From: a virus
Virus record (IMG/VR): IMGVR_UViG_3300046777_002716
Location: 1 to 64,000 of that record
Reading direction: 5' to 3' (one strand)
DNA length: 64,000 nucleotides
Below the pieces are notes generated by a model. That model was not told the origin of the DNA and ran no database searches. It worked only from the letters and a program-made list of their open reading frames with translations. This document shows positions 1 through 64,000 of the stretch, in pieces (within the stretch, counting starts at the first letter, position 1; each line of letters starts with the position of its first letter). The position numbers and the translations under genes are program-made.

Positions 1-622
1 CATAAACTTTTTTACCATTAATTACTTTTTTGTAAAATTGTTCGAAACTCCTGTACTGGTAATGTCTAATTCCAATTAAATTATTAACTCTTTTTCCCGG
101 ATGATTTATGATATCATGATTTCCAATTTCAAGGTATGATCCAGGAAATTTTCTAAAGGCAACTGACGGAAATGAATCTGAATTTTTTTTCTTATAACAC
201 ATAGACTTTATTGGATTTTTATCATCAGTATCATTTTCTGTTGGAATAAAGTCTATAACTTCGGCAACAAATATATCACCATCAGATTCTTTTAAAACCT
301 TTCCCAAAGTTTTTCCTTCTATTTTAGAATACCATATCTCATCAGCATCAATGGGAATAATAATATTAGCTCCCATTTTGTAACAGCGTGAGATCCACTC
401 ATTCATTTTATCTGGTTGATAATATGCAAATTCATTATCATCAAACACCGTTATATTATCATATTTCTCAGATAATTCAATAAGTTTTTCTCTAGTTCCA
501 TCTGACGATAAATTATTAGATACAAAGATATGATCAATATCCTGTGTTTCCAAGTACTCTATATTATATCCAATGATGTCAATCTCATCCTTGACCATCA
601 TTACCGCAAACACTTTATTCAT
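1..622 (-). CDS. Glycosyltransferase family 2-like protein (3' end cut by window edge)
   Basis: The reading frame starts at an ATG at 620-622 and runs off the left edge, so about 207 codons are visible. The N-terminus has a V-K-D-E-x-D-I-I segment followed by N-x-S-S-D-G-T, as in the Glyco_tranf_2_4 type of GT-A glycosyltransferase. An I-D-A-D-E acidic motif at about residues 91-95 would bind the metal and nucleotide sugar. The ATG overlaps the stop of the upstream gene (ATGA), so the two are probably co-translated in a sugar-modification operon. The acceptor (phage glycan or host surface sugar) cannot be told. Confidence 0.75.
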   Translation of the reverse strand, partial: MNKVFAVMMVKDEIDIIGYNIEYLETQDIDHIFVSNNLSSDGTREKLIELSEKYDNITVFDDNEFAYYQPDKMNEWISRCYKMGANIIIPIDADEIWYSKIEGKTLGKVLKESDGDIFVAEVIDFIPTENDTDDKNPIKSMCYKKKNSDSFPSVAFRKFPGSYLEIGNHDIINHPGKRVNNLIGIRHYQYRSFEQFYKKVINGKKVY

Positions 623-1275
623 ACGTTATTAATGGGATCGTAAACATGTCTTCCATCACCAATATGACTTACAGTCTTATTCTTTAAAGATACTGTATAG
701 TACTCCTTTTTATTGTATAATAATCCAACATCTTTTTCTGATTTACCAACTACTGGTTTTATTTCCTCATATGCAGAAAATTTAAACAAATTTGGATTGT
801 AAGTAAATCCAGGCCACCCATTATATCCAGGAATTAGTATACTAAATTCAGATTCCGTACCTTCCTCATAAACTTCATCTTCGGTTGGATGAGGACTATC
901 CTTCCTAAAAGTAACCTGAATGATATTATCATATTTTTCTAGAATAGGAATACTTCTAGAAATAAATTCACCATCATCAAAATACCAATCATCCTCACAA
1001 TGAAAAACATACTTCGTCTTAACGTAAGAGTATGCTTTATCAATGCTTGCAGGTTGACCTAGTTTTTCTTGATTATAAAGAACTGTCCAATTCTTAAGAT
1101 ACCCATTTTCATTTTCTTCTTTTAATTGTGAGTACCATTCTTGATCAGTTGAGTCATCAATTAAAATTTTTGTCGGAATTTTATCAAGGGTTTCTTTAGG
1201 TATAGACAAGATAGTTTTTTTTAAAAGATCTGGACGATTACAACTCGTCAAAACCATAGTTACGTCAGTATACAT
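619..1275 (-). CDS. Glycosyltransferase family 2-like protein
   Basis: This 218-residue protein is GT-A like. It has a V-L-T-S-C-N-R-P start at about residues 8-15, an I-D-D-S-T-D nucleotide-binding motif near 39-44 and an E-D-D-W acidic motif at 94-97. No membrane segment is seen. It is the second of five linked sugar-transfer genes and its stop overlaps the start of the next. The sugar and acceptor are unknown. It is soluble by composition and probably acts on a phage or host glycan in the infected cell. Confidence 0.75.
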   Translation of the reverse strand: MYTDVTMVLTSCNRPDLLKKTILSIPKETLDKIPTKILIDDSTDQEWYSQLKEENENGYLKNWTVLYNQEKLGQPASIDKAYSYVKTKYVFHCEDDWYFDDGEFISRSIPILEKYDNIIQVTFRKDSPHPTEDEVYEEGTESEFSILIPGYNGWPGFTYNPNLFKFSAYEEIKPVVGKSEKDVGLLYNKKEYYTVSLKNKTVSHIGDGRHVYDPINNV

Positions 1276-1294
1276 AACATCTCTCCAATTTTAT

Positions 1295-1906
1295 TTACAG
1301 ATTTATTTTATGAACGTGAGTATAATCAACATATTCTTCACAGATATCAGAGTATCCAGGTTTTTGCCATGCTAAATGTGGGTTAACAACATATGCATTA
1401 ATAGATGATTGAATATTAGCATATACAACATCTAGTGGATCCTTTGTTATTGATAAAATATTAATCAATGGATCAAACATGTTATTACGAATTGCATAAC
1501 AATGTGCTGAATATGAATAATTTAATTTATAAATTCTTTCATTTATTTTATTTGGTTTTTGTATATGATTAGCACCCAGAAAGATCATATTCCAATTATC
1601 AGGAACTAATTTCATACACTCATCAAATTGATTAGAAAAATCATCACAAAATTCCACATCATCTTCTAAAATCATGACAGAAGAAAGATTAGATTCTTTT
1701 GCCATTTTAATGACACTAAGTTGAGATATTAAACATCCAATTTGACCTGGAAGTAATGGAGGAACTTGATCTACGATTTTTCCATCAACTGCAGAAAATC
1801 TTTCCGCAATAATATTATGTTTTACAAATTCCTGCTGACAATCACTCCAACGATCGGTTCTTTTATCTAAATTAATACAGTAAATTTTATCAAAATAATT
1901 ATTCAT
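1295..1906 (-). CDS. Glycosyltransferase family 25 (LPS-type) protein
   Basis: The 203-residue sequence opens with Y-C-I-N-L-D-K-R-T-D-R-W (about residues 9-20), the signature of GT25 LPS glycosyltransferases. It then has G-C-L-I-S at 57-61 and the catalytic or metal-binding E-D-D at 81-83. It lies in the same orientation as its neighbours and its first codons overlap the end of the FkbM-like gene by a few bases. It probably adds galactose or glucose to a glycan; which one cannot be read from sequence. Confidence 0.8.
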   Translation of the reverse strand: MNNYFDKIYCINLDKRTDRWSDCQQEFVKHNIIAERFSAVDGKIVDQVPPLLPGQIGCLISQLSVIKMAKESNLSSVMILEDDVEFCDDFSNQFDECMKLVPDNWNMIFLGANHIQKPNKINERIYKLNYSYSAHCYAIRNNMFDPLINILSITKDPLDVVYANIQSSINAYVVNPHLAWQKPGYSDICEEYVDYTHVHKINL

Positions 1907-2534
1907 TTGGTGATGTCAGTAAGTGTGATTTAATATACAATGCATCTCCCCAGGTTCCACCAGACCAATCAGTTTCAACTCTAATTATATCATATTTTTG
2001 TAAGTATTCATCGAGATCTTCAATTAAAGCATTATTTTCATAAACTTCATCACGATTAACTTCACAATAAACATAATCAATATATTTTAATGTATTTTCT
2101 CCACCCTTCAAAACTTCTAGTTCATAACCTTGAACATCCATGTTGATAAAATTACAGTTAGTAATCTCAAATTGATCTAATTTTTTGACTTCAACTTCTT
2201 CCGTTAATGGAAAACTAACATCTGGATGTTGTGTTAAATGTACTTTAGGTTTAAGAATAGAACTACTTTGTTTTTGATTACTACTAACATACATTGTAGC
2301 AAATCCTGGATTAGATCCAAGAGCCACTTGATATCCTTGTATATTTGCATTTAAATGTTTTACATTCTCTTCCAAAATACTAAAATTTTCACAAAGAGGC
2401 TCAAACAATACAATATCATTGATATTATTATTGACATATTCTGGTATTTCTTCCCCGTAGTGTGCTCCAATATGAATAATTCCTTTAATATTCATATTAT
2501 ATTTTTTAACCATTTCTGAAAAACTAATTAACAT
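1899..2534 (-). CDS. FkbM-family methyltransferase
   Basis: The protein (about 211 residues) has a Rossmann SAM-binding motif I-I-H-I-G-A-H-Y-G near its N-terminus, an F-E-P-L strand and the N-M-D-V-Q-G-Y-E motif typical of FkbM O-methyltransferases. I start it at the ATG at 2532-2534 because AAGGAG lies 8 nt upstream; a longer GTG-started version has no such site. In a glycosyltransferase cluster the likely role is methylation of a sugar, as on capping residues of surface polysaccharides. Confidence 0.8.
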   Translation of the reverse strand: MLISFSEMVKKYNMNIKGIIHIGAHYGEEIPEYVNNNINDIVLFEPLCENFSILEENVKHLNANIQGYQVALGSNPGFATMYVSSNQKQSSSILKPKVHLTQHPDVSFPLTEEVEVKKLDQFEITNCNFINMDVQGYELEVLKGGENTLKYIDYVYCEVNRDEVYENNALIEDLDEYLQKYDIIRVETDWSGGTWGDALYIKSHLLTSPNE

Positions 2535-3325
2535 TGTACCCACTCCTTACAATAAAGATCATCTGTATTATGCGTTAATGGTGGACCAAACCATTTTTTT
2601 GGTGCTACTACTTTTTTACTATTAGATAACCATGCTCCCCACCAACTAAATGAACTATTACAGATGATGTGATTATTACATTTAGATTGAAGATATAAAT
2701 CAACGGCAGTATTGTTTTCTTCAGACATGGTGAATCTATTTGATTCAAAAATTTTCTGACTTTTACACCATTCAATATCATCAGAAAATACAATTACTGG
2801 AATATCATTATCAAAGTGACTCAATGCTAACTTATAATAATTAATATCCTGTACTGGGTGATGCGAATAATTTAGATAATCTCCTCTTCTAACATGTAAC
2901 GATAAAATATCAGAATCACCAAACTCAGATTCTAATAACTCATCACAAGGATTTGATATTTCTTCGATGAAAGTAAAATCATTTTTTAATTCTTCCTTGA
3001 TATGATTGAAATATTTTTCAGTTTGAAAATATCCGAAAAGATCTACATTATCTGGACAATTATTCCAGATATTCTCATCAAAATTAAAAGATGATTCTTC
3101 AATCATTATATTGTCGGTGATTTTTCTTTCCACTTCTGGTAATTTAAAGCACTGAAAAATATTAAAATCAGATCTGGCACAATTTGGATCCCTAGTTCCA
3201 ACAAAAGAACTTGGTGGTAGACAATATTCATAATTAAATTTTGATGCTATTCCCCGCAAAGAAGCATATTGGAACATTTGATTTCCAAGTCTACCAAGAT
3301 TGCCAATAGAGTTGTTAGATATCAT
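2528..3325 (-). CDS. Alpha-1,2-fucosyltransferase-like protein (GT11)
   Basis: The 265-residue protein has the GT11 hallmarks: G-R-L-G-N-Q-M-F-Q-Y at about residues 11-20, the H-V-R-R-G-D-Y GDP-fucose motif near residue 145, and a C-terminal S-S-F-S-W-W-G-A-W block. Family members transfer fucose from GDP-fucose in alpha-1,2 linkage. It is the promoter-proximal gene of the sugar cluster, and a strong inverted repeat at 3385-3408 lies upstream. It overlaps the start of the FkbM-like gene. Confidence 0.85.
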   Translation of the reverse strand: MISNNSIGNLGRLGNQMFQYASLRGIASKFNYEYCLPPSSFVGTRDPNCARSDFNIFQCFKLPEVERKITDNIMIEESSFNFDENIWNNCPDNVDLFGYFQTEKYFNHIKEELKNDFTFIEEISNPCDELLESEFGDSDILSLHVRRGDYLNYSHHPVQDINYYKLALSHFDNDIPVIVFSDDIEWCKSQKIFESNRFTMSEENNTAVDLYLQSKCNNHIICNSSFSWWGAWLSNSKKVVAPKKWFGPPLTHNTDDLYCKEWVQC

Positions 3326-3384
3326 AAATTAATAGCAAACATTTAAAATATATTTTACTACATTTAAAATATATATTGAATAAA

Positions 3385-3408
3385 AAAGAGAGGTTTAAAC
3401 CTCTCTTT
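3385..3408. terminator. Perfect inverted repeat, probable bidirectional terminator
   Basis: The segment is a perfect 24-bp palindrome (12-nt arms around TTT/AAA) with A-rich and T-rich flanks. It separates the sugar cluster from the small genes upstream and could end transcripts in either direction. Confidence 0.6.
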
Positions 3409-3545
3409 AAAATATTTTAAATAGATAATTTTTTTACTGGAAATTATAAACCAGGCGGAGAAAGAATTCCCCATCCGCACCACCAATCCTTGAGAGAGAT
3501 TGGAAACTCATAAGAGGGTCATATTTGACTCCACCAGGGCAAGTT

Positions 3546-3839
3546 TTAAGTCATTCCTGGACTAAGTAAAAGTTGGGTTAGTTTTGTAATCTCACTAAAA
3601 CTAAAGAATACACATAAAATAAGTACATCCCACAATTTTAGTTTAATTGCAAAAGGTACTGTAAGTAATCCCCCAATACACTTTATTAATAACCCATTTT
3701 TAAAATCTCCCCATAACATGATTTGATAACCAAATATGAGAAGAATATTCCCAAGATATCTTAGGATACTTGTTTTAGACATAAGGGGGTTGCTACCGAC
3801 CAGTACTTTTAAAGTCTCTCCGTGACTATTTAATCCCAA
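3546..3839 (-). CDS. Small membrane protein of unknown function
   Basis: The 97-residue product is very hydrophobic. Two or three membrane-length stretches can be seen (about residues 27-45, 50-64 and 68-90). It follows the 80-residue gene with a 10-nt overlap and ends about 35 bp before a short remnant frame. No family was recognised. Confidence 0.55.
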   Translation of the reverse strand: MGLNSHGETLKVLVGSNPLMSKTSILRYLGNILLIFGYQIMLWGDFKNGLLIKCIGGLLTVPFAIKLKLWDVLILCVFFSFSEITKLTQLLLSPGMT

Positions 3840-4072
3840 TCTTCAATGTCATTTTCATCAATATAGCATGGTTGATTAGTTAACCATTTTGCATATTCGA
3901 TGTCTTCCATTGCTAATGAACATTGCATTGAATTATCGAATAAGTAAACGTCATTCCACCTTTTAGAATAGTAATCTTGCGTTTGAAGGCGATAATCAGG
4001 TTTGCCATTTAATTCAATAATTCCCTTTTCGACAAATCTAAATCCTTCTCGTTCTAGAAGAATTTTTGTCAT
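3830..4072 (-). CDS. Hypothetical protein, 80 residues
   Basis: The product is acidic and tyrosine/tryptophan rich, with no recognised domain. Its ATG overlaps the stop of the 71-residue gene upstream (4069-4072), and its stop overlaps the start of the membrane protein gene. The tight coupling in a run of small genes supports that it is real; the function is unknown. Confidence 0.6.
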   Translation of the reverse strand: MTKILLEREGFRFVEKGIIELNGKPDYRLQTQDYYSKRWNDVYLFDNSMQCSLAMEDIEYAKWLTNQPCYIDENDIEDWD

Positions 4073-4284
4073 GCAACTTCAACCGATTCTAGATCTTGAT
4101 AGAGATACTCCATTAGAATTTCATAATCATCAAGAGGATCACCAGAAAATACAACCCCTTCATTTTCATAGAAACGGCGTACCTTTTTATAAAGTTTCGG
4201 ATTCTTTACATCAAGATAGAAATCACCGTTAGCAGCACCACGAAGGGTTTGAACGTCTTTCTTGAATTTAGCGATCAGAGACAT
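4069..4284 (-). CDS. Hypothetical protein, 71 residues
   Basis: This is the first gene behind the consensus promoter at 4308-4336. The start ATG lies only about 16 nt after the expected transcript start, and no clear Shine-Dalgarno sequence is seen. The product mixes basic and acidic helical segments and has no recognised family. It is coupled to the next gene through an ATGA-type overlap. Confidence 0.6.
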   Translation of the reverse strand: MSLIAKFKKDVQTLRGAANGDFYLDVKNPKLYKKVRRFYENEGVVFSGDPLDDYEILMEYLYQDLESVEVA

Positions 4285-4307
4285 TGTTTTGTGTTGTTTG
4301 CTCTAGT

Positions 4308-4336
4308 ATTATAAGGGTTTGAACTTGTTGTGTCAA
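4308..4336 (-). promoter_or_regulatory. Consensus sigma-70 promoter
   Basis: On the minus strand TTGACA (4331-4336) and TATAAT (4308-4313) are separated by exactly 17 bp. It drives the 71-, 80- and 97-residue genes. The -35 box lies 2 bp from the palindrome that follows tRNA-Pro. Confidence 0.85.
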
Positions 4337-4338
4337 GT

Positions 4339-4360
4339 GTGCCAGTTTTGGAACTGGCAC
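4339..4360. repeat. 22-bp palindrome between tRNA-Pro and a -35 box
   Basis: Nine-base arms (GTGCCAGTT and AACTGGCAC) flank a TTGG loop. It begins one base after the 3' end of tRNA-Pro and stops two bases before TTGACA. A near copy is at 9141-9158, in the same place between a tRNA and a promoter. It may be a processing or termination hairpin or an operator. Confidence 0.7.
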
Positions 4361-4361
4361 T

Positions 4362-4432
4362 CGGGGTGGAGAGGATCGAACTCCCGTCTTCATCTTCCCA
4401 AAAGATGCCGTCTACCGCTGACTTACACCCCG
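4362..4432 (-). tRNA. tRNA-Pro(TGG)
   Basis: A 71-nt cloverleaf with acceptor CGGGGTG/CACCCCG. C1:G72 is typical of bacterial tRNA-Pro. The anticodon loop is TTTGGGA and the T-loop TTCGATC. No 3' CCA is encoded. It is read from the promoter at 4463-4491. Confidence 0.92.
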
Positions 4433-4462
4433 TTGTGCCGTTATTTAGTTCGGTGTACAATC

Positions 4463-4491
4463 ATTATACCTATAACAGGAACGATTGTCAA
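4463..4491 (-). promoter_or_regulatory. Consensus sigma-70 promoter for tRNA-Pro
   Basis: TTGACA (4486-4491), 17 bp, TATAAT (4463-4468) on the minus strand, about 30 bp upstream of the tRNA-Pro 5' end. Confidence 0.85.
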
Positions 4492-4550
4492 GAGGTAACA
4501 AAGGATAAACAAAAACACATTATTATTTAACAAAGTTGCTATAAAATGAC

Positions 4551-4742
4551 TCATTTGTTTAAAAATTTAAAAAATTCTTCATTGATTACTTTATCAAGTT
4601 CAGTCAATTGATATCTAGTAAAATCCCAATTATCTAAAATTAACTTATCAATAAATCTATAAACTTCTGTTGATATTTTAATTTTCTGCCTATAAAAAGA
4701 ACTAAGTATGAATTGTCTTTTTTGCCAAACCTCATCTTTCAT
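4551..4742 (-). CDS. Hypothetical protein, 63 residues
   Basis: The product is basic and largely helical, with no recognised family. Its ATG overlaps the TGA of the upstream 49-residue gene (ATGA), which argues for a real translationally coupled gene. Confidence 0.6.
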   Translation of the reverse strand: MKDEVWQKRQFILSSFYRQKIKISTEVYRFIDKLILDNWDFTRYQLTELDKVINEEFFKFLNK

Positions 4743-4888
4743 TTTTCGTCACCAAGATACTTTGCTAAGGGATCTTTTTTAGTTTTTACTATTTCAACCG
4801 CTCTCTTATAGAACATGTTTTCGGTGTTACCAGAAGATTCGAAGGTTTCCTTGATCTTCACCCAATTGTTATAGGTGTGCTGATCCAT
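4739..4888 (-). CDS. Conserved-looking small protein, 49 residues
   Basis: The frame begins M-D-Q-H-T-Y-N-N-W-V and ends in a lysine-rich tail. It is short but has a clean start, coupled junction with the next gene (ATGA) and phage-like codon use. I recall similar short proteins in cyanomyoviruses, but assign no function. Confidence 0.6.
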   Translation of the reverse strand: MDQHTYNNWVKIKETFESSGNTENMFYKRAVEIVKTKKDPLAKYLGDEK

Positions 4889-4906
4889 AAGATTATAAGT
4901 TGAATA

Positions 4907-4925
4907 CTACTAGTTATACTAGTAG
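4907..4925. repeat. Hairpin upstream of the 49-residue gene
   Basis: Eight-base arms CTACTAGT and ACTAGTAG surround a 3-nt loop. It sits between tRNA-Ser and the 49-residue gene and could be a terminator, operator or mRNA leader hairpin. Confidence 0.5.
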
Positions 4926-5002
4926 ATAGTTTGATATTGTCATGTTTGTGTTGATACAAAAATATAGATTAAAAAAATCTAAAATTTTGTAGTATTTGTA
5001 AC

Positions 5003-5083
5003 GGAGAATAATAGAATCGAACTATCAGGTGTTACCCTGGCATCGTTTTCAAGACGATTTACCGACCATCGGTGCTATTCTCC
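5003..5083 (-). tRNA. tRNA-Ser(TGA)
   Basis: An 81-nt class II tRNA with acceptor GGAGAAT, anticodon loop CTTGAAA and a variable arm, as expected for serine. The T-loop is TTCGATT. It stands alone between small protein genes. Confidence 0.9.
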
Positions 5084-5122
5084 ATATTTTGAATATCCCA
5101 AATGTTTTGCGTAGTGACAATA

Positions 5123-5380
5123 TCAGCGGACTTCAAAATCTAATCTTCTTACTTTACGTTGACGCCTTGCTTCTTGAAATGCAAGATCTTCGTTTGTAAG
5201 TAATCCAGATTTTATTTTATTATTTAGAGAGTTTAGCATGACTATCTGTGATAAGTCAACTGCAGAGATCTTATTACCCCTAATAGTTGCCATATTTGGG
5301 CATCCACATGAAACTGTTTTCGTATGATGCCCTTCTATCTCCCTGTTACAGGATCTGCATCTAATTCTTATATTTTCCAT
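5123..5380 (-). CDS. Small zinc-ribbon-like protein, 85 residues
   Basis: Cysteines at about residues 8 and 11 (C-R-S-C) and 25 and 27 (C-G-C-P), with histidines between, suggest one zinc site in the N-terminal third. The C-terminus is basic (R-R-Q-R-K-V-R-R). It may bind nucleic acid. It follows the dps-like gene by 19 bp and is probably co-transcribed with it from the late motif at 5858-5865. Confidence 0.65.
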   Translation of the reverse strand: MENIRIRCRSCNREIEGHHTKTVSCGCPNMATIRGNKISAVDLSQIVMLNSLNNKIKSGLLTNEDLAFQEARRQRKVRRLDFEVR

Positions 5381-5399
5381 TTTTAATTATAAAATTTAT

Positions 5400-5837
5400 T
5401 TATTTTTCAGTGAAAGATCTTAAAAACCAAACAAACTTACCGTGTGCCTCGTTTAAATCATCAAGTAGATTTGTAGTTCCTCTTGAATTAAGTTCTTCTG
5501 CAACTTTTGCTGCTTCACTAAACATATCTATAAGAGTTTTATGGTCATCAAGTAGGTCTTTAATCATTTCCATCTCAGATAGACCACTCTTTGCTTCTGA
5601 AACCCTTGATACTTCAGAAACCCTTGAAAGAGCACTAACTGGTTTTGCACCAAGAAAACGAATATGCTCCGAAATTCTATCAACTTCTTCAAAGAGAGCA
5701 TTATACTGCTCACCAAATAAAGTATGAATTTGATAAAAATCAGGTCCACTAATGTGCCAATGATATACCCAAGTTTTTTGAAAAAGAACAAAAAGACTTG
5801 CCTGAGTATCAGATAAAATCTTATATAGTTTTTCCAT
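5400..5837 (-). CDS. Dps/ferritin-like protein
   Basis: The 145-residue protein keeps the Dps pattern: W-H-I-S-G-P-D-F near residues 27-34, then L-H/T-L-F-G-E-Q-Y, E-V-D-R-I-S-E-H-I-R and G-A-K-P. The histidine and the D/E residues would form the inter-subunit ferroxidase site. Family members assemble as dodecamers that oxidise and store iron and can coat DNA. A late motif lies 21 bp upstream, so it is probably made late and could protect replicated DNA from oxidative damage. Confidence 0.8.
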   Translation of the reverse strand: MEKLYKILSDTQASLFVLFQKTWVYHWHISGPDFYQIHTLFGEQYNALFEEVDRISEHIRFLGAKPVSALSRVSEVSRVSEAKSGLSEMEMIKDLLDDHKTLIDMFSEAAKVAEELNSRGTTNLLDDLNEAHGKFVWFLRSFTEK

Positions 5838-5857
5838 TATACCAATTAATTTTTAGG

Positions 5858-5865
5858 TATTTATA
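5858..5865 (-). promoter_or_regulatory. Late promoter motif TATAAATA
   Basis: An exact T4-type late -10 motif on the minus strand, 21 bp upstream of the dps-like ATG and just before tRNA-Val. Confidence 0.7.
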
Positions 5866-5869
5866 ATAT

Positions 5870-5940
5870 GGGTGATGACGGGATTGAACCGCCGGCCGCC
5901 TCAATGTAAACGAGATGCTCTACCGCTGAGCTAATCACCC
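5870..5940 (-). tRNA. tRNA-Val(TAC)
   Basis: A 71-nt cloverleaf with acceptor GGGTGAT/ATCACCC, anticodon loop TTTACAT and T-loop TTCAATC. It is the only valine tRNA seen. Confidence 0.9.
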
Positions 5941-5947
5941 AAAAAAG

Positions 5948-6112
5948 TCATGATTGACTTAGCATATACTCTACAGTATTAGCAATGTCATTCATAGCAG
6001 CACGAAGATCTTTTTGACCTCCAGATTCTTGCTTAATAATTGGTCGTGAAGAATCAGTAAGAGTCCAACGCCATTCATCAGCATGTTCAGAGTACCATAA
6101 TTTAATGTTCAT
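5948..6112 (-). CDS. Hypothetical protein, 54 residues
   Basis: The frame starts M-N-I-K-L-W-Y-S-E-H and is rich in tryptophan early on. It overlaps the upstream 52-residue gene by 11 nt. It ends 7 bp before tRNA-Val. No domain is recognised. Confidence 0.55.
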   Translation of the reverse strand: MNIKLWYSEHADEWRWTLTDSSRPIIKQESGGQKDLRAAMNDIANTVEYMLSQS

Positions 6113-6260
6113 TTTTCTGATACTCCAGTTTAACCCAATTTAAAAGCGCATTATAAGAATAAATTGCCGCTTCATTGCACTTATTCTTTTCCATATCATA
6201 GATATAGAACTCAAGTGCTTCAATGACCATTTGTCGGTCTTTTTGTGAAATAAGAGACAT
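6102..6260 (-). CDS. Hypothetical protein, 52 residues
   Basis: A short helical protein beginning M-S-L-I-S-Q-K-D-R-Q, first of an overlapping pair with the 54-residue gene. Its start lies within 10 bp of the hairpin that ends the SLH gene, so it may be read through from it. Unknown function. Confidence 0.5.
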   Translation of the reverse strand: MSLISQKDRQMVIEALEFYIYDMEKNKCNEAAIYSYNALLNWVKLEYQKNEH

Positions 6261-6268
6261 TGCTGAAA

Positions 6269-6286
6269 GGGGAGGTTTCCCTCCCC
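6269..6286 (-). terminator. Hairpin after the SLH protein gene
   Basis: GGGGAGG and CCTCCCC arms, 9 bp past the stop codon. The T-tract is short (CCTTTC), so termination may be partial. Confidence 0.5.
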
Positions 6287-6294
6287 AAGTTACA

Positions 6295-7179
6295 TCAGAA
6301 CTTGAAACCTAGACCAGTGGTGAATACTGGAGAGTATGCACCGTTGGTAGCACCGTAACTGTTAGCAGCATTGGTGGTAGGGAACTTCAGGTCAGCGAAA
6401 CCAACCAGAGAGTTGGTGATACGACCTTCCAGACCCACGGCGAGAACAACTTGACCCTTCTCACCCACAGCGGATTGGAAGTTAGCAGCGGTGTTGTTCA
6501 CGAAAGGAACTTGATAACCCACACCAGCGTACAGGTTTGCCTTGCTCACACCAGAAGCAGCACGGGCGAGACTCCAATCATAAGAAACTAGAGCACCACC
6601 AGCGGCACCGATTTGACCAGCAGGAGTACCAACGAAGTTAGCATAAGGACGGACGGCAACAGCATTTTGGTTGCTGAAGGTACGCACTGCATAACGACCT
6701 TGGATAGTACCACCAGACACGGTACGGTTCTCGGTGTAACCATTACCATCAACACCCTGCTTGTTCAGGAGAACACCAGCACCCAGGTAGTTACCTACGC
6801 CTTGTGCTTTCTGAGCAGAGGCAACTTCCAGAGCACTCACACGGGCGTTGGTGGCACCCAGTTCACGGGAGAACTCAGCACGGAGAGCAGCAGCGGTTTG
6901 GGCATCAGCAGCGGTGTAGAACTCGGTGATGCGGTCCAGGCAAGCATTAGTCAGGGCAGCGAGTTCAGCACGAGTAGCGGGTTGACCAGACTGGAAAGTA
7001 CCATTGGGATAACCAGCAACACAACCATAACGGGCAACAAGATTAGAGATCGCCTGATAGGACCACTCAGTAGGTTGCACATCACGCAGTTGAGAAACGC
7101 TAGTGACTTGTGCCATAGCAGGAGCAGCGATAGAAGTCGCGGCAACTACACCAGCAGTAATAATATTTTGAAAATTCAT
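6295..7179 (-). CDS. SLH-domain porin-like outer membrane protein
   Basis: The 294-residue protein has a signal peptide ending A-M-A-Q at about residue 24. It is followed by one SLH domain (about residues 28-85, with G-Y-P-N-G-T-F and T-R-A-E) and then a glycine/alanine-rich, beta-type C-terminal part ending in F-K-F, as in outer-membrane barrels. Cyanobacterial porins have this SLH-plus-barrel plan but are far longer (over 500 residues). This looks like a shortened, host-derived porin or surface protein. Its GC content is clearly above that of most neighbours. Secretion to the host envelope during infection is an inference. Confidence 0.75.
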   Translation of the reverse strand: MNFQNIITAGVVAATSIAAPAMAQVTSVSQLRDVQPTEWSYQAISNLVARYGCVAGYPNGTFQSGQPATRAELAALTNACLDRITEFYTAADAQTAAALRAEFSRELGATNARVSALEVASAQKAQGVGNYLGAGVLLNKQGVDGNGYTENRTVSGGTIQGRYAVRTFSNQNAVAVRPYANFVGTPAGQIGAAGGALVSYDWSLARAASGVSKANLYAGVGYQVPFVNNTAANFQSAVGEKGQVVLAVGLEGRITNSLVGFADLKFPTTNAANSYGATNGAYSPVFTTGLGFKF

Positions 7180-7236
7180 ATTGTATTAATAATTACAACT
7201 ACGAGGTTTATTTAGACGCCCTGAGTATTAGGGCAA

Positions 7237-7307
7237 GCGGCATATCGGATTCGAACCGATGACATTCAGCTTGGAAGGCTGACGTTCTACCACTGAACTA
7301 ATGCCGC
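7237..7307 (-). tRNA. tRNA-Gly(TCC)
   Basis: A 71-nt cloverleaf with acceptor GCGGCAT/ATGCCGC, anticodon loop CTTCCAA and T-loop TTCGAAT. It is read from the promoter at 7359-7387. Confidence 0.93.
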
Positions 7308-7358
7308 AAATGGTGGGGAGAAATAAATCTCCCAGCACACTTCTTTCACACGGAAGGG

Positions 7359-7387
7359 ATTATAAGACAAACTTTAAAGTTTGTCAA
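7359..7387 (-). promoter_or_regulatory. Consensus sigma-70 promoter
   Basis: TTGACA (7382-7387), 17 bp, TATAAT (7359-7364) on the minus strand. It lies directly after the 3' end of tRNA-Thr and drives tRNA-Gly and perhaps the SLH gene. The spacer contains the palindromic AACTTTAAAGTT. Confidence 0.85.
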
Positions 7388-7460
7388 GCCCCAGACAAGA
7401 CTTGAACTTGCGACCTGAGCTTTACAAAAGCCCTGCTCTATCCAACTGAGCTACTGAGGC
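7388..7460 (-). tRNA. tRNA-Thr(TGT)
   Basis: A 73-nt cloverleaf with acceptor GCCTCAG/CTGGGGC (one T-G pair), anticodon loop TTTGTAA and T-loop TTCAAGT. Confidence 0.92.
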
Positions 7461-7464
7461 AAAG

Positions 7465-7559
7465 GTGCCATGAGTGTCCACGGCACACCAGACACTTGGT
7501 TGTTTCGGATATGATGGTCCCGAAACTTATGATAGAATCGGAAATTTCCAACCCTATCA
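7465..7559 (-). ncRNA. Structured RNA candidate between tRNA-Thr and tRNA-Asn (two hairpins plus pseudoknot)
   Basis: This 95-nt spacer has no tRNA and no ORF but folds strongly. From its 5' end on the minus strand there are a TGATAG/CTATCA stem around GGAAATTTCC, and a 7-bp GTTTCGG/CCGAAAC hairpin. Two interleaved stems follow: AGTGTC (496-491) with GACACT (478-473), and GTGCC (486-482) with GGCAC (469-465). The interleaving predicts a pseudoknot. Function unknown. Confidence 0.5.
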
Positions 7560-7561
7560 AC

Positions 7562-7633
7562 TGGGGCGGCAGGGATCGAACCTGCGACCTAGATGTTAAC
7601 AGCATCCCGCTACTACCGCTGAGCTACACCCCA
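7562..7633 (-). tRNA. tRNA-Asn(GTT)
   Basis: A 72-nt cloverleaf with acceptor TGGGGTG/CGCCCCA, anticodon loop CTGTTAA and T-loop TTCGATC. Confidence 0.92.
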
Positions 7634-7643
7634 ATGTTTATTT

Positions 7644-7651
7644 TATAAATA
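7644..7651 (+). promoter_or_regulatory. Late promoter motif TATAAATA for the HNH gene
   Basis: An exact late -10 motif on the plus strand, 25 bp upstream of the HNH start codon and right beside tRNA-Asn. Confidence 0.7.
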
Positions 7652-7675
7652 AGATTAGCAGTTCGTGTTAATCTT

Positions 7676-8020
7676 ATGAAATGTGCTTGGCATCTATGTT
7701 TAGAAGAAGCAGTACTTTACAATGGCAGAGGCAAGTTTTGCTCCAAACAATGTAAAAACAAGTATCATGTAGACCAGAGAAGAAAGAAACTCAAGCAAGA
7801 CAGTATAGCATATAAAGGAGGTGCTTGTCAATGTTGTGGTTATAATCGTTCTCACTGGGCATTAGAGTTTCACCATTTAGACCCTAAAGAAAAAGATTTT
7901 CATTTATCTAAAGGTGGTCATACTAGAAGTTGGGAAAAAATCAAAGAAGAATTGGATAAATGTATTCTAGTATGTTCTAACTGCCATTCCGAAATTCATC
8001 ACGGAATTCGTGAATTATAA
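7676..8020 (+). CDS. HNH homing endonuclease-like protein
   Basis: The 114-residue protein has two zinc-binding pairs (C-A-W-H-L-C at the N-terminus; C-Q-C-C in the middle) and the HNH core L-E-F-H-H-L-D-P with a closing C-S-N-C-H-S-E-I-H-H. It is one of four plus-strand genes in the window and lies inside the tRNA array between tRNA-Asn and tRNA-Ala, as expected for a mobile free-standing endonuclease. It has its own late motif. Confidence 0.85.
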   Translation: MKCAWHLCLEEAVLYNGRGKFCSKQCKNKYHVDQRRKKLKQDSIAYKGGACQCCGYNRSHWALEFHHLDPKEKDFHLSKGGHTRSWEKIKEELDKCILVCSNCHSEIHHGIREL

Positions 8021-8076
8021 TGGAATGTAAGGGAAAGGAGTGCTCTTGGGCGAACCCGCAGGATCACTTTCCCGAT

Positions 8077-8148
8077 GGAGAATAGGAGACTCGAACTCCT
8101 GACCTTCGCCTTGCAAAGGCGCTGCTCTACCAACTGAGCTAATTCCCC
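8077..8148 (-). tRNA. tRNA-Ala(TGC)
   Basis: A 72-nt cloverleaf with acceptor GGGGAAT/ATTCTCC, anticodon loop TTTGCAA and T-loop TTCGAGT. The top anticodon-stem pair is G-A. The usual alanine G3:U70 pair is present. Confidence 0.9.
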
Positions 8149-8153
8149 TTGGG

Positions 8154-8224
8154 AGCGAGAGGGTGGAATTGAACCACCTACCTGAGGCTTATGAGACCTC
8201 CGTGCAACCGTTACACCTCTCCGC
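8154..8224 (-). tRNA. tRNA-Met-like (CAT), irregular acceptor stem
   Basis: The anticodon loop CTCATAA, D-stem GTGT/GCAC and T-arm GGTGG-TTCAATT-CCACC are clear. The acceptor strands GCGGAGAG and CTCTCGC pair only if one G is bulged. It could be an elongator or initiator methionine tRNA, or a lysidine-modified isoleucine tRNA; none of the three CAT tRNAs here has a clean initiator signature. Confidence 0.7.
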
Positions 8225-8239
8225 AATGCGTTTATGACA

Positions 8240-8268
8240 ATCATAAGGTATATATACCAGATTGTCAA
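8240..8268 (-). promoter_or_regulatory. Sigma-70 promoter for the tRNA-Met/Ala block
   Basis: TTGACA (8263-8268), 17 bp, TATGAT (8240-8245) on the minus strand. The spacer holds the palindromic GGTATATATACC. Confidence 0.8.
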
Positions 8269-8269
8269 G

Positions 8270-8343
8270 TGCCCGTGATAGGAGTCGAACCTACACTGTA
8301 TGGATTCTAAGTCCACCCTCTCTGCCAGTTGGAGTACACGGGC
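8270..8343 (-). tRNA. tRNA-Leu(TAG)
   Basis: A 74-nt tRNA with acceptor GCCCGTG/CACGGGC, anticodon loop CTTAGAA and T-loop TTCGACT. The variable region is unusually short for leucine, a feature shared with the Leu(TAA) and Leu(GAG) genes nearby. Confidence 0.88.
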
Positions 8344-8407
8344 AAGATGGATTAAGTGTGATATACCTCATAAGGATATAACAGGGACCTAACCTCTATC
8401 TCTTTAT

Positions 8408-8436
8408 ATAGTAACAAATTCTAAAGAATTTGTCAA
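8408..8436 (-). promoter_or_regulatory. Sigma-70 promoter for tRNA-Leu(TAG)
   Basis: TTGACA (8431-8436), 17 bp, TACTAT (8408-8413) on the minus strand, directly after the 3' end of tRNA-Arg(ACG). Confidence 0.75.
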
Positions 8437-8438
8437 GC

Positions 8439-8511
8439 GTCCTCTGCAGGATTTGAACCTGCGACTTCTTCGTTCGTAGCGAAGCACTCTGTTCCACTGA
8501 GTTAAGAGGAC
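8439..8511 (-). tRNA. tRNA-Arg(ACG)
   Basis: A 73-nt cloverleaf with acceptor GTCCTCT/AGAGGAC, anticodon loop CTACGAA and T-loop TTCAAAT. The A34 would need conversion to inosine by the host to read all CGN-type codons. Confidence 0.92.
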
Positions 8512-8516
8512 AAAGG

Positions 8517-8589
8517 CACCCTCGGTAGGATTCGAACCTACGACTAATCGCTTAGAAGGCGAATACTCTAGCCACTGAGTTACGAGGGC
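8517..8589 (-). tRNA. tRNA-Arg(TCT)
   Basis: A 73-nt cloverleaf with acceptor GCCCTCG/CGAGGGT, anticodon loop CTTCTAA and T-loop TTCGAAT. A second Arg(TCT) gene is at 11888. Confidence 0.92.
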
Positions 8590-8596
8590 ATTTTGG

Positions 8597-8667
8597 CGAA
8601 GGATGAGGGATTTGAACCCCCACTAACAGTTTTGGAGACTGTCGTGCTACCATTACACTAATCCAAC
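8597..8667 (-). tRNA. tRNA-Trp(CCA)
   Basis: The anticodon loop CTCCAAA is flanked by a perfect 5-bp stem. The acceptor GTTGGAT/ATCCTTC has two T-T mismatches at positions 2 and 3, so charging or stability may be impaired. G73 fits tryptophan. Confidence 0.82.
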
Positions 8668-8689
8668 ATAAGTTCCTCAAGATGAGGAA

Positions 8690-8777
8690 TACCAGCCGAG
8701 GGTATCGAACCCTCCCAAAGGCCCTAATCTGGGGCAAATCGCTTATAAGGCGACTCTGAACACCTGTTCTGACTGGC
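8690..8777 (-). tRNA. Class II tRNA with TAT anticodon (tRNA-Ile(TAT)-like, identity uncertain)
   Basis: An 88-nt tRNA with acceptor GCCAGTC/GGCTGGT, a short-loop D-arm GAACAGGTGTTC, anticodon loop CTTATAA and a T-arm GAGGG-TTCGATA-CCCTC. It has a long variable arm built on GCCC/GGGC pairing. The loop reads UAU, which would decode AUA (isoleucine), yet long variable arms belong to leucine, serine and tyrosine tRNAs. A73 is compatible with Leu, Ile or Tyr. Confidence 0.75.
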
Positions 8778-8800
8778 GATTATTTACTCATAAAGAGCAA

Positions 8801-8879
8801 TACTCCACCTCAGACTTGAACTGAGAATCCGAAGAAGTAGATTTTGAGTCTACCGCGTTTACCATTTCGCCAGTGGAGC
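8801..8879 (-). tRNA. tRNA-Leu(CAA)
   Basis: A 79-nt class II tRNA with acceptor GCTCCAC/GTGGAGT, anticodon loop CTCAAAA in a 5-bp stem, a longer variable arm and T-loop TTCAAGT. Confidence 0.9.
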
Positions 8880-8906
8880 GTAATTATACAAACTTTAAGT
8901 TTGCAA

Positions 8907-8979
8907 TACCCGTGGTCGGATTCGAACCGACACTGTAGAGATTTTAAGTCTCCTGTCTCTGCCGTTGGACTACACGGGC
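8907..8979 (-). tRNA. tRNA-Leu(TAA)
   Basis: A 73-nt tRNA with acceptor GCCCGTG/CACGGGT, anticodon loop CTTAAAA and T-loop TTCGAAT. It is close in sequence to Leu(TAG) at 8270, including the short variable region, and suggests a duplication within the array. Confidence 0.9.
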
Positions 8980-8983
8980 ATAG

Positions 8984-9056
8984 TGCTCGATGAGGGGATC
9001 GAACCCACCTATATCCGATTATGAGTCGGGTGCTTTCACCAGATAGCTAATCGAGC
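8984..9056 (-). tRNA. tRNA-Met(CAT)
   Basis: A 73-nt cloverleaf with a perfect acceptor GCTCGAT/ATCGAGC, anticodon loop CTCATAA and T-loop TTCGATC. It is the first gene behind the promoter at 9103-9131. Confidence 0.9.
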
Positions 9057-9080
9057 AGTGTTAGGTTTTCAAGGTTCGAA

Positions 9081-9098
9081 GTGGTCTCTCAACCACCC
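9081..9098 (-). repeat. Promoter-proximal 5' hairpin, copy 1
   Basis: On the minus strand GTGGT and ACCAC arms flank a TGAGAG loop, beginning about 5 bp after the -10 box of the 9103-9131 promoter. The same 18 bases recur at 11587-11604 behind a matching promoter. Confidence 0.7.
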
Positions 9099-9102
9099 TC
9101 TT

Positions 9103-9131
9103 AGAATAACACCAAACCCAGTCTGGGTCAA
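9103..9131 (-). promoter_or_regulatory. Sigma-70-like promoter (TTGACC/TATTCT)
   Basis: TTGACC (9126-9131), 17 bp, TATTCT (9103-9108) on the minus strand. It has a sister promoter at 11609-11637 with the same boxes and the same 5' hairpin. Confidence 0.7.
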
Positions 9132-9140
9132 GTGGGTTGT

Positions 9141-9158
9141 GCCAGTTTGGGAACTGGC
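9141..9158. repeat. Palindrome between tRNA-Leu(GAG) and a promoter
   Basis: GCCAGTT and AACTGGC arms with a TGGG loop. It is a near copy of the 4339-4360 palindrome and lies 2 bp after the tRNA 3' end and 9 bp before the -35 box. Confidence 0.65.
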
Positions 9159-9160
9159 GA

Positions 9161-9234
9161 TGTCCGTGAGAGGATTCGAACCTCCAACACCTACCCCCTC
9201 AAGGTAGTGCCTCTTCCAGTTGGGCTACACGGAC
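9161..9234 (-). tRNA. tRNA-Leu(GAG)
   Basis: A 74-nt tRNA with acceptor GTCCGTG/CACGGAC, anticodon loop TTGAGGG in a CTACC/GGTAG stem and T-loop TTCGAAT. The variable region is short for leucine. Confidence 0.88.
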
Positions 9235-9237
9235 GAG

Positions 9238-9309
9238 TTCCAGAACTAGGATTCGAACCTAGACAAACACAGTCAAAGTGTGTTGACCTGCCAGTTAGTC
9301 GATTCTGGA
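9238..9309 (-). tRNA. tRNA-Gln(TTG)
   Basis: A 72-nt cloverleaf with acceptor TCCAGAA/TTCTGGA, anticodon loop CTTTGAC and T-loop TTCGAAT. Confidence 0.92.
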
Positions 9310-9328
9310 TTGAAATGGGATTACCCCA

Positions 9329-9658
9329 TTAGTAATATGAAAATGATGCAGAAGTAGCAGTAGCAGTGTCTGTAGCATCATCATCATCTTGATGTTTACG
9401 ATTTTTAAAATACATAAACAAAGGTGATTTTTCGGTTGGAACTAGTACATCAGACCAAAAAGATTCTCCTGACGAACATTGATAAAGAACATCACCCTCA
9501 TAAGGAATCATAGCAACAGCATTGCAAGAATTGTCTTTAATGTAATTATATTCTTTATAATATACTGGACGATTTTTTGCTGCTTGCATAGCAAACACTG
9601 GTTCACTGATTCCAAAAATAATCAAAAACAGAAAAAATAATTTAATGATAAATTTCAT
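9329..9658 (-). CDS. Small secreted protein inside the tRNA array
   Basis: I start this 109-residue protein at the ATG at 9656-9658; a TTG two codons upstream is less likely. Residues 1-23 form a signal peptide (K-F-I-I-K-L then a leucine/phenylalanine core, ending V-F-A). The mature part has a cysteine pair, an aspartate run (about residues 90-94) and a serine/threonine-rich tail. No family is recognised. It interrupts the tRNA array between tRNA-Cys and tRNA-Gln. Confidence 0.65.
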   Translation of the reverse strand: MKFIIKLFFLFLIIFGISEPVFAMQAAKNRPVYYKEYNYIKDNSCNAVAMIPYEGDVLYQCSSGESFWSDVLVPTEKSPLFMYFKNRKHQDDDDATDTATATSASFSYY

Positions 9659-9678
9659 AATCAATTGTAGTTTGTTTA

Positions 9679-9696
9679 TTATCTCAAAAGAGATAA
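9679..9696. repeat. Hairpin after tRNA-Cys
   Basis: Perfect 7-nt arms TTATCTC and GAGATAA with a 4-nt loop, one base beyond the tRNA-Cys 3' end. It may end or trim the tRNA precursor. Confidence 0.55.
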
Positions 9697-9697
9697 G

Positions 9698-9773
9698 AGT
9701 TCAGGGTGGGATTTGAACCCACGGTGAAAGAAGTTTTGCAGACTTCCGCATTCGACCACTCTGCCACCTGAAC
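9698..9773 (-). tRNA. tRNA-Cys(GCA)
   Basis: A 76-nt tRNA with acceptor GTTCAGG/CCTGAAC, anticodon loop CTGCAAA, T-loop TTCAAAT and U73, the cysteine discriminator. Confidence 0.92.
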
Positions 9774-9776
9774 ATA

Positions 9777-9849
9777 TGGGTCTGGTGGGGTTTGAACCCA
9801 CAACTTTTCGGTTAAGAGCCGACTACTCTACCAATTGAGTTACAGACCC
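9777..9849 (-). tRNA. tRNA-Lys(CTT)
   Basis: A 73-nt cloverleaf with acceptor GGGTCTG/CAGACCC and anticodon loop CTCTTAA. It is a close relative of Lys(TTT) at 11400 and probably arose from it by duplication. Confidence 0.9.
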
Positions 9850-9852
9850 AAG

Positions 9853-9924
9853 AGCCCTTAGTGAGAATCAAACTCACGACCTCATTCTTACCAAGAATGC
9901 GTTCTATCACTGAACTATAAGGGC
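9853..9924 (-). tRNA. tRNA-Thr(GGT)
   Basis: A 72-nt cloverleaf with acceptor GCCCTTA/TAAGGGC, anticodon loop TTGGTAA and an unusual T-loop TTTGATT. Confidence 0.9.
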
Positions 9925-9926
9925 GG

Positions 9927-9998
9927 GGTGCCATACGAGATTTGAACTCGTCTACCCAGTTTCACAAACTGGTTCCTTAACCACTAGGATAATGGCAC
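9927..9998 (-). tRNA. tRNA-His(GTG)
   Basis: A 72-nt cloverleaf with acceptor GTGCCAT/ATGGCAC, anticodon loop TTGTGAA and C73, as histidine needs. The -1 position is T in the DNA, so G-1 would have to be added or retained by other means. Confidence 0.92.
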
Positions 9999-9999
9999 A

Positions 10000-10073
10000 T
10001 GGCAGTAGATGGATTTGAACCACCGACCATAGGAATATGAGACCCGTGCTCTACCAAACTGAGCTATACTGCC
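10000..10073 (-). tRNA. tRNA with CAT anticodon (Met or Ile2)
   Basis: Acceptor GGCAGTA/TACTGCC and T-arm are regular. The anticodon loop CTCATAT sits on an irregular stem. It could be an elongator Met tRNA or an isoleucine tRNA whose C34 becomes lysidine; sequence alone does not decide. Confidence 0.8.
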
Positions 10074-10076
10074 AAA

Positions 10077-10161
10077 CGGAGAGTAGAGGATTCGAACCTC
10101 TGGTGCTGTTACACACAAGACCTTTCCAAGATCTCACCATAAACCACTCGGACAACTCTCC
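10077..10161 (-). tRNA. tRNA-Ser(GGA)
   Basis: An 85-nt class II tRNA with acceptor GGAGAGT/ACTCTCC, anticodon loop TTGGAAA, a long variable arm and G73. Confidence 0.92.
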
Positions 10162-10165
10162 AAGG

Positions 10166-10254
10166 CGGAAGTGGTTGGATTCGAACCAACGGTGCCGATT
10201 ACTCGACACGGAATCTTAGCAGGATTCTGCGATAAGCCTCTCTGCCACACTTCC
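10166..10254 (-). tRNA. tRNA-Ser(GCT)
   Basis: An 89-nt class II tRNA with acceptor GGAAGTG/CACTTCC, anticodon loop CTGCTAA, a long variable arm and G73. Confidence 0.92.
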
Positions 10255-10257
10255 AAG

Positions 10258-10350
10258 TTGATAAGGGCACCTGTCCGAATTTAAAGTGCGCTTGGGTCGT
10301 TTAATCCACCGCCGTCACACTAATGTTTGGTGGCGATGGACCCTTATCAA
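10258..10350 (-). ncRNA. Structured RNA candidate, 93 nt, closed by a 10-bp stem
   Basis: TTGATAAGGG (10258-10267) pairs perfectly with CCCTTATCAA (10341-10350). Inside, TCCA/CGCC pairs with GGCG/TGGA, and a GCAC/GTGC hairpin follows. There is no ORF and no T-loop. It lies between tRNA-Ser(GCT) and tRNA-Ile, in the way stable RNAs C and D lie in the T4 tRNA cluster. Function unknown. Confidence 0.55.
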
Positions 10351-10364
10351 ATCCCCGAAGGGAA

Positions 10365-10436
10365 TTGGAACGGTGAGATTTGAACTCACGACTTCTGCGT
10401 TATCAGCACAGCACTCTACCACTGAGTTACATTCCA
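10365..10436 (-). tRNA. tRNA-Ile(GAT)
   Basis: A 72-nt cloverleaf with acceptor TGGAATG/CGTTCCA, anticodon loop CTGATAA and T-loop TTCAAAT. Confidence 0.92.
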
Positions 10437-10441
10437 TCGAA

Positions 10442-10554
10442 GTAAGAGACACTAGTATCATCTTACCTGTTTCAGTTTTCGGACTGAAAAACCTATCACT
10501 AACCAACCTAAGTTTCATAACGGAGGAAGTGAATCTCCGTGACCATAAAGGTCA
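10442..10554 (-). ncRNA. Four consecutive hairpins between tRNA-Ile and tRNA-Phe
   Basis: This 113-nt spacer contains GTAAGA/TCTTAC (10442-10466), TTTCAGT/ACTGAAA (10470-10489), CGGAG/CTCCG (10521-10539) and TGACC/GGTCA (10540-10554). No start codon frame or tRNA is present. It may be a non-coding RNA or a processed spacer. Confidence 0.4.
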
Positions 10555-10556
10555 AG

Positions 10557-10630
10557 TGGGAACACACAGAATTGAACTGTGACCTCATGTTCTTCAGACA
10601 TACGTGCCGACCAACCTACACCATGTTCCC
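10557..10630 (-). tRNA. tRNA-Phe(GAA)
   Basis: A 74-nt cloverleaf with acceptor GGGAACA/TGTTCCC, anticodon loop CTGAAGA and T-loop TTCAATT. Confidence 0.9.
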
Positions 10631-10636
10631 AAAGTT

Positions 10637-10711
10637 TGGAAATTCAGGAATCGAACCTGTCGGGCAGTAAGGGCGATCAACTCCCCACTTTCCTGTGTTC
10701 CACACATTTCC
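10637..10711 (-). tRNA. tRNA-like gene, isotype undetermined
   Basis: The acceptor GGAAATG/AATTTCC and T-arm ACAGG-TTCGATT-CCTG are good, and the length (75 nt) is normal. The D-arm is a tight GTGT/ACAC hairpin without the usual GG loop. The anticodon arm (GGGG...GCCC) gives no 7-nt loop with U33 and a purine at 37; TGA or GAT are the nearest readings. It is a decayed tRNA or a tRNA mimic. Confidence 0.6.
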
Positions 10712-10714
10712 AAG

Positions 10715-10788
10715 TCGGAATGACAGGATTCGAACCTGCGACATCTCGCTCCCAAAGCGAGTGCTCTACCAAACTGAGCTACATTCCG
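10715..10788 (-). tRNA. tRNA-Pro(TGG), second copy
   Basis: A 74-nt cloverleaf with acceptor CGGAATG/CATTCCG (C1:G72), anticodon loop TTTGGGA in a perfect CTCGC/GCGAG stem and T-loop TTCGAAT. Confidence 0.92.
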
Positions 10789-10865
10789 TGGTCTGAGAGG
10801 CAGGATTTGAACCTGCGACCTGAGCGTTCCAAACACCCAGCTCTACCAAACTGAGCTACTCCCAG
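10789..10865 (-). tRNA. tRNA-Pro(TGG), third copy, with encoded CCA
   Basis: Acceptor CTGGGAG/CTCTCAG keeps C1:G72, followed by A73 and a genomic CCA, the only encoded CCA among these tRNAs. The anticodon loop TTTGGAA has A37 instead of the G37 expected for proline, so the assignment is a little less certain. Confidence 0.82.
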
Positions 10866-10868
10866 AGG

Positions 10869-10940
10869 TATTCCTAACGGGATTCGAACCCGTGCTACAA
10901 CCTTGAAAGGGTTGTGACCTAACCGCTAGTCGATAGGAAC
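10869..10940 (-). tRNA. tRNA-Glu(TTC)
   Basis: A 72-nt cloverleaf with acceptor GTTCCTA/TAGGAAT, anticodon loop CTTTCAA in a CAACC/GGTTG stem and T-loop TTCGAAT. Confidence 0.92.
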
Positions 10941-10944
10941 TTGA

Positions 10945-11037
10945 GAGAGGGGTATCCCACACGAAGTTACTTACGGATCACGCTTCGTAGCCTTATGGAT
11001 CCTGCCAGGGTCAATCTGGTGCCTAGGAATCCCTCTC
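10945..11037 (-). ncRNA. Structured RNA candidate, 93 nt, between tRNA-Glu and tRNA-Asp
   Basis: A GAGAGGG/CCCTCTC closing stem encloses a second GGATTCC/GGGATACC helix, a CCAG/CTGG hairpin with a 7-nt loop and an ACGAAG/CTTCGT hairpin. No TTCRA T-loop is found, so it is not a standard tRNA. Its length equals that of the RNA at 10258-10350. Confidence 0.5.
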
Positions 11038-11042
11038 CAATT

Positions 11043-11117
11043 CCAGTTATCGCTACGTCATTTCTTACCTAACTGGCAACCTTCAGAATGACGTGGAGAT
11101 TCGTACTGATGATCTCC
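11043..11117 (-). ncRNA. Hairpin plus predicted H-type pseudoknot beside tRNA-Asp
   Basis: On the minus strand a GGAGAT/ATCTCC hairpin (11117-11095) is followed by two interleaved perfect helices: ACGTCATT (11094-11087) with AATGACGT (11062-11055), and CCAGTTA (11076-11070) with TAACTGG (11049-11043). The 8-bp and 7-bp stems cannot both form without a pseudoknot. No ORF. Unknown function. Confidence 0.55.
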
Positions 11118-11119
11118 AA

Positions 11120-11192
11120 CGACCCTATGGGAATTCGAATCCCAGATTCCTACTAGACAGGTAGGCGTGATAGACCACTTCACTATAGGGCC
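11120..11192 (-). tRNA. tRNA-Asp(GTC)
   Basis: A 73-nt cloverleaf with acceptor GGCCCTA/TAGGGTC, anticodon loop CTGTCTA, T-loop TTCGAAT and G73, the aspartate discriminator. Confidence 0.92.
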
Positions 11193-11196
11193 ATGT

Positions 11197-11266
11197 TCAC
11201 CCGAGCAGGATTCGAACCTGCATCTCTTTCCATGGAAAGACGACATACCATTAGCCGCATCGGATG
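11197..11266 (-). tRNA. tRNA, isotype undetermined (6-nt anticodon loop)
   Basis: Acceptor CATCCGA/TCGGGTG (extendable by two pairs) and T-arm GCAGG-TTCGAAT-CCTGC are regular. The anticodon arm is a perfect palindrome TCTTT-CCATGG-AAAGA, leaving only six loop bases, so CAT, CCA and TCC readings all need a distorted arm. Total length is 70 nt. Confidence 0.65.
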
Positions 11267-11270
11267 AAGG

Positions 11271-11361
11271 TGGGAGAGGAGGGAATCGAACCCCCGATGG
11301 TTCTTATGTAACGGTTTTACAGACCGCCGCCACACATATTGCCGACAGTAGCCACTCTCCC
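11271..11361 (-). tRNA. tRNA-Tyr(GTA)
   Basis: A 91-nt class II tRNA with acceptor GGGAGAG/CTCTCCC, anticodon loop CTGTAAA, a long variable arm and A73, all fitting bacterial tyrosine tRNA. Confidence 0.93.
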
Positions 11362-11399
11362 AAATAGTTTATATTTAACGACCGAACTAAAACGGTCAA

Positions 11400-11471
11400 T
11401 GGGTCTGGTGGGATTTGAACCCACAACTTCCAGGTTAAAAGCCCGTTACTCTACCGTTGAGTTACAGACCC
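11400..11471 (-). tRNA. tRNA-Lys(TTT)
   Basis: A 72-nt cloverleaf with acceptor GGGTCTG/CAGACCC and anticodon loop CTTTTAA. It resembles Lys(CTT) at 9777 over most of its length. Confidence 0.92.
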
Positions 11472-11501
11472 ATAAAAGGTTTAGATTGTCAAGGTGCGAT
11501 T

Positions 11502-11581
11502 GTCACTGGAAGATAATGTTTTATCCAGAGGCCCAAGATAAATCTTAGGACTTAGACTGATGCTAGAAGCAGAGCAGTGAC
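11502..11581 (-). ncRNA. Structured RNA candidate transcribed from the 11609-11637 promoter
   Basis: CAGTGAC (11581-11575, read on the minus strand as GTCACTG) pairs with GTCACTG/CAGTGAC at 11508-11502. The stem encloses an AAGAT/ATCTT hairpin (about 11533-11549) and a GATAA/TTATC hairpin (about 11511-11525). The segment lies between the promoter's 5' hairpin and tRNA-Lys, so it is either a long tRNA leader or a separate RNA. Confidence 0.4.
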
Positions 11582-11586
11582 TTGTG

Positions 11587-11604
11587 GTGGTCTCTCAACC
11601 ACCC
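11587..11604 (-). repeat. Promoter-proximal 5' hairpin, copy 2
   Basis: The same 18 bases as 9081-9098, here with one more stem pair, beginning about 5 bp after the -10 box. Confidence 0.7.
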
Positions 11605-11608
11605 TTTA

Positions 11609-11637
11609 AGAATACCACTCTGTCCGTTAGGGGTCAA
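11609..11637 (-). promoter_or_regulatory. Sigma-70-like promoter (TTGACC/TATTCT), sister of 9103-9131
   Basis: TTGACC (11632-11637), 17 bp, TATTCT (11609-11614) on the minus strand, directed at the structured segment and tRNA-Lys(TTT). Confidence 0.7.
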
Positions 11638-11642
11638 GTGGG

Positions 11643-11668
11643 TTGTGACACTTAGAGAACTGTCACAA
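11643..11668. repeat. Palindrome upstream of the 11609 promoter
   Basis: Eight-base arms TTGTGACA and TGTCACAA with a 10-nt loop. It takes the place that the GTGCCAGTT palindromes hold at 4339 and 9141, between a transcript end and a promoter. Confidence 0.6.
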
Positions 11669-11673
11669 GCAAC

Positions 11674-11707
11674 AAAAAAGGGGAGGAAACTTTTGGTTTC
11701 TCTCCCC
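11674..11707 (-). terminator. Rho-independent terminator
   Basis: On the minus strand GGGGAGAGAAACC and GTTTCCTCCCC form a stem followed by six T. It lies 25 bp after the stop of the 33-codon ORF. Confidence 0.75.
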
Positions 11708-11732
11708 TGTCTTTTTGCTTTTATGGCAGTTA

Positions 11733-11834
11733 CTACATCTGACCTACCATACTCGCAAACAGGGGAGCACCCTCAATATGCCAATAGCGGCAATCGAGAA
11801 TACTAAACTGTTTTGTGGGCATTGGGTAAGACAT
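11733..11834 (-). CDS. Possible micro-protein, 33 residues
   Basis: This short frame (M-S-Y-P-M-P-T-K-Q-F start) sits exactly between its own promoter (11858-11886) and its own terminator (11674-11707). The ATG would be about 17 nt from the transcript start and has no clear ribosome site. It is either a micro-protein or a small RNA that happens to be open; no family is recognised. Confidence 0.35.
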   Translation of the reverse strand: MSYPMPTKQFSILDCRYWHIEGAPLFASMVGQM

Positions 11835-11857
11835 TGTTTTCGACCTAAGTGTTATTA

Positions 11858-11886
11858 TTTATAATACTTTTATTTTTAAAAGTCAA
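11858..11886 (-). promoter_or_regulatory. Sigma-70-like promoter (TTGACT/TATAAA)
   Basis: TTGACT (11881-11886), 17 bp, TATAAA (11858-11863) on the minus strand, immediately after the 3' end of tRNA-Arg. Confidence 0.65.
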
Positions 11887-11887
11887 G

Positions 11888-11962
11888 CGTCTCAGGTTGG
11901 ATTCGAACCAACGACTCACGCTTTAGAAGAGCGTTACTCTAATTCCACTGAGTTACTGAGAC
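11888..11962 (-). tRNA. tRNA-Arg(TCT), second copy
   Basis: A 75-nt cloverleaf with acceptor GTCTCAG/CTGAGAC, anticodon loop CTTCTAA in an ACGCT/AGCGT stem and T-loop TTCGAAT. It differs from Arg(TCT) at 8517 in the acceptor. Confidence 0.92.
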
Positions 11963-12048
11963 AAGAGACCTCCTGGTTTGTGCATCGTTGAGAGGCATAG
12001 GAGGGGAAGGACTTATGCGAAGTTTGGACCTCCGCCGCCTATGAGGAT

Positions 12049-12077
12049 ATTATAGGGTATCAGGAGCGGCGTGTCAA
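12049..12077 (-). promoter_or_regulatory. Consensus sigma-70 promoter for tRNA-Arg
   Basis: TTGACA (12072-12077), 17 bp, TATAAT (12049-12054) on the minus strand. The -35 box overlaps the stop codon of the Hc1-like gene. Confidence 0.85.
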
Positions 12078-12265
12078 CCCTTTGCTTCCTTACGGGCGTT
12101 ACGCTCCTCAGTAATCTCGCCTCTACGTGCCTTGACGAGTTTGGCAACTTCCTGAAGTGCCTTACGGGCACGGGTGCCTGCTGCGTTGTTTCCACCAGCA
12201 AACTTTTCGTCTTCTACTTTCCAAGCTTCAACAGCATCAAGTAGTTGTTGTGATGTTTCAGACAT
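12074..12265 (-). CDS. Histone H1-like (Hc1-type) DNA-binding protein
   Basis: I start this 63-residue protein at the ATG preceded by TTGGAG at 6 nt; an in-frame ATG four codons upstream has no such site. The middle G-x-N-x-A-A-G-T-R-A-R-K-A-L-Q-E block is typical of small bacterial Hc1-like proteins, and the C-terminus is lysine/arginine rich. A role in binding phage or host DNA is an inference from this similarity. Confidence 0.65.
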   Translation of the reverse strand: MSETSQQLLDAVEAWKVEDEKFAGGNNAAGTRARKALQEVAKLVKARRGEITEERNARKEAKG

Positions 12266-12302
12266 AATAATCTCCAATAAAAATAAGATATGTGTATATA
12301 TG

Positions 12303-12710
12303 CTAGTTTTTAGGGCAGTTTTCTATCCAGGGGGCACATAACCTCATTTCACCACCCAAAGATTTACATTCTTCAGTATAGCAAACAGAAGAATCTACTG
12401 GTTTCTCGGAGAATATTGGAGCAGGAACTTCTGCTGGTTTTTCGCCAGTCTGTCTCCAATAATCCTCAATTGCTCTATCAACATCCCTCTTGATTCTCCT
12501 ATCCAGTTTTTCTGGGTCTTTGATTATAAAATCGTTGAGAATAGTTTGAGGAAAATGTCTTCTTTGGATTTCATCAAATAAGTCCCAAATCTTATTTTCA
12601 GAAATACCCGTGCATTGAGAGAGTGCCGCAATAATAGAAGATAATACTATACCAATTATTACGTACTGCTTTATATCTGGTTTCTTGTTGCCAAAATTAA
12701 ATTTGAACAT
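12303..12710 (-). CDS. Hypothetical membrane-anchored protein, 135 residues
   Basis: A single hydrophobic segment at about residues 16-33 follows a lysine-rich start, so the rest is probably outside the cytoplasm. The C-terminal part has four cysteines (C-Y-T-E-E-C, then C-A-P-W-I-E-N-C) that could form disulphides. It lies directly behind the lysozyme gene, in a lysis-type neighbourhood; a spanin or holin role is possible but not shown. Confidence 0.55.
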   Translation of the reverse strand: MFKFNFGNKKPDIKQYVIIGIVLSSIIAALSQCTGISENKIWDLFDEIQRRHFPQTILNDFIIKDPEKLDRRIKRDVDRAIEDYWRQTGEKPAEVPAPIFSEKPVDSSVCYTEECKSLGGEMRLCAPWIENCPKN

Positions 12711-12738
12711 AAAAAAGGGGAGGTTGCAGCACTCCCCT
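12711..12738 (-). terminator. Rho-independent terminator after the tail-lysozyme gene
   Basis: GGGGAG/CTCCCC stem with a loop and six T on the minus strand. It reaches the start codon of the next gene at 12710. Confidence 0.65.
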
Positions 12739-12753
12739 TATTTATTCAGTTTT

Positions 12754-13425
12754 TTATACTTCAGTGAGAATCATTTTGTTCGCATAGTTATAGGCATAAT
12801 CTGTGCGAGCACCATGATGACCCCAACGAATCCACTTACGGGCAAGACGCATATAGTCATTGATTGTACGACCAGGAGTCTTCATATGTCGTTCAATCAT
12901 TCTCCAGTCAGACTCATTTAACATATAGTCAAGTTGAGTTTCAAGACTGGATGGATTAGCGCCGATTTTGGTAGCGTGTCTTCCAAGACCATTATACCTG
13001 GCAGAATCAGTCCATTGAATTAGACCATATCCACCACTCCTACAACTGTGATAGGAAACTCTAGCACCACCTTCACAAATATTCGGAATGAATGTTGATT
13101 CCTGCCTAATGTTACCCATAATGGTAGCAAGGGCATTTTTGTCATAAATTCCACGGTCTTGCAGGAATGCAAGAGTACGGGATTCATATTTATTACACCC
13201 TTTACAAATAAGTCGCTTTTCTTTTGGTTTTTCGGGAGCAACCTCGCGGATTGCTGTCTTCTTTTCATCTACAAGATCAAACTCTTTAATAATCGAATAA
13301 GGTGCCTTTTCCTCTATTGGAGGAGGGGGACCTTGCATCTTGTAGTTGACGAATGGCAGTGAAGCCGTACTGGTTGTAACCGATGCCAAAAGGGGAACGG
13401 CTACAGTTGTAAAGTTAAAAAGCAT
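12754..13425 (-). CDS. Tail-lysozyme-like muralytic protein (Phage_lysozyme2 type)
   Basis: The 223-residue protein has a hydrophobic N-terminus (residues 1-25) and a proline/charge-rich linker with C-K-G-C. A lysozyme-like domain runs from about residue 80 to the end, with the catalytic-type glutamate in G-N-I-R-Q-E-S and the downstream G-G-Y-G-L-I-Q-W-T. Such domains cut peptidoglycan from phage tails or during lysis. A consensus promoter at 13556-13584 gives it a folded leader of about 120 nt. Confidence 0.8.
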   Translation of the reverse strand: MLFNFTTVAVPLLASVTTSTASLPFVNYKMQGPPPPIEEKAPYSIIKEFDLVDEKKTAIREVAPEKPKEKRLICKGCNKYESRTLAFLQDRGIYDKNALATIMGNIRQESTFIPNICEGGARVSYHSCRSGGYGLIQWTDSARYNGLGRHATKIGANPSSLETQLDYMLNESDWRMIERHMKTPGRTINDYMRLARKWIRWGHHGARTDYAYNYANKMILTEV

Positions 13426-13555
13426 TTAAGTTAATTGAATTCGGCATCCGTATAAAAGATGGGGTACACCCTTTTCTCAAAGGGCATCTTCCACGGCTCT
13501 AAGTGTCACGATCAAATTCTCATAATAAAAAGAACCTGCTCATAACAGGATTTTC

Positions 13556-13584
13556 ATAATAAGTTAATATTTAGTATTTGTCAA
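13556..13584 (-). promoter_or_regulatory. Sigma-70 promoter for the tail-lysozyme gene
   Basis: TTGACA (13579-13584), 17 bp, TATTAT (13556-13561) on the minus strand. The leader that follows holds a CCTG/CAGG hairpin and nested AAGATG/CATCTT and CCCTTT/AAAGGG stems (13453-13490). Confidence 0.8.
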
Positions 13585-13636
13585 GTGTTCGGTTTTCTTA
13601 CTGGTATATCTAAATACAAATAAACAGCAATCAACA

Positions 13637-13828
13637 ATGGCGCGTGAGTGGAATACTCCAAAGCGTGAACCTTGGAACGCACCAATACACCAAATATTAA
13701 AGGCGATAGACAATCATACAAGATTGTGGATGGAAACTGGAGATCTATGGCACAGAGACCAAGCAGAGTACCTTAGATCTTATGTTAATGAATTGAAAAC
13801 CTGGATACACAAAGAAGAGGGTCGTTAG
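13637..13828 (+). CDS. Small plus-strand protein, 63 residues
   Basis: The frame starts M-A-R-E-W-N-T-P-K-R and has regularly spaced tryptophans and histidines with no membrane segment. It points against nearly all neighbours and its last codons meet the end of the lysozyme frame tail to tail. Codon use is phage-like, and I recall similar short proteins in cyanomyoviruses. Function unknown. Confidence 0.6.
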   Translation: MAREWNTPKREPWNAPIHQILKAIDNHTRLWMETGDLWHRDQAEYLRSYVNELKTWIHKEEGR

Positions 13829-14295
13829 GACCTCCAGAGTTTTCCTTCTGCTTTCCTTCGTCTTGCAAGTCCCGCCTCAACGTCAGTACCAGGATCTCTA
13901 TAAAGATACAAAGCATTGGGAACTTTATCCCATTCCTTGTTTTTCAAGACCCGTGTAATAGTATCAAAGTTAGGAGCACCATAGAAATCTGCACCAAGAT
14001 TGTAAGCAAAGCAAAGTAGAGCCCCTCTTTGATTGTCATTCATTTCCCCCCAATAAGGTATTTTCCTGAGTTCTGGAAGAAACTCATTTTGGATTTGATA
14101 ATCAAATAGGTCATCTGCTTCTTTTTGTGTAATCTTTTCTCCCAGTTTGAAAGGAGACCCACCCTTTTTACGGGTACTTCCCCATCCTACAGTATAAGGT
14201 TTTCCTTTCGTTTTAGGGTCTGGATAGGCAACTAAATGACAATTTTCAAATTCTTTGATGAGTTCTACTCCAGATTGTGGAATAGAACTATCTAC
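13825..14295 (-). CDS. GH24-type lysozyme domain in the -1 frame (3' part of a frameshift fusion)
   Basis: From the GTA codon at 14295-14293 the frame is open for 156 residues. The GH24 triad is present: E in I-K-E-F-E, D in A-Y-P-D-P and T in P-Y-T-V-G-W-G. No ATG, GTG or TTG lies before the catalytic glutamate; the first ATG (14043) would lose all three catalytic residues. The frame begins exactly where the upstream peptidase frame ends, over an A-AAA-AAG heptamer. It should be made only as a fusion of about 386 residues. Confidence 0.75.
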   Translation of the reverse strand, partial: VDSSIPQSGVELIKEFENCHLVAYPDPKTKGKPYTVGWGSTRKKGGSPFKLGEKITQKEADDLFDYQIQNEFLPELRKIPYWGEMNDNQRGALLCFAYNLGADFYGAPNFDTITRVLKNKEWDKVPNALYLYRDPGTDVEAGLARRRKAEGKLWRS

Positions 14296-14301
14296 TTTTT
14301 T
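14261..14301 (-). promoter_or_regulatory. Candidate programmed -1 ribosomal frameshift signal
   Basis: The heptamer A-AAA-AAG (14301-14295) lies in the zero frame of the peptidase gene, directly before its TAG stop (14294-14292). After a 5-nt spacer a hairpin follows at 14289-14261: 12 pairs including one G-U, with a 5-nt loop. A -1 slip continues into the lysozyme frame. Heptamer, spacer and hairpin match the layout of known bacterial and viral -1 signals such as dnaX. Confidence 0.7.
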
Positions 14302-14984
14302 ACTGGTTCGAAGATTCTACCCCACCCGTCATTGCCTGCAGGGCACCATCTACGGGCAAGTTCTGAACGCTTGTAGACTGCACCCTTACCGTTCGCTACG
14401 GCACCCGTATATCCGTCATTGAGACTGCCATAGGGGTCGTTGACAACATAATCCCCATTTGGTGTCTTACCAATGACTACAACCATGTGCCCACCAGTAG
14501 GTGCAGAAAGAGGACCCCTGTGTAAGATACCAATAACAACAGGTCTACCGTTGGATAATTCACGATCAAGATCAGAAAAAGTAAGATTGTAACTAAAACG
14601 TGAATTGAGACCATAACCTTGTAGAACACGGGTTTGAACCGCATGATCTGTTGTATCACCAATTGCGAATACTTTGCGAATGTATGCATCATCGCCTTTG
14701 GGTCCTACGAGTGTGCCTGGTTTAATATACTCAAGACACATCGCACAGGCAGATGAATTACAGGTTCTATTTGCGTCTCTATAATTATCTGTCTGTGGAT
14801 AAAATGGTACAGTAAGAATATTGTTCTTTGGAGGTTGTACTTTGGTCCTATAGACCTTCACCCACTCTGCGGTATCATCTAGGAATAGACCAGGCAAAGC
14901 ATTTTCAAGAATCTCAACTGCTTTAACGTGATTAGGATTCTTCTCGTCGTAATACTTGAAAAAATTGTGGAGGTCGATTTTCAT
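14292..14984 (-). CDS. C39-like cysteine peptidase protein (zero-frame product)
   Basis: The 230-residue product has a Peptidase_C39_2-like domain: V-P-F-Y-P-Q-T-D-N at about residues 59-67, the likely catalytic cysteine in R-T-C-N-S-S-A-C, the histidine in G-G-H-M-V-V-V and the N-D-P-Y-G motif. It ends E-P-V-K-K at the stop that overlaps the frameshift heptamer. Alone it would be a peptidase or amidase of the cell wall; after frameshifting it carries a lysozyme domain. It overlaps no neighbour and starts 2 bp after the 59-residue gene. Confidence 0.75.
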   Translation of the reverse strand: MKIDLHNFFKYYDEKNPNHVKAVEILENALPGLFLDDTAEWVKVYRTKVQPPKNNILTVPFYPQTDNYRDANRTCNSSACAMCLEYIKPGTLVGPKGDDAYIRKVFAIGDTTDHAVQTRVLQGYGLNSRFSYNLTFSDLDRELSNGRPVVIGILHRGPLSAPTGGHMVVVIGKTPNGDYVVNDPYGSLNDGYTGAVANGKGAVYKRSELARRWCPAGNDGWGRIFEPVKK

Positions 14985-14985
14985 T

Positions 14986-15165
14986 TTAGTCCTCTATGTA
15001 TTCTAATGAAAGAATCTCGTGTTCTAAGATATCAACATTAAACCACTCTTTAAATTCAGATTGGATTGCATATGCATCATCAAGATCACCTTCATCACAT
15101 AACGTATGTATGCGGTCCACTGCCCAATCATGGGAGTGACTTAGAACCTCTTCGAGAATAGTCAT
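14986..15165 (-). CDS. Hypothetical acidic protein, 59 residues
   Basis: The frame (M-T-I-L-E-E-V-L-S-H start) is acidic and helical. It stops 2 bp before the peptidase ATG, so the two are probably co-translated. No family is recognised. Confidence 0.6.
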   Translation of the reverse strand: MTILEEVLSHSHDWAVDRIHTLCDEGDLDDAYAIQSEFKEWFNVDILEHEILSLEYIED

Positions 15166-15222
15166 CAGTATTTAGGAATGACACTAGACCCAACTCTAAC
15201 ACAAGTTACCCCATGAGGCAAG

Positions 15223-15230
15223 GATAAATA
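15223..15230 (+). promoter_or_regulatory. Late-type motif GATAAATA for the GIY-YIG gene
   Basis: A one-base variant of the late -10 motif, on the plus strand and 18 bp upstream of the endonuclease start. Confidence 0.5.
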
Positions 15231-15247
15231 AAAAAATAAAAGGAATT

Positions 15248-15685
15248 ATGACTTGGAAATATAATGGTGAGGACTTTATTGAAGTTCCTAAAAAAATGGA
15301 AGGTTTTGTTTATATAATTACCAATATTACTAATGATAGAAAATATATTGGTAAAAAACATTTTTGGACAAGACAAAAAGATAGAAAAACTGGTAGAAGA
15401 AAAACTAAAGAAAGTGATTGGAAAAATTATTATGGTTCTTGTGATGAATTAAATGAAGATGTAAAAAATCTAGGTAAAGATAAATTCATTAGAGAAATAT
15501 TATATCTTTGTCCTCATAAAAAAAGTATGAGTTATTATGAAACCTATGAACAGTTTACTAGAAATGTTCTTATGGATGAAAGTTATTACAATACAAATAT
15601 TGAAGGTAAGTTCTTTGAAAGTGAAAGAACCAATATTTATGAAGCAGTTCTCAAGAGTACCTCATTAGATTTCTTAGTGTCTTAG
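15248..15685 (+). CDS. GIY-YIG homing endonuclease-like protein (SegE type)
   Basis: The 145-residue protein has the nuclease core as F-V-Y-I-I-T-N (about 21-27) and K-Y-I-G-K-K (33-38), then W-K-N-Y-Y-G-S and the metal-binding E in Y-Y-E-T-Y-E. This variant is seen in SegE-like phage enzymes. It is encoded against the direction of its neighbours and has its own late-type motif. It is A+T rich compared with nearby genes, which fits recent arrival. Confidence 0.75.
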   Translation: MTWKYNGEDFIEVPKKMEGFVYIITNITNDRKYIGKKHFWTRQKDRKTGRRKTKESDWKNYYGSCDELNEDVKNLGKDKFIREILYLCPHKKSMSYYETYEQFTRNVLMDESYYNTNIEGKFFESERTNIYEAVLKSTSLDFLVS

Positions 15686-15722
15686 AGAAGCTTATAACCT
15701 ATCCATCAACCGGGACAAAGGT

Positions 15723-15751
15723 AGTCTAGACAAAAAAAGGGGACTTGTCAA
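15723..15751 (-). promoter_or_regulatory. Duplicated promoter-like element, copy 2 (TTGACA/TAGACT)
   Basis: TTGACA (15746-15751), 17 bp, TAGACT (15723-15728) on the minus strand. The bases at 15706-15728 and 15744-15757 are identical to the plus-strand element at 53820-53871. A transcript would run antisense to the GIY-YIG gene. The -35 box also lies inside a terminator stem. Confidence 0.5.
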
Positions 15752-15757
15752 GCCCCC
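15731..15757 (-). terminator. Rho-independent terminator after the 468-residue gene
   Basis: GGGG-CTTG pairs with CAAG-CCCC (one bulge), followed by seven T on the minus strand, 27 bp beyond the stop codon. Confidence 0.75.
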
Positions 15758-15783
15758 TAGATTATGTTATAATATCTGTATAA

Positions 15784-17190
15784 TCACCTTACATCAGTTA
15801 CATAATACTCAATAAGATCATCCCATGAGTATTCTGAAAGATTATACCCTTCACTTAGAAGAGAATTAACCCACTCTTGAACCTCTTCTGCAAGCAGAGT
15901 ATCATTATAATCATCAATAATATTTTTTACTGCACTTTCATCCATTTCTAACATAATATAATTTGCTTCTTCAATAGTATCCGCATGACCATAATTAATT
16001 AGATATTCAAGAATAATATCATAAGACTCTTTTGTTGTTTCTTTTTCCATTTTTTTCTTTAATCTTTCATTTTCCTTTTCAATATCTGCCTTTACACTTG
16101 CAGCATCAATCTTTGCTTCTGGATTACCAGTTGTTGGTGTTTGATCTTTCTTTTCACCAGGTGCTGGTTTATCTTTCATCTTTGAAATTTCTTCATATCC
16201 AGATTGACCAGGTTTTACCTTAGTAGCAAGATTTGGATGAAGTCTTGCCCACTTTTGCATTGGAGTTTCACCCGAAGTTTCTTTCTTAGATGCTGGTTTA
16301 GGTGCAGTAGATGCTCCTCCACTTGATGATCCTTTAGAACCATCACCACCGCCAGCAGCACCACCAGAAGATCCAGATCCACCACTTGTTGTTAATGAAG
16401 GTAAAGATATATTTGGTAATCTAATTGTCGGTACTTTTATATCACTTGAAGCACTGGTAGTTGATTTTTGTGGTGCTGCTGGTTTAGAATCTTCTCCAGA
16501 ACCTGCTAGTTTTGCACCAGTATATCCAGCAAGAACACCAGTTCCAGCAACTAAAGAACCCTTGGCAAGATCTTTTACACCCTTAACTGCCTTAGAAATT
16601 CTTGCCTGCTTAATTAGTTCAGTTGCCTGTTTTGGAGATAGATTACCAGTTGGAACCTTGATTCCTGCCTTTGATGCTTTAGATCTGGCAAGTCTTTCAA
16701 CTGCCTGAGCAGTTTTGTTAATATTGGGGCTTTTAGCAAATTGTTTACCAATTCTGCGTTCAACACCAGCAGATGCTGCCTTTTCTACACCTTTCTTGAT
16801 TAGATTTTTCGTACCTTTAGCGGCCTTAACTGCAGCACCTGCACCTCTAGCAAGAAGACCTAAGAAACCACCTGCCTCAAGAATTGTAAACTGCTCTTCA
16901 ACAAATTCGTTATGTACAATCTCTTCAGAAATTGTAGTAACATCACTCATTAAATATTTTTCCAGAATATCTAATTCGTCAGAATTTGCTAGAAATTTAA
17001 CAACAGTCTCTGCAGTATAACCCTCAGAGAACATTGATAAAGATACTGAAAGAATAATATCTTCCGCTAAATCTGCTACTTCCTCATCATAGTATTCAGA
17101 TTCTTCATTTAAAAAATCTTGGTCACTAATATGAATTTGCTCATATAAATGACCAAGATCGTTGATAAAATCTTGAGAAATTTTAGACAT
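15784..17190 (-). CDS. Low-complexity late protein with shared helical modules, 468 residues
   Basis: The N-terminus is acidic. The middle has a glycine/alanine hydrophobic stretch (about 103-225), then a serine/glycine/proline-rich part (about 225-350). Near the C-terminus it has a G-H-A-D-T-I-E-E-A-N-Y-I-M segment and a final E-W-V-N-S-L-L-S-E-G-Y / L-S-E-Y-S-W-D-D module. The same modules occur in the proteins at 18522-19631 and 47280-48977. Late-type motif upstream. A virion-associated role is likely but unproved. Confidence 0.6.
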   Translation of the reverse strand: MSKISQDFINDLGHLYEQIHISDQDFLNEESEYYDEEVADLAEDIILSVSLSMFSEGYTAETVVKFLANSDELDILEKYLMSDVTTISEEIVHNEFVEEQFTILEAGGFLGLLARGAGAAVKAAKGTKNLIKKGVEKAASAGVERRIGKQFAKSPNINKTAQAVERLARSKASKAGIKVPTGNLSPKQATELIKQARISKAVKGVKDLAKGSLVAGTGVLAGYTGAKLAGSGEDSKPAAPQKSTTSASSDIKVPTIRLPNISLPSLTTSGGSGSSGGAAGGGDGSKGSSSGGASTAPKPASKKETSGETPMQKWARLHPNLATKVKPGQSGYEEISKMKDKPAPGEKKDQTPTTGNPEAKIDAASVKADIEKENERLKKKMEKETTKESYDIILEYLINYGHADTIEEANYIMLEMDESAVKNIIDDYNDTLLAEEVQEWVNSLLSEGYNLSEYSWDDLIEYYVTDVR

Positions 17191-17220
17191 CTTTATAATT
17201 AAAATACTTTTATATGAAAG

Positions 17221-17228
17221 TATTTATT
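17221..17228 (-). promoter_or_regulatory. Late-type motif AATAAATA
   Basis: A one-base variant of the late -10 motif, 31 bp upstream of the 468-residue gene. Confidence 0.45.
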
Positions 17229-17232
17229 AAAA

Positions 17233-18438
17233 TCACTTGCCAGGTTGGAATTTAACTCCAAGTGCTTTATTTCTTGCAGTATCTGATGCTCTTGCTTTTT
17301 GAAGTGCTTGCTGTGCTTTCGCGGCATCATGCTTTTTGTATGCTCCAGCAAAAAGTGTTCTACCAACTCTTTCTAATGGATTAGAAGATGTTTTAGCAAG
17401 TGATTGAGCACTTGGTCCTGCTTTATAGACTGCTTTACCACCTTTGAATGCAAGATGTCCAGCAGTTGATTGACCGCCTCTTTGAACTACACCAGTCTTA
17501 GCAAGTTGAACTGTTTTTCTTTGTGATCCAGAACCAGTTGACATAAATGCTGGTCCACCTGGTTTTTTCTGACTGAATGTAGTATTGCCACCAATACCTT
17601 TAACTGCAGTTCCTGCTTGACGCTGGCGATTTGCAGTTGCCATTGCTTTTCTTTCTCTTGCATTAGCACCAGCAACAGTATCAAATGCTTTTTCGGCCGC
17701 AGCAGCGCCTGCCAATGCGCCAGCAGTTCCTGTTACAGCACTACCAATTCCACCACCACCAATCGCTCCAGCAGTTCCTCCTAAAAGACCACCAGCAGCA
17801 ACTGTAGCACCTTTTGCCAAAGATCTTGCCCAACCAGATCCCTTTGCTCTCTCATCCGCTGTAGAAAGTGCAGTATCAAGAGCTGCTGATGCTGGTCCAG
17901 CAATTTTACCAATCTTTGCCCATTTTCCTGCTGGTTTTGCTATTTGTGGAGTTTGAGTAGTTGGTGGTTTTCCTTGACTTGGTACATTTCTTACTCTTTC
18001 AGTTCTTCCAGCACCAGAATTCCTATAAGGTCTTGATGATCTACCTGAAGATGTAGAACTTCTTTTTGGTCCAGGAGAAGATTGAGATTGTTGTGGATTT
18101 TGTGGGGGTGGTGGGGGAGGAGTACCACCTCCAGATCCTCCAGAAGGTTGCTTAGGAGGTGTTTGAGTTCCTTTAGGTGGTGGAGGAGGTGTTTGAGTTC
18201 GTGCCTTATTTCCAGATCTTATATCTTCACCAGAAACATTAGTTTTTTTTGCTCTATTCTTTAATAATTCTTCTTTTGCCTTTCTTCTAGCTTCTTGGCG
18301 AGACTTTTCTTCCCAATTGGGATCTCTCCCCATTTTAGCTTCACGACGACGAATCCTTTCCTGCTCTTCGGGATCAATAGTCGCATAATCTTTAACAGAT
18401 TCTCTTGCTTCAATTATAAACTCGTTAAAACTCTTCAT
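17233..18438 (-). CDS. Low-complexity late protein with a T4-type capsid-targeting N-terminus, 401 residues
   Basis: The first residues, M-K-S-F-N-E-F-I-I-E-A, match position by position the start of T4 internal protein III (M-K-T-Y-Q-E-F-I-A-E-A), which targets it to the prohead and is cut by gp21 after E10. A charged helical part (about 20-70), a proline-rich part (80-175) and a glycine/alanine hydrophobic stretch (about 190-265) follow. The rest is basic. It is a candidate internal head protein; a late motif lies upstream. Confidence 0.65.
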   Translation of the reverse strand: MKSFNEFIIEARESVKDYATIDPEEQERIRRREAKMGRDPNWEEKSRQEARRKAKEELLKNRAKKTNVSGEDIRSGNKARTQTPPPPPKGTQTPPKQPSGGSGGGTPPPPPPQNPQQSQSSPGPKRSSTSSGRSSRPYRNSGAGRTERVRNVPSQGKPPTTQTPQIAKPAGKWAKIGKIAGPASAALDTALSTADERAKGSGWARSLAKGATVAAGGLLGGTAGAIGGGGIGSAVTGTAGALAGAAAAEKAFDTVAGANARERKAMATANRQRQAGTAVKGIGGNTTFSQKKPGGPAFMSTGSGSQRKTVQLAKTGVVQRGGQSTAGHLAFKGGKAVYKAGPSAQSLAKTSSNPLERVGRTLFAGAYKKHDAAKAQQALQKARASDTARNKALGVKFQPGK

Positions 18439-18458
18439 TGGAATTTTTACTTTTTAGA

Positions 18459-18466
18459 TATTTATG
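18459..18466 (-). promoter_or_regulatory. Late-type motif CATAAATA
   Basis: A one-base variant of the late -10 motif, 21 bp upstream of the 401-residue gene and just inside the upstream terminator. Confidence 0.55.
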
Positions 18467-18494
18467 AAAAAAGAGGGATATTAACTCCCCCCTT
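18467..18494 (-). terminator. Rho-independent terminator after the 369-residue gene
   Basis: AAGGGGG pairs with CCCTCTT (one G-T pair), followed by a T run that leads into the next late motif. Confidence 0.6.
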
Positions 18495-18521
18495 AACTAT
18501 TGTTGTCGATAAGAAAAAATA

Positions 18522-19631
18522 TTAAACTCCTTCAAGTTTCCCCATTGATCTAGCAGATTGTATTGCTTTATATAATGCCTGACCAGTATTTTGTTTTCCT
18601 GGAATTTCAGCATGTGCAGATCCAGATCTTTTAGCATTCTCTTTATCAAATTTATCTCTAACATAATCAATTCTAGCAGTTTGCTCAATAATATTAGATC
18701 TCCACTCTTCACTCATATTTGCCATAATTTGTAGTGCAGATTCCTCACTATCGGCATAACCTTCATCAAGAAGATGACCTTTGATTACATCAAATACATC
18801 GAAGTCTTGTTGGAGAATTGCTGCTCTAGTTGGAGCAGTTCTTTTTGCAGGTGCTGCAGTTCTAGCAGCAAGATTTGGAGTACTTGGTGCAAATGCTGTT
18901 GCAGTTCTTTGTGCTGCTGTTTGCTGTGCTGCAACTTGACTTGGTGCTTGTCCAGTCTGATACCCGAAAGTTCTTTGCATCAAAGGATTTGGAGTTTTTG
19001 CCTGAGTAGATAGCATTGTTGGAGTACCAATTGATGTTCCAACAGGTTTTACTCCAGTTGCACCAGTATAAGATGTTGTTGATGATGCTGCAGGTTTAGG
19101 TGCTGCTGTAGCACCTCTAGAAGGTTGTGCAGCAGGTCTAGCAGCAGCGGCAGGTCTTTGTTGCGCTTGAGTAGCGGGACGGGCAGCAGGAGCGGCAGAA
19201 GGTCGTGCTGGAGCTGCAGGTCTTGCTCCAGGTCTTTGGAAGATTGGTGACATTCCTGGTTGTACTGGTCTACCATTAATTTGGAATCCACCCTTCCCAA
19301 CAGAAAGACCTCTTTGTGGGGCAGCGGGTCTTGCTCCAGGTCTTTGGAAGATTGGTGACATTCTGGTTTGTCCAGATTGAACTGGTCTGCCACCAATTTG
19401 AAATCCACCAGGTCCAATGGAAAGACCACTTTGTGGTGCCTCATTCAAATAGTGCTCATACATCTCTTCCCAGGTATATTCACTTAAATCGTGACCCTCT
19501 CCAACAAGTTGATTTACCCAGTTTTCAAAATCTTCTTTGATTTGCTCTTCGGTGATTTCTTCTTGTGGTGAATAAACTGAAGCGTATGCCTCCATCAAAT
19601 CACTTACCTGGTGCGATGTAATTCTTTCCAT
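18522..19631 (-). CDS. Low-complexity late protein with shared helical modules, 369 residues
   Basis: The start has L-M-E-A-Y-A-S-V-Y, then F-E-N-W-V-N-Q-L-V-G-E-G-H with L-S-E-Y-T-W-E-E (about 31-54). Two near-identical repeats follow (S-I-G-P-G-G-F-Q-I and S-V-G-K-G-G-F-Q-I, each with I-F-Q-R-P-G-A-R-P), then a long alanine/proline/threonine-rich part. Near residues 285-310 it has E-G-Y-A-D-S-E-E-S-A-L-Q-I-M. It is a late, probably virion-linked protein of unknown role. Confidence 0.6.
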   Translation of the reverse strand: MERITSHQVSDLMEAYASVYSPQEEITEEQIKEDFENWVNQLVGEGHDLSEYTWEEMYEHYLNEAPQSGLSIGPGGFQIGGRPVQSGQTRMSPIFQRPGARPAAPQRGLSVGKGGFQINGRPVQPGMSPIFQRPGARPAAPARPSAAPAARPATQAQQRPAAAARPAAQPSRGATAAPKPAASSTTSYTGATGVKPVGTSIGTPTMLSTQAKTPNPLMQRTFGYQTGQAPSQVAAQQTAAQRTATAFAPSTPNLAARTAAPAKRTAPTRAAILQQDFDVFDVIKGHLLDEGYADSEESALQIMANMSEEWRSNIIEQTARIDYVRDKFDKENAKRSGSAHAEIPGKQNTGQALYKAIQSARSMGKLEGV

Positions 19632-19661
19632 TTTGGTTATTACTTTTATTTTTGATACAAG

Positions 19662-19669
19662 TATTTATA
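19662..19669 (-). promoter_or_regulatory. Late promoter motif TATAAATA
   Basis: An exact late motif on the minus strand, 31 bp upstream of the 369-residue gene and directly after the upstream terminator T-run. Confidence 0.7.
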
Positions 19670-19694
19670 AAAAAAGAGGGTCTAAGACCCTCTT
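19669..19694 (-). terminator. Rho-independent terminator
   Basis: Perfect AAGAGGGTC/GACCCTCTT stem with seven T on the minus strand, 2 bp after the 53-residue gene. Confidence 0.85.
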
Positions 19695-19695
19695 A

Positions 19696-19857
19696 TCACT
19701 TTACATCATCATTTTTCTTTCCTAACCACTCTTTCTCATAATCATAATCACCAAACAAATATTCATCATTTTCTGCCGCTTCTTTGTATGCGTTCAAGAT
19801 TTCCTGTTCGCACCACTCATCATAATTGGAATCCTGAGAAAGTATCTTTGGTAACAT
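19696..19857 (-). CDS. Hypothetical acidic protein, 53 residues
   Basis: A short acidic frame (M-L-P-K-I-L-S-Q-D-S start) coupled to the upstream gene by a TAATG overlap and followed at once by a terminator. No family is recognised. Confidence 0.55.
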   Translation of the reverse strand: MLPKILSQDSNYDEWCEQEILNAYKEAAENDEYLFGDYDYEKEWLGKKNDDVK

Positions 19858-20270
19858 TAGATTATATTAATTCCTGGTTCTAATAATTTATATTCTTTTC
19901 CATTATAAGTAACTCCAGAGTAATATTCAGTATCATTTAGTACAGAAAACATATTATATTTTCTACTATCTTTAAATGGGGTTATATCTATCAAATCTCC
20001 ATAAGTATTTTTCCAAATGCTATGATATATTGCACACCCATAGGTTTCATCATCAATATCTGTAATTAAATAATAACCACTTATTTTTTTCCCACCATAA
20101 GTATTCACGTAATGATTTACATTATTGTGGCAGTTTGCATCAACACATAATGGTTTAGATACTACAGGAACTTTTAACAAAGTATTAGAGAACTTGCAAT
20201 ACTCCTGAAGTTTTACCACACACTTATCTTCTGGTAATGATATTCTAAACTTTCTCAATACTCCATCCAT
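19857..20270 (-). CDS. Hypothetical protein with a C-H-N-N motif, about 137 residues
   Basis: The recognisable core is C-H-N-N-V-N-H-Y-V, then G-G-K-K-I-S-G-Y, a C-A-I-Y-H-S-I-W strand and L-I-D-I-T-P-F. I recall this order of motifs (C-H-x-N, then H-x-x-W, then D-x-T-P) from uncharacterised bacterial and phage proteins. I take the ATG at 20268-20270; an upstream in-frame ATG at 20309 would overlap the GIY-YIG gene by 65 bases. Confidence 0.55.
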   Translation of the reverse strand: MDGVLRKFRISLPEDKCVVKLQEYCKFSNTLLKVPVVSKPLCVDANCHNNVNHYVNTYGGKKISGYYLITDIDDETYGCAIYHSIWKNTYGDLIDITPFKDSRKYNMFSVLNDTEYYSGVTYNGKEYKLLEPGINII

Positions 20271-20982
20271 TTTTTCTTGGTCCTCTTCTATCATACTTAA
20301 TTGCGGCACTCATAGTAGCATATGAAATATTTTGAGACTTACAAAACTTTTTAAGTTCTCCAAACACCTCAAATTTTTCTCCAGAAGGACTTGTTAGAAG
20401 ATAAGTTACTGATGTATTATTTTTTCTTCCGTTCTTGAATTGTTCCTTTAATGAAGAACTAATCCTTTCAAGAGTTTCTTTAGAATGTTTTTTTCCATAA
20501 TTTGGATTATTTTCTCCAGAAACTTTTAAAGAAGTTTTTTTCTTACTTTCTTCAGTATGAGATTTTCCAGTAAATCCCATATTCCCTCGTTCTTTTTTTG
20601 TTTCCAATCTTTTCTGGATTTGTTCTTCCCATTTATCCCCATATATTTCTTGATATGTTCTTCCTTTTAATTTTGGTGGTCTTGAATTATCACATATATT
20701 TGTTAATATTCCACTCTCATCATACCTAATTCTGCCATATTCTTTTATCAACTGCTCTTCATAATTATAAGCATCATTTTCATTTTCAAAATATTCAACT
20801 ATTTTAATTTCCGGTTCATATCCGTCTTTTCTTATTTTTTGTATTTTATTATATTTTCTCTTATTCTCACTTTTTGCTCTTGATTTTTCAGACAAATGAA
20901 AATAGACCCTATCATCTTTCCCCTTTCCAACATAGAAAGGGAGATTAACTCTTGGGTCTATTAATTCATAAACATAATACAT
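20245..20982 (-). CDS. GIY-YIG homing endonuclease
   Basis: The protein (245 residues from the ATG at 20980-20982) starts with the nuclease core Y-Y-V-Y-E-L-I-D / F-Y-V-G-K-G. It has the E of Y-E-E-Q-L near residue 80, and a C-terminal NUMOD-like part with S-G-E-N-N-P-N-Y-G-K-K-H-S and a helix-turn-helix tail (about 195-245). It lies right after nrdB, a common home for phage homing genes. A long hairpin with a late motif in its loop precedes it. Confidence 0.85.
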   Translation of the reverse strand: MYYVYELIDPRVNLPFYVGKGKDDRVYFHLSEKSRAKSENKRKYNKIQKIRKDGYEPEIKIVEYFENENDAYNYEEQLIKEYGRIRYDESGILTNICDNSRPPKLKGRTYQEIYGDKWEEQIQKRLETKKERGNMGFTGKSHTEESKKKTSLKVSGENNPNYGKKHSKETLERISSSLKEQFKNGRKNNTSVTYLLTSPSGEKFEVFGELKKFCKSQNISYATMSAAIKYDRRGPRKNGWSIEKV

Positions 20983-20990
20983 AAACAACA

Positions 20991-21032
20991 AACTGAACTA
21001 CAACATTATTTATGTACTATTGTAGTGCAGTT
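20991..21032 (-). promoter_or_regulatory. Long inverted repeat with a late motif in the loop
   Basis: AACTG-ACTACAA and TTGTAGT-CAGTT arms (12 pairs, one mismatch) enclose CATAAATA (minus strand, 21007-21014). The 3' arm ends 9 nt before the GIY-YIG ATG. In T4, I-TevI has the same plan: early readthrough RNA hides the ribosome site, and late transcripts starting in the loop do not. Confidence 0.6.
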
Positions 21033-21043
21033 TTTTAAATTAG

Positions 21044-22186
21044 TCAAAGTTTAAATCCAGCAAATGCATTATTTTTCATATCTTGTTTAATTCCACCAAC
21101 CAAATAACTGGTAATTTGCGTTTGCTGTGGGGCTACTTGAACTTCTTTTGAATTAATCCAGTGAGAAGTCCAAGGAAGTGGATTATTCTTTGCTGGAATA
21201 TCATAAAGTGGTTTCAGACCAATTGCCTTCATTCTACGATTGGCAATCCATTCAACATATTGATGTAATAGTTTGTCATTTAGACCAATCATGGATCCAT
21301 CCTTGAATAGATACTCTGCCCAAAGTTTTTCTTGATTTACAGCATTCTCAAAAGTCTTATAGACCCACTGTTCTTCTTCCTGTGAGATTCTCTTCATCTC
21401 TGGATCATCACCCTCTTTCCACTTGTTTAGAATGTTCTGAGTGATAACCAAGTGTTGATTCTCATCACGAGCAATCAATGAGATGATCTTTGCACTTCCT
21501 TCCATAATCTTGAGTTCGCCAAATGCAAAACTGCAAGCAAAACTGACGTAAAAGCGAATACCTTCAAGAATATTAACGTTTGCAACTGCTCTGAACAATT
21601 TACGTTTGAGTTCATACCTTTCTGCCTGTGCGTAGGGAACTGATTCTTGAGCGTGTATCCAAAGATCAGAAGAACCATAATGCTGAGCACTATTGATGAA
21701 GTCATTATATGCCTCAGTTACACTAACTGCACGTTCTAGAATGCGATCATCTTTCAGAATAGTATCAAATACGTCTGAAGGATCCGAATAAACATTCTTG
21801 ATGATATAAGTGTATGAACGAGAATGAATCATTTCCATAAATTCCCAAACTTTCATACATGCTTCTAGTTCGGGAAGAGAACAGTATGGTGCAAATGCCA
21901 TACCTGGACCGCGACCCTGAACAGAGTCAAGCATAACCTGATATTTCAGGTTACTTGTAAAAATATGCTTCTGTTCAGGACGGAGAGTTTGATAATCTCC
22001 ACGGTCTTTTTGGAGGGAGACCTCCTCGGGTCTCCAGAAATAACCCAGTTGCTGAGTAGTTAACTTTTCAAAAATTGGATACTTGTAAGAATCATATCTT
22101 TGAATACCTAGTGGTTGTCCAAAAAACATAGGTTGCTTTTTGGTATCTACTTCCTGAGAATTGAAGACGGTCATAGATTCGACCAT
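21044..22186 (-). CDS. nrdB: Ribonucleotide reductase small subunit (class I)
   Basis: The 380-residue protein carries the di-iron ligands in F-M-E-M-I-H-S-R-S-Y and I-A-R-D-E-N-Q-H. It makes the radical that NrdA uses to reduce ribonucleotides to deoxyribonucleotides for phage DNA. I start at the ATG preceded by AGAGGAG at 7 nt, 22 bp after nrdA; a GTG inside nrdA is less likely. It shares the primase-nrdA transcript. Confidence 0.95.
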   Translation of the reverse strand: MVESMTVFNSQEVDTKKQPMFFGQPLGIQRYDSYKYPIFEKLTTQQLGYFWRPEEVSLQKDRGDYQTLRPEQKHIFTSNLKYQVMLDSVQGRGPGMAFAPYCSLPELEACMKVWEFMEMIHSRSYTYIIKNVYSDPSDVFDTILKDDRILERAVSVTEAYNDFINSAQHYGSSDLWIHAQESVPYAQAERYELKRKLFRAVANVNILEGIRFYVSFACSFAFGELKIMEGSAKIISLIARDENQHLVITQNILNKWKEGDDPEMKRISQEEEQWVYKTFENAVNQEKLWAEYLFKDGSMIGLNDKLLHQYVEWIANRRMKAIGLKPLYDIPAKNNPLPWTSHWINSKEVQVAPQQTQITSYLVGGIKQDMKNNAFAGFKL

Positions 22187-22208
22187 ATTTTTCTCCTCTG
22201 AATTTGTT

Positions 22209-24506
22209 TTAAATCTTACAAGACTCACAATCTTCCTCCTCTGAATTAAGAATATCGGAAACTAAATCATTGACTGATGGTTTGGATTCTTCCATTTCAT
22301 CAGTTTTAATATCGTAGGTGTTTTGATAGTAACTGGTTTTCCAACCGTACTTATATGTAGTCAACAGATCTTGAGCCATTACTGACACAGGAACTTCGTT
22401 ATCTGGATAATTTTGGGGATTATATGACCAGTTTCCAGAAATCGCTTGATCAAAGAATTTTTGCATAACAGCAACAATATTGATATAACCACGATTGCTA
22501 GGCATATCCCAAAGAAGCGTATAATTGTTCTTAAGTGTTTGATACTGAGGAACAATTTGCTTGAGAGGTCCTTTCTTCGATTTTTTAATGGACAGGTATC
22601 CGCGAGGAGGTTCGATTCCATTTGTTGCATTTGACACAACGGAACTGCTCTCCGATGGCATCTGTGCGGACAGTGTTGAGTTCCTAACACCGTATTGCTT
22701 AACTTGTTCTCTAAGACTCTCCCAATCATACTTTAGTTCATTAGAGACAATTTCATCAACATCTTTCTTATAGGTGTCAATTGGTAGAATACCATTGCCA
22801 TACTTAGTTCTGTGAGAATACTCACAAGCACCTTTTTCTTTGGCAAGGTTTACTGTTGCTTGAATAAGGTAGTATTGGAATGCCTCAGTCAAATCATGAA
22901 CAAGTTTCCAAGCACCTGGATCATCATAATGTTCTCCGTGTTTAGCAAGATAATGTGCTAGACCAATATATCCAATTCCAAGAGATCTACGTGCTCTGGT
23001 AGCAATTTCTGCTGCTTTCACGGGATATCCTTGGAAATCAATGAGTTCATCAAGACTTCTGACAGCAAGATCACAAAGAACTTCTAGATCATCATTTTCC
23101 CTGATCTTTCCAACATTGATTGCACTCAGAATACAGAGAGCAATTTCTCCGTCCGGATCATCAATATGTTGGATAGGTTTAGTGGGTAGAGTAATCTCTT
23201 GACACAAATTGCTCATCTCAACTTTATCCATAAAGGATGAGTGAGAGTTGCAGTGGTCAATGTTCATAATGTAGATTCTACCAGTTTCTGCCCTTTCTTT
23301 CAAGAGGTCTAGGAAGAGTTCTTGAGCACCGATAGTTTTTCTAGGAATAGACTCATCTCGTTCTGCAGCCACGTATAGATCGTCAAATCTATCAGTGCCA
23401 AAAGCATCATAAAGACCAGGAACTGAGTGTGGAGAGAAGAGAGAGATCTCTTCATTCTTAATGAATCGTTCATAGAACAGTTTAGAGATTTGGATGCTGT
23501 AGTCTAACTTACGAACACGGTTATCTTCAGTTCCTTTATTATTCTTTAAGACCAGGATATCTTCTATCTCTTGGTGCCAGATAGGAAAGTGAACTGTAGC
23601 AGAACCACCTCTGATGCCGTTCTGAGTGCAGCATCGGACAGTTGCCTCAAACTTCTTAAGGAAGGGGACAACGCCTGTGTGCTGTACCTCTCCGCCTCTG
23701 ATTTTGCTATTGATGCCACGGATCCGACCAGCGTTGATACCGATACCAGCCCTTTGTGCAACGTATTTGCCAATAGCCATATCACTGCTAAAGATACTAT
23801 CGAGGGTGTCATCAACATCAACGAGAACACAAGATGCATATTGACGAAGTGGTGTTCTGACTCCCGCCATGATTGGTGTTGGGATGTTGATCTTGTGCTT
23901 GCTGATTGCGTCATAATACTTTCTAACGTAATCCAATCGAGTCTCTTTTGGATATTTAGAGAAAATAGTTGCAGCAATCAGAAGGTACATAAACTGAGGA
24001 GTCTCATAAAGTTCCCCAGTACTACGATCTTGAACAAGGTACTTATCAACTACCTGACGAAGACCAGCATATGTAAACAGGTAATCTCTGTCATGATCAA
24101 TAAATGATTGGAGTTTTTCAAACTCTTCTTCGGTATAAAGATTTAAGATCTCCTCATCATAAACTCCCCGTTCAACACATTTACGTGTATGTGTAAGAAG
24201 AGTTGGGCATTCATACATGCGCCCAAATAACTGCTTACGAAGGGCAAAAAGAAGAAGACGAGCAGCAACAAATTGATAATTGGGATGATCCAAATCAATG
24301 AGATCACTGGCAGAACGAATCAGAATCTCCTGAATTTCTGCAGTGGTAATACCATCATAAAATTGGATACCAGATTGCATTTCAACTTGAGATGCTGATA
24401 CTCCTGCAAGATCTTTACATGCCTCATCTACCATAAGGTGAAGTTTGTTCAGATCCAAACTTTCAATTGACCCATTTCTTTTTATTACTTTTGTACCGTT
24501 GCTCAT
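22209..24506 (-). CDS. nrdA: Ribonucleotide reductase large subunit (class I)
   Basis: About 765 residues, close to the usual length. An N-terminal ATP-cone (about 1-90) is followed by the barrel with the active-site N-L-C-Q-E motif, the partner cysteines (A-S-C-V-L-V and A-L-C-I-L-S) and the C-terminal C-E-S-C-K-I that takes electrons from a thioredoxin-type reductant. The ATG at 24504-24506, with GGAAG 5 nt before it, is preferred to one four codons upstream. The start overlaps the primase stop by 4 bases. Confidence 0.95.
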   Translation of the reverse strand: MSNGTKVIKRNGSIESLDLNKLHLMVDEACKDLAGVSASQVEMQSGIQFYDGITTAEIQEILIRSASDLIDLDHPNYQFVAARLLLFALRKQLFGRMYECPTLLTHTRKCVERGVYDEEILNLYTEEEFEKLQSFIDHDRDYLFTYAGLRQVVDKYLVQDRSTGELYETPQFMYLLIAATIFSKYPKETRLDYVRKYYDAISKHKINIPTPIMAGVRTPLRQYASCVLVDVDDTLDSIFSSDMAIGKYVAQRAGIGINAGRIRGINSKIRGGEVQHTGVVPFLKKFEATVRCCTQNGIRGGSATVHFPIWHQEIEDILVLKNNKGTEDNRVRKLDYSIQISKLFYERFIKNEEISLFSPHSVPGLYDAFGTDRFDDLYVAAERDESIPRKTIGAQELFLDLLKERAETGRIYIMNIDHCNSHSSFMDKVEMSNLCQEITLPTKPIQHIDDPDGEIALCILSAINVGKIRENDDLEVLCDLAVRSLDELIDFQGYPVKAAEIATRARRSLGIGYIGLAHYLAKHGEHYDDPGAWKLVHDLTEAFQYYLIQATVNLAKEKGACEYSHRTKYGNGILPIDTYKKDVDEIVSNELKYDWESLREQVKQYGVRNSTLSAQMPSESSSVVSNATNGIEPPRGYLSIKKSKKGPLKQIVPQYQTLKNNYTLLWDMPSNRGYINIVAVMQKFFDQAISGNWSYNPQNYPDNEVPVSVMAQDLLTTYKYGWKTSYYQNTYDIKTDEMEESKPSVNDLVSDILNSEEEDCESCKI

Positions 24507-25489
24507 ACTTTCTTCCATTCGTTAAACTTTACTTTTGCCTCTAACCCTTTGTATGTATGTGATTTTAACACATGCATAATTTCTTGTCCAGCAAGAACCA
24601 TATCATTAATATCCTTTTCAATAATTGATTTTGGCCAAATAACTACTTTTTCACCTCTGTCGATGAGTTTGGATATCCTGTTACAGATTTCTTTGTTTCT
24701 AGGTTCATTATCAAGAACATACACAATATCATCGCCCAAATTAAGACTATCGAGTAAAATATCCGATCCGCACATTGCGAGGGAATTTTTGACAAACGTT
24801 GAGTCAAAAGGACCTTCTGTAACATAAATCGTTTCATTTTTATTTACTCCATCTAATCCATAAACTTTCGGCAGACTTTCGTCTAAAATGACTGTAATGT
24901 ATTTAACAGGACTTTTTCCTAATGCACGTCCTTGAAAACCAAAGACTTTTCCATTTTCATCTAATAGTGGAATTACTATTCTAGATTCTTCATACTTTAG
25001 ACTTTTTTCATCAAAAGTATTAATATGAGTATTAACCCATTCTTTAAACTTTTCCGCAAAGTAAAATCTATCTGGATCTAATTTCCTGTCCAATAGATAC
25101 TTTTTTGCAGTCTTATCCTCGGATGCTTTTGGTAGATTTAATTTTTCCTTTTTCTTAAATTCAGGTTTCTTAAACTCAAACTTTGGTTCTTCAACAACAA
25201 AGTTTTTCCCAGTATGACCTTGTTTAAATTTTTCTAGAGTATATTGTTGATGTAGTATTGGATCAAGTTTTTTTAAAAAATTATTAAATGAGAGACTAGA
25301 TCCACAATTATGACATTTAAAGTTACTATTGTTTTTGATGGAGTAAATATACCCTCTAGTTTTACTTTTATTCTTTTGCGAATCACCACAAAGAGGACAC
25401 CTAAAGTTGTATAGGTCAGACTTTACCTTTTTGAATTTTTCAAGTCTAGTAGATAGCAGACCAATGTATTTGGAATCAATTGTGTCCAT
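24503..25489 (-). CDS. 61: DNA primase, T4 gp61-like
   Basis: The 328-residue protein has an N-terminal zinc-binding motif (C-P-L-C ... C-H-N-C, about residues 31-60), a lysine-rich linker, and a TOPRIM-type core with V-T-E-G-P-F-D and V-L-D-N-E-P. It makes RNA primers with helicase gp41 on the lagging strand. It heads the primase-nrdA-nrdB operon behind the promoter at 25513-25541. Confidence 0.9.
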   Translation of the reverse strand: MDTIDSKYIGLLSTRLEKFKKVKSDLYNFRCPLCGDSQKNKSKTRGYIYSIKNNSNFKCHNCGSSLSFNNFLKKLDPILHQQYTLEKFKQGHTGKNFVVEEPKFEFKKPEFKKKEKLNLPKASEDKTAKKYLLDRKLDPDRFYFAEKFKEWVNTHINTFDEKSLKYEESRIVIPLLDENGKVFGFQGRALGKSPVKYITVILDESLPKVYGLDGVNKNETIYVTEGPFDSTFVKNSLAMCGSDILLDSLNLGDDIVYVLDNEPRNKEICNRISKLIDRGEKVVIWPKSIIEKDINDMVLAGQEIMHVLKSHTYKGLEAKVKFNEWKKV

Positions 25490-25512
25490 TCATAATGATG
25501 ATCAGGAATTCT

Positions 25513-25541
25513 AGACTAACACACTATTGGGTCTTTGTCAA
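25513..25541 (-). promoter_or_regulatory. Sigma-70 promoter for the primase-nrd operon
   Basis: TTGACA (25536-25541), 17 bp, TAGTCT (25513-25518) on the minus strand. The -35 overlaps the stop codon of the coiled-coil gene. Confidence 0.65.
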
Positions 25542-25969
25542 CGAACTCTTTGATTGATAATTGCTTCCCTATGGACCTGCATCTCACTTGGTGTCCACCA
25601 TCCAGATGCAAGACTGGAAATTGCAGCAGTTAAAACTGCCAAAAGAACTCCACATCCAACAGTCATCCACTTAATTTTACCAATTTCTTTAACTTCTTCT
25701 TCAATTTTATCAATTCTTTCTGATACTGCTTCGTGTTGATCTTTGTTTTCCTTTTTTAGATCATTGATCAGATTAGATATCATTGTATCAGTCTTTGTAC
25801 ACTGTTCTATTCTTTCATCATGAACAGCGAGCATTTTTGAAATACTTTGACTAGTTTTTCCCATGATTTGGATAGCTTCATCTATCTTTTTCATCATGGT
25901 TTCATATGAAGAAAGTCTTTCTTCTAAAACTGCGATTTTGGTGTCTGCAGTTGAATTATTGCTAAACAT
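25538..25969 (-). CDS. Coiled-coil membrane protein, 143 residues
   Basis: Residues 8-95 form a long heptad-rich coiled coil. A single membrane span (about 102-124, V-G-C-G-V-L-L-A-V-L) follows, then a short tail. Small proteins with this plan are common in cyanophages, but their function is unknown. It stands between late head-type genes and the early primase operon. Confidence 0.6.
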   Translation of the reverse strand: MFSNNSTADTKIAVLEERLSSYETMMKKIDEAIQIMGKTSQSISKMLAVHDERIEQCTKTDTMISNLINDLKKENKDQHEAVSERIDKIEEEVKEIGKIKWMTVGCGVLLAVLTAAISSLASGWWTPSEMQVHREAIINQRVR

Positions 25970-26023
25970 ATTCGCTATATGGTGTTAGATGTGGGTATAT
26001 AACGAATTATTTTCATCTTAATA

Positions 26024-26269
26024 TTATTTATTCGTTGAATTATTTCTCCTTACCATCCAGTTTTTTCTAGTATTTTTTTGGTAAATATACTTTTTCCTTT
26101 TTCCCAAAATTTGATCATATCCAGCAGTAGGTCCTGGGTCAAATCCTTGAGCACTTCCACCAAAACCCGCTTTATTTGCGGTACTTGCAGTATTCATCGT
26201 TGGTGCTGATCCAACAACACCTTCTTCACGCAAATTTCTAACTATTCCAATAATTCTATTAATGTCCAT
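26024..26269 (-). CDS. Small protein repeating the gp23 N-terminal arm motif, 81 residues
   Basis: Residues 27-52 (T-A-S-T-A then A-G-F-G-G-S-A-Q-G-F and G-P-T-A-G-Y-D) match residues 60-85 of this phage's own gp23 at 21 of 26 positions. The underlying DNA has drifted at third positions, so the match is held at protein level. The C-terminus is very basic. Probably a head-associated protein; its stop-start junction with the upstream gene overlaps. Confidence 0.65.
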   Translation of the reverse strand: MDINRIIGIVRNLREEGVVGSAPTMNTASTANKAGFGGSAQGFDPGPTAGYDQILGKRKKYIYQKNTRKNWMVRRNNSTNK

Positions 26270-26640
26270 TAGATTTCCTGCAGTAGGAGTAAACAGTTTT
26301 TATCTTCCTCAATATTATCAATTTGAGATTTTGGATATTCTGGAAGACGATTTAAAAATATTAAAAAACTTTTGATTAAAGGCCAAAGGTCCCTCTCTAA
26401 ATTATAAAATAATAGAGGAACAGTAGCGTCATCAAAAACATTAAAAAGAACGGTAAGATGATTTAGAATAAGGTGTATTTTTAGTACACCAGTAGTCTTA
26501 TATCTTTTTAATAATCTTTTTACATATTTTATTCGCTTCAAGTCATCCTCAAAATCTTCTTTAGTGAGTGCTTGAGGGTTATTATAGAATTTTATTGCAA
26601 AAAGCAAATAATTATTTTCATTCAATTCATCAAATCTCAT
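26269..26640 (-). CDS. Conserved-type phage protein of unknown function, 123 residues
   Basis: An all-helical protein with a basic region (R-I-K-Y-V-K-R-L-L-K-R-Y) and an I-L-N-H-L-T-V-L-F-N-V-F core. I recall this core from other T4-like phages without a function. It is coupled to the 81-residue head-type gene downstream. Confidence 0.6.
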   Translation of the reverse strand: MRFDELNENNYLLFAIKFYNNPQALTKEDFEDDLKRIKYVKRLLKRYKTTGVLKIHLILNHLTVLFNVFDDATVPLLFYNLERDLWPLIKSFLIFLNRLPEYPKSQIDNIEEDKNCLLLLQEI

Positions 26641-26647
26641 ATACTAA

Positions 26648-27169
26648 TTATTTCTGTCCAGGGAATCTAGGTACATTACCAGTCTGAATACCAGACATAG
26701 CAACAAGTGTTTCTTCTTTAACTCTTAGATTGCCATGGTTATCGACGTAAGTAACAATACCAACCCATCCAGAGTGTGTTACTGCATATTGTGTGTTAAT
26801 TGCTGCAGATGCTCCTGCTTCTGATACACCATATACAAATGCATCAGCATTGGTTCTTGTTCTACTATAATGACTATCTAATGTTAGATATTTTGGTTCT
26901 TGATTGATTGTAAATGAGGTACCAGCAATTGAAGCACCACTAAGCATTGCGGTAGATCCAATTGTTAGTTGTGTGCTACTAGCGATGCTAACAATTACTG
27001 CATCACCATAGTAGGTACCTTCTCTGCTACCAAATCTGATTACATCACCTGTTGCAGCAGCACCAACACTACCAAAACTAGTTCCAGAACCAGTTACAGT
27101 TAAAGTGCTGTAGTTAAGTGAAACGGTTCCACCAGCACCGATATTGTCTTTATTGCCCCAGAGAGACAT
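26648..27169 (-). CDS. Beta-rich late protein, 173 residues
   Basis: The sequence is rich in glycine, serine, threonine and valine, with no cysteine-rich or catalytic motif. Repeated T-V-T-G-S-G-T and S-S-T-Q-L-T-I-G-S-T strands look like a virion surface or decoration fold. A late TATAAATA lies 33 bp upstream. The structural role is inferred. Confidence 0.6.
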   Translation of the reverse strand: MSLWGNKDNIGAGGTVSLNYSTLTVTGSGTSFGSVGAAATGDVIRFGSREGTYYGDAVIVSIASSTQLTIGSTAMLSGASIAGTSFTINQEPKYLTLDSHYSRTRTNADAFVYGVSEAGASAAINTQYAVTHSGWVGIVTYVDNHGNLRVKEETLVAMSGIQTGNVPRFPGQK

Positions 27170-27201
27170 ATGCTTTACCTATAAAGTTCTTTTTCTAGTA
27201 A

Positions 27202-27209
27202 TATTTATA
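27202..27209 (-). promoter_or_regulatory. Late promoter motif TATAAATA
   Basis: An exact late motif on the minus strand, upstream of the 173-residue gene and directly after a terminator T-run. Confidence 0.7.
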
Positions 27210-27238
27210 AAAAAAGGAGATCTTAGTCGATCTCCTTT
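27209..27238 (-). terminator. Rho-independent terminator
   Basis: AAGGAGATC/GATCTCCTT stem followed by seven T on the minus strand. It overlaps the last codons of the 60-residue gene. Confidence 0.85.
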
Positions 27239-27405
27239 TCATTCTTTTTTGTTGAAGTTACTACACGTAAAAAATTTATTACAAATTTATGAACACTGTT
27301 AGCTTTTATACTTGGAATATCATCTAGAAGTTCTGAGATTGCTAACAGTATTGCTAGAGTAATTGTTATTCCCCAGTTGATAAGGATACACTCTAGCAGT
27401 GCCAT
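27223..27405 (-). CDS. Small membrane protein, 60 residues
   Basis: A hydrophobic N-terminal half (I-N-W-G-I-T-I-T-L-A-I-L-L-A-I) and a basic C-terminus. Its ATG overlaps the TGA of the 58-residue gene (TGATG). Unknown function. Confidence 0.55.
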   Translation of the reverse strand: MALLECILINWGITITLAILLAISELLDDIPSIKANSVHKFVINFLRVVTSTKKNEKEID

Positions 27406-27581
27406 CAGCAGTTCTTAAGAAGTGCAGTTCTTACAAGATCAACCAGTTTGTCGTCAACGTCATTATCGGTGCTCTTTGAGTACTTCTCAAGGAGATATAC
27501 GACAAACTTTTTAACTTCGCAACTCTGCCAGAACATTCCAACAAGACTTTCACCTAATTTTACAAGTACGTTCCAGTTCAT
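27405..27581 (-). CDS. Hypothetical protein, 58 residues
   Basis: The frame starts M-N-W-N-V-L-V-K-L-G with a strong CGGAGG ribosome site 7 nt upstream. It is coupled to the next gene by a TGATG overlap. No family is recognised, but the ribosome site and coupling make it convincing. Confidence 0.65.
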   Translation of the reverse strand: MNWNVLVKLGESLVGMFWQSCEVKKFVVYLLEKYSKSTDNDVDDKLVDLVRTALLKNC

Positions 27582-27622
27582 GATTTTCCTCCGTGTGAAG
27601 AGTATCTGATCTATTTAGACTT

Positions 27623-29119
27623 TCAATCCTTTCCAAGAGACTTGTCTGTTGGACCTTGACGGAATTCAGACTTATCACTCTGTCTTGCATGTCTTAATCT
27701 ATCAATTCTGGATCCCATTCTTTCAGATCTTCTCTGAAGTTCTTTCTTCTTTGGGGAATCCTTAACAAAAGCTCTTTGTCTTTTTGTCAGGTCATCTTTG
27801 GCACGAGTAGCAGTACCAATCAAACGAGTTTTGGTTTCTCCCTCACTACGATCACCATGCTTCTGGAATCTTCTTTCTTGTGCTTCTTTGGTTCCCTCAT
27901 CAACCAATTCTACACCTTCTGCAGCAATTACAATAGGATTCTTTACTCCCATTGCTCTTATTTTATTTTTAATAAGATTGGTTGAGGTAGGAACGGATCT
28001 CTTATCCTTTTCATTATCATCACAACCACATTCAGTTTCTTCTGCAACTTTTTTTGCAATTTTAGTTGCAGTGGCATACATTACTTCTTTTCCACGACCA
28101 GGATATTTTTTTTCAAATTCGGAAGATTTATCTTTCATTGATTTAACAATTTCTTCCCTTTTCTTAGTTTCTGCAGATGTTAATTTTTTTTCTTGAATCA
28201 TTTCAAGAAATTTTGAATATCCATTTTCACTGAGGACATTACCTTGAAGTTCAGTGTGTGCCATTACAGTAGTGGTAGGATTTACAACTACTTTATTTTT
28301 CTTGTTTGAAGGAAGAACATCAATTTTCTTTTGATTTGCATCTGGATTTACTTCAGTAGTAATCTCTCTAATATATTCTTCTTTTTGTGTTCTAGAACTG
28401 ATAGCACTACCAATCTTATCTCTTCTATTTTTTAGGTATCCATCGGTTTTATTTACCTTACCATCATTATTGATGTCACTATCCTCTTTTCCAACTGGAT
28501 CGAGTTTACCTGTCTTGGACTTTGCAGTTTGCTCTCCTTTGGTCCTTTCACCTTCATATGGAGTACCGTACTCGGTCATTTCGACAGATTCAATATTTGG
28601 ATTTGCTCTCAATTCATTAATTTTTTGTCTATTGGCAAATCTAACATAAGAAGTACCATTTTTATCGGTTACTCTTACTTTATATTTTCTATCGTTTATT
28701 GAACCTTGAGATGCTTCTTCTAACTGATTTTTTAATTCAGTTTCAGAAACTTTATCAGAATTTTTACCCTCAACAAATACTTTGTATAGAACTTTTGCAA
28801 CTGTACTAGATGCAAATTGTTCAATATTGTAATCTTCTTGTACAGGTCCTTTTCCAAACAGTTTATTTCGTACTTCAGTTTTTTCCATCTCACTCATGGA
28901 ACTATTCTGCATGTACTGGGAGTACGCTTGACGGAGAGGAATTTCTTCCCTTCTAGCACGGTATCTGATATCATAAACTGCCTGTCTAACTCTTTCCTCA
29001 GGGGTTTTACCTTCACCCTTTTTATCTTTATCTGCACCATCTCTACCTTGAGGTGGTGTGGACAGTTTTGCCTGAGGATGACTTCTTACTGGTAGTTCTT
29101 CAGAAATATTTTTTTTCAT
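27623..29119 (-). CDS. Large charged late protein with an EF-hand/dockerin-like loop, 498 residues
   Basis: The product is rich in lysine and glutamate. Around residues 214-226 it has [15 protein letters not shown], which fits a calcium-binding loop. Near residues 300-355 it has a [17 protein letters not shown] segment followed by [15 protein letters not shown], which I recall from cyanophage late proteins. A late motif lies 34 bp upstream. Probably virion-associated. Confidence 0.6.
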
Positions 29120-29136
29120 GAGAAGAAATGATCGTC

Positions 29137-30465
29137 TTACTTTTTTCTATGTTTATTTATAAATTCAACACCATACGCTTTTCCGCCAGGTTGTAAATTT
29201 TTAGAATTTGTCTTTACTGCTCCTGGTGTCATCATTGATGCGTATTTAAAATACCCAGTAGTACCTATTAATGTATTTGGTTTATTGGGCATTCTCATAA
29301 TATTATCATTTCTTACTTCAGTATATTCTTTTAAATCTTTAATCCAAGATTTAAACATCATACCGTTTTCTGTAACGCAAATAAGATAGTTGGTACCACG
29401 TCGAATAATTTTTCCAACCAGTCCAGTATTAAGATTTTCAACAATTTCACCAATTCTAAAAAGATTTTCTTGCAAATAATTCTCTCTTAGATTTTGAAAA
29501 TCAAACTTAGGAGCAATCTCCCAAGTATTGTATCCTTCTTGTTGAATTTCCTGAATTCCCATACCTTGTCTAACAAAATAAAAAAGATCTAATGCTTCTT
29601 TATTTTTTAATTCTTTAGGTAATGCAGATCTGAAAGTAACAAAATCACCCTCTGCAGCAGCAAGTCTTAATCTTGAGGCAGAAACACCCTCAATACCTTT
29701 TCCATCTGGGTCACGATCACCAGCAGAAATTACTTCAATAACGTCAAATTGATATAATTGACCGTTATAATTGTTAGAAAGTTTTTCAAATTCTTTTACT
29801 CTATCAGACCCACCAACAATTCTCACATTAGCATATCCATCATTATGCGCTTTTTTAAGCACGTCAAAAATAGTAATATAATTAACATCATTTACAATTC
29901 TTTCACTATGTTCAGGGAACATTTTTCTCATGAAAGAAATTTTCGTATCAGGATCTAGTGGATTCTTTTTCTTGTCTTGAGAACGAGATGGTACAATAAT
30001 ATAATCACCACCATCTTCCATTGCAGAAAGAGCAGCGGTATCCATTAATTGTTGGTGCCCAATTGTTGGAGGATTAAATCTTCCAAATGCAATAGTTAAG
30101 GTTCCTTTAGTTTTTGGTACAGGAGGAAGAGAAAATAAAGGTTCTTCCTGTGGAATTTGTTCTTGTGACAATTGATATTCTTGAGGAATTTCTTCCTGAG
30201 GTAAAGGTTGTTGAACAGGAACTTGCTGTTGAGGTAGGACGGATCCTGAAGGAATGTTTTTTTCAAATTCGCTTTGCTTTGGATCCTTACCCCCAATATT
30301 TTGCCTTTTATTGAAGTATTTCAGTTGTCCACCCACGGTTTTCGCTTCAAATTCACCAGTGGCCCTATTATACCATCCACCGTGACCGTCTCCAACTAAT
30401 CCAAGACGAGCTGCTTGCACTGATGCGGATGTTGCCTCTACAATAAACTGGGGAAATAATTTCAT
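29137..30465 (-). CDS. Nucleotidyltransferase (NMNAT-like) with a capsid-targeting N-terminus, 442 residues
   Basis: The core (about residues 122-300) has the adenylyltransferase signature [11 protein letters not shown] and the matching S-A-S-R-L-R-L motif. The first residues [11 protein letters not shown] fit the T4 internal-protein targeting and gp21 cleavage pattern. A glutamine/proline linker lies between, and the C-terminus has a small beta domain ([11 protein letters not shown]). The enzyme could make NAD or activate another nucleotide, perhaps from within the head. Confidence 0.75.
29154..29161 (-). promoter_or_regulatory. Late promoter motif TATAAATA
   Basis: An exact late motif 35 bp upstream of the 498-residue gene; it lies inside the last codons of the nucleotidyltransferase gene. 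Confidence 0.65.
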
Positions 30466-30533
30466 TATTACTTATACTATCAGAAATATTTTAAAATAAT
30501 TCTTATCTATTTATTGTTATTTTAATTATCTAA

Positions 30534-30932
30534 TTATCTGATAGGCATAAGATCAAATAATTCTGGATGTAGTTCACCATATTTTCGAATAATTTCTCCA
30601 GACTTTGCATTTGCAAAATTTTCAGTAGAACTACCAACTTTAGAATTTGTTAGTTTTCCTTCAATACTTCGTTTATAATGTACAAATTCATGAGCAAGTG
30701 TTCTCAGTATATCCATTGGATGTCTGTTAATAATGGACAAATAAATTACATTATCTTTTATTTGCCCAAAAGATTTTATTTTCTTTGAGAAATTTGCATC
30801 ATCTATTAAAATTATTGGTATATCATAAGTTATACGCAATTCCCTTTTAAGGAAGACCTTAAATTGATTCAGAATAATATTAAACTGAATGTTTGTAGTT
30901 GGTCTTCCTTTTCCTTTTCCAAGAATGGACAT
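30534..30932 (-). CDS. Small zincin-like protein (HExxH), 132 residues
   Basis: The motif L-A-H-E-F-V-H-Y-K-R near residue 80 fits the zinc-binding HExxH helix of SprT-like and related metallopeptidases. The N-terminus is basic. No signal or membrane segment is seen. It may be a phage protease or a catalytically inactive fold; the substrate is unknown. Confidence 0.6.
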   Translation of the reverse strand: MSILGKGKGRPTTNIQFNIILNQFKVFLKRELRITYDIPIILIDDANFSKKIKSFGQIKDNVIYLSIINRHPMDILRTLAHEFVHYKRSIEGKLTNSKVGSSTENFANAKSGEIIRKYGELHPELFDLMPIR

Positions 30933-30946
30933 ATTTTTGTTTTTAT

Positions 30947-31132
30947 TTATTCTTCGCCGATAGCAGTGCCAATTTTTTCATCAAGATCACGAATTACCGA
31001 TCTAATATCATTAATCCTTGGGGGAACTGATTCTTGATTGTAAGTATATCCTTTTTGGGATTCAAAAAGAATTTGGCGGACCGCAGCGGCAGAACGAACA
31101 TCAAGTTCTATGGTTAAAACTTTTTCCATCAA
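30947..31132 (-). CDS. Hypothetical protein, 61 residues
   Basis: A short, mostly helical protein following mazG with an ATGA-type overlap (31129-31132). It is acidic at the C-terminus. No family is recognised. Confidence 0.55.
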   Translation of the reverse strand: MMEKVLTIELDVRSAAAVRQILFESQKGYTYNQESVPPRINDIRSVIRDLDEKIGTAIGEE

Positions 31133-31539
31133 ATGTCACCTACTTCACGATTTTCGCTGTAATATACATCAAAGAAACCATCAGGATAACGCTTCATAAG
31201 TTTATCAATATTGGTTTGAATTACTTCATCAAAAGATACTTCAAGAGCAATACATGCTTGTGCAACATACCATAGGGTATCACCCAGTTCTTTAATTAGG
31301 TGAATTTTAGTTTCTTCATTCCATGATTTTCCTTGGAAAACCAGTTTTTTGACAATCTCCATAAACTCTCCACCTTCTGCATTAATACCAACGGCGGCAG
31401 TGAGAAGGCGCTCAATATTTGCACCTTTCTCATCCAATTCAACCATTCGATCAGAAAGTGCAAGGAAATCTTTAGATGCATCAGAAGTTACGGCATCTAC
31501 AAATTTTTGGTACTTACCGAAATCAACTCGTTGTGTCAT
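31129..31539 (-). CDS. mazG: MazG-like nucleotide pyrophosphohydrolase
   Basis: The 136-residue all-helical protein has the E-x-x-E plus E-x-x-D metal-binding pattern: E-G-G-E-F-M-E-I and K-E-L-G-D-T-L. The family hydrolyses (d)NTPs to NMPs and pyrophosphate. In cyanophages it was proposed to lower ppGpp, but the phage enzymes tested prefer dGTP/dCTP-type substrates. It overlaps the gp41 stop by 4 bases. Confidence 0.85.
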   Translation of the reverse strand: MTQRVDFGKYQKFVDAVTSDASKDFLALSDRMVELDEKGANIERLLTAAVGINAEGGEFMEIVKKLVFQGKSWNEETKIHLIKELGDTLWYVAQACIALEVSFDEVIQTNIDKLMKRYPDGFFDVYYSENREVGDI

Positions 31540-32918
31540 GAAAACTTAAATCCTTCGAACGACTTTTTGTGTTTTTTATCTTCTTCATAATCATACTCGG
31601 CATCGTGTCCTTTGTCAAGTATGTCATTTTGTGCTGACTGTTCACAATCATACAGTCGCATTTTAGCACGATCAATTCCAATAACAAATCTCTTGTAAAT
31701 AGTTGGATCGTTATAACGATTCTTTAATTGTTTGACCATAATTTGACCAAGTTGCTCTAACTCTTCTGTAGAAATAAGAGCAAACATAAGGTCAGCAGTA
31801 GCAGGAAGACCAAAAGACTCTGAAGTATCAGTAAGTTCCACATCAGAACTTCCGTAACCAGAGCGAGTAGTCTGGGTAGCAGAAACAATAGGAACATTAA
31901 ATTCTACAGCAAGACCTCTTAGTTCCTCCGCAATTGCCTTAATGTATGAATAAGAATTTACTGAACTATTTGCCTTATGTCTTGAAGAAGCACAGATATT
32001 AAGGTAGTCAATAAAAATAATATCAGGTCTAAATGATTTCTTAAGTGCAAGTTCATTTAGAAGTGCTTTAAAGTGACCAGCATGAGCAGAAGCAGTTGGA
32101 TACTCCTTAATAATAAGAGTTCCTTGAGTCTTTTTGGTCAAATTTGTTACTTTATTTTCAAACATTTGGCGAGGAAGTTCAACCAATTGCTGAATTGGTA
32201 CATTAAGAAGATTAGCATCAATCCTTTCGGCAATGCGCTCCTCTGCCATTTCCATTGTAATGTAAAGAACATTTTTGTTCTGAAGCAATGCGGCACTAGC
32301 TACGTGGCACATAAAAAGTGATTTACCAACTCCAGTACCAGCAAGAGCAATGTTAAGAGTTTTATTTGGTAGACCACCTTTAGTAATCTTATTAAAATAA
32401 TCAAGATCAAACTGAATCTTATCTTCTTTGCGATGATAGAATTCATAACGCTCTTCATAATTCTGAAGATAGTCGTGTCCGATATTATTATCAAAACTTA
32501 CTGAAAGTGCATCGGAGAGAATACTAGGAATTGCATCCCTGTTCTTCTTTTCATTATTGCCATCAGCAATATGAATAGATTCCATTAGTGCAAGATAAAT
32601 TGCACGATCACGACACCATTTCTCAGTATTATCAGTCAACCACTGAGGATCTACTGGTAGATTATTTAAAGAAGAATTAATTTCCCTAATTTCTTTAATC
32701 TCACTCTCAGTAAGATCAGTTCTATTTTCTATTTCAATAGAAAGTGCTTCAATTGTTATTGCCGAACCATAGTTGACAATAAATTTAACAATTTCTTCAA
32801 AAATAACTTTTTCCGATCTGTTTTCAAAATAATTTGGTTGTATGAAAGGTATGACTTTACGGGAGTAATCTTCATTAAATACTAAATTTCTGAGAATAGT
32901 TGTCTCAATTCTTTCCAT
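31536..32918 (-). CDS. 41: Replicative helicase, T4 gp41-like (DnaB family)
   Basis: The 460-residue protein has an N-terminal helical part and a RecA-like motor with Walker A A-G-T-G-V-G-K-S (about residue 198), Walker B I-I-F-I-D-Y-L and an arginine-finger-like C-terminal motif. It unwinds the fork with primase gp61 and probably a loader. It overlaps the oxygenase gene by 1 base. Confidence 0.92.
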   Translation of the reverse strand: MERIETTILRNLVFNEDYSRKVIPFIQPNYFENRSEKVIFEEIVKFIVNYGSAITIEALSIEIENRTDLTESEIKEIREINSSLNNLPVDPQWLTDNTEKWCRDRAIYLALMESIHIADGNNEKKNRDAIPSILSDALSVSFDNNIGHDYLQNYEERYEFYHRKEDKIQFDLDYFNKITKGGLPNKTLNIALAGTGVGKSLFMCHVASAALLQNKNVLYITMEMAEERIAERIDANLLNVPIQQLVELPRQMFENKVTNLTKKTQGTLIIKEYPTASAHAGHFKALLNELALKKSFRPDIIFIDYLNICASSRHKANSSVNSYSYIKAIAEELRGLAVEFNVPIVSATQTTRSGYGSSDVELTDTSESFGLPATADLMFALISTEELEQLGQIMVKQLKNRYNDPTIYKRFVIGIDRAKMRLYDCEQSAQNDILDKGHDAEYDYEEDKKHKKSFEGFKFS

Positions 32919-33475
32919 TACTTATAGTGCAAATATGTACTCATAATATACTTTGAATTACTTATCGGAGGTTCACCTCGATGGGGATACATCCAAAGCG
33001 GGGGGAAAACCAATAAAGTCCCCTTTTTTGGTTTGATTTCAATTTCTTTAAAAACAGTTTTTCCACCTTCTTCTACATCATTTAAATACCACAAAAAAGA
33101 TAAGTACCTACGAGCAGTTCCATATTCTACCACATCAACATGTGTATCAAATTGGTCTATTCCATTAGGTTCATATTTTTTAATTCTAAATTGCTCTAGG
33201 GCATGATCCTCGGGAAATACTCTTTTATCAACATATTCATAGTACTTATCACGATATTCAAATACTTTTTTAATGATGTAATTATGAACATTGTTTACTT
33301 CAGAACTTATTTCCCTGTTTTCAGTGAAATTAAATTGTAAGAAGTTAGGTTTTCCACTATTATCATGACGTTCATGTTTTTCAGTAACTTGCTCAAATAA
33401 ATTTACTAAAAAATCACAAACATCAGATTCTAAAGAATTTTCATAGATGTGAATGAGGTCTTTAAGTTCATCCAT
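32918..33475 (-). CDS. 2OG-Fe(II) oxygenase (prolyl hydroxylase type)
   Basis: The protein (about 185 residues) has the iron ligands H-x-D in F-D-T-H-V-D and the distal histidine in Y-P-H-R-G-E-P, followed by a basic residue in N-S-K-Y for 2-oxoglutarate. I start at the ATG at 33473-33475, which has AAGGTGA 9 nt upstream. A longer start would overlap uvsX by 29 bases instead of 8. The substrate is unknown; it lies within the replication operon. Confidence 0.8.
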
Positions 33476-34469
33476 AACTGAATTCACCTTGAGCAATCAC
33501 ATCCAATTTTTGCATTACTTCTTCAGTAAAGTACTCTTCTGGATTTGCAAGAATCTGTTTGCCATAGATTTTTTTACCATCAATCTCATAACGTCCTGCT
33601 ACATTCTTCCAGAGTCCACCAATCTCACCAAGTTCCAGAAGACCGTAGTAACGATCAAGACCGCGCTCATCATAATACAGACGGACTTCAACATCTTTGT
33701 TCTCCTTACTCAAACGCGATTTAGCAGTCTTAGCCTTGATAATATTTCCGACCACTTCCGTTCCGTCCTTTTCTTTCTTTTTGCTGAGATAAATGATCGT
33801 AGATGCTGCGTACTTGAGTCCGCTGCCTCCACCCATTTCCTTAGTTGGTACGTAAGATCCGATAACATCATAAGTGTGATTTGTAACGATCATTGGAATG
33901 TTTGCTTGTCCCAACTTCAGAGTAAGCATACGGAATGCACCCTTAATTAGTTGAGATTTAGTCATATCACGTACTTGCTTATCATTCAAAGCATCCGTGA
34001 TTTCCTTGTCTGTTGAAAGCATACCTAGAGAGTCTAGCACAAACATACAAGGTTTACGATCTTCTACTGGTTTTTTAAGATAGATGTCAACTGCCTTCAG
34101 TGCTTTACCACGGAATTCTTCAACAGTGACAACATTAACAACAACCAGACGATTGGTATCAATTCCACGACTTTCTAGAAGAGATTTAGTGATAGCAGCC
34201 TCAGTATCAAAGTAGAGACAGTAACCATCGGGATTAGTATCAAGAAAGTTCTTAACCACGGCGAGAGAGAAAAAAGTCTTTCCAGTAGAAGACTCTCCAG
34301 CAATAGCAGTAATTTTATTCCCAGATACACCACCAAAAATACTACCTGAAACCAGTGCATTAAAAATGTATGAACCTGTATCAACATAAGTTTCAGTCTC
34401 TTCAATTTCAGATGCTAATTTAGTGTAATCCCCACCAATTTCTTTAACAATATCTTTAAGAAAGTCCAT
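33468..34469 (-). CDS. uvsX: RecA-like recombinase, T4 UvsX-like
   Basis: The 333-residue protein has Walker A G-E-S-S-T-G-K-T (about residues 57-64) and Walker B M-F-V-L-D-S-L-G. It coats single-stranded DNA and drives strand exchange in recombination-dependent replication, helped by UvsY. Its ATG overlaps the TGA of the 45-residue ORF. Confidence 0.95.
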
Positions 34470-34606
34470 CAGGTATTCTCCTTTTTCTCTTTATTTAAAT
34501 AGTTCATTTTATAGCACCAAAGTTTTTGGTATAGCGCAACGTCTCCACCTATTCTCAATGCACTAATAATTGCATTAAGTTCTTTTTCGTTAATCGGTAA
34601 TTCCAT
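34469..34606 (-). CDS. Mini-protein between gp43 and UvsX, 45 residues
   Basis: The frame fills the gap exactly: its ATG overlaps the gp43 stop (TAATG) and its TGA overlaps the uvsX start (TGATG). It starts [10 protein letters not shown] and ends in a lysine-rich tail. No family recognised; the double coupling supports translation. Confidence 0.65.
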
Positions 34607-37113
34607 TAAAAGAAGAATGATTCAAGGTTTACAGTTTTTTCAACTTTCCATCCAATTGCATCAAGAATGGACTTAATAGGTTCTACAAAACTCTTTTCAA
34701 ATTGTAATTCATAGTCAATATATTTGTCAAGTCCAAGTTCTTTGGGAAACTCTTGAATGAAAGAAATAATATTTTCTTGAATAATATTAGGTTTTTTCAA
34801 ATAAACAAATTTTATCTTTTCTCCATTATTAATAAGAGAATATTTATTTGTAAGATTTTTTTGCTTTACATAATGATTGAACAACAAAGCACCACGAACA
34901 TGAATAGGGGTACCTTTTAGGTAGATATCTGATGAAGAACTATATTTTTTAACATCAGATACAGTTCTTGGAAATGCAATCTGTTCTGGTGGTAGTTTCC
35001 TAAAATCAGATCTAAATTTATCAATAAATTCAATTACATCATCCTCAGTGCCACTCATTAAAATCTCAAAAGATTTTTTAAGCATCTTACGGCATGGTGC
35101 GGGAGTAGAAGATTTGATTGCCTCAATACCTTTGATTTTAAGTTTAGGTTCCTCATAGCGAACACCCTCACTGTCCCACACACTCAGAATATATCGCTTC
35201 TTTGCAGTCCAAATACCACGTTCAGCAATACATTCACGCTTCATAAACATTTTTTGGTCGTAAGCATTTACATATTTCGCCAGTTCTTGGTAAGAACTTT
35301 CAATATACTTCTCAAATTCCACATTACAGACCTTATCAAGGAACGAAACAATGCTTTGAGTAGTTTTCTCTCTTCCTTTGAATACCTTTTTAACCAAAGG
35401 ACCCATATTGACGTAAAGAGAATCAGTATCAGAAGCAATAACATAATCTACATCTCCACTTTTAAGTATTTTATTCAAATATGAATTCATTTTATTCATA
35501 ATCCAGTTAATGGAAACCTGACCAGAAAGTGTAATTGCCTCAGCATTTGCTAGTTTGAAATAACGGAAATACTGATTGCCAATAGCACCATAAGCAGAGT
35601 TAAGTTGAATCTTCCTCGCCATTTGGATGTTGTTACAGCGAGCAATTTCTTTTTCCAACTCCTTTGTTTTTTTCTTTTCATATTCTTGCTCTGCCGCAAG
35701 CATTTTTTTCTTAAAAATTACACGTTCATTGTAAATCTTCTCCATTAACTCTGGAAGAAATCCACGAATATCCTTGCGATACATTGCACCATTGGCACAA
35801 ACCGCATAATCCTTATACAGTTCAAATGTAAGTTCCTGATTTAGGATCTTATCTACAGTAACAGAGGGATGCTTTTCTTCTATAAGTGTCTCTGGTGAGA
35901 TATTGTATTGCATAATCAAATGCGGATAGAGACTATTCAAGTCAAAAGAAACAACCCAATCATACATTCCAGGAATTGGTTCCTTTACATAAGCACCCTC
36001 ATACTTAGAGTCTTTATCAGTTTTCTCTTTGGGTGGAATTACAATATTCCTCTTTTTTAGGTAGTTGTATATGATGATGTCCCACATCCGTACTTGAGAA
36101 AATACATCAGTGTAATTTACCTTGGCGTCATATGCCATAGTAAGTGCAAGTTCAATCAGTTTCATCTTGTCTTCCAGACGGTCAACAAGTTCTACGTCAA
36201 TGATGTTATATTCTACAAACTTTTGCCAACCCTTGGTATAAAAATCTTTGAATGTCTCGAACTCTGAGTGATCCAGTTTTTGCTGCCCAAGTTCTACATT
36301 TACAATGTGATCTAGTCGGTAAGATTCCTGTGCCTTGTAAGTAAACTTCTTATAAAGATCAAGATAGTCTAACTGAGAAATACCACCAATGTCATAACTA
36401 ATATGCTTACGTCCAGAAATATAAGTTTCAGTTTCTGTAACCAGTCCCCATGGAGACATTCGTTTCATTAATTTCTCACCTAAAATTCGATCTAAACGTC
36501 GAACAAGATATGGAATATCATAAAGTTTACTATTCCATCCAGTTACTACTTCGGGAATATTTTCCTCAACCATCCACCAATTAATAAAATCATATAACAG
36601 ATCATATTCATTAGTAAATGACCTATAAATTACATCATTTCTGGTATTTTTATAGGGACCTAGACCCCAAGTGCGAATCTGTTTGGATGTATAATCTTGC
36701 AATGTAATAAGAAGAACTTCTTCTGCAGCATTTTCTACATCTGGGAACCCATTCTCAGAAGCAACCTCAATATCAATGGTAGTCAGTTTAATTTTACTAA
36801 TATCAAATTTAATTTCGTCTTCCGGATATTTTTCTGAAATATATTGGTAGATATATTTTTCATTACCATATATTTTAAATCCCTCTACATTTTCATATTG
36901 TTTAATAAATTCCCTACAATCCCTAACAGATCCTGGTTGAACTTCTTGAACATAATCACCATCAAGGGTTTTGTACTTTGTTACTTTTTTAGAGGGGACA
37001 AAAAGAGTCGGAGAAAACTTTTCCCGTGTCATAAAATGTTTACCATTTTCATAACCACGAACAAGAAAATGATCCCCGACCATTTGAATATTAGTGTAAA
37101 ATTTTAAAGACAT
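34606..37113 (-). CDS. 43: DNA polymerase, family B (T4 gp43-like)
   Basis: The 835-residue protein has the exonuclease motifs T-I-D-I-E (about 110), W-N-S-K-L-Y-D and Y-N-I-I-D-V-E, and the polymerase motifs D-L-N-S-L-Y-P, K-I-Q-L-N-S-A-Y-G and S-D-T-D-S-L. It ends with a clamp-binding-like L-E-S-F-F-F. It is slightly shorter than T4 gp43 (898). It copies the genome with clamp gp45. Confidence 0.97.
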   Translation of the reverse strand: MSLKFYTNIQMVGDHFLVRGYENGKHFMTREKFSPTLFVPSKKVTKYKTLDGDYVQEVQPGSVRDCREFIKQYENVEGFKIYGNEKYIYQYISEKYPEDEIKFDISKIKLTTIDIEVASENGFPDVENAAEEVLLITLQDYTSKQIRTWGLGPYKNTRNDVIYRSFTNEYDLLYDFINWWMVEENIPEVVTGWNSKLYDIPYLVRRLDRILGEKLMKRMSPWGLVTETETYISGRKHISYDIGGISQLDYLDLYKKFTYKAQESYRLDHIVNVELGQQKLDHSEFETFKDFYTKGWQKFVEYNIIDVELVDRLEDKMKLIELALTMAYDAKVNYTDVFSQVRMWDIIIYNYLKKRNIVIPPKEKTDKDSKYEGAYVKEPIPGMYDWVVSFDLNSLYPHLIMQYNISPETLIEEKHPSVTVDKILNQELTFELYKDYAVCANGAMYRKDIRGFLPELMEKIYNERVIFKKKMLAAEQEYEKKKTKELEKEIARCNNIQMARKIQLNSAYGAIGNQYFRYFKLANAEAITLSGQVSINWIMNKMNSYLNKILKSGDVDYVIASDTDSLYVNMGPLVKKVFKGREKTTQSIVSFLDKVCNVEFEKYIESSYQELAKYVNAYDQKMFMKRECIAERGIWTAKKRYILSVWDSEGVRYEEPKLKIKGIEAIKSSTPAPCRKMLKKSFEILMSGTEDDVIEFIDKFRSDFRKLPPEQIAFPRTVSDVKKYSSSSDIYLKGTPIHVRGALLFNHYVKQKNLTNKYSLINNGEKIKFVYLKKPNIIQENIISFIQEFPKELGLDKYIDYELQFEKSFVEPIKSILDAIGWKVEKTVNLESFFF

Positions 37114-37367
37114 CAGGTAGTTAATTCAAGATACTTTTCAACAATTTCTGGTTTTGGATCCACAATAGTAAGAATACTATCGGAATGAATCATTAATTCT
37201 CTCTGATCAGTTACTTCGGGCCAAGGAATAAGTTCACCTTGGTCATTAATCTGATATGGGTTAATTAACCTACAATCAGGTTCACCAAGTTCCGATCCAA
37301 CCTCAATAATTTCTGTAATAATTACGTTATCAATCTTCAGTAAAAGACACTTGACTGTTTTGCTCAT
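37113..37367 (-). CDS. Small beta-type protein upstream of gp43, 84 residues
   Basis: It has an L-L-L-K-I-D-N-V-I-I-T strand, an I-N-P-Y-Q-I and a C-terminal I-L-T-I-V-D-P segment. The same order is seen in the neighbour at 37330-37674 and in the 140-residue protein at 53946-54368. The three look like distant paralogues with an Sm-like layout (inferred). It overlaps both neighbours. Confidence 0.6.
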   Translation of the reverse strand: MSKTVKCLLLKIDNVIITEIIEVGSELGEPDCRLINPYQINDQGELIPWPEVTDQRELMIHSDSILTIVDPKPEIVEKYLELTT

Positions 37368-37674
37368 TTAATTTTTCCTCATACATTTCTTTAATCGTAT
37401 CAACTGGTTCTACAATAGTAACAATCCAGTCTGGTGGTACTGGAATCTGTTTATCTTTTGCAAGAACAATCCAAGGAGAAATAGATACTTCCAAATCTCC
37501 AGAAGCATCATCATTTGATTCTACAAGAAGAATTGCCTTACGAACTTCTACCTTATGTGGATTTTCAAATAGATAACCACAAACTTTGTTATCGGAAATT
37601 AGTTCTTTAGCATCGGAAATTATAGTCTCACCAGACTTTAGTAGTGCAAGTTTAATAGACATTTTTTCTGTCAC
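37330..37674 (-). CDS. Small beta-type protein, first gene of the gp43 operon, 114 residues
   Basis: The pattern L-L-K-S-G-E-T-I-I, then N-P-H-K-V, then S-P-W-I-V and V-T-I-V-E-P matches the two paralogue-like proteins named above. It is the first gene behind the consensus promoter at 37684-37712 and so one of the earliest products of the replication operon. Function unknown. Confidence 0.6.
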   Translation of the reverse strand: MTEKMSIKLALLKSGETIISDAKELISDNKVCGYLFENPHKVEVRKAILLVESNDDASGDLEVSISPWIVLAKDKQIPVPPDWIVTIVEPVDTIKEMYEEKLNEQNSQVSFTED

Positions 37675-37683
37675 TCTCCAATG

Positions 37684-37712
37684 ATTATAGCAAAAAAATA
37701 AGGGAGTGTCAA
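37684..37712 (-). promoter_or_regulatory. Consensus sigma-70 promoter of the gp43 operon
   Basis: TTGACA (37707-37712), 17 bp, TATAAT (37684-37689) on the minus strand. The -35 box is part of the terminator hairpin of the upstream transcript. Confidence 0.85.
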
Positions 37713-37737
37713 ACTGGATTGTGCCAGTTCCTCCCTT
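37692..37737 (-). terminator. Terminator hairpin overlapping the gp43 promoter
   Basis: Outer arms AAGGGAG/CTCCCTT (37731-37737 with 37700-37706) and inner arms AACTGG/CCAGTT form a long hairpin. An A followed by seven T comes next on the minus strand. Confidence 0.65.
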
Positions 37738-37774
37738 TGCGGCAACGATATTTGAGGGTAGCCAATTCTATTTA

Positions 37775-37942
37775 TTACTCACCATCAGAACCAGAGTCTG
37801 TATTTTTTGAGCAAACTCTTTTCTTTATCTGCTTATAATAAACAGTTCTACCATAACAATTTTCTTTTGTTGATAATGGTGGGTTTCCAAAATCTCCAAC
37901 TTTTTCTTCAATAGTTTTCTGAAATTCCCGAAACGATTTCAT
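37775..37942 (-). CDS. Small protein with an M-K-S-F-x-E-F start, 55 residues
   Basis: The frame begins M-K-S-F-R-E-F-Q-K-T and overlaps the last 35 bases of hsp20 in another frame. Its start resembles the T4 internal-protein targeting sequence, but without the I-x-E cleavage site. The C-terminus is basic with two cysteines. It is followed by the terminator at 37692-37737. Confidence 0.5.
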   Translation of the reverse strand: MKSFREFQKTIEEKVGDFGNPPLSTKENCYGRTVYYKQIKKRVCSKNTDSGSDGE

Positions 37943-38372
37943 AAACTTTCTTTTTCTGATGTTCTGGAATAATCTTATTTAGTTTTATGATAAGCATTCC
38001 ATTTTCAAATTTTACATCAGAAATTTTTACATCATCAGAAAGAGTTCTACTCCAAGTAAATGCTCTTTTTGCAAGTCCTTTATGCAAATACTCATCAGTG
38101 TCGGAGGACTCAACTTTTTTAGATTCTACAAACAACTTATTGTTTTCAGTAGAAACTTCGATATCATCTTTCTTATATCCAGCAAGAGCAAACTCCAGTC
38201 TGAACTCCGTGCTGCTTTCCTTTACATAGTTATATGGTGGATAATTTGGAGAAGATTCATTTGCTGTTGCAAATCTCTGAATCCACTCATCCATTCCAAT
38301 TCCCCATCTTGCAGAATCATTTAGTAGTTTATCAACATCAATAGCGTATTTTACAGTTGTTGTATGAAACAT
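37908..38372 (-). CDS. Small heat shock protein (Hsp20/alpha-crystallin)
   Basis: The 154-residue protein has the alpha-crystallin domain (about residues 48-142) with L-E-F-A-L-A-G-Y-K-K-D-D-I and the conserved G-M-L-I-I-K-L. A good AAGGAGA site precedes the start. The family binds unfolding proteins without ATP, and cyanophages often carry it. Its 85-nt leader can form alternative hairpins and may regulate translation. Confidence 0.9.
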   Translation of the reverse strand: MFHTTTVKYAIDVDKLLNDSARWGIGMDEWIQRFATANESSPNYPPYNYVKESSTEFRLEFALAGYKKDDIEVSTENNKLFVESKKVESSDTDEYLHKGLAKRAFTWSRTLSDDVKISDVKFENGMLIIKLNKIIPEHQKKKVYEIVSGISENY

Positions 38373-38469
38373 GGTTTTTCTCCTTAAGTAAGCGAGTTTG
38401 TAACTTAGGACCCCTAAGGCATCCGTAGCGTATGGGGGGTGCTAGCACCTCTCTCCCATCAATATTATA
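38373..38469 (-). promoter_or_regulatory. hsp20 promoter -10 box and structured leader
   Basis: A TATAAT box lies at 38464-38469, without a good -35. The leader holds the palindrome GGTGCTAGCACC (38440-38451) and a CTTAGG/CCTAAG hairpin (38404-38418). The CCTTAG of that hairpin could instead pair with TTAAGG of the ribosome site, which would hide it. Confidence 0.4.
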
Positions 38470-38481
38470 TATCGAAGAATA

Positions 38482-38507
38482 CAAAAAAGGGGAGTGTTGA
38501 ACTCCCC
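38482..38507 (-). terminator. Rho-independent terminator after regA
   Basis: GGGGAGT/ACTCCCC stem with six T on the minus strand, 7 bp beyond the regA stop. It separates the clamp-loader/RegA transcript from hsp20. Confidence 0.85.
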
Positions 38508-38513
38508 ACAAAA

Positions 38514-38954
38514 TCATTCGGTTTCTTCTACCTTCTTTTTCTTTGCACCAATATTGTATTTGGTTTCAAGAGTCCATTCACCCTTGTCCTTATAAGACAA
38601 TACTTTAATTTGATTTAAAGGAGCAATATCTTGAATTTTTGTCTCATCTACAACGGTAATCAATCCCCAATCTGCAAGAAGTTGCACAATACGATTTCTG
38701 CGCTGTACATCATTTACAGTTAGATTTGCATGTTTACCGTCAAGAGCAAAAAGTTCCTTAAAACTTACAATGAAATATCTACCTTGCTTATGCAAAATAT
38801 GACAAGATTGGTATAGTTTCTTTTCTTTACGAGACGCGACTCCAATTCTAGTCAAAGTTTCACGAACCTTTAGAAAATCATCAGGTTCATTTAAAATAAC
38901 TTCCACCATTTGATCAGGTGTCCAACTCACAACAGGTTCTTTAACAACGCTCAT
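38514..38954 (-). CDS. regA: Translational repressor RegA
   Basis: The 146-residue protein aligns in length and pattern with T4 RegA (122), with V-R-E-T-L-T-R-I-G-V-A-S, L-Y-Q-S-C-H-I-L-H-K and H-A-N-L-T-V-N-D-V-Q-R-R-N. In T4 it binds the start regions of early mRNAs and blocks their translation. As in T4, it follows gp62. Confidence 0.9.
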   Translation of the reverse strand: MSVVKEPVVSWTPDQMVEVILNEPDDFLKVRETLTRIGVASRKEKKLYQSCHILHKQGRYFIVSFKELFALDGKHANLTVNDVQRRNRIVQLLADWGLITVVDETKIQDIAPLNQIKVLSYKDKGEWTLETKYNIGAKKKKVEETE

Positions 38955-39337
38955 TTTTTTCCTCCAGTCTCAAATTTTGATTTAATAAAATTAAGTTGTT
39001 CTTTAGTAAGAATCCTCAAAGCGTTTTTTGCCTTTTCATTATTGTAACCATAATATCGTTTGACATATTCTAAGTCTTTGATTTCATCTTTACCGATCCA
39101 AGGAGAAAATCCCCTATTGATCCTCAGACTATTTATAAAAAAATCATATTGCATCTTTTTAGGAAGAAAATGATATTGATTTATTTCATTAACAAACATC
39201 AACCTGTCAATATATCCAGATAGGCACTTATTAATAATATATGGTGAATAATCCTTTTCTGCAGAAGGATCATTATCCATTAAATTTTCTTTTGTTTTGT
39301 TGATTGAATTTAACCAATCTTTTAACTCATAAGTCAT
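38951..39337 (-). CDS. 62: Clamp loader small subunit, T4 gp62-like
   Basis: The 128-residue protein has L-K-D-W-L-N-S-I-N near its start and F-L-P-K-K-M-Q-Y-D-F in the middle, as in gp62 of cyanomyoviruses. It is shorter than T4 gp62 (187). It works with the gp44 ATPase to load clamp gp45. Overlaps of 4 bases join it to both neighbours. Confidence 0.85.
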   Translation of the reverse strand: MTYELKDWLNSINKTKENLMDNDPSAEKDYSPYIINKCLSGYIDRLMFVNEINQYHFLPKKMQYDFFINSLRINRGFSPWIGKDEIKDLEYVKRYYGYNNEKAKNALRILTKEQLNFIKSKFETGGKK

Positions 39338-40392
39338 CTGATAATCTCCAAATCATTCCCTTGTTTCCAAAGTTCAAGTTCAGTTCTTAAAGTACCTTCT
39401 GCCTTAAGTTTATCGTACCTCTTAGTAGACTTTTTTTTCCACCATGCAATAACCTCTTCTGGTTCATAACCAAATTTGGAAAGATAATACCTTTTCTTCT
39501 CAGTCAAAGATTTGGCATGTTCTATGCATAGATTAAATTCATTTAATTTCGGATGATTTTTTAAAGAGTTTCTAATAATGGAAATCATCTTAGTTTGAAT
39601 CTTCAATTTTTTAGATGACTTATCAGCAGATATAAGTCTTTCTCCACCATTGGCATTATTATTAAACCACCAAAACATTTCCCTAAAATAATCATCATGA
39701 AAAAGAGGAAGAAAATTACTTTCAGTGTCCCCTATGTGTCGGATAAAAGGTTTAAGACCATCATACATGGATACCCCCTTTGTTGTACCGTATAATGAAG
39801 TTGTTTCAAAGTATTGAAGATCAGTTCCATACTTTCCATCAAATTGTCTTTTGAGTTCATTAGAAGATGCCAGTAGTGCAAGAAGTTTTCCACCAAGATA
39901 ATTATATCCAAATGGTTGAACTGGGACAATGTTAAATCCCATAACAAAATTTTTATTAATTGTCGATAATTCAAGCACCTCACCAAAATAATCGTTCCTT
40001 GGTTTAGAGTTGATTGTTGGTGATCCAAATCTAATCACCCCGACAATTTTATTAGTATTATTCTCTACTACAATCCATTTTATTGTCCTACCAGGAATTG
40101 CTTCTTCAATAGGATTAGATGCAGTAGAGTTTAATATTTCAGAATAAAGTTCTTGATTATACTTACTCTTTGGTTTAGAACTAGTATCAACCTCATGTAT
40201 GGAGAAGTCCATATCCATTGGATGAATATTAAAATCCGAAAAAATTTCATCTTCAGGTCCAAACAATTTACCTAAAGAGTTATCTAACCTACTCTTTTTT
40301 ACAAATCTAAGATAATCATCAATACGATTAAATTTAGAATAGTATTGTATAAACTGATCTGCTGCCCAAATTGCATCTTCAATAGATAACAT
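39334..40392 (-). CDS. Unknown 352-residue protein, possibly DUF4338/DruA-related
   Basis: A central region (about residues 100-215) has I-V-V-E-N-N-T-N-K-I-V-G-V-I-R-F, a conserved-looking N-I-V-P-V-Q-P-F-G-Y-N-Y-L-G-G-K-L-L-A-L, then K-Y-G-T-D and F-E-T-T-S-L-Y-G. The order resembles the DUF4338 family (DruA of the Druantia defence system): nRFliLP, then LAS, then YG and a vETFVD block. The similarity is by eye and weak. It lies between gp62 and gp44, inside the clamp-loader operon. Confidence 0.45.
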   Translation of the reverse strand: MLSIEDAIWAADQFIQYYSKFNRIDDYLRFVKKSRLDNSLGKLFGPEDEIFSDFNIHPMDMDFSIHEVDTSSKPKSKYNQELYSEILNSTASNPIEEAIPGRTIKWIVVENNTNKIVGVIRFGSPTINSKPRNDYFGEVLELSTINKNFVMGFNIVPVQPFGYNYLGGKLLALLASSNELKRQFDGKYGTDLQYFETTSLYGTTKGVSMYDGLKPFIRHIGDTESNFLPLFHDDYFREMFWWFNNNANGGERLISADKSSKKLKIQTKMISIIRNSLKNHPKLNEFNLCIEHAKSLTEKKRYYLSKFGYEPEEVIAWWKKKSTKRYDKLKAEGTLRTELELWKQGNDLEIIR

Positions 40393-40393
40393 A

Positions 40394-40981
40394 TCAACTA
40401 ACTAAAAATTTCTTTTCATATTCTAGTAATTCTTGTGGAGTCACAATATAATTACTAACAGGATCTACTGGTTTATTATACCACTGTCTACCATAGTTTC
40501 TGGTAACAAGTTTAATGTCTAGATATTGATATTTTTTATCTGTCGGAACATATACCCGATACTTTCCTCCTCTGTTAGAAGTCAAGAGAGAAAGACTTTT
40601 ATTTTGTTCTGATAAAATATCAATAGTTGTACATGCGGTTTTAAATATTTGCAAATATCTATCATAATCATTGACATAAATTTCATGATTATCCATTAGC
40701 ATCTGATAGATAAATTGCGGGGAATAGCAGTGATCTTTACATATTACCCATTTTGGATCACTTTTCTTTTTCTCTAATGCTTTTTCAGTAATGAATCCAG
40801 AGGGAACTGAAAGAGAATGCACAAGATCATAAAAAGGGCGAGTGATAGATCTAACTGCATCGGTTTTATTTCTATTCTTTCTCCAAAAATCAAGAACCTC
40901 AAGATTTTTAAAATCTAAAAATGTTCTATAGCAATAAACCTCTAGACGAGATTCATTAGTAATAACTTCAATTTTCTTCAT
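40394..40981 (-). CDS. Hypothetical protein, 195 residues
   Basis: A soluble, tyrosine- and lysine-rich protein with no recognised domain. A W-V-I-C-K-D-H-C-Y-S segment near residue 75 is the only cysteine-histidine cluster. It lies between the unknown 352-residue gene and the 69-residue gene, and overlaps the latter by 14 bases. Confidence 0.55.
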   Translation of the reverse strand: MKKIEVITNESRLEVYCYRTFLDFKNLEVLDFWRKNRNKTDAVRSITRPFYDLVHSLSVPSGFITEKALEKKKSDPKWVICKDHCYSPQFIYQMLMDNHEIYVNDYDRYLQIFKTACTTIDILSEQNKSLSLLTSNRGGKYRVYVPTDKKYQYLDIKLVTRNYGRQWYNKPVDPVSNYIVTPQELLEYEKKFLVS

Positions 40982-41177
40982 AATCAGGTTTGTTGTACTT
41001 CAAGTATTCATAAAAAGTCAGTTTCATCTCTTTTTGCGACATACCACAGTGCTTTGCTGCGGCAGGAAGAGTCATTTTTGCCCTAAAAAGTGCTTCATTT
41101 GCCTCCTTCACATTTTCGGGAGTAGTCTTTACTGATTCTTCCTTTAGATCCTTATAATTAATTTTGTATGGGTTCAT
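40968..41177 (-). CDS. Small helix-turn-helix-like protein, 69 residues
   Basis: Residues 28-60 (A-L-F-R-A-K-M-T-L-P-A-A-A-K-H-C-G-M-S) look like a helix-turn-helix, as in Fis-type or homeodomain-like DNA binders. It overlaps the gp44 stop by 4 bases, so it is made with the clamp loader. A regulator or a DNA-structure protein are both possible. Confidence 0.55.
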   Translation of the reverse strand: MNPYKINYKDLKEESVKTTPENVKEANEALFRAKMTLPAAAKHCGMSQKEMKLTFYEYLKYNKPDYEEN

Positions 41178-42133
41178 TTAAAAGTACAATCACACATTAT
41201 TTCAGTAAGACATGCCAGAAGATTAATTTCTTGGTCAGCAACAAAACTTGCCTGATATTGATACTTGGCAATTATGAGTACTGCAGAAGCAATGCCAGGA
41301 CCATCTAAGTGCTCATATGCTGAATCATAGATACGACGCAAGATAATGTTAACATCATTGTCAAGGTTTGAACTAACCCATTTACGAACTTCTGGAAAAT
41401 TTTTATCTTTAAGATGTTTAATTAGTTCATTTACTGTAACATCAGAAAATGATGCAAGAATACTACTATCGATTTCTCCATTAATAGAGTGTCTCTGAAG
41501 AACATTGAGTAATCTCCTAGTGTCAGGGAAATGACTCTTGATTAGTTCAACAATAACCTTTTTATCATACTTAATATTCTCTTGATCAAGAATATAGGAT
41601 ACTCTCTTGAAAGTATCCGCCATCATTTGTGGTTTTTGTTCCTTGGGAATTGGAGTGTACTTTAGAACAACACATCTTGACTGAATGGGTTCAATAATTT
41701 TATTCAAATTATTGCAAGTAAAAATAAAACAAACATTGTTGTGTAGTTGCTCAATCACACCACGAAGACAGAGCATTACATCATTAGTAGTACCATCAAA
41801 CTCATCAAAAAATACAACCTTTTTCTTATCACTGAACATTGAAACTGTAGTTCCAAAGTTAATTACCTGATTTCTAATAGTGTCAAGGTATCTTCCTTCA
41901 GATGAACCATTAAGAAATAGTACATCTTGCTTTGTAATTTTGCACAGTGTTTTGATAGTTTGTGTTTTACCACATCCCTGAGAACCTTGAAGGATAAGAT
42001 TCTGATTTAGTTGACCTTCTTTCACTGTGCTAAGGAAAAAATCCTTAACATCATTAGAAAGAATTAAGTCTTCTACTGTTTCTGGTGCCCATTTCTCAAC
42101 CCACAGAAAAGGTTTGTTATCAGTAATTTGCAT
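41174..42133 (-). CDS. 44: Clamp loader large subunit, T4 gp44-like AAA+ ATPase
   Basis: The 319-residue protein has Walker A G-S-Q-G-C-G-K-T (about residues 48-55), Walker B V-V-F-F-D-E-F-D and the S-R-C arginine-finger motif in I-Q-S-R-C-V. It opens and loads the gp45 ring using ATP, with gp62. The length equals T4 gp44 (319). Confidence 0.95.
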   Translation of the reverse strand: MQITDNKPFLWVEKWAPETVEDLILSNDVKDFFLSTVKEGQLNQNLILQGSQGCGKTQTIKTLCKITKQDVLFLNGSSEGRYLDTIRNQVINFGTTVSMFSDKKKVVFFDEFDGTTNDVMLCLRGVIEQLHNNVCFIFTCNNLNKIIEPIQSRCVVLKYTPIPKEQKPQMMADTFKRVSYILDQENIKYDKKVIVELIKSHFPDTRRLLNVLQRHSINGEIDSSILASFSDVTVNELIKHLKDKNFPEVRKWVSSNLDNDVNIILRRIYDSAYEHLDGPGIASAVLIIAKYQYQASFVADQEINLLACLTEIMCDCTFK

Positions 42134-42148
42134 ATCAAAAATTAAAAA

Positions 42149-42586
42149 TCAAAAACAATATTTTTTCAAGACGTATGTAACTTTTTCTTCCTTATCCTCC
42201 ATCCAATATGCTTCATGTTCAAAGTGCCTGTATTCTTTCCCATATTTGGAAACTAATTGATTAATCTCTAGTTCTTTATCTTTAGAGATTGGCATCTTAG
42301 AAATAGGAATTCCAAATTCTAAGATATTACCGAATGAATTTTTACATGATTGGGCAAAATGGACAGATTCGTGTAATAAGGTTTCATTTATTGTACTATG
42401 AATATCCATACTGACAGATTTGATTTTGTCAGTGCAGATATTCATAGTTTTACTTTTTGAATTATACCACCCAAAAATATCATGTTGTCTACAAATTGAA
42501 CCGTTTTCTACAACGTTAATTTTTTTTGAGATTAATTGGTAGACCTCATAATTAATTGGAGTAAGATAAAGTAAAAACTCCATCAT
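42149..42586 (-). CDS. Zincin-like protein (HExxH) between gp44 and gp45, 145 residues
   Basis: The motif L-L-H-E-S-V-H-F-A-Q near residue 70 fits a zinc-binding HExxH helix. A distal E or H cluster (H-F-E-H-E-A-Y-W) lies near residue 118. The protein is soluble. It overlaps the gp45 stop by 4 bases and so is made with the clamp. Role unknown. Confidence 0.55.
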   Translation of the reverse strand: MMEFLLYLTPINYEVYQLISKKINVVENGSICRQHDIFGWYNSKSKTMNICTDKIKSVSMDIHSTINETLLHESVHFAQSCKNSFGNILEFGIPISKMPISKDKELEINQLVSKYGKEYRHFEHEAYWMEDKEEKVTYVLKKYCF

Positions 42587-43251
42587 TCAAAAGTAGAGTC
42601 TGGTTCCATAGCAATGTAATACTGTACATTAGCATTAGTATTTGTGAACTGAGAAAGAAGTTTTTTTGATACTACTACATCGTAAGCACCGGAGATAATT
42701 TTACTGAGATTCTCAACTTTAAAGTTAAATGTAAACTCCTTGTCAGTTTCACCTACAATGATTGAATATTCATTAGAAGTGTCGGTTTTCTTATCCCGAA
42801 CCACCAGTCTAATAACCCCAGCGTCACCGATAGCAGAAATATCAGGAAGTTGATAAACTGCTGCTGCCTTTACTAGTTTTTCTAGAGAACCATTTTCTAG
42901 TTGGAAACATACATCCTGGGAAGGAAGTTGAATTTCTTTTTCTGGTGGTGAAATAATCACATTGGGGTCTGCATAAAAATACTTTACCCTGCGCTTACCT
43001 TCACGAATAGTAATATAGTTATCTTCAGCAAAATCGAGATCAGGATCTTTATGAAGACTCAAACCATTCAAGAACTGGTTTAGATCATAAATTGCAAATT
43101 CCCTAGGAAATAACTCACTAATTTCTGCTTCTGCGAGAATATTCTTAGCAATAGAAATAGTGCGAAGTTTATTACCCTGTTTTACAAGAATTGATTGATT
43201 AATTCCAGCAAAGTTCTTGAGAATGGTAAGAGTGTTATCAGATAGTTTCAT
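42583..43251 (-). CDS. 45: Sliding clamp, T4 gp45-like
   Basis: The 222-residue protein matches T4 gp45 (228) in length and place, with the two-domain beta/alpha pattern and acid-rich face (L-H-K-D-P-D-L-D-F-A-E-D). The trimeric ring tethers polymerase gp43 and, in T4, also activates late transcription with gp55 and gp33. Confidence 0.92.
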   Translation of the reverse strand: MKLSDNTLTILKNFAGINQSILVKQGNKLRTISIAKNILAEAEISELFPREFAIYDLNQFLNGLSLHKDPDLDFAEDNYITIREGKRRVKYFYADPNVIISPPEKEIQLPSQDVCFQLENGSLEKLVKAAAVYQLPDISAIGDAGVIRLVVRDKKTDTSNEYSIIVGETDKEFTFNFKVENLSKIISGAYDVVVSKKLLSQFTNTNANVQYYIAMEPDSTFE

Positions 43252-43274
43252 AGTTTCGTATTAAAATTTTATAA

Positions 43275-43754
43275 TCAGCGGAATTCGGTCAGACCATTAT
43301 CTTTGCGCGAATAATGACCATCGAAGTGAAGCAGAAGCATTGCGTAGTGAATCACTTTAAGAAGATCGCGCTTGTTGCGTCCATCCTTATCACCATATCG
43401 AGAACCATACTTAAGGATGTTTGCCTGACAAAAACCAGGAGCAAGGTCTTTTGCTGCCATCAGGTCAATTGTCTGAATGTCATTGTAACTTTCATTGTGA
43501 CCACAGTAGTGACTACCATAAGTACTGGTCACATAGTCCTCAATATCCTTGAGGATTTTGTCTTCGTTGTATTTCCAGAGATGATTTTTAATTTCGCTCA
43601 TTTTAGGATTGTTAATCAAGAATTCTAGATCGCTATGTCCCCAAGGGGTCATACTTTCGTTAACGGTGGTTTTTTCAATGTTAATCTTATCATCACTACC
43701 AATAGAAAATTTGTATACATTGGTAATGTTTCTTTCTTCTTCAGGTCCAAACAT
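43275..43754 (-). CDS. DUF3310-like protein, 159 residues
   Basis: The C-terminal part has D-L-M-A-A-K-D-L-A-P-G-F-C-Q-A-N-I, then I-L-K-Y-G-S-R-Y-G-D-K-D-G and a D-L-L-K-V-I-H-Y-A helix. The order is like the SaV/DUF3310 family seen in many phages. The function of that family is not settled. The N-terminus is acidic and unique. Confidence 0.6.
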   Translation of the reverse strand: MFGPEEERNITNVYKFSIGSDDKINIEKTTVNESMTPWGHSDLEFLINNPKMSEIKNHLWKYNEDKILKDIEDYVTSTYGSHYCGHNESYNDIQTIDLMAAKDLAPGFCQANILKYGSRYGDKDGRNKRDLLKVIHYAMLLLHFDGHYSRKDNGLTEFR

Positions 43755-43794
43755 AATTAGGGGAGGAAGTCATAATTAACCTCCCCCAATTATA

Positions 43795-44952
43795 TCAGAA
43801 TGGTTTAGCGAAGTCAACAGGCGTAGTTGCAGGTTCCACCGATTCGGTACTAGGCATCTGGAAATCCACATCCACCTTGTCATACAGTTCCAGGAAGGAC
43901 TGTTTGGTTTCGTCGTCAAAGCGATTCACACAAACCTGAATTGCTTTTGCCTTATCGTTGAAGATACTGTAGGCACGAATGATGTGAACCAGACGACGAG
44001 TGCTGATGATTTCCTCAATACCACCATCGTAGAAGGTCTTGCGGATGATGTCTGCCCAATCAACCAGACGCTTACAGAAGTTGCGGTCTTCTACACCAAG
44101 GTCCAGAGCAACTCCCTCAAGAATCTTCTGTTCCGCAGAAGGGGCAGGATAGGACTGCTCAAAGGTCACAGGGAAACGCTCAAGGAATGCTTCGTTGAGA
44201 ACGTTAGTACCAATGAAACGACCATCATCAGAACCCTTACCCTTAGTGTTTGCGGTGGCAACTACGTTGAAACCAGGGGCAGGTTTCACAAAACGACCGA
44301 TTTTCTTGAGGAACACACCCTTGCCTTCAAGGATGGATTGGAGACACAGAATCTTGTTAGAGGCAAGGTCAATCTCGTCAAGAAGCAGAATAGCACCACG
44401 CTCAAGTGCTTCAATCACGGGACCGTTATGCCAGGCAGTTTCACCATTCACCAGACGGAAACCGCCAATCAGGTCATCCTCATCAGTCTCGATGGTGATG
44501 TTCACACGAATCAGTTCACGCTTCAGTTGAGCACACGCTTGTTCAACAGCGAACGTTTTACCGTTACCCGAAAGACCCGTAATGAACGTAGGATAGAAGA
44601 GACGGGACTGAATAATTTTTTTGATATCGTTAAAATTACCAAACTTGACGAAGGTATCATCTTTTGTAGGGATCAGATTTTGCTCAAAAGCGGGCATAGC
44701 AGGAGGTGCTTGGAAAGTACGCTCAATTTCTTCCACTACGTCCTGGGTCACTTCCAGATTCCAGCGACCACGATTGGTTTTATATTTTTCAAGGCGACGA
44801 GTAACAGTGGGATAAGAAAGGTTGTTAGCAGCACAGAAACCTTTGATATCACCAGAAGTGATTTCAGTACCAAAACTTTGCTTCAGATTATCGATGAGTT
44901 GTTGTTCAGTCATTTTTTGGCGAGGCATAATGAAGGGTGTTGTTGTTTTCAA
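43795..44952 (-). CDS. cobS: CobS-like MoxR-type AAA+ ATPase
   Basis: The 385-residue protein has an N-terminal helix-turn-helix-like part (L-S-Y-P-T-V-T-R-R-L). An AAA core follows with Walker A T-G-L-S-G-N-G-K-T (about residue 112) and Walker B I-L-L-L-D-E-I-D-L-A. Cyanophages widely carry it under the name CobS, the cobaltochelatase ATPase. With the VWA/HExxH protein upstream it looks like a MoxR-VWA pair that remodels or inserts metal into a target. GC content is higher than in most neighbours. Confidence 0.85.
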   Translation of the reverse strand: MKTTTPFIMPRQKMTEQQLIDNLKQSFGTEITSGDIKGFCAANNLSYPTVTRRLEKYKTNRGRWNLEVTQDVVEEIERTFQAPPAMPAFEQNLIPTKDDTFVKFGNFNDIKKIIQSRLFYPTFITGLSGNGKTFAVEQACAQLKRELIRVNITIETDEDDLIGGFRLVNGETAWHNGPVIEALERGAILLLDEIDLASNKILCLQSILEGKGVFLKKIGRFVKPAPGFNVVATANTKGKGSDDGRFIGTNVLNEAFLERFPVTFEQSYPAPSAEQKILEGVALDLGVEDRNFCKRLVDWADIIRKTFYDGGIEEIISTRRLVHIIRAYSIFNDKAKAIQVCVNRFDDETKQSFLELYDKVDVDFQMPSTESVEPATTPVDFAKPF

Positions 44953-45016
44953 CTGAAGTAATTATAACAGGATGGTGGGGAGCGGGATGCTCCCCGTGGA
45001 CGGTTTGGAAAGTGGA

Positions 45017-47197
45017 TCAGGCAACCAACTCCACAAATTCCCCAAGAACTTTTTTGTTCATCTTTTTGCCCTTTAGGGATTTCACAAATGCGGATTTGAT
45101 TTGAGATTTGCTTGCATCATCAGATACAGAGAATTCTGCATCATTAGACAAAGCACTTGCGGAAATACCAAAGTAGGTATGATACCCAGAACTCTTGATG
45201 GAGAAAGTCTTCTCTTTCCTCCAAGAGTTCATTACACGGTCATAGTCATCACCATAATATCCACAATAACGGCGAATGAAACTACCAGAATCACGAGACT
45301 CCAGAACTCGCATACCGATAAAGTTCACGGTAGGAAACTTATCGCGGAGATTGCGGAGAAGAACATCAGTAAAACCGTGATACTCACAGTCCAGAGAGTA
45401 GGTGTTTCCAGTCTTTCGGTCACGGAGGAATGTGGTTGATGGGTTGTAGTGAACCGTACCGATATAAGGTTCCTTCTCCCAACGTCGTTGGACTTCCTTG
45501 TGAACCTTTAGTTGTGATGCCTCACCATCGGTAAGAACCACACACTGAACCTTCTGGAGTTTATTCTCCTTCTGGAATTGTGGAAGAATTTCGTGAAGAG
45601 TAATCAGTGCTTCATTCAGAGGAGTGCCAGAAAGACTCCACCCAATAGGAACACTATAACGCACCCTGTATTGGGCATTATACCCAAAACACTTAGCAAT
45701 ACGATACATATTCATCATCTGTTTTTCAAGGGTCGAACTGTTCACTTTGCTGGTGAGCATATTCATCATAGAGAACCAGGGACCAACCTCCAGAAGACCA
45801 TCTTTCTTCACATAGTAATCTTCGGGCATAATTGCCTTACCGTTTTCATCATAACGAACACGGGGATAATCTGTGGTGAATGCATAAACCTCAAAAGGAA
45901 TACTGACTTTCTTACAGAACCAAATAAGGTTGAAGAGTTGCTTGATGGTATCAAGCATCACATCCTGCATAGAACCAGACCAGTCAAGAATAAAGATAAG
46001 ACCGTGATTCTTACCGTTGGCAAGAGTGGTTACTTTCTTGAAAAGGTCTTCATTGTACTTATAGGTATGAAGTTTGGAGCAATCAAGAATACCAGTACGG
46101 GCAGTAGAAGCACGGGCATAAGAGTCTGCTGCCTTACGGCACTCAAACTCTTTCACCAGATAGTTCACTTCCTTCTGGGCAGAACGCTTGAATTCTCGGT
46201 ACTCTTTATCAACCTCACCAAAGATTTCATCCTTACTATACCCACATCCTTCAAGATAGGATGCCCAAGAATCATCACATGCTTTGTGAATCTCGGTATT
46301 TGAATTGATTACTCGGTTCAGATTCACCTTAGGAATCTCAACATAAGTATTCTCATATCCATTACTATTCATAAGTTCCTTGAGTGCTTCCTCAAGGGAC
46401 TTGACAGTTTTTACATCGGGTTCTTCTGGTTCAGAAGGTCCACCATTAGTAACAGAATCCTGAAGGTCTGAGGGTTTCTTCTGATTGCTACTTTCACCAG
46501 AATTATCTGGGGTAGATTTTTCGTTACCCTGACTCTCATCCTGGTCATTCTCACCTTCCTCCTGGTCTGCAAAATCGGATGCAGAAGAACTACCAGAACC
46601 ACTAGTTTGGTTCTCGTGAGAATCCCAATCAATCTTGGTTTGTTCTTCCTTTTTGTTCTTACAATACTTGTAGAGAACTTCTGCAGCATCTAGGGCATCT
46701 GCAAAAGTTTCGGTTGCAGCAATTTGGTCAATAATTTCCCGCTCCTCATCGGTGAATTGGAGATTCAGATGAGTACCAATTTTGAAATATAGGTTTGCAC
46801 GGTCGGCAAGATTATAGGTGTTCAGGTCATCATCACCAATCTGGAAGAAATCCTGTTCAGCAAGTTCTTTGTAACCACCAAAGAAAGTCTTACCCAGACC
46901 AGCATAACGACGCTTCATCAGACGCTCAATACGAGCATCCTCAACCACATTGACGAACTGAGGAGGAATCTTACGCTCCTTCAACCAATCCTCATCGGGA
47001 GTGTAAAGTGCGTGACCCACTTCGTGACCCACCAGAAGGTCATACACGGTCCCACTCGCCTTCTCCCACATAGGAAGAGTCAGAACGCGAGTATGGACGT
47101 TGAAGCAGGCAGTCTGAACCTTCTTATGCTCAACCACAAGGTCTTCAGTGGCAAGCAGTTTTGCGAGTTGAGACTTGATTTCGTGATTGACGGGCAT
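45017..47197 (-). CDS. CobT-like VWA protein with an HExxH metallopeptidase motif, 726 residues
   Basis: The N-terminus has G-H-E-V-G-H-A-L-Y (about residues 52-60), a zinc-binding HExxH, followed by V-V-E-D-A-R-I-E. A serine/glutamate-rich linker spans about 190-275. A VWA domain follows, with the MIDAS motif I-L-D-W-S-G-S-M (about 402-409) and L-T-D-G-E-A. This peptidase-plus-VWA plan belongs with MoxR ATPases and is found next to cobS in cyanophages. It lies directly upstream of cobS. Confidence 0.85.
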   Translation of the reverse strand: MPVNHEIKSQLAKLLATEDLVVEHKKVQTACFNVHTRVLTLPMWEKASGTVYDLLVGHEVGHALYTPDEDWLKERKIPPQFVNVVEDARIERLMKRRYAGLGKTFFGGYKELAEQDFFQIGDDDLNTYNLADRANLYFKIGTHLNLQFTDEEREIIDQIAATETFADALDAAEVLYKYCKNKKEEQTKIDWDSHENQTSGSGSSSASDFADQEEGENDQDESQGNEKSTPDNSGESSNQKKPSDLQDSVTNGGPSEPEEPDVKTVKSLEEALKELMNSNGYENTYVEIPKVNLNRVINSNTEIHKACDDSWASYLEGCGYSKDEIFGEVDKEYREFKRSAQKEVNYLVKEFECRKAADSYARASTARTGILDCSKLHTYKYNEDLFKKVTTLANGKNHGLIFILDWSGSMQDVMLDTIKQLFNLIWFCKKVSIPFEVYAFTTDYPRVRYDENGKAIMPEDYYVKKDGLLEVGPWFSMMNMLTSKVNSSTLEKQMMNMYRIAKCFGYNAQYRVRYSVPIGWSLSGTPLNEALITLHEILPQFQKENKLQKVQCVVLTDGEASQLKVHKEVQRRWEKEPYIGTVHYNPSTTFLRDRKTGNTYSLDCEYHGFTDVLLRNLRDKFPTVNFIGMRVLESRDSGSFIRRYCGYYGDDYDRVMNSWRKEKTFSIKSSGYHTYFGISASALSNDAEFSVSDDASKSQIKSAFVKSLKGKKMNKKVLGEFVELVA

Positions 47198-47224
47198 TTG
47201 TTTTTCTCAGTTGCCACTATCATA

Positions 47225-47252
47225 CAAAAAAAGAGGGTGGTTAGACCCTCTC
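47225..47252 (-). terminator. Rho-independent terminator after the 565-residue gene
   Basis: AGAGGG/CCCTCT stem with an 8-nt loop and seven T on the minus strand, 28 bp beyond the stop. Confidence 0.8.
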
Positions 47253-47279
47253 TTGTGCCAGTTTGGAAAGTGGTTCAAA

Positions 47280-48977
47280 TCAATCAAGTTTGTCCAGATT
47301 TGTTTCAAAGATATTATTAATCCAATTACCACCCATTGCATCCATAATTGCCTCTGCAGACTTTTTATCAGAAGCAAAACCTTCACTTAAAAGATAATCA
47401 GTAATTAGATTTTCTGCCATTTTTGTAGTATATTCTTTACCAGCATATTTAAATGTCTTATCTCCACGCTTTCTATAAAATCTAAATGCATCCTCAAATG
47501 TAGATCCAATTTTAGCAGGACCTACTTTTGCACGACTACGAATCCTACCGCTAGGATCCATTGTGTTGTATACATTAGTTTTTATATTCTTTGGTTTTTC
47601 CTCTTTTGGTTCCTGTGATCCAGCAATTCCAGCACCAACGAGACCTGCTCCTGCTGCAATAGGTCCAATTTTACTACCTTTTGGTTTTTTAATTGGAGGT
47701 TCTTTACCAGTTGTAGCATACTTTTCCATTCCTGGATATCTCATATTACCACCTTTTTCCGCAGGTGATAAAGTTGCCCTTACAGTGTGTGTTAAACCAC
47801 TACCAGTTCCACCTTTTCCAGTTGAAGGTTCGGAGGATTTTTTATTCTTTTTAGTGGATGATGTTGAAGAACTGCCAGGAGGTAAAGCAATATCTCTTTG
47901 TGCTTGTCCAGGAAGTTGTTGTGGTTTAGGTGCAGTTGCTCCTTTATTCAATTCTGGTTTTGGTGATTTAGCAGTAGGAACTAATTTTCCTCCAGGTTGT
48001 GCAGGTGTTGGAGATGATTTAGGAAGTGCCTCAGGTTTGAATGTAGGTTTGGATGATGTTTTTCCTGCAGATGGGAGTGCTTTAGGAGTTGGAGAACCTG
48101 GTAATACTCTATTTGGAAGTTTACTAGAAGGACCTTCTTTTGGAAGACCACGTTGTGCTTGAGGTTTTTTAGGGAATTGCTTCCAAGGATCTGCTGCAGA
48201 ACCTTTTGGCATTCTTCCCGCTGTCTTAGAAACTGTCTTAGAGACTGTAGGTGCAGATTTTTGCCCAACATTACCAACAGTTCTAACGATTGGTTGTGAG
48301 AACTGTTTTAAAACGTTGGTTGCCGGTTTTAGTCCAGCCATGTGTCCCATTCCCAATGCCAATGTTGTTGCTAGTGTATCAGTTACACCTCTTTTTGCAA
48401 CATAAGAAGGGGTCATTCCTCCAGATTTTGGAGTTGATGGTTTTGGTGAAGATGCTGCTTGAGATGCTTTTTTCTGAGCAAGCATATCAGCATACTTATT
48501 CGCTCTTTCTGGTGCGGGTGGTTTTCTTTCTGCTCTCGCTTGTCTAATTGCTCTAGTTTGGGTTTCAAATGCTGGTTTGTTAACCTTACTTAACTGTTTT
48601 CCGGTAGAACTAAATCCACCTGGGGTATAACCTTGCTTAACTAGAGTTTTTGCAGGTAGTCCTCTAACTGCAGGTGTTGCTTTCTTAAGAAGACCACCAG
48701 CAGCTTTTAATCCTGCCTTAACTAAAGATAATTTTACTTCAGTAATATATGATTCTTCTAGCAACTGTTCTTCATCATAATATTCCAATACATCTTCAAC
48801 AAATGTTAGTGCAAGATCATTCTCAATAATTAGATCTGCAAAATACTCAGATTCTTCTACAGATTCAAAAATATTATTACTATCACAGAAATTTACAATA
48901 TCTACGAAAAGAGATTCTTCTACATTATAAACATTATTATATGCTTCTTGGAGATCCCTAAGGTGAAATGCTTCCAT
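47280..48977 (-). CDS. Low-complexity late protein with shared helical modules, 565 residues
   Basis: The N-terminal 80 residues are acidic and include L-Q-E-A-Y-N-N-V-Y. Proline/serine/lysine-rich sequence fills most of the middle, with an alanine/glycine hydrophobic stretch near residue 445. The C-terminus has E-G-F-A-S-D-K-K-S-A-E-A-I-M-D-A-M, the module seen at 15784-17190 and 18522-19631. A late TATAAATA precedes it. Probably virion-associated. Confidence 0.6.
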   Translation of the reverse strand: MEAFHLRDLQEAYNNVYNVEESLFVDIVNFCDSNNIFESVEESEYFADLIIENDLALTFVEDVLEYYDEEQLLEESYITEVKLSLVKAGLKAAGGLLKKATPAVRGLPAKTLVKQGYTPGGFSSTGKQLSKVNKPAFETQTRAIRQARAERKPPAPERANKYADMLAQKKASQAASSPKPSTPKSGGMTPSYVAKRGVTDTLATTLALGMGHMAGLKPATNVLKQFSQPIVRTVGNVGQKSAPTVSKTVSKTAGRMPKGSAADPWKQFPKKPQAQRGLPKEGPSSKLPNRVLPGSPTPKALPSAGKTSSKPTFKPEALPKSSPTPAQPGGKLVPTAKSPKPELNKGATAPKPQQLPGQAQRDIALPPGSSSTSSTKKNKKSSEPSTGKGGTGSGLTHTVRATLSPAEKGGNMRYPGMEKYATTGKEPPIKKPKGSKIGPIAAGAGLVGAGIAGSQEPKEEKPKNIKTNVYNTMDPSGRIRSRAKVGPAKIGSTFEDAFRFYRKRGDKTFKYAGKEYTTKMAENLITDYLLSEGFASDKKSAEAIMDAMGGNWINNIFETNLDKLD

Positions 48978-48999
48978 TTTTTAAAAATAATTTTTTAGT

Positions 49000-49007
49000 T
49001 ATTTATA
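49000..49007 (-). promoter_or_regulatory. Late promoter motif TATAAATA
   Basis: An exact late motif 23 bp upstream of the 565-residue gene. The TAA stop of the small basic ORF is part of it. Confidence 0.7.
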
Positions 49008-49140
49008 AAAAAGAAGCACCCCTTTCGGAGTGCTTTTTCTTGAGTGCTTGGCGTCGTGCCTTTGCTTGTCGGAGTGCTTGCGGTTTGAGTTTTCGCTTCT
49101 GCTCTTTTTTAGAATGGTGATAGCGGTTAGGGACTATCAT
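49003..49140 (-). CDS. Tiny highly basic protein, 45 residues
   Basis: The frame (M-I-V-P-N-R-Y-H-H-S start) has about one lysine or arginine in every three residues through its middle and no acidic cluster, so it should bind nucleic acid or an acidic surface. It is framed by its own consensus promoter (49166-49194) and a terminator whose hairpin lies in its last codons. No family is recognised. Confidence 0.5.
   Translation of the reverse strand: MIVPNRYHHSKKEQKRKLKPQALRQAKARRQALKKKHSERGASFL
49007..49034 (-). terminator. Rho-independent terminator with GAAA loop
   Basis: AGCACTCC/GGGGTGCT stem (one T-G pair), GAAA loop, then a C/T-rich tract ending in six T on the minus strand. Confidence 0.8.
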
Positions 49141-49165
49141 AATTTTGATGTAGTAGAGGAAATCT

Positions 49166-49194
49166 ATTATAGAATAACACTATTTATTTGTCAA
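49166..49194 (-). promoter_or_regulatory. Consensus sigma-70 promoter for the tiny basic ORF
   Basis: TTGACA (49189-49194), 17 bp, TATAAT (49166-49171) on the minus strand, overlapping the end of the HNH gene. Confidence 0.85.
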
Positions 49195-49593
49195 GTGTCC
49201 ATAATATCCCATTTTTTTCATTAAAGCAACCGCTTCATCATACTTATCAGGTTTCACTGCTATGTAAAGATGTTTTCCAATTTTATCCCTATTATTATCA
49301 GATACACTTCCTATCTGCAGATGGTTTGGATTTACACAAAGTTTATTATCACATATATGTCTAATAACTTTTCCCTTTGGAATAATTCCTTTATGAAGTT
49401 CATAAGATACTCTGTGTGCCTTTTTTTGTTTATAATTATCTCGTATTACTCCATATTTTTTATTAACAACTCCACAGATAGTTCCAGTCCATTCCCAACA
49501 ATCATCACCTTTTTTTACATTTTTCCAAAACCTTTCTTCTAAAGTTCCCTGATAGTTTCCACCAACGTGATTATTATGAACTCCTTTAGGCAT
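49180..49593 (-). CDS. HNH homing endonuclease
   Basis: The 137-residue protein has W-E-W-T-G near residue 33 and the HNH core V-I-R-H-I-C-D-N-K-L-C / N-P-N-H-L (about 78-94), followed by N-N-R-D. This is the HNH_3 layout of free-standing phage endonucleases. It sits just after gp46 and has its own exact late motif. Confidence 0.88.
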   Translation of the reverse strand: MPKGVHNNHVGGNYQGTLEERFWKNVKKGDDCWEWTGTICGVVNKKYGVIRDNYKQKKAHRVSYELHKGIIPKGKVIRHICDNKLCVNPNHLQIGSVSDNNRDKIGKHLYIAVKPDKYDEAVALMKKMGYYGHLTNK

Positions 49594-49613
49594 TTTTTAG
49601 TAGCAGTTATACT

Positions 49614-49621
49614 TATTTATA
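49614..49621 (-). promoter_or_regulatory. Late promoter motif TATAAATA for the HNH gene
   Basis: An exact late motif 21 bp upstream of the HNH start codon. Confidence 0.7.
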
Positions 49622-49645
49622 AAAATAACACTTCTACTAAAAATA

Positions 49646-51361
49646 TTACAATTCAGTTTTATAGGAAAAACCAGATTTTTTTTCAAATTTTACTGTGCGA
49701 TCAAATTTATCCTGAAGATCTGATTTATGAGAAATTACAAATACATTAGTATCTTTAACAACATATCTAATAATTTTTAAGAATTCATCTGCACCAAATC
49801 CATCAAGTGATCCATCAAAAACTTCATCAAATATAAGGATATTGCAATTTACGGAATTTTTGACTCTCGCCACTTCACGCCAAGCAAACAACAAACTCAA
49901 ATCAATTCTTGCTTTTTCACCTTCACTGAAAGAACTATAAGAAAAGTCTTCGTGAATGGGTGATTTTACAGTCTCGTTGAATTCTTCATCTAGGTGGAAA
50001 TTGATATAAAAATCCATCATTTGAAGATAACGATTTACCTGCTGATTTATGAACGGAAGATACTTTTTGATAATCTTCGTTTTTACACCATCATCCTTGA
50101 GTAGGGAATAGGCAAAATCGTAATAGACGATTTCTTCTTTTTTCTTTGAGAGGTCTTCTATTGTATTCTGGAGATTTGTTTTAAATTCCTCTAACTTGTC
50201 GTGCTCAATATTTCTATTTTCAAGTTGTTCGGCAATAGTTTGAATTTCAGATTCAAGATCTCGAATTTGTCTTTGGTTGAGTGAAATCCGAGTATTGTTT
50301 TGAGAAATCTCATGATTGAGTTTAGTAATCTCCTTAGATATTTCTAGAAATTGACGCTCTCGTTCTTGTTCTAATTTTATAGTCTCCTCAAGTTCTTGAA
50401 AACCTTTTTGGAGTTCCTTTGCCTTATTTTGAGCGTCGGCAATTCTATCTAGGCGAAATCTTTCATCAATGTCTTGAGTACAGGTTGGGCAAACCGTATT
50501 TTCGTTAAAAAACTTATGCTCTTTAGTAATGACAGATACTTTCTGAGATAATTTACCCCTGAGATTATTAAGTTTTACTAACTTTTCTCCAGCACCAATA
50601 AGATCCTCTTGTAGTTGAGACTTATTAGAAATTTCTACCTCTACTTCTGAGTTATGAGACATATGCTCACTAATCTCATCAGTCAACTTTAAAATTTTCT
50701 TCTTATTCGCTTTTATATTAGCGTTTCCACGATTCTCAAGTTCCTCAATAAAGTTCTCTTGCATTCTCATTTTTTCTTTGAGATTTTCCCTAAGAACTTC
50801 AAGAGATTTGATTTGGTCTTTTTGAGATCTGATCTTATCCTTTACTAAGGAATTCATCGCAGAAAAAATGCGAATATCCAAGAGATCTTCAATTACTTCT
50901 CTGCGATTTGCAGTTGTCAACTGCATAAATGGAACGAAGGTACTGGAACCAAGAATTACAATTTGAGTAAAGGACTTATAATTTACCTTTAGAATACTTT
51001 CCTCAAGAATCTTTTGATTGGCGCGATCATCCGCTTCTTTATGAAGGAGAGAACCATTAACTTCGATGTCGAAAACATTTGGTTTAATGCCACGACGAAC
51101 AAGATACTCTCTACTGTTGATAGAAAATTCAATCTCAACGAGACAATCCTTTTCATTTGTCGTATTTACTAATTGGGGTTTATTGATTTTGCGGAAAGGT
51201 TTATTGAATAGTACAAATGTAAGAGCATCAAGAACTGTAGATTTACCTGCACCGTTTGTTCCTATGATTAAATTTGTCTGATTTTTCTGAAAATCAATTT
51301 CCGTCCAATTGTTTCCCGTACTTAGAAAATTTTTCCATCGAATTTTTTTAAATGTTATCAT
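49646..51361 (-). CDS. 46: Recombination nuclease ATPase subunit, T4 gp46-like (Rad50/SbcC)
   Basis: The 571-residue protein has Walker A G-T-N-G-A-G-K-S-T (about 34-42), long coiled coils meeting at a C-P-T-C zinc hook (about residue 285), the ABC signature F-S-E-G-E-K-A-R and Walker B I-L-I-F-D-E-V-F. With gp47 it resects DNA ends to load UvsX. Confidence 0.95.
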   Translation of the reverse strand: MITFKKIRWKNFLSTGNNWTEIDFQKNQTNLIIGTNGAGKSTVLDALTFVLFNKPFRKINKPQLVNTTNEKDCLVEIEFSINSREYLVRRGIKPNVFDIEVNGSLLHKEADDRANQKILEESILKVNYKSFTQIVILGSSTFVPFMQLTTANRREVIEDLLDIRIFSAMNSLVKDKIRSQKDQIKSLEVLRENLKEKMRMQENFIEELENRGNANIKANKKKILKLTDEISEHMSHNSEVEVEISNKSQLQEDLIGAGEKLVKLNNLRGKLSQKVSVITKEHKFFNENTVCPTCTQDIDERFRLDRIADAQNKAKELQKGFQELEETIKLEQERERQFLEISKEITKLNHEISQNNTRISLNQRQIRDLESEIQTIAEQLENRNIEHDKLEEFKTNLQNTIEDLSKKKEEIVYYDFAYSLLKDDGVKTKIIKKYLPFINQQVNRYLQMMDFYINFHLDEEFNETVKSPIHEDFSYSSFSEGEKARIDLSLLFAWREVARVKNSVNCNILIFDEVFDGSLDGFGADEFLKIIRYVVKDTNVFVISHKSDLQDKFDRTVKFEKKSGFSYKTEL

Positions 51362-51614
51362 TTTTGGGAGGAATTACGATATCGTCTGGTGTAATCACGG
51401 CATACTTGTAATTATACAGTTTACAAGTCTTTATGGCAAGTTCATCATCAACTTCAACCACATCCATTTCTTGGTCTTCCTGTTCTTCAACCATTTGGGC
51501 ATATCTAATGGCATCATCCTCCTCTTCAAAAAGAAATAATACCTTATGCCCATATTGATCTTGAACGGCATAGGCACCGTCATCTTTTCTATCTTTAAGA
51601 GTGAGAAGAAACAT
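51348..51614 (-). CDS. DUF3110-like small protein
   Basis: The 88-residue protein has F-L-F-E-E-E-D-D-A-I-R-Y-A-Q-M-V-E and a later C-K-L-Y-N-Y. This matches the plan of DUF3110, a family known mainly from cyanobacteria and their phages. It lies between gp47 and gp46 and overlaps gp46 by 14 bases. Function unknown. Confidence 0.65.
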   Translation of the reverse strand: MFLLTLKDRKDDGAYAVQDQYGHKVLFLFEEEDDAIRYAQMVEEQEDQEMDVVEVDDELAIKTCKLYNYKYAVITPDDIVIPPKNDNI

Positions 51615-51615
51615 T

Positions 51616-52650
51616 TTATTCTACTTCGCAAGCTTGTTGATATAAATCTTTGAAAATTCCTTTGATAATATTTTTATCATAATTAAATTCAGACTCTTCA
51701 ATATAGCGATTCAATATTGAAAGGGTGTTTTCGTCCTCATCTACTACAAAATCTTCACTTTCCTGGATATCAAAATTCTCTACGATTTTGAGTTCATGAA
51801 CTCCAGAATTGTATAGTTTATCAATAAACTTTTCAAAATCTTTAGGATTTGATTTTTTTCTAACAATAACTTTTACAATTTTGTTCTCGTATTCTGAAGT
51901 ATTGAAAAGTTTGTGGTTGGTATCCTCATAATAGATGTTATGGAATAATTTATAAGGATTATCAATTGGGGTGTGTTCTAGGGTTTCAGTATCAAAGATG
52001 TGAAATCCACGAGTATCATTCACATCATTCCAATACATTTCATATGGATTACCTAGGTAGAAGACCGTTCCATTGTCTGATCTAGTGTGATAGTGTCCCG
52101 AGTAGACACGCTCGAACTTCTCAAATAATTCGCTACCCAAACCATGCTCCATGACGAGGTTTTTATTAACTCTAAATCCATGGAGTTCAAGGTGCCCCAT
52201 CGCACACTTGCAAGATGTCTTTTGAATAAGTTTGAGAGTTTTTTCCTCATTTTGTTGATTAATCCAGGGTAAGAATAGAATACTGAGTCCTTTTATATTA
52301 ACTTCTGTTGGTTCGCTATAAGTTCTAATATTAGAATAAGTTTGGAGAAGAAGTTCTGGAGAATTTACATTATTGGTATTCTTGTAATAAGTGTCATGAT
52401 TGCCAATAATCATATGAACTTCATATTTTTTGAGTGGATCAAATACTACACGCTTTGCCCACTCAAGACTTTGATAATCAATTGATTTGCGACTATCAAA
52501 AGCATCTCCCATATGAATTACTGCTTCCACTCCGTACTCTTCCAATTTGGGGAAAAAAACATTTTTATAAAAAAGTTCAAAGTAATCGTGAAGATGTTTT
52601 GAACCTTTTTTCGCACCGTAATGGGTGTCACAAATTAAACCCACCTTCAC
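51616..52650 (-). CDS. 47: Recombination endonuclease, T4 gp47-like (Mre11/SbcD)
   Basis: The 344-residue protein has the metallophosphatase motifs C-D-T-H-Y-G (about 7-12), H-M-G-D-A-F-D, I-G-N-H-D-T and S-G-H-Y-H-T. It is the nuclease partner of gp46. Its start overlaps the HNH gene stop by 4 bases. Confidence 0.95.
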   Translation of the reverse strand: MKVGLICDTHYGAKKGSKHLHDYFELFYKNVFFPKLEEYGVEAVIHMGDAFDSRKSIDYQSLEWAKRVVFDPLKKYEVHMIIGNHDTYYKNTNNVNSPELLLQTYSNIRTYSEPTEVNIKGLSILFLPWINQQNEEKTLKLIQKTSCKCAMGHLELHGFRVNKNLVMEHGLGSELFEKFERVYSGHYHTRSDNGTVFYLGNPYEMYWNDVNDTRGFHIFDTETLEHTPIDNPYKLFHNIYYEDTNHKLFNTSEYENKIVKVIVRKKSNPKDFEKFIDKLYNSGVHELKIVENFDIQESEDFVVDEDENTLSILNRYIEESEFNYDKNIIKGIFKDLYQQACEVE

Positions 52651-53207
52651 TTTTGCTGCCTCCTACTATTTTCTTTTGCAGTTTTCATAAGATGCTCTTC
52701 ATGAGTAATGATTTGGAGATTATCTGGGTGATGTAGTCCACCCTCAAACAACGGAATGATATGGTCTACATCATACTGCACTCCAGTGGTAAAAGTCAAG
52801 TGCTGTGCTTCTTGATATATTTCTTGTATTTCTCTCAATTCATTTTCAGTAATTTCAATTGGAATACCTTGTTTCAATCTAGCATGTCTTCTTCTTTGTT
52901 TTTCACAACCTACTGCTTTACCTCTTTCAGATTTAGCATATTTTCTTTTGATAGAATTAACTAATTCTCTATTATTTTCACAATATTGTTGTTTCTTTTC
53001 TTTCGTCCTATAAGGTTTCATCAACTTTTCATTATTAAGTTTTTCTAAACCTTTCAATATAGCACAAGGAGCGCAATTATAACTACTAACATATTTTTCA
53101 TAACTGCCACAATATTTACAAGCGGTGGAACCGATATAAGTTTTTTTACCTTCTGCTATTGCTTGCAATCTATTTTGTCTTCCAACACCACTATATTGAT
53201 TAGGCAT
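52647..53207 (-). CDS. HNH homing endonuclease between gp55 and gp47
   Basis: The 186-residue protein has an N-terminal zinc site (C-K-Y-C ... C-A-P-C), a basic middle (R-R-R-H-A-R-L) and the HNH core D-V-D-H-I-I-P-L / H-H-P-D-N-L-Q. An exact late motif lies 22 bp upstream. Its stop is coupled to gp47, so the insertion keeps the operon intact. Confidence 0.88.
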   Translation of the reverse strand: MPNQYSGVGRQNRLQAIAEGKKTYIGSTACKYCGSYEKYVSSYNCAPCAILKGLEKLNNEKLMKPYRTKEKKQQYCENNRELVNSIKRKYAKSERGKAVGCEKQRRRHARLKQGIPIEITENELREIQEIYQEAQHLTFTTGVQYDVDHIIPLFEGGLHHPDNLQIITHEEHLMKTAKENSRRQQK

Positions 53208-53228
53208 ATTGCTCCAAAATGTTATTGC

Positions 53229-53236
53229 TATTTATA
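53229..53236 (-). promoter_or_regulatory. Late promoter motif TATAAATA for the HNH gene
   Basis: An exact late motif on the minus strand, 22 bp before the HNH start and in the short gap after gp55. Confidence 0.7.
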
Positions 53237-53248
53237 CATTATGGTGCT

Positions 53249-53770
53249 TCATCTGTTTTGGGAACGATAAGATACATTATCCTTGATCGTATTATAGTCG
53301 GAACTGCTCCCAGAAAGCAAACTGTCATCGACCATCATAACTTCATCGAATCCAGTTCTTTCAATAATTTTAGTTTTAATATCTAATTGTTTCTTTTCTC
53401 TTTGAATTCTCCTCAAGAATGCATAATGAATAATCTGAGTAAAATATGCAAAAGGATTTTTAGATTTTTCTGGATCAAAATTGTGAATGTACTGAACACA
53501 GTTTTCAATACCATCAGAAATCATATCATCCCTAAACATGTAATTAACAAAGTTTGGTTTATATGATAAATGAGTGGCAATCTTTAAAAAGCATTCTCCC
53601 AAATAATTAGGAATTTTTGGTTTACCTTCCCAATAACCAGATTTTGGTGGATACTTATCATGCTTTTCAAAGTATAATTGTTCTGCCTTAGCAACTTTGG
53701 TTCGATAAACTATAAGTGCTTCCAACAATTCTTTATTATTTACATAATGTTCTGGTTTTTTCTTGGGCAT
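53249..53770 (-). CDS. 55: Late sigma factor, T4 gp55-like
   Basis: The 173-residue protein (T4: 185) has the sigma region 2-like stretch M-I-S-D-G-I-E-N-C-V / F-D-P-E-K-S-K-N-P-F-A-Y-F. It binds host RNA polymerase and directs it to TATAAATA late promoters, many of which are seen in this window. Confidence 0.9.
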   Translation of the reverse strand: MPKKKPEHYVNNKELLEALIVYRTKVAKAEQLYFEKHDKYPPKSGYWEGKPKIPNYLGECFLKIATHLSYKPNFVNYMFRDDMISDGIENCVQYIHNFDPEKSKNPFAYFTQIIHYAFLRRIQREKKQLDIKTKIIERTGFDEVMMVDDSLLSGSSSDYNTIKDNVSYRSQNR

Positions 53771-53825
53771 GGCATTGTTCTCAAATAATACATGTTGATG
53801 ATATTATACCACATCTTTAGGGGGC

Positions 53826-53854
53826 TTGACAAGGTATCAAAATGTGTGTAGACT
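53826..53854 (+). promoter_or_regulatory. Duplicated promoter-like element, copy 1 (TTGACA/TAGACT)
   Basis: TTGACA (53826-53831), 17 bp, TAGACT (53849-53854) on the plus strand. The 23 bases from 53849 and the 14 bases from 53820 are repeated exactly, with the same spacing, at 15.7 kb. A transcript would run antisense into the 140-residue gene. Confidence 0.5.
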
Positions 53855-53945
53855 ACCTTTGTCCCGGTTGAAGATAAGTACTAAGAAGCTTTTAAATTTT
53901 AAAGTACTTAAAGATACTTAAGAGAAAATAATATTAAAAAATACC

Positions 53946-54368
53946 TTAAAGATCATCGGTAGAATCCACTTGAAGATCTTTAAATAATCTTTCTAGTCTT
54001 TTTCTAGCATCCTTTACTGATGATAGATATCCCATTTTCTTAGATGGTTTAATCATTCCACTCTCCATAGATGATATACCATCATCATCCATCATTAAGT
54101 AATTTTGATAAACATCTATTAGTTTTTCATCATTACTTTCAGTCATAGTTATAACTTTATCAAGTTTAATCATAAAGAAATCATCATTAGATAATTCCAT
54201 CCATGGTTTTATCTTGACATATTGAGATCTGTTGTTATGAAGTATTTTAATTACAACAGGATTCTGGAGAACAATTATAGGATCTCCATCATTTTCATCT
54301 ATCATGATGAGTGAGAAAATCTCTTCTCCAGATACCAGTTTTAATACACAGTAAAACTCTTCTCCCAT
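53946..54368 (-). CDS. Small beta-type protein next to UvsW, 140 residues
   Basis: The N-terminal 95 residues follow the order L-K-L-V-S-G-E-E-I, V-L-Q-N-P-V-V-I, I-K-P-W-M-E-L and D-K-V-I-T-M-T-E. This is shared with the two small proteins upstream of gp43. A basic C-terminal tail (A-R-K-R-L-E-R-L) follows. Its ATG overlaps the uvsW stop. Function unknown. Confidence 0.6.
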   Translation of the reverse strand: MGEEFYCVLKLVSGEEIFSLIMIDENDGDPIIVLQNPVVIKILHNNRSQYVKIKPWMELSNDDFFMIKLDKVITMTESNDEKLIDVYQNYLMMDDDGISSMESGMIKPSKKMGYLSSVKDARKRLERLFKDLQVDSTDDL

Positions 54369-55831
54369 TAGTCTTTAATTGGTATAGTTACAATTTCATA
54401 ATTAAAATTCTCTTCAGAATAGATTTTAATTCTTTCTATAAGATGATTTAATGTATAATTTTTTCTAGCCTTATAACTGATGTCATCGGCAATGTCATAT
54501 AATGTTGCTTTGGTTTTGTTATTTCCTTTTCTTAACACTCTGCCGATAGATTGTAGATTTCTAATTCTAGATTTGGATGGAGAAGCAAAAATTACGTTAT
54601 GAAGATTTTTGATGTTAATTCCAGTACTGAAAGTACCGTAAGAAGCAACAATAATCGCATTATTTTCCCTTTCAGTAATTTCTCTTACTTTTTCTCTATC
54701 TTCAACATCAACACCACCATGTACCAGAAATACATGACGATCATCAGTCTTGCTGTTATTTATTAAATCGTAAAGAGGTTTACCGTGACCTTCTACCCTT
54801 GAAAAAAGAATAAGACTATTACCCTTCAAATCTAAGGCAAGGTTTTTGATAAAGTTATTTCTTTTTTCGTGATTAATAATATACTGCACTTCATCTTCAA
54901 AAGTTTCAAACTTATTTGGTTTATGCTTTAGGAGTAGAACTTTAATGTCCAATTGTGCAACATGACCCTTTTGCATAAGTTCATCGGTTCTTATGATTTT
55001 ATAAGAGGGACCAAATAAACCTTCTAAGACCCACTTATGTGTTTGGGATCCATCTAGTGTTCCAGTAAATCCAAAACGATATTTTGCATCAAAAAGTTTT
55101 GTCATTATAGATACTAATGACTTGGATTTAAAATTGTGTGCCTCATCACCAATAACCACATTAAATCTGGAGAAATACTGTTTTGGCAGTTTATAAATGG
55201 ATTGCCATGTAGTGATTATGACTTGGGAATCAGTTTCTCTTTCTTTTCCCGCATAGATTTTGTGGCAGTATGAACCAACATCCCATCCATAATCTGCAAA
55301 ATCTTTATACATTTGTTCTACAAGGGAAGTCGTTGGAACAACTACAAGAATATTTTGCTCTTTCTCAACGTAATATCTTGTTATCGAATAGATCATCAAC
55401 GACTTTCCAGAAGCAGTTGGAGATATCAATAATTTGCGATTATGTCTTAAGGCGTCGTATACTCCCTCAATTTGGTAATCGCGGGGAGAATGTTTACTGA
55501 TAGCAGTCATATAATCTTTTACACCTTCTTTTGAAATCATCTCATTGACTTCAAAAGGAAGACCATAATACTTATTGTCTTTGAAATCGTAAGTATAATT
55601 ATGGTCTTTGCAAAATTTGATTATTTTGTCTAATAACCCAGCATAAATTTCTCCAGTGTTTACATTAAACAAGTAGATAAATCCATCCCACCACTTGTTT
55701 TTGTACGCTGGAGAAAATTTTGCGTTTGGAACTTCAAACTGAAATGCGTCACGAAGTTCATAATATACATGAGGTTCAGATTCTATGTGGAGATAAACCT
55801 CATTCTTTTTTGATATAACCAAATGCGACAT
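54368..55831 (-). CDS. uvsW: DNA/RNA helicase, T4 UvsW-like
   Basis: The 487-residue SF2 helicase has motif I S-P-T-A-S-G-K-S (about residue 135), motif II G-D-E-A-H-N and the C-terminal S-I-G-R-V-L-R-K motif VI. UvsW unwinds branched recombination intermediates and R-loops, and switches off origin-dependent replication late in infection. It lies next to UvsY, as in T4. Confidence 0.93.
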   Translation of the reverse strand: MSHLVISKKNEVYLHIESEPHVYYELRDAFQFEVPNAKFSPAYKNKWWDGFIYLFNVNTGEIYAGLLDKIIKFCKDHNYTYDFKDNKYYGLPFEVNEMISKEGVKDYMTAISKHSPRDYQIEGVYDALRHNRKLLISPTASGKSLMIYSITRYYVEKEQNILVVVPTTSLVEQMYKDFADYGWDVGSYCHKIYAGKERETDSQVIITTWQSIYKLPKQYFSRFNVVIGDEAHNFKSKSLVSIMTKLFDAKYRFGFTGTLDGSQTHKWVLEGLFGPSYKIIRTDELMQKGHVAQLDIKVLLLKHKPNKFETFEDEVQYIINHEKRNNFIKNLALDLKGNSLILFSRVEGHGKPLYDLINNSKTDDRHVFLVHGGVDVEDREKVREITERENNAIIVASYGTFSTGINIKNLHNVIFASPSKSRIRNLQSIGRVLRKGNNKTKATLYDIADDISYKARKNYTLNHLIERIKIYSEENFNYEIVTIPIKD

Positions 55832-55864
55832 TCATATTATTATCAGTTACAAATATTTATTTGG

Positions 55865-56296
55865 TCAATTATATCCTGCAGTAAACTTCATGAATTCAAT
55901 CGCATTTTTAATTTGAAAAGTTCTATTAGAAATAGTTTTAATTATCTCCTCAAGAAACCTTAGCATTACATCATAATATTTTACCTTTAATTCAAGTTTA
56001 CTTAGTCTCTCATCGGCGTCCATATGCCTCTGTATGGCGTCCTTTTCTCTTACCTTATACGGAAATGGTTCCTCTACGTAAACCTCTGCTGGCGCCTTTC
56101 CTGTGTAGTAATTATACCGTTCTAACTTAACTCTTTTATATGATTCAGTAGCCTTTTCTCTGAGAAGTGTTATTGTATTGTATATTGTATAATATTTGGA
56201 ATGAAGTTGTGGAATTTTTAAAGATTCATCGTGCAAATTGTCAGGATCGATGACAGAATCTCTCTGCCACATTTCCTGAATTTCATCAAGATTCAT
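55865..56296 (-). CDS. uvsY: Recombination mediator, T4 UvsY-like
   Basis: The 143-residue protein matches T4 UvsY (137) in length and pattern: L-D-E-I-Q-E-M-W, then K-L-E-R-Y-N-Y-Y-T-G, and a final F-Q-I-K-N-A-I-E-F-M with G near the end. It helps UvsX replace single-strand binding protein gp32. It is coupled to the tube-like gene by 4 bases. Confidence 0.88.
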   Translation of the reverse strand: MNLDEIQEMWQRDSVIDPDNLHDESLKIPQLHSKYYTIYNTITLLREKATESYKRVKLERYNYYTGKAPAEVYVEEPFPYKVREKDAIQRHMDADERLSKLELKVKYYDVMLRFLEEIIKTISNRTFQIKNAIEFMKFTAGYN

Positions 56297-56853
56297 AAAG
56301 GTTTGCCGTTAGTGTCTAGTATATTGTAAATAGTATACTTGAAAGTTGCATCCGCTGTAAAGTACTGGACATCTGGTTGTGTCGCATTAAAATCTAAAGA
56401 TGATAATGATGTAGGATATAAATCTTTAAATTTTACAATAGCGGTAGTTTTGTAATTGCTATTTAATATGTAAAGACTCCCATCACTGAACGCTCTTTTA
56501 GGATCATATGGTTGAAGAGTGTCATCTGGATCAGAAATAAGATCTCTATAATTTTGTGCAGATTCTGGAAAACCAAGACCAGTTATCCAATTGTGGACGG
56601 CCATATAATTTTCCATGTTCTCATCGACCATGAATCTAATACTCAGATCTCCATAAGTGATCTTATCTCCAGGTACATCAATATCTTTCAAATAGTTTGG
56701 TTGCAATTCAGTACCAAGTACGATTTCTGGAATTTTTGCAGAATTAGAAAAGAAAGATATCTTGGGATCTTTTGCAATAGTAAATTTAAATCCTATTGGG
56801 GATAAAAAATTTCTATTTGTAATTTGACCTGGAAATGAACAAGGATTTGCCAT
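56293..56853 (-). CDS. Tail tube-like protein at the gp3 position
   Basis: The 186-residue beta-rich protein has N-R-N-F-L-S-P-I-G-F-K-F-T and L-S-I-R-F-M-V-D-E-N-M-E-N-Y, the latter like the F-x-x-D-x-x-x-x-N-Y-x-x-x-x-x-W of myovirus tail tube and gp54-type proteins. In cyanomyoviruses the gene between gp23 and uvsY is usually called gp3, the tail terminator. Tail tube-family fold is likely; which role is less sure. Confidence 0.65.
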   Translation of the reverse strand: MANPCSFPGQITNRNFLSPIGFKFTIAKDPKISFFSNSAKIPEIVLGTELQPNYLKDIDVPGDKITYGDLSIRFMVDENMENYMAVHNWITGLGFPESAQNYRDLISDPDDTLQPYDPKRAFSDGSLYILNSNYKTTAIVKFKDLYPTSLSSLDFNATQPDVQYFTADATFKYTIYNILDTNGKPL

Positions 56854-57023
56854 TATTTCATAGGAATATTAGTTGGTTCTAATTTAAATGTCATCTGACG
56901 GACACCTTTTGATCCGGGTCCAATTTGTCCTTTTCTAGATTTATTTAAATTCTCTTGGGATTTTTTATCTAGAGGAATTACATTCCTAGAAAGATCTTCT
57001 TTAAATTCTTGAAATGATTTCAT
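56853..57023 (-). CDS. Small basic protein with an M-K-S-F-x-E-F start, 56 residues
   Basis: The frame starts M-K-S-F-Q-E-F-K-E-D and is lysine rich, ending T-N-I-P-M-K. Its stop overlaps the next start (TAATG). The start resembles T4 internal-protein targeting sequences but has no I-x-E cut site. It is placed among head and tail genes right after gp23. Confidence 0.6.
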   Translation of the reverse strand: MKSFQEFKEDLSRNVIPLDKKSQENLNKSRKGQIGPGSKGVRQMTFKLEPTNIPMK

Positions 57024-57041
57024 TTTTATTTTTATTTAGAT

Positions 57042-57070
57042 AAAAAAAGACCCCCTCGAAAGGGGGTCTG
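57042..57070 (-). terminator. Rho-independent terminator after gp23
   Basis: GACCCCCT/AGGGGGTC stem with a TTCG tetraloop and seven T on the minus strand, 19 bp beyond the gp23 stop. Strong, as fits the most abundant late mRNA. Confidence 0.9.
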
Positions 57071-57088
57071 GTCCTTGTGAAGCAATGC

Positions 57089-58489
57089 TCACATTAGGTT
57101 TGCAACCTTTACTCTTCTGTAGTAAACGTTGGCGTTGGTGGTTAGAGCACCTTGACCTTGTGCAGCGCCTTCTGCGAATGGGTTTGCAACTAGACCATAT
57201 CTGGTCTTAAATCCAATCTTAGGCTGGAAGCTGTTCTCACCAACCGCACGTACCATCTGTAGAGGTACATATGGGCAGTAGAATAGACCTGCGTCATAAG
57301 GTGAAGAACCCTTATAACCAACAACGTAGAACTGGTTAGCAGATACGTTAGCAGAATAAGGATCGATATAAACCTTATACTTGCCCTGAAGAACACCTGC
57401 GAAGGTGTTACCAGTGTCATCTACCTGGAGGTTTGCGTTGAGTGCAGGGGTGTAATCAAGAACACCTGCCATGGTGAGTGCAGAAGCAACGTCAGCAGAG
57501 CAGAGGATCATGTTACCCTTTCCTCTACGAGTTTGCTGTGCGATAGCGTTAGCATCGCGCTCGATTTGGAAGATTAGACCCTTGAACTTCTCAACAGACC
57601 AACGACCGTTGGAGTCAACGTCGAGGTCGAAAGTACCAGCGGTAGCGGTATTTACTTGAGCACCAGGCTTAGCAACCTTGTAGATGGTACGGATGATTTC
57701 GCGGTTGATCTCAGCAAGAATCTCAGTTGAGAGAATGTTTGCGAGTTCCGCTTCAGCATTCAGACCGTGGATTGCCTTGAGGTCCTGAGCAAGCTCAAGT
57801 GAGTACTCAGCCTTTAGGGCACGTGACTTGGCGGTAACGGTGACTTTCTCGATTGAGAATGCCATCTGGTTGAATGCACCAGATCCACTACCATCAAGAC
57901 CTTCTGCGTCAGCAGTATTCATGCCTTCACCAGCATTATATGCTAGTTGATTTGCAGCAGAAGCATCTAGGATAGATGGGTTAGTACCACCTTGGGCGGT
58001 TGTACCCATACCAACAGCAGCATTGGTGAATCCTGCGGTTAGGGTGCGGCCAGCGTTTTGACCAGAGAATGCGGAATCTACTTCGTTGTAGAAGGTCTCA
58101 TTTCCGCTCTGGTTGTCGTAACGTGAGCGCATTGCGAAGATTAGTCCAGTAGGACCGTTCATTGGTTGAACGCCACACAGATCGTAAGCGATCAGGTTAG
58201 GCATTGAACGACGAATAAGGCTGATTAGAACAGGATCGAAACCTGCAGTAGGACCAGCGTTGAAACCTTGAGCACTACCACCGAAACCAGCAGCACCTGC
58301 AGTTGAAGCAGTGAAGTTGGTTGGGGTCTCATAGAGGAACTCGCGGGCTTCGCGTAGTTCTCTCTCTTGGTTTTCGAGCAGGATAGCGGTTACAGATCTA
58401 CGGTGTGAATCTTTGATCTGATCTAGTCCTTGATAGTCAAGGATAGGAGCCCACTTCTCCTGCAGGTATTCGGTATTGAACATCTGCAT
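57089..58489 (-). CDS. 23: Major capsid protein, T4 gp23-like
   Basis: The 466-residue precursor begins with a charged propeptide, a T-A-S-T-A-G-A-A-G-F-G-G-S-A arm (about 60-73) and the D-P-V-L-I-S-L-I-R-R-S-M-P capsid motif. In T4 the propeptide is removed by gp21. GC content and codon use are raised, as expected for a highly made protein. GAGG lies about 10 nt before the first ATG. Gp22 and gp21 are upstream. Confidence 0.97.
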   Translation of the reverse strand: MQMFNTEYLQEKWAPILDYQGLDQIKDSHRRSVTAILLENQERELREAREFLYETPTNFTASTAGAAGFGGSAQGFNAGPTAGFDPVLISLIRRSMPNLIAYDLCGVQPMNGPTGLIFAMRSRYDNQSGNETFYNEVDSAFSGQNAGRTLTAGFTNAAVGMGTTAQGGTNPSILDASAANQLAYNAGEGMNTADAEGLDGSGSGAFNQMAFSIEKVTVTAKSRALKAEYSLELAQDLKAIHGLNAEAELANILSTEILAEINREIIRTIYKVAKPGAQVNTATAGTFDLDVDSNGRWSVEKFKGLIFQIERDANAIAQQTRRGKGNMILCSADVASALTMAGVLDYTPALNANLQVDDTGNTFAGVLQGKYKVYIDPYSANVSANQFYVVGYKGSSPYDAGLFYCPYVPLQMVRAVGENSFQPKIGFKTRYGLVANPFAEGAAQGQGALTTNANVYYRRVKVANLM

Positions 58490-58539
58490 TTTTGTTTACC
58501 TCTTTAAAAAAGTTTTAGTTTGACTTTATGATATATAAA

Positions 58540-59700
58540 TCACTTTTTGGCGACTCTGCCAAGAGTCTGAAGATATGCTTCCATCATTGGTGATACTGAT
58601 TCTTGATAAGAATCATTACCTATAGTTGCTTCTTCGGATAAATTCTCAGAGTCATCTCTTTGAGTACCAGTATTTGCTGGGAAGTATGATTCCCTTAGAG
58701 TTACTAGTTTCTCACGATAGTTCTCTTCACAATCAAACTCAACATTTTCCGCAAGAGAAGCGAGTTTGTCTTTCTGAGAAAGTGCTAGACCCTCAGCGAC
58801 ATCTGCAAAAATTACATCAGCAACTGACTCTGCTAATCTTCTATTTAGAGCAACATTTCTTTCGATTTGCTCGTTGAGTTTTTCTTCCATTTCATCAAGT
58901 TTATCTACCATACTCTCGATTACATCATATCTATCTTCAGGGATTGAAACATAATGATCTTCAAAAAGACTCTTCATTCCTTGTAGGAATGATTCGGTCA
59001 TTTCGGTCTTAAGACCGTGCTCAACTGCGAGTGCATTTTCAGAAATCCACTCATCAGCAACATACTCAAGATAAGCATCTACACGCTCAGTGAGTTCTTG
59101 CTTAATGAACTCAACTTCTTCGACAAGTGCTTGCTCATAGGTCTCTTGAAGTTGCTCTTTGATTTCAACAACTTTTGACTTAATAGCAGCTTCGAAAATA
59201 GTGCGTGCTTTTTCTTGGAATTCTTCAGAAAGTTCTTCACCAGCAAGAAGAGCATTAACATCTTCTTCGATGGAGAATTCTTCTTCAACTTTTTCTTCTT
59301 TATCTTTTTTAGAAGACTTTTTCTTATCTTCTTCTTCCTCGTCTTCCTCTTCATCTTCTTCATTATGAGAAGCTTCGGAAACCACTTCTTCGCCGTCTTC
59401 TAGTTCTTCTTCATCAACTACAAGATCTTCACCCTCTTCTTCAGTTTCTTCTTTAACTGCAGCGGCTTTGGCATTTACTACATCTCTAACTTGTGCTAAA
59501 GTTGCAGCAGGATCTTTTAGTTTTGCGGAATCATCATCTGGACGATAATTTTCTGGAGTAGGTCCACCTAGATCTTCCCAAGCACCAGTTTGACCGGGAG
59601 TTGCAACTCCTGATGCATTACCTGATTTGATTGGTTCGGCAGGTGCAGCCCCTTTGGTTACTACGTTTTCCATTTCTTGTAAATTTCTACCAACGGACAT
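58540..59700 (-). CDS. 22: Prohead scaffold, T4 gp22-like
   Basis: The 386-residue protein is strongly acidic, with glutamate/aspartate runs at about 85-145 and then long helices, as in the core protein that shapes the prohead and is later degraded by gp21. T4 gp22 is shorter (269). It lies between gp21 and gp23, and a late motif is upstream. Confidence 0.85.
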   Translation of the reverse strand: MSVGRNLQEMENVVTKGAAPAEPIKSGNASGVATPGQTGAWEDLGGPTPENYRPDDDSAKLKDPAATLAQVRDVVNAKAAAVKEETEEEGEDLVVDEEELEDGEEVVSEASHNEEDEEEDEEEEDKKKSSKKDKEEKVEEEFSIEEDVNALLAGEELSEEFQEKARTIFEAAIKSKVVEIKEQLQETYEQALVEEVEFIKQELTERVDAYLEYVADEWISENALAVEHGLKTEMTESFLQGMKSLFEDHYVSIPEDRYDVIESMVDKLDEMEEKLNEQIERNVALNRRLAESVADVIFADVAEGLALSQKDKLASLAENVEFDCEENYREKLVTLRESYFPANTGTQRDDSENLSEEATIGNDSYQESVSPMMEAYLQTLGRVAKK

Positions 59701-59729
59701 TTTAGATTGATTGTGTTATAATCTATATT

Positions 59730-59737
59730 TATTTATA
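59730..59737 (-). promoter_or_regulatory. Late promoter motif TATAAATA for gp22-gp23
   Basis: An exact late motif 30 bp upstream of gp22, with a second TATTTATT-type variant (59726-59733) overlapping it. Confidence 0.7.
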
Positions 59738-59739
59738 AT

Positions 59740-60390
59740 TTAAAGATTTGAAAGAAATTCTTGGAACAATTCAACCTTATGTTCCTGTAGTTTTCTTTCA
59801 TCTACTAGAGTATTAATTCTACGCTTTGTAGATTCTGCAAGTTTTTCGCGGAGAATTCCTCCTTCCCAAACCCACTCTTTACCTTCCATAATTCCTTGAA
59901 CAAATGCATCAGGTGCTGAAGGATCGGCAACGATATCTGCTGCTGTTGCAAGCATGAAATCTTCACCAACAATTTTATGACCTTCGTTGGTCATTTTGAG
60001 TGAACCAACACCACGAGAAGAAACGCCAAGACAAACGCCTTCGGAAATAAGAGATTTTGCAATCTTACCCATAGGGGTCTCAAGAAGTTGTGCCTTACCA
60101 ATAAAATTATTACCTTTTTGTTCTAAGGAAACAATTTTGTGAGAAACTCTGTCTAGATTTACTGTTGGACCATCTGGATGTCCAAGTTCTCCAAGAGCAC
60201 GACCCTTATTGACGAAAGATTCGTTATATCTCTTTACCTCACGGGCAAGAGTTTGAATAGGATACATTCTTCCATTACGGTTGCAAATGTCTCCTTGAAG
60301 GAAAACACCTTCAATATACATTTTCTTTTCACTACCCTTTCCTTCGGTAATGAATTTAACTTGTGAGACTTCTTCGGTGATGAGTTTCAT
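59740..60390 (-). CDS. 21: Prohead core protease, T4 gp21-like
   Basis: The 216-residue serine protease has G-E-L-G-H-P-D-G (histidine, about 67-74) and L-G-V-S-S-R-G-V-G-S (serine, about 122-131), the herpes-protease-like signature of gp21. It cuts head proteins after I/L-x-E during maturation and would cut the candidate targeting peptides found here. Confidence 0.93.
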   Translation of the reverse strand: MKLITEEVSQVKFITEGKGSEKKMYIEGVFLQGDICNRNGRMYPIQTLAREVKRYNESFVNKGRALGELGHPDGPTVNLDRVSHKIVSLEQKGNNFIGKAQLLETPMGKIAKSLISEGVCLGVSSRGVGSLKMTNEGHKIVGEDFMLATAADIVADPSAPDAFVQGIMEGKEWVWEGGILREKLAESTKRRINTLVDERKLQEHKVELFQEFLSNL

Positions 60391-60391
60391 T

Positions 60392-60922
60392 TTACTCTGA
60401 GACTAACTGTACAATTTCGGTTACGCTGACACCACTATTGGTATCTGTTGTATATGCTGATACTTTTACGCTTCTAGCAATAGTTGCCCCAGTAATATTG
60501 GGGTTTGTTATTGAAGAACTATCATAATTAATGGTTACTGATTTTTCATCAGCAGAAACAATCGAATTATGAACTGTATTAATACCAACAGTAGGTGCTC
60601 CCTCAATAGTCACATAGTCTGATAGTAAAAATGGGTTGCCCGCATTATTATCAAAAGTCAGTTTGGTTGTGACACCAGTTGTGATGCCAACAATTTGTTG
60701 TCTTGCAATTCTTTCTTTAAGAACTTCAGCACTATAAGTACTGATATGAAAATCATTTGCTGTTGCAACAGGGTTTGTACCAATTGCAACATAACAACCA
60801 ACTCCACTGGAAGCAATGGAAATTCTAAGATATCCACTCTTAAGGGTAATTGGATTGCTAACTGCAGCAACTCCTGGAGTTACCGCAATATTTTGTGTAT
60901 TTTGAACAATTTTTACTGCCAT
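60392..60922 (-). CDS. Beta-rich head-region protein, 176 residues
   Basis: The sequence is rich in valine, threonine, serine and asparagine strands, without catalytic motifs, and starts A-V-K-I-V-Q-N-T-Q-N. It occupies the place of T4 gp68, between gp67 and gp21, but gp68 is a helical core protein, so this is not an obvious homologue. It may be a head decoration or neck-type protein. Confidence 0.6.
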   Translation of the reverse strand: MAVKIVQNTQNIAVTPGVAAVSNPITLKSGYLRISIASSGVGCYVAIGTNPVATANDFHISTYSAEVLKERIARQQIVGITTGVTTKLTFDNNAGNPFLLSDYVTIEGAPTVGINTVHNSIVSADEKSVTINYDSSSITNPNITGATIARSVKVSAYTTDTNSGVSVTEIVQLVSE

Positions 60923-61113
60923 TATTCGTTATCCCATTCAGATTCTTCCTCACTTTGTTCATTATTATCACTTCCACCAAACATTGAATCTGCTACAATT
61001 GGGCGAGCATTCTCAATTCTTTCAGAAGCTTTTGCAAACAAGATATTTTTAATACTATCAGATACTTCCGCTGGAGATCCATTGGTAGCAATCAAATCGA
61101 TAAGTTCTTCCAT
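60922..61113 (-). CDS. 67: Prohead core protein, T4 gp67-like
   Basis: The 63-residue protein starts M-E-E-L-I-D-L-I-A-T-N, close to T4 gp67 (M-E-G-L-I-E-A-I-K-S-N), and ends in an acidic tail. T4 gp67 is an 80-residue core protein that is cut by gp21. The place between gp20 and gp21 is the same. Confidence 0.8.
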   Translation of the reverse strand: MEELIDLIATNGSPAEVSDSIKNILFAKASERIENARPIVADSMFGGSDNNEQSEEESEWDNE

Positions 61114-61137
61114 AAATTTATATTTTAATTATAATGT

Positions 61138-61145
61138 TATTTATA
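61138..61145 (-). promoter_or_regulatory. Late promoter motif TATAAATA
   Basis: An exact late motif 25 bp upstream of the gp67-like gene. It overlaps the end of gene 20. Confidence 0.7.
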
Positions 61146-62829
61146 TTTTCCCACCTTTGGGTTTTGGAATTTCTACCATTGAGGTATCTATTGTTGGTTC
61201 AATAGGAGTTTCACCATTTGCACCTTGTTCTATTCCTGCTGCCTGATCTGGTGGTATTTCTCCTTCTGGTGGTAATGGATTACCATTTTCGTCTACTGGA
61301 GCATTAGGATCAGGAAGAATACCTTTTGCAATTTCATCTTCTATTTGCATATCAATATCAATAATTTCAGCATCAGTTTGACGAAGAATCTTTTTGCGTA
61401 CATACTCTGTTGAATAATATTTTCCAATATATGGTTCAATAGTTGTTGCAAGAGTAAGTCTATTTGTAAGAAGTTCTGCTTCTTTTAGTTCGGCAAAATG
61501 ATTATCATATAGGAAATCATATTGTATATGATCTGAAATTTTTTCCCAATCTTCTGGAGAAACTACATTTTTTAAGAGTAGTTGTGTGCGAAGCATATCA
61601 TTGAATAGATTTGCAAAACGCTTTCTTAAACGTCCAACAAATTTGGAGAACATCAATTCGTCTCTGAGAATTTCTGATGAACGCCCCAGATTAAATCCAT
61701 CTCCTCCACCAGCAATTCTAGATTCGGGAACACCTAGTGCTCTATAAAGTTTCTTTTGAAAGTATTCAATATCCGAAAGTTCTCCAAGATTTTGACCACC
61801 TGGTAAAGTTGTAATTTCTGTTCCTCTTCCACCTTCTCTGCGAGGCAACCAGAAATCTTCAAGCATACTCATGAATTTTCTATCATCACGAACTTCGCCG
61901 GTGTTTGCGTCATATACAAGTTTATTTCTATAGCGAGACATAACCTCTTTGAGGTACTGTTCTGCTTTTACTTTAGGAAGATTACCTACATCAATATAAA
62001 AAATACGACGCTCTGGTGCTCTTGATAATCTATAAATTACCAAAGAATCCTCAATCATTCTAAGTTGGTTGAGGGCTTTGATTGCTTTATGTAGATATGA
62101 TAGTACAGTTCCTTTATTTCTATCTACCAATCCAGAAGAACAATATGTTATGGAATCTTTTGCAATCTTTACTCCCTTTTTAGAACCACCAGTAACTGTT
62201 CCTGATGGAAAATTTGGTGTGGGGGTATAAATGTAGAACTCTTCAATATCTGGAAAACTTTGATCCTCATCTGTAGAGGAAAAGTTTATATTTGAGTAAT
62301 TATTTGCACCATTCTTTTTCTTTTCTTGACGCACATGCTTCAGTTTCATGGGATCAATATATCTAAGTTCTTTGATCCCTTCTTCTGGTTTCTTTTGGTC
62401 GATTACTTTCAGATAAAAAAGTCTACCATCAATATACCAATTCCTGAAAATTTCGTGACACTTTTTATCAAAATCCATCATTTCTTTGATGGATTTGAAT
62501 TCGTCTCTTATTACGTCCTTTAATCTATCGCTTGCATTTAAATTAGATAACTCAATTTCAACTGGTGAATCATATAGATCACTAACAATTGCTTCGTTAA
62601 CGACGTTTTCGATAGCATTATCACACTCTGGATGGAGTGCCATTTCACGATATCTACGAATTAAATCGTATTCAGTCCTGTAAACACCTTCAATATCTAC
62701 ATATTGACCATAAAATCCAGATTGGATAAAATAATCAACCCCGTCCTCATTATTAGGAGGAACGGGGGAAACTATAGATTTGGACTTTTTATCATTATCT
62801 TCAATCGAAAAACCAAAAAGTTTCGCCAT
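61141..62829 (-). CDS. 20: Portal vertex protein, T4 gp20-like
   Basis: The 562-residue protein (T4: 524) has the portal patterns F-I-Q-S-G-F-Y-G, Y-R-E-M-A-L-H-P-E-C-D-N-A-I and L-P-G-G-Q-N-L-G-E-L-S-D. It forms the dodecameric ring at the packaging vertex. The C-terminus is proline and acid rich. Confidence 0.96.
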   Translation of the reverse strand: MAKLFGFSIEDNDKKSKSIVSPVPPNNEDGVDYFIQSGFYGQYVDIEGVYRTEYDLIRRYREMALHPECDNAIENVVNEAIVSDLYDSPVEIELSNLNASDRLKDVIRDEFKSIKEMMDFDKKCHEIFRNWYIDGRLFYLKVIDQKKPEEGIKELRYIDPMKLKHVRQEKKKNGANNYSNINFSSTDEDQSFPDIEEFYIYTPTPNFPSGTVTGGSKKGVKIAKDSITYCSSGLVDRNKGTVLSYLHKAIKALNQLRMIEDSLVIYRLSRAPERRIFYIDVGNLPKVKAEQYLKEVMSRYRNKLVYDANTGEVRDDRKFMSMLEDFWLPRREGGRGTEITTLPGGQNLGELSDIEYFQKKLYRALGVPESRIAGGGDGFNLGRSSEILRDELMFSKFVGRLRKRFANLFNDMLRTQLLLKNVVSPEDWEKISDHIQYDFLYDNHFAELKEAELLTNRLTLATTIEPYIGKYYSTEYVRKKILRQTDAEIIDIDMQIEDEIAKGILPDPNAPVDENGNPLPPEGEIPPDQAAGIEQGANGETPIEPTIDTSMVEIPKPKGGKI

Positions 62830-62861
62830 TTTATAAATTTAAACTGCTTATTTTAATATAT

Positions 62862-63452
62862 TTAGTTGATATCTTCACCACCTGCTGATGGAGAATTACC
62901 TTTAATTGCTTCCCACCAGAGAATTTGGAATTCAACAGTAAATTCCTGAATTGTGCTAGTACCATAATCTAGAGCGATTGAACCAACTGCGGTTGGGAAT
63001 ACATCATAAAAATGATATGCTCTAAGGGTAGTTCCGTCACGATCCAATTGATAAACAAATGCATCTGCAGTGTATGCAGTAGGATCTGTTACACCTGTGT
63101 TATCAGAAACTCTATTGATCTTGTTCATCCAGTTCTCAAAAGCAGAACGAATGGCAAAATCTGTATCGTTGATAACTGTTACAGTCCAACTTTCAAAAGA
63201 TCTATCTCCAGCAACTTTTAAAGTACGACCTCTAAAAGGTACATCAATTGGATTTACCTGAGATGCTGGCAAGTTTGCTCCTTTAACTAAGAATCTTGCC
63301 TTATCGAGAACATTAGAGTCTGCTGGAGCAATATCTGGGAAAGAAAGAACAACTTCAAAAAGGTTACTTCTTGCGCCACCACCTGTTAATTTACTTTTAA
63401 AGTCAGTAATCTTCCTTAGTGGAGGTGGATTTAATTGATTTCTGGTTGCCAT
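62862..63452 (-). CDS. 19: Tail tube protein, T4 gp19-like
   Basis: The 196-residue protein has N-L-F-E-V-V-L-S-F-P, then V-P-F-R-G-R-T-L-K-V-A-G-D and a final F-Q-I-L-W-W-E-A, as in T4-type tubes (T4: 163). Its rings build the rigid inner tube. It lies between gp18 and gp20. Confidence 0.93.
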   Translation of the reverse strand: MATRNQLNPPPLRKITDFKSKLTGGGARSNLFEVVLSFPDIAPADSNVLDKARFLVKGANLPASQVNPIDVPFRGRTLKVAGDRSFESWTVTVINDTDFAIRSAFENWMNKINRVSDNTGVTDPTAYTADAFVYQLDRDGTTLRAYHFYDVFPTAVGSIALDYGTSTIQEFTVEFQILWWEAIKGNSPSAGGEDIN

Positions 63453-63471
63453 AGTTTTTTAAACCTCTAAA

Positions 63472-64000
63472 TTAAAAGTTTCCGATTACTTCTTCAAAGT
63501 CAACACCAGTTTTGGTGGCAATGAAGTTTAGACCAATGAAGTTAATTGATCTTGCTGGTTTGATATAAATGTCAGCAACGAATTCGTTGTTGTCAATAAC
63601 TGCAGCAGTATTATTAGTTTCATCACAAATTACGACATAATCAAAAATACCTCTCTTTGCCTGTACATCACGTAGGAATGGTTCAATAGTATTTACAAAG
63701 TTTGTTCTTGTGATTTCATCATTAAATTCAAAGAGTTGATCTTTTGCTGCTTGTGAAATGGCATTCTCAAGATAAATGAACAGACGACGAACATTGATTC
63801 TGTCAAATGCAGATGCTTTACCAAGTCCAGTTCTGTCACCAAAGAGAATAATTCCTGCTCCAGGAGAGAAAATTACTGGATTAATTCTATTTGAGTACAG
63901 TTTATCTCTTTGTGCTTTAGTTGGATTGTATGGTAATTTAATTGCATTGAGGATCGCACCTCTTGATGTGCCCGCAGGTGAATACCAAGCAAAGTTGTTG
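63472..64000 (-). CDS. 18: Tail sheath protein, T4 gp18-like (5' part outside the window)
   Basis: The last 175 or so codons are visible. They include W-Y-S-P-A-G, R-I-N-P-V-I-F-S-P-G-A-G, A-F-D-R-I-N-V-R-R-L-F-I-Y-L-E and the final G-V-D-F-E-E-V-I-G-N-F, all typical of the contractile sheath C-terminus. Order 18-19-20 is as in T4. Confidence 0.95.
   Translation of the reverse strand, partial: NNFAWYSPAGTSRGAILNAIKLPYNPTKAQRDKLYSNRINPVIFSPGAGIILFGDRTGLGKASAFDRINVRRLFIYLENAISQAAKDQLFEFNDEITRTNFVNTIEPFLRDVQAKRGIFDYVVICDETNNTAAVIDNNEFVADIYIKPARSINFIGLNFIATKTGVDFEEVIGNF

Follow-up and report, generated by a model that had tools for sequence, protein, structure and literature searches.

A conserved programmed -1 ribosomal frameshift of the dnaX type is very probably used in the lysin gene of cyanophages, in the absence of protein, ribosome-profiling or reporter data. 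As far as sequences alone can tell, many picocyanobacterial viruses seem to make their lysozyme only by way of a one-base backward slip at the end of a peptidase gene. The locus analysed lies in a window of 64,000 nucleotides (the whole stretch of DNA under study), taken from a virus contig of 101,897 bases. All features of the lysin are located on the minus strand, which the initial annotation had not given, and are listed below together with the two lysine tRNA genes of the phage.

14292..14984, minus strand: C39-like peptidase open reading frame (0 frame), 230 amino acids, PF13529, ending E-P-V-K-K-TAG; made by normal termination
14835..14984, minus strand: N-terminal helical module of the peptidase, approximately residues 1-50; a copy is present on lysozymes with their own start
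14295..14301, minus strand: slippery heptamer A AAA AAG, in frame, immediately before the stop
14292..14294, minus strand: 0-frame stop codon UAG
14261..14289, minus strand: hairpin AGTTCTATTCCA-CAATC-TGGAGTAGAACT, putative stimulator, with 12 pairs (one G-U), a 5-nt loop and a 5-nt spacer
13825..14295, minus strand: GH24 lysozyme (PF00959) read in the -1 frame; 156 codons and a stop, with GTA as the first -1 codon
11399..11472, minus strand: phage tRNA-Lys(UUU), able to slip at A AAA AAG
9776..9850, minus strand: phage tRNA-Lys(CUU), a possible counterforce to slippage on AAG; found only here among the phages checked

The peptidase ATG is preceded by GAGGA (14994-14990), and the frame closes with the codons GTA AAA AAG TAG, so that the heptamer claimed in the initial annotation was found in place at 14301..14295. 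The -1 frame stays open from 14316 to 13825; the first ATG, GTG or TTG in it is located at 14043, past the catalytic Glu, Asp and Thr, in agreement with the earlier reading of a lysozyme frame without a usable start. A backward slip by one base would read K-K-V-D-S-S-I-P-Q-S-G-V-E-L-I-K-E-F-E and then continue into the lysozyme. The product of the -1 frame is predicted to be a GH24 phage lysozyme from its match to Phage_lysozyme (PF00959; E 2.9e-19) and from the residues Glu, Asp and Thr, its activity being inferred. The peptidase is assigned to the C39-like cysteine peptidases on the basis of the match to Peptidase_C39_2 (PF13529; E 8.6e-13), the residues Cys, His and Asp, and a predicted papain-like fold, peptidoglycan cleavage being again an inference. 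The single-sequence AlphaFold prediction was useless (pLDDT 41), and an alignment-based model (pLDDT 80) was used instead, the fold of which agrees with C39/papain-like peptidases. Both the Cys, His and Asp of the peptidase and the Glu, Asp and Thr of the lysozyme are invariant in all 77 frameshift-type relatives described below.

The 12-pair hairpin with a 5-nt loop, noted earlier at five bases beyond the heptamer, was likewise recovered. Its region folds with -17.8 kcal/mol (z -4.85), which none of 200 dinucleotide shuffles equalled, and its 3' arm doubles as the coding sequence for the start of the lysozyme domain (GVEL). A search of Rfam gave only a chance match to a miRNA. For an in-frame heptamer within 18 nt of the stop that closes a frame of at least 60 codons and opens a -1 frame of at least 80 codons, Markov simulations yield about 0.1 occurrences per 64 kb; on this ground, and on that of its conservation in relatives, a chance overlap was rejected. 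The window contains three such configurations, and the other two (29145 and 38959, minus strand) are followed by genes with an ATG of their own. Near the lysin, on the plus strand (15248-15685), there is a GIY-YIG homing-endonuclease-like gene, called 'NAD synthetase' in the records; genes under this name are also located near the lysin in S-SRM01, S-CAM7 and ACG-2014f.

Under the proposed mechanism, ribosomes would first make the N-terminal module together with the C39-like peptidase and then meet A AAA AAG immediately ahead of the stop, where most of them would terminate and release free peptidase. Some, paused by the hairpin, would slip back by one base with both lysine tRNAs re-pairing on AAA AAA, and would then read on to produce a module-peptidase-lysozyme protein.

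To collect relatives, viral contigs were scanned four times with the peptidase and once with the lysozyme; with the isolate loci added, this gave 340 peptidase loci, of which 129 with an adjacent lysozyme remained after dereplication at 95%. Among the 80 dereplicated loci whose lysozyme lies in the -1 frame and whose stop is not overlapped by a start, 77 have the heptamer in frame at the peptidase stop; the three exceptions turned out to have a start. The signal is A AAA AAG in 75 of the 77 and U UUU UUU, the S-CAM7 type, in two, and the stop adjoins the heptamer in 69, being 3 or 6 nt off in the others. No heptamer was present in 62 loci without lysozyme, in 18 in-frame fusions or in 13 loci where the lysozyme lies in another frame and has its own start. 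A start (ATG, GTG or TTG) overlaps the stop in 28 dereplicated loci; stray ATG, GTG or TTG codons occur elsewhere in the lysozyme frame of some frameshift-class loci, and none in 63 of the 80. A scan of genome contigs gave one relative without lysozyme, in a Myxococcota bin.

Isolates illustrate the range of layouts. S-PM2 has GCA AAA AAG TAA followed by the hairpin AGCTCTACTTCC / GGAGTAGAGCT, the arms of which are changed yet still paired, and its start-less lysozyme is located in the -1 frame. S-CAM7 shows GTT TTT TTT CCA CAG TAG and the hairpin GTAGAACC...GGTTCTAC, again with the lysozyme in the -1 frame. ACG-2014f carries an in-frame peptidase-lysozyme fusion, and in DSL-LC02/03 peptidase and lysozyme are encoded by separate genes. 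S-SRM01 retains the heptamer, but an ATG overlaps the stop of its peptidase. In S-CREM1 (L003:1491-2672) both domains are fused in frame in the reverse order, lysozyme first. In the records of S-PM2 and S-CAM7 the lysozyme is annotated only as a short 219-base 'lysin' (L002:2298-2516 and L008:2298-2516); the starts given there lie beyond the catalytic residues and were for this reason not accepted as genuine.

Selection on the heptamer was seen at synonymous positions. The first lysine of the motif is AAA in all 69 aligned rows, whereas the other lysine columns of these genes mostly mix AAA and AAG (overall 64% vs 36%). The preceding codon varies (GTA, GCA, ACA, GAA and TCA, for V, A, T, E and S) and ends in A in every A-type locus. 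Given the amino acids, the chance probability of the heptamer is about 0.07 per locus, and the genes compared are divergent, with 4-fold site identity averaging 0.51 and nucleotide identity down to 57%. No Shine-Dalgarno-like stimulator was present where dnaX has one, some 10 nt ahead of the heptamer; only a GGGG 15 nt upstream was found, in 69 of the 77 loci, because the W-G-R codons there are conserved. Such a stimulator is present in about 56% of IS elements and is optional across the wider bacterial class of -1 frameshifts (PMC5009743).

Selection was also evident on the hairpin. The mean minimum free energy of the 77 loci is -18.1 kcal/mol, against -12.3 kcal/mol for synonymous recodings that keep the protein of the -1 frame (mean z -1.87); the hairpins of a few relatives (L105, L122 and L082) show no or hardly any gain over such recodings. 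The complementarity between the two arms of the same locus is 23.5, compared with 14.8 (sd 0.61) when 3' arms are swapped between loci, and the maximum of 20,000 permutations is 17.7. Related sequences are not independent in these tests, a point addressed by the U-type site and by a subset of 12 mutually divergent loci, in which the own-arm value is 21.1 vs 14.1 after swapping. In one family of 21 sequences, five pairs are changed on both sides, and none of 500 shuffles reaches the covariation score; the small family holding the hairpin of the window itself shows one-sided changes only, without double-sided covariation. Spacers in the relatives are mostly 2-8 nt. A predicted RNA structure a few nucleotides past the heptamer is, by these comparisons, under selection. 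The conservation of heptamer and hairpin in related phages, which the initial annotation had named as a check, was thus found, with arms that co-vary, and its proposal that -1 frameshifting yields both the peptidase alone and a two-domain fusion is supported, the ratio and the activities being inferred.

That the ribosome slips, and not RNA polymerase, is an inference. The addition of an A by RNA polymerase on the A6 run would produce the fusion from an altered mRNA; transcriptional slippage of this kind occurs in dnaX of Thermus thermophilus, among other cases (PMC5009743), and S-CAM7 offers a run of eight T. The A run is, however, exactly six in 74 of the 75 A-type loci without drift to longer runs, and a conserved RNA hairpin stands a few nucleotides downstream, which is a hallmark of ribosomal slippage. 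Tandem tRNA slippage therefore fits better than polymerase slippage. The tRNA-Lys(UUU) of S-PM2 and other phages also speaks for the ribosome, and we regard slippage by the polymerase as improbable.

Slightly less credit is given to termination and reinitiation, by which a separate lysozyme would be made from a non-canonical start such as ATT, with hairpin and heptamer being incidental or serving the coupling. The heptamer is still there in 11 of the 28 loci with an overlapping start (11 of all 129), and coupling can therefore replace or accompany frameshifting. Reinitiation, however, requires neither an open linker nor linker lengths in threes, and both are seen in the start-less loci: from heptamer to lysozyme the -1 frame is open in 77 of 77, whereas the 0 frame has a further stop in 75 of them and the +1 frame in 66, and the lengths are 23+3n nt, varying only in threes. 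The synonymous positions of the heptamer are fixed, and the selection on the hairpin vanishes where a start is present: no such excess is seen in the 11 loci that combine the heptamer with an overlapping start (mean z -0.37).

An error of sequencing or assembly, with a real gene of seven A and one in-frame fusion, is very hard to maintain. One extra A does fuse the frames, and seven-A in-frame contigs (L069 and relatives) exist among six-A relatives. Since a wrong count of A had been named as the observation that would refute the frameshift, the test was run on relatives: the six A of 74 dereplicated loci come from many projects and include S-PM2, and the conservation of these loci refutes the error for the family. 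The U UUU UUU of the S-CAM7 isolates, the constant presence of the heptamer at start-less lysozymes, and a co-varying hairpin without obvious reason in an in-frame gene also stand against it. A lysozyme part decaying as a pseudogene after a frameshift mutation, for which only the missing start of its own speaks, can practically be set aside because purifying selection acts on the -1 frame, which has invariant catalytic residues in 77 of 77 loci and no stops in genes down to 57% nucleotide identity.

With programmed ribosomal frameshifting as the preferred reading, the distribution of the N-terminal module bears on its purpose. The heptamer was found in 88 of 91 dereplicated loci whose lysozyme lacks an N-terminal module, and in none of the 28 loci whose lysozyme has its own; the three module-less exceptions have short starts. 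Of the 28 own modules, 16 are a 56-aa segment and 12 clearly copy the N-terminal segment of the peptidase. The 56-aa segment, IKFIDAVKNHKDLPHQNDAWNFLQ...FARRYRNQK, heads lysozymes whose ATG overlaps the peptidase stop (L009, L068, L071 and 13 further dereplicated loci). Pfam holds no family for either module, and a profile comparison of the two gave weak support for kinship (E 0.00075, probability 25%, control E 0.07). In tree-aware pairs of heptamer versus module, four go in the predicted direction, none against and three are neutral (p 0.125), the pairs being too few. Homologues with separate genes and no heptamer, which the initial annotation would have taken as refutation, do exist, but nearly all of them have a lysozyme with its own start and its own N-terminal module. 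The frameshift thus probably supplies a module-less lysozyme with the N-terminal module of the peptidase, the role of which is probably wall targeting (inferred). The most likely purpose, inferred together with the ratio, is to place the module on a start-less lysozyme in fixed proportion to free peptidase.

On the peptidase tree, 24 changes of the frameshift state are counted, at least 10 of them being forced by well-supported branches. Many forks of this tree (FastTree) are weak, and the counts could be too high if the two halves have recombined. The S-CAM7 pair with the U UUU UUU site nests inside a clade of in-frame fusions, and the seven-A in-frame fusion L069 nests inside a six-A frameshift clade. 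The seven-A contigs L069, L074, L076 and L078 are in-frame fusions in which the hairpin is still kept (-22.4 kcal/mol). The polarity there may be reversed, as in dnaX, because a -1 slip would soon meet a stop.

There are 32 tRNA genes in the window phage, on the minus strand (4361-11962), and together they make up a near-complete set. In the regions read, S-PM2 and three other frameshift-type phages have tRNA-Lys(UUU) only. By an argument in PMC5009743, AAG should be kept in frame by a CUU tRNA, and for the window phage this therefore calls for caution or points to a possible regulator: tRNA-Lys(CUU) might lower slippage. As a tentative joint view, rather doubtful at present, the frameshift of T4-like cyanophages would be one of several interchangeable evolutionary routes by which an N-terminal (wall-targeting) module is added to the lysozyme, and their own tRNA-Lys (UUU, here also CUU) would tune the balance between free peptidase and peptidase-lysozyme and hence the timing of lysis.

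Picocyanobacterial viruses matter for carbon cycling, and in a widespread group of them two predicted wall-degrading enzymes are very probably joined by a frameshift, the signal of which was missed in published genomes. Its recognition corrects the truncated lysins annotated for S-PM2 and S-CAM7 and accounts for an orphan family of truncated 'endolysins'. The match of the PHROG family phrog_10457 (95 aa, 'endolysin') is confined to the C-terminal half of the lysozyme, and the family seems to be a casualty of the same annotation. Frameshift, in-frame fusion, coupled start and separate gene form a natural series for asking why lysin forms keep a fixed ratio.

Frameshifting in dsDNA phages is best known from tail, capsid and repressor genes. 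No lysin of a dsDNA phage is named in the passages found of the recoding review PMC5009743, while PRFect places lysins among the genes known to frameshift (PMC10885494). In agreement with the initial annotation, we found no frameshift described for a cyanophage lysin in the open-access literature. The fitting lysin reference of PRFect is reportedly a 1994 paper on a Lactococcus phage, a possible precedent in which the nature of the overlap is unchecked. That case concerns a Gram-positive host and a single report, and we know of no conserved signal for it. Apart from it, the conserved use of frameshifting to build a two-enzyme phage lysin seems undescribed, provisionally because the subscription literature was not covered.

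Among known systems, mycobacteriophage Ms6 LysA is likewise made in two forms from a single gene, and normal timing of lysis depends on both (PMC3111421); unlike the cyanophage lysin, its short form lacks the N-terminus and arises from internal in-frame initiation. The fusions of PHROG phrog_3617 and ACG-2014f contain the same two domains in the same order but, unlike the frameshift loci, in one open frame, always fused and without the heptamer. Escherichia coli dnaX shares A AAA AAG, a hairpin about 5 nt downstream, a stop near the site and two products with a common N-terminus. Its shifted frame, however, ends early and gives the short product, whereas that of the cyanophage lysin would give the long one; dnaX also has an upstream Shine-Dalgarno stimulator, for which no counterpart was found here, and functions in replication rather than in host lysis. 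The G/GT tail assembly chaperones of lambda and the Ig-like extensions of capsid and tail proteins resemble the present case in that tailed phages make a short and a long product in a ratio, and Ig-like domains are likewise attached by frameshift in one phage and in frame in another. Those are structural or assembly genes, whereas the cyanophage frameshift would join two lysin enzymes.

What the first reader, a model, noticed from the sequence alone, without database searches (positions are those of the whole stretch)
29137..30465. A nucleotidyltransferase with a T4-type capsid-targeting peptide
Seen: the N-terminus [11 protein letters not shown] matches T4 internal protein III (M-K-T-Y-Q-E-F-I-A-E-A), including the gp21 cut site after E10, and gp21 is encoded here. 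The enzyme core has [11 protein letters not shown]. Inferred: an NMNAT-like enzyme packed in the head and perhaps injected, able to act on host NAD metabolism at once.
Basis: partly seen in the sequence, partly recalled or inferred. Interest (0 to 1): 0.75.

Follow-up and report, generated by a model that had tools for sequence, protein, structure and literature searches.

The report
Cyanophage enzyme tagged for head packaging
A nucleotide-handling enzyme in a T4-like phage related to those of photosynthetic bacteria begins with the same kind of short 'put me in the virus head' peptide that phage T4 uses, which would explain why relatives of this enzyme turn up in purified virus particles.

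Summary
ORF 29137-30465(-), 442 aa, starts [11 protein letters not shown], like T4 IPII/IPIII (MKTYQEFIAEA); gp20-gp23 are in the window. The motif hits 9 of 21,959 start codons in codon-shuffled phage genomes, yet is present in 80 of 80 fetched close relatives, 80 of 80 S-SM1-type and 80 of 80 P-RSM6-type relatives (50 of these one residue shorter), and absent in 80 of 80 S-RSM4-type relatives. The conserved positions include the four that T4 IPIII mutants assign to targeting and cutting. Published proteomes put tagged homologues in S-SM1, S-SCSM1 and S-CREM2 virions; the untagged S-PM2 homologue is reported as not detected. In S-CREM2 the tag also starts virion proteins labelled SAM hydrolase and kinase. 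Capsid targeting by a T4-type propeptide is therefore very likely; cutting at E10 and injection are inferred. 'NMNAT' is only a lead: the core is a HIGH-superfamily nucleotidyltransferase, but curated NMNAT models are not passed and phosphopantetheine adenylyltransferase fits the fold equally well. Virion NMNAT-like proteins and their possible injection are already in print; I found no paper that links them to this tag. A second, very basic tagged protein lies at 17233-18438.

The parts
29137..30465 (-). CDS, 442 aa: capsid-targeting peptide + linker + HIGH-superfamily nucleotidyltransferase core + C-terminal beta-rich domain
30433..30465 (-). codons 1-11, [11 protein letters not shown]: capsid-targeting propeptide with predicted gp21 cut after E10
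   Evidence: the cut is inferred
29551..30108 (-). codons 120-305: nucleotidyltransferase core
30055..30087 (-). codons 127-137 [11 protein letters not shown], TxGH active-site signature
   Evidence: F127-T134, G136, H137 invariant in the 42 aligned proteins; P-SSM2 and P-RSM6 have PPHAGH
29326..29460 (-). codons 336-380: C-terminal beta-rich domain; a separate gene in S-RSM4
30508..30514 (-). ATAAATA, late-promoter-like, 49 nt upstream of the start
   Evidence: consensus recalled; weak support
59740..60390 (-). gp21 prohead protease
58540..59700 (-). gp22 scaffold (prohead core)
57089..58489 (-). gp23 major capsid protein
61141..62829 (-). gp20 portal
17233..18438 (-). second tagged CDS, MKSFNEFIIEA..., 401 aa, mature pI 11.1, possible T4 IP-like internal protein

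Best explanation
The protein is an internal head protein of a T4-like cyanophage. Its first ten residues are a capsid-targeting sequence of the T4 IPIII kind: they bind the gp22-based core of the growing prohead (inferred), gp21 cuts after E10 during maturation (inferred), and the mature enzyme stays in the head and most likely enters the cell with the DNA (inferred). There it adenylylates (or cytidylylates) a small phosphorylated substrate at once, before phage genes are expressed; NMN or NaMN is the leading candidate. Shown: the tag, its conservation pattern, gp21 and gp22 in the same genome, and (by others) the presence of tagged homologues in purified virions.
For: Tag present and conserved: 80 of 80 window-like and 80 of 80 S-SM1-like loci, 80 of 80 P-RSM6-like loci when a one-residue-shorter form is allowed; each set is the best 80 that the scan kept (of 529, 126 and 99 confirmed). 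In 42 distinct N-termini from the first two sets, positions 2, 7 and 10 never vary, 4 is F or Y, 8 is I, L or V and 11 is A in 41, while 3, 5, 6 and 9 are free (the start was picked with the motif, but one search shows the same at the aligned start of the first set). T4 IPIII mutants map targeting to 4 and 7 and processing to 8 and 10 (PMC9026906, passage). Virion detection of tagged homologues: S-SM1 (PMC3037559; tag), S-SCSM1 (PMC9602691; tag), S-CREM2 (PMC10665884; tag). In S-CREM2, 6 of 219 annotated CDS carry the motif and 5 of the 6 are among the 52 virion proteins (Fisher one-sided 0.003, with the motif set after seeing those N-termini). In S-SM1 the only annotated start with the motif is this gene. 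The S-PM2 homologue has no tag and is named among proteins encoded by S-PM2 but not detected in its virion. The active-site signature is intact.
Against: No N-terminal peptide data for any homologue. MS detection may be carry-over, as the S-CREM2 and S-SCSM1 authors say; S-CREM2 detection rests on 3 unique peptides. The S-CREM1 paper has NMNAT in a figure legend, but its passage on the 14 virion proteins does not mention it. S-RSM4-type homologues lack the tag in 80 of 80 (best 80 of 554). The motif is an imperfect predictor: SSCSM1_30 and S-CREM2 gp175 have it but are not marked or listed as virion proteins, and T4 IPI and Alt, known internal proteins, are missed. Curated NMNAT models are not passed.
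Confidence: 0.82

Rival explanations
1. The N-terminal helix is a general docking or oligomerisation element and the enzyme works in the cell during infection; its presence in virion preparations is carry-over of an abundant protein.
For: Authors of two proteomes raise carry-over. The model shows a helix at residues 4-20. S-RSM4-type enzymes do without the tag.
Against: The pattern matches the T4 targeting and cutting positions, with A after E10. The same kind of peptide starts four other virion proteins of S-CREM2: gp6 (SAM hydrolase), gp13, gp14 (kinase), gp136. T4 ipII and ipIII carry it.
Confidence: 0.12
2. The protein is packaged as described, but its substrate is not NMN/NaMN: it is a phosphopantetheine, FMN or other adenylyl/cytidylyltransferase.
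For: PPAT (Z 14.1) and NadD (Z 13.3) tie as best structural matches; FAD synthetase also matches; Pfam and PHROG names say cytidylyltransferase. No NAPRTase in the 101,897-base record.
Against: Best equivalog hits, though weak, are NadR (E 0.0013) and NadD (0.012) before PPAT (0.093); the best Foldseek hits are NaMN adenylyltransferases.
Confidence: 0.5
3. A structural (non-catalytic) role: the enzyme fold is retained only as a core or internal head protein.
For: T4-GC190 is a core gene of the 16 cyanophages of PMC3037559 (passages), which fits a constant need.
Against: [10 protein letters not shown] and R267 are invariant in 42 of 42 aligned proteins, which fits catalysis.
Confidence: 0.08

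Closest known systems
T4 internal proteins IPII and IPIII (capsid-targeting sequence, gp21-processed)
   Same: N-terminal MKxYxEFIAEA-type peptide in the same register; gp21 and gp22 present
   Different: The cargo here is a 48.6-kDa (calculated) nucleotidyltransferase with a long linker, not a small basic protein
T4 Alt (packaged, injected ADP-ribosyltransferase)
   Same: An enzyme carried in the head of a T4-like phage (PMC9026906, passage)
   Different: Alt starts MELITELFDEDT and is not found by the motif used here; different chemistry
Cyanophage virion 'cytidylyltransferase'/NMNAT (T4-GC190; S-SM1, S-SCSM1, S-CREM2)
   Same: Same family: S-SCSM1 matches at 45% over the full length and S-SM1 at 47% from residue 120 on; all three are tagged
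   Different: The published passages I read name no packaging signal
Phage NadM / NadR NMN adenylyltransferases
   Same: HIGH-superfamily fold and (H/T)xGH signature
   Different: No Nudix or kinase domain found by Pfam; curated cut-offs not reached; no NadV-like gene in the record searched

Membership tests
T4-type CTS-bearing internal head protein | N-terminal ~10-residue propeptide with targeting residues at 4 and 7 and cutting residues at 8 and 10 | tested here: met
   rules from PMC9026906 (passage)
T4-type CTS-bearing internal head protein | T4-type prohead core and protease (gp22, gp21) encoded | tested here: met
T4-type CTS-bearing internal head protein | Propeptide removed by gp21 in the mature virion | not testable with these tools
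   No N-terminal peptide data found; the site E10|A11 is compatible
T4-type CTS-bearing internal head protein | Located inside the mature head | not testable with these tools
   Tagged homologues detected in purified virions by others; location within the virion not shown
NMN adenylyltransferase | HIGH-superfamily nucleotidyltransferase fold | tested here: met
   PF01467 26.4 bits, cut-off 21; Foldseek and VIA-align
NMN adenylyltransferase | (H/T)xGH and SxS/T..R active-site signatures (recalled) | tested here: met
   T134, G136, H137, R267 invariant; S262, A263, S264 at 90% or more in 42 aligned proteins
NMN adenylyltransferase | Passes a curated NMNAT equivalog model | tested here: not met
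   NadR model 18 bits against cut-off 341; NadD 15.7 against 112
NMN adenylyltransferase | Makes NAD or NaAD from NMN or NaMN | not testable with these tools
   no assay

The most novel reading that the evidence does not exclude
T4-like cyanophages use a short, transferable N-terminal peptide, [FY]xxF[ILV]xE|A just after the start, as a shipping label for a variable set of injected proteins: the NMNAT-like enzyme in most lineages looked at, and in single phages a SAM hydrolase, a protein kinase, possibly a protein labelled Cas9-like, and very basic proteins. Reading the label in a genome would predict the injected payload.
Probability: 0.5. Interest if true: 0.75.

Novelty: new member of a known kind. 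Interest (0 to 1): 0.6.

Why it matters
Published cyanophage virion proteomes list enzymes that could be cargo or contamination. A conserved T4-type targeting peptide on these proteins offers a way to tell the two apart from sequence, would extend a mechanism worked out in T4 to cyanophages, and makes injection of a nucleotide-metabolism enzyme directly testable.

Tried and rejected
Considered and rejected: chance match; wrong start codon (the tag is at the annotated start in the S-SM1, P-SSM2, S-CREM2 and S-SCSM1 records); defence-system similarity (none in PADLOC for the four proteins given). NadV was sought and not found in the 101,897-base record, which may be a fragment. A profile search of solved structures by sequence gave nothing. 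The fold search does not separate NMNAT from PPAT. The late-promoter-like site is weak support: such sites stand within 90 nt upstream of 8 of 13 genes that I took as head, tail or neighbouring and 3 of 12 others, in a hand-picked list in which several gene names are my own guesses. A scan with the S-CREM2 protein found one relative. DUF6321 (L301) was followed by one scan and one phage search and not analysed further.

Results against the reading: 0 of 80 S-RSM4-type homologues tagged; two annotated motif carriers not listed or marked as virion proteins (S-CREM2 gp175, SSCSM1_30); Fisher for S-SCSM1 alone 0.29 (with the paper's 45 of 282; I count 48 CDS marked as virion protein in the record); T4 IPI and Alt not found by the motif; the four homologues I looked at from outside the cyanophage and Methylophilales phages (K64-1, XbC2, 30-3, Cr30) untagged. 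Rows dropped: of 33 relatives of the second tagged protein, 27 show the tag, 4 are cut at the 5' end, L190 shows none and L213 is a variant.

Full report
What is there. The ORF at 29137-30465 on the minus strand is 442 aa long and begins [17 protein letters not shown]. Pfam finds a cytidylyltransferase-like domain at residues 125-228 (E 8.9e-6, above the curated cut-off) and PHROGs places residues 116-423 in phrog_395 'cytidyltransferase' (E 9e-100). The window comes from a T4-like relative of cyanophages: 534 of 50,697 phage records hold a relative of this protein, 462 of them Synechococcus, Prochlorococcus or 'Cyanophage' records, and 161 cover at least 80% of it; the closest is S-SRM01 at 78%. 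gp21 (59740-60390), gp22, gp23 and gp20 are in the window. The virus record is 101,897 bases long.

The tag. In the T4 record ipII and ipIII start MKTYQEFIAEA. I defined a motif, M..[FYLWM]..[FWY][ILMVF].E, after seeing the N-termini of the S-CREM2 virion proteins and used it unchanged from then on; two variants were used later and are named where they occur. It hits 2 of 1199 start codons in the window: this gene and 17233-18438. In the whole record a third hit is a 54-residue ORF. In T4 it hits 4 of 3030 start codons: ipII, ipIII, the small gene 61.1 and a TTG inside a longer frame. In codon-shuffled genomes it hits 9 of 21,959. IPI and Alt are missed, so the motif is specific but not complete.

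Conservation. The 80 close relatives that the scan kept (best of 529) carry it in 80 of 80, as do the 80 kept S-SM1-type relatives (best of 126), in which the distance from tag to core is 83-85 residues against 113-140. The S-CREM2 protein starts MKNFSSFLTEA and its one relative MKNFGAFFEEA. In 42 distinct N-termini from 116 distinct proteins of the first two sets, positions 2, 7 and 10 are invariant, 4 is F or Y, 8 is I, L or V and 11 is A in 41 of 42, while 3, 5, 6 and 9 vary (starts picked with the motif, but one search shows the same at the aligned starts of the first set). A review of T4 head work reports that IPIII residues 4 and 7 matter for targeting and 8 and 10 for processing (PMC9026906, passages). 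A variant pattern that also asks for the residue after E10 and restricts position 2, run over 1.94 Mb of fetched loci, gave 269 hits among 24,693 ATG/GTG starts: 243 are this enzyme, 25 the second tagged protein and one a DUF6321 protein. These loci were fetched because they hold the first two families, so this shows specificity, not frequency.

Where the tag is missing. The 80 kept S-RSM4-type homologues (best of 554) lack the tag in 80 of 80; in the 14 rows printed the core follows the start by 11-13 residues. In S-PM2 the annotated enzyme is preceded by part of a DUF6267 domain and has no tag. Homologues from K64-1, XbC2, 30-3 and Cr30, the four I looked at outside the cyanophage and Methylophilales phages, are untagged. 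The Methylophilales phage Melnitz-3 protein starts MKKFSEIIEA, similar but out of register.

Virion evidence from papers. S-SM1: the putative cytidylyltransferase T4-GC190, a cyanophage core protein, was detected in the purified virion, and the text lists it among proteins encoded in S-PM2 but not detected in the S-PM2 virion (PMC3037559, passages). The S-SM1 and S-PM2 records label their genes T4-LIKE GC 190. S-SCSM1: NMNAT (ORF91) was among 45 virion proteins, and the paper cites an NMNAT in S-CBWM1 virions (PMC9602691, passages; record note); it starts MKSFLQFLKEA. S-CREM2: cytidylyltransferase ORF154 was among 52 virion proteins, with 3 unique peptides (PMC10665884, sections 18 and 19 and passages). 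Both later papers suggest carriage, entry into the cell and an effect on NAD, and both warn of carry-over. S-CREM1: 14 virion proteins were found, and the passage describing them does not mention NMNAT, which a figure legend names (PMC9964418, passages).

The tag and other virion proteins. In S-CREM2, 6 of 219 annotated CDS carry the motif at their start and 5 of the 6 are among the 52 detected: gp6 (SAM hydrolase), gp13, gp14 (kinase), gp136 and gp154 (this enzyme); gp175 is not. One-sided Fisher is 0.003, but the motif was set after seeing those N-termini. The virion protein gp12, labelled Cas9-like by its authors (no Pfam match), has RFASFMAEA at residues 18-26, behind a CTG codon that is not among the starts I scanned. 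None of the 24 proteins listed as structural has the motif at its start. In S-SCSM1, scanned after the motif was fixed, two annotated starts carry it: NMNAT, detected, and SSCSM1_30, not marked as a virion protein (Fisher 0.29). In S-SM1 this enzyme is the only annotated start with it. The numbers are small; agreement over three phages is the point, not the p-value.

The enzyme. In an alignment of the window protein with 41 of the 160 window-like and S-SM1-like loci, FGRFNPPT, G136, H137 and R267 are invariant; P-SSM2 and P-RSM6 have PPHAGH, the other accepted form of the signature (recalled). The model has mean pLDDT 66 overall, block means of 76-90 over residues 121-250 and 261-300, a helix at residues 4-20 and low confidence at about 54-109. 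Foldseek's best matches are NaMN adenylyltransferases (9rpm E 8e-7, 8aih E 1.8e-6), with FAD synthetase and PPAT further down. The second aligner puts PPAT (Z 14.1, rmsd 3.0, 155 aligned) and NadD (Z 13.3, rmsd 3.4, 165 aligned) within one unit. NCBIfam ranks NadR and NadD above PPAT, all far under their cut-offs. I therefore call it a HIGH-superfamily nucleotidyltransferase, NMNAT-like, and do not file it as an NMNAT.

Mechanism. Most likely: late expression (an ATAAATA lies 49 nt upstream, weak support), binding of the peptide to the prohead core, gp21 cutting after E10, retention of the mature enzyme (calculated 48.6 kDa, pI 8.6) beside the DNA, entry into the cell at infection, and immediate nucleotide chemistry. 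Only the sequence features and, by others, the virion presence of relatives are shown. If the product is NAD, instant supply could offset NAD-consuming defences or feed NAD-using phage enzymes; a survey of viral NAD systems discusses packaged ADP-ribosyltransferases and Nudix proteins and describes phage NMN adenylyltransferases (PMC9503650, passages). This last step is speculation.

What is new. Virion NMNAT-like enzymes and their possible injection are in print. I found no paper linking them to a capsid-targeting sequence: 'capsid targeting' with 'cyanophage' returns one paper, the T4 review, and neither the 20 of 478 papers listed nor the 11 shows such a link in title or abstract start; subscription papers and supplements were not searched.

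Noticed in passing
window 17233-18438 (-): Second tagged ORF (MKSFNEFIIEA), 401 aa, mature pI 11.1, no Pfam match; among phage records only S-SRM01 (2 records) matches; 27 of 33 viral-contig relatives show the tag.
   Followed up: partly
L082 3837-13331 (S-CREM2 gp6, gp12-gp15): Minus-strand virion-detected proteins with tag-like N-termini: gp6 (Pfam SAM lyase domain), gp13 and gp14 (labelled kinase) match the motif; gp12 (labelled Cas9-like) has a similar peptide at 18-26 and gp15 starts MNFSEFNES.
   Followed up: partly
L083 1809-2783; L100 26-1228; L097 601-1773: DUF6267 lies directly upstream of the enzyme (S-SM1, S-RSM4) or, in part, in front of it in one ORF (S-PM2). S-RSM4's copy has TKWDGAPS, which resembles the KxDG motif of ligase-type nucleotidyltransferases (recalled); TKWDGAP occurs in 71 of 80 S-RSM4-type, 24 of 80 P-RSM6-type, 16 of 80 S-SM1-type and 1 of 80 window-like loci, whose flanks differ in length.
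   Followed up: partly
L301 3061-3426: In an S-RSM4-type locus, a 121-aa protein with a DUF6321 domain starts MKTYTEFIAEA, almost identical to the T4 peptide.
   Followed up: partly
T4 NC_000866 18966-19130 (gene 61.1): T4 hypothetical protein 61.1 starts MKTFKEFIKED, close to the IP propeptides.
   Followed up: no
window 15784-17190 and 18522-19631 (-): Two ORFs flanking the second tagged gene share LxxEGxxLSEYxW stretches and hold several possible gp21 cut sites; both match phrog_3708 (E 7e-5 and 1e-17).
   Followed up: no
window residues 324-381 of the enzyme (phrog_4808): The PHROG label 'ribonucleotide reductase alpha subunit' sits on the enzyme's C-terminal domain and on the separate S-RSM4 gene; it looks like a mis-annotation.
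   Followed up: no
window 4361-11962: 32 tRNA genes, a large set for a phage.
   Followed up: no
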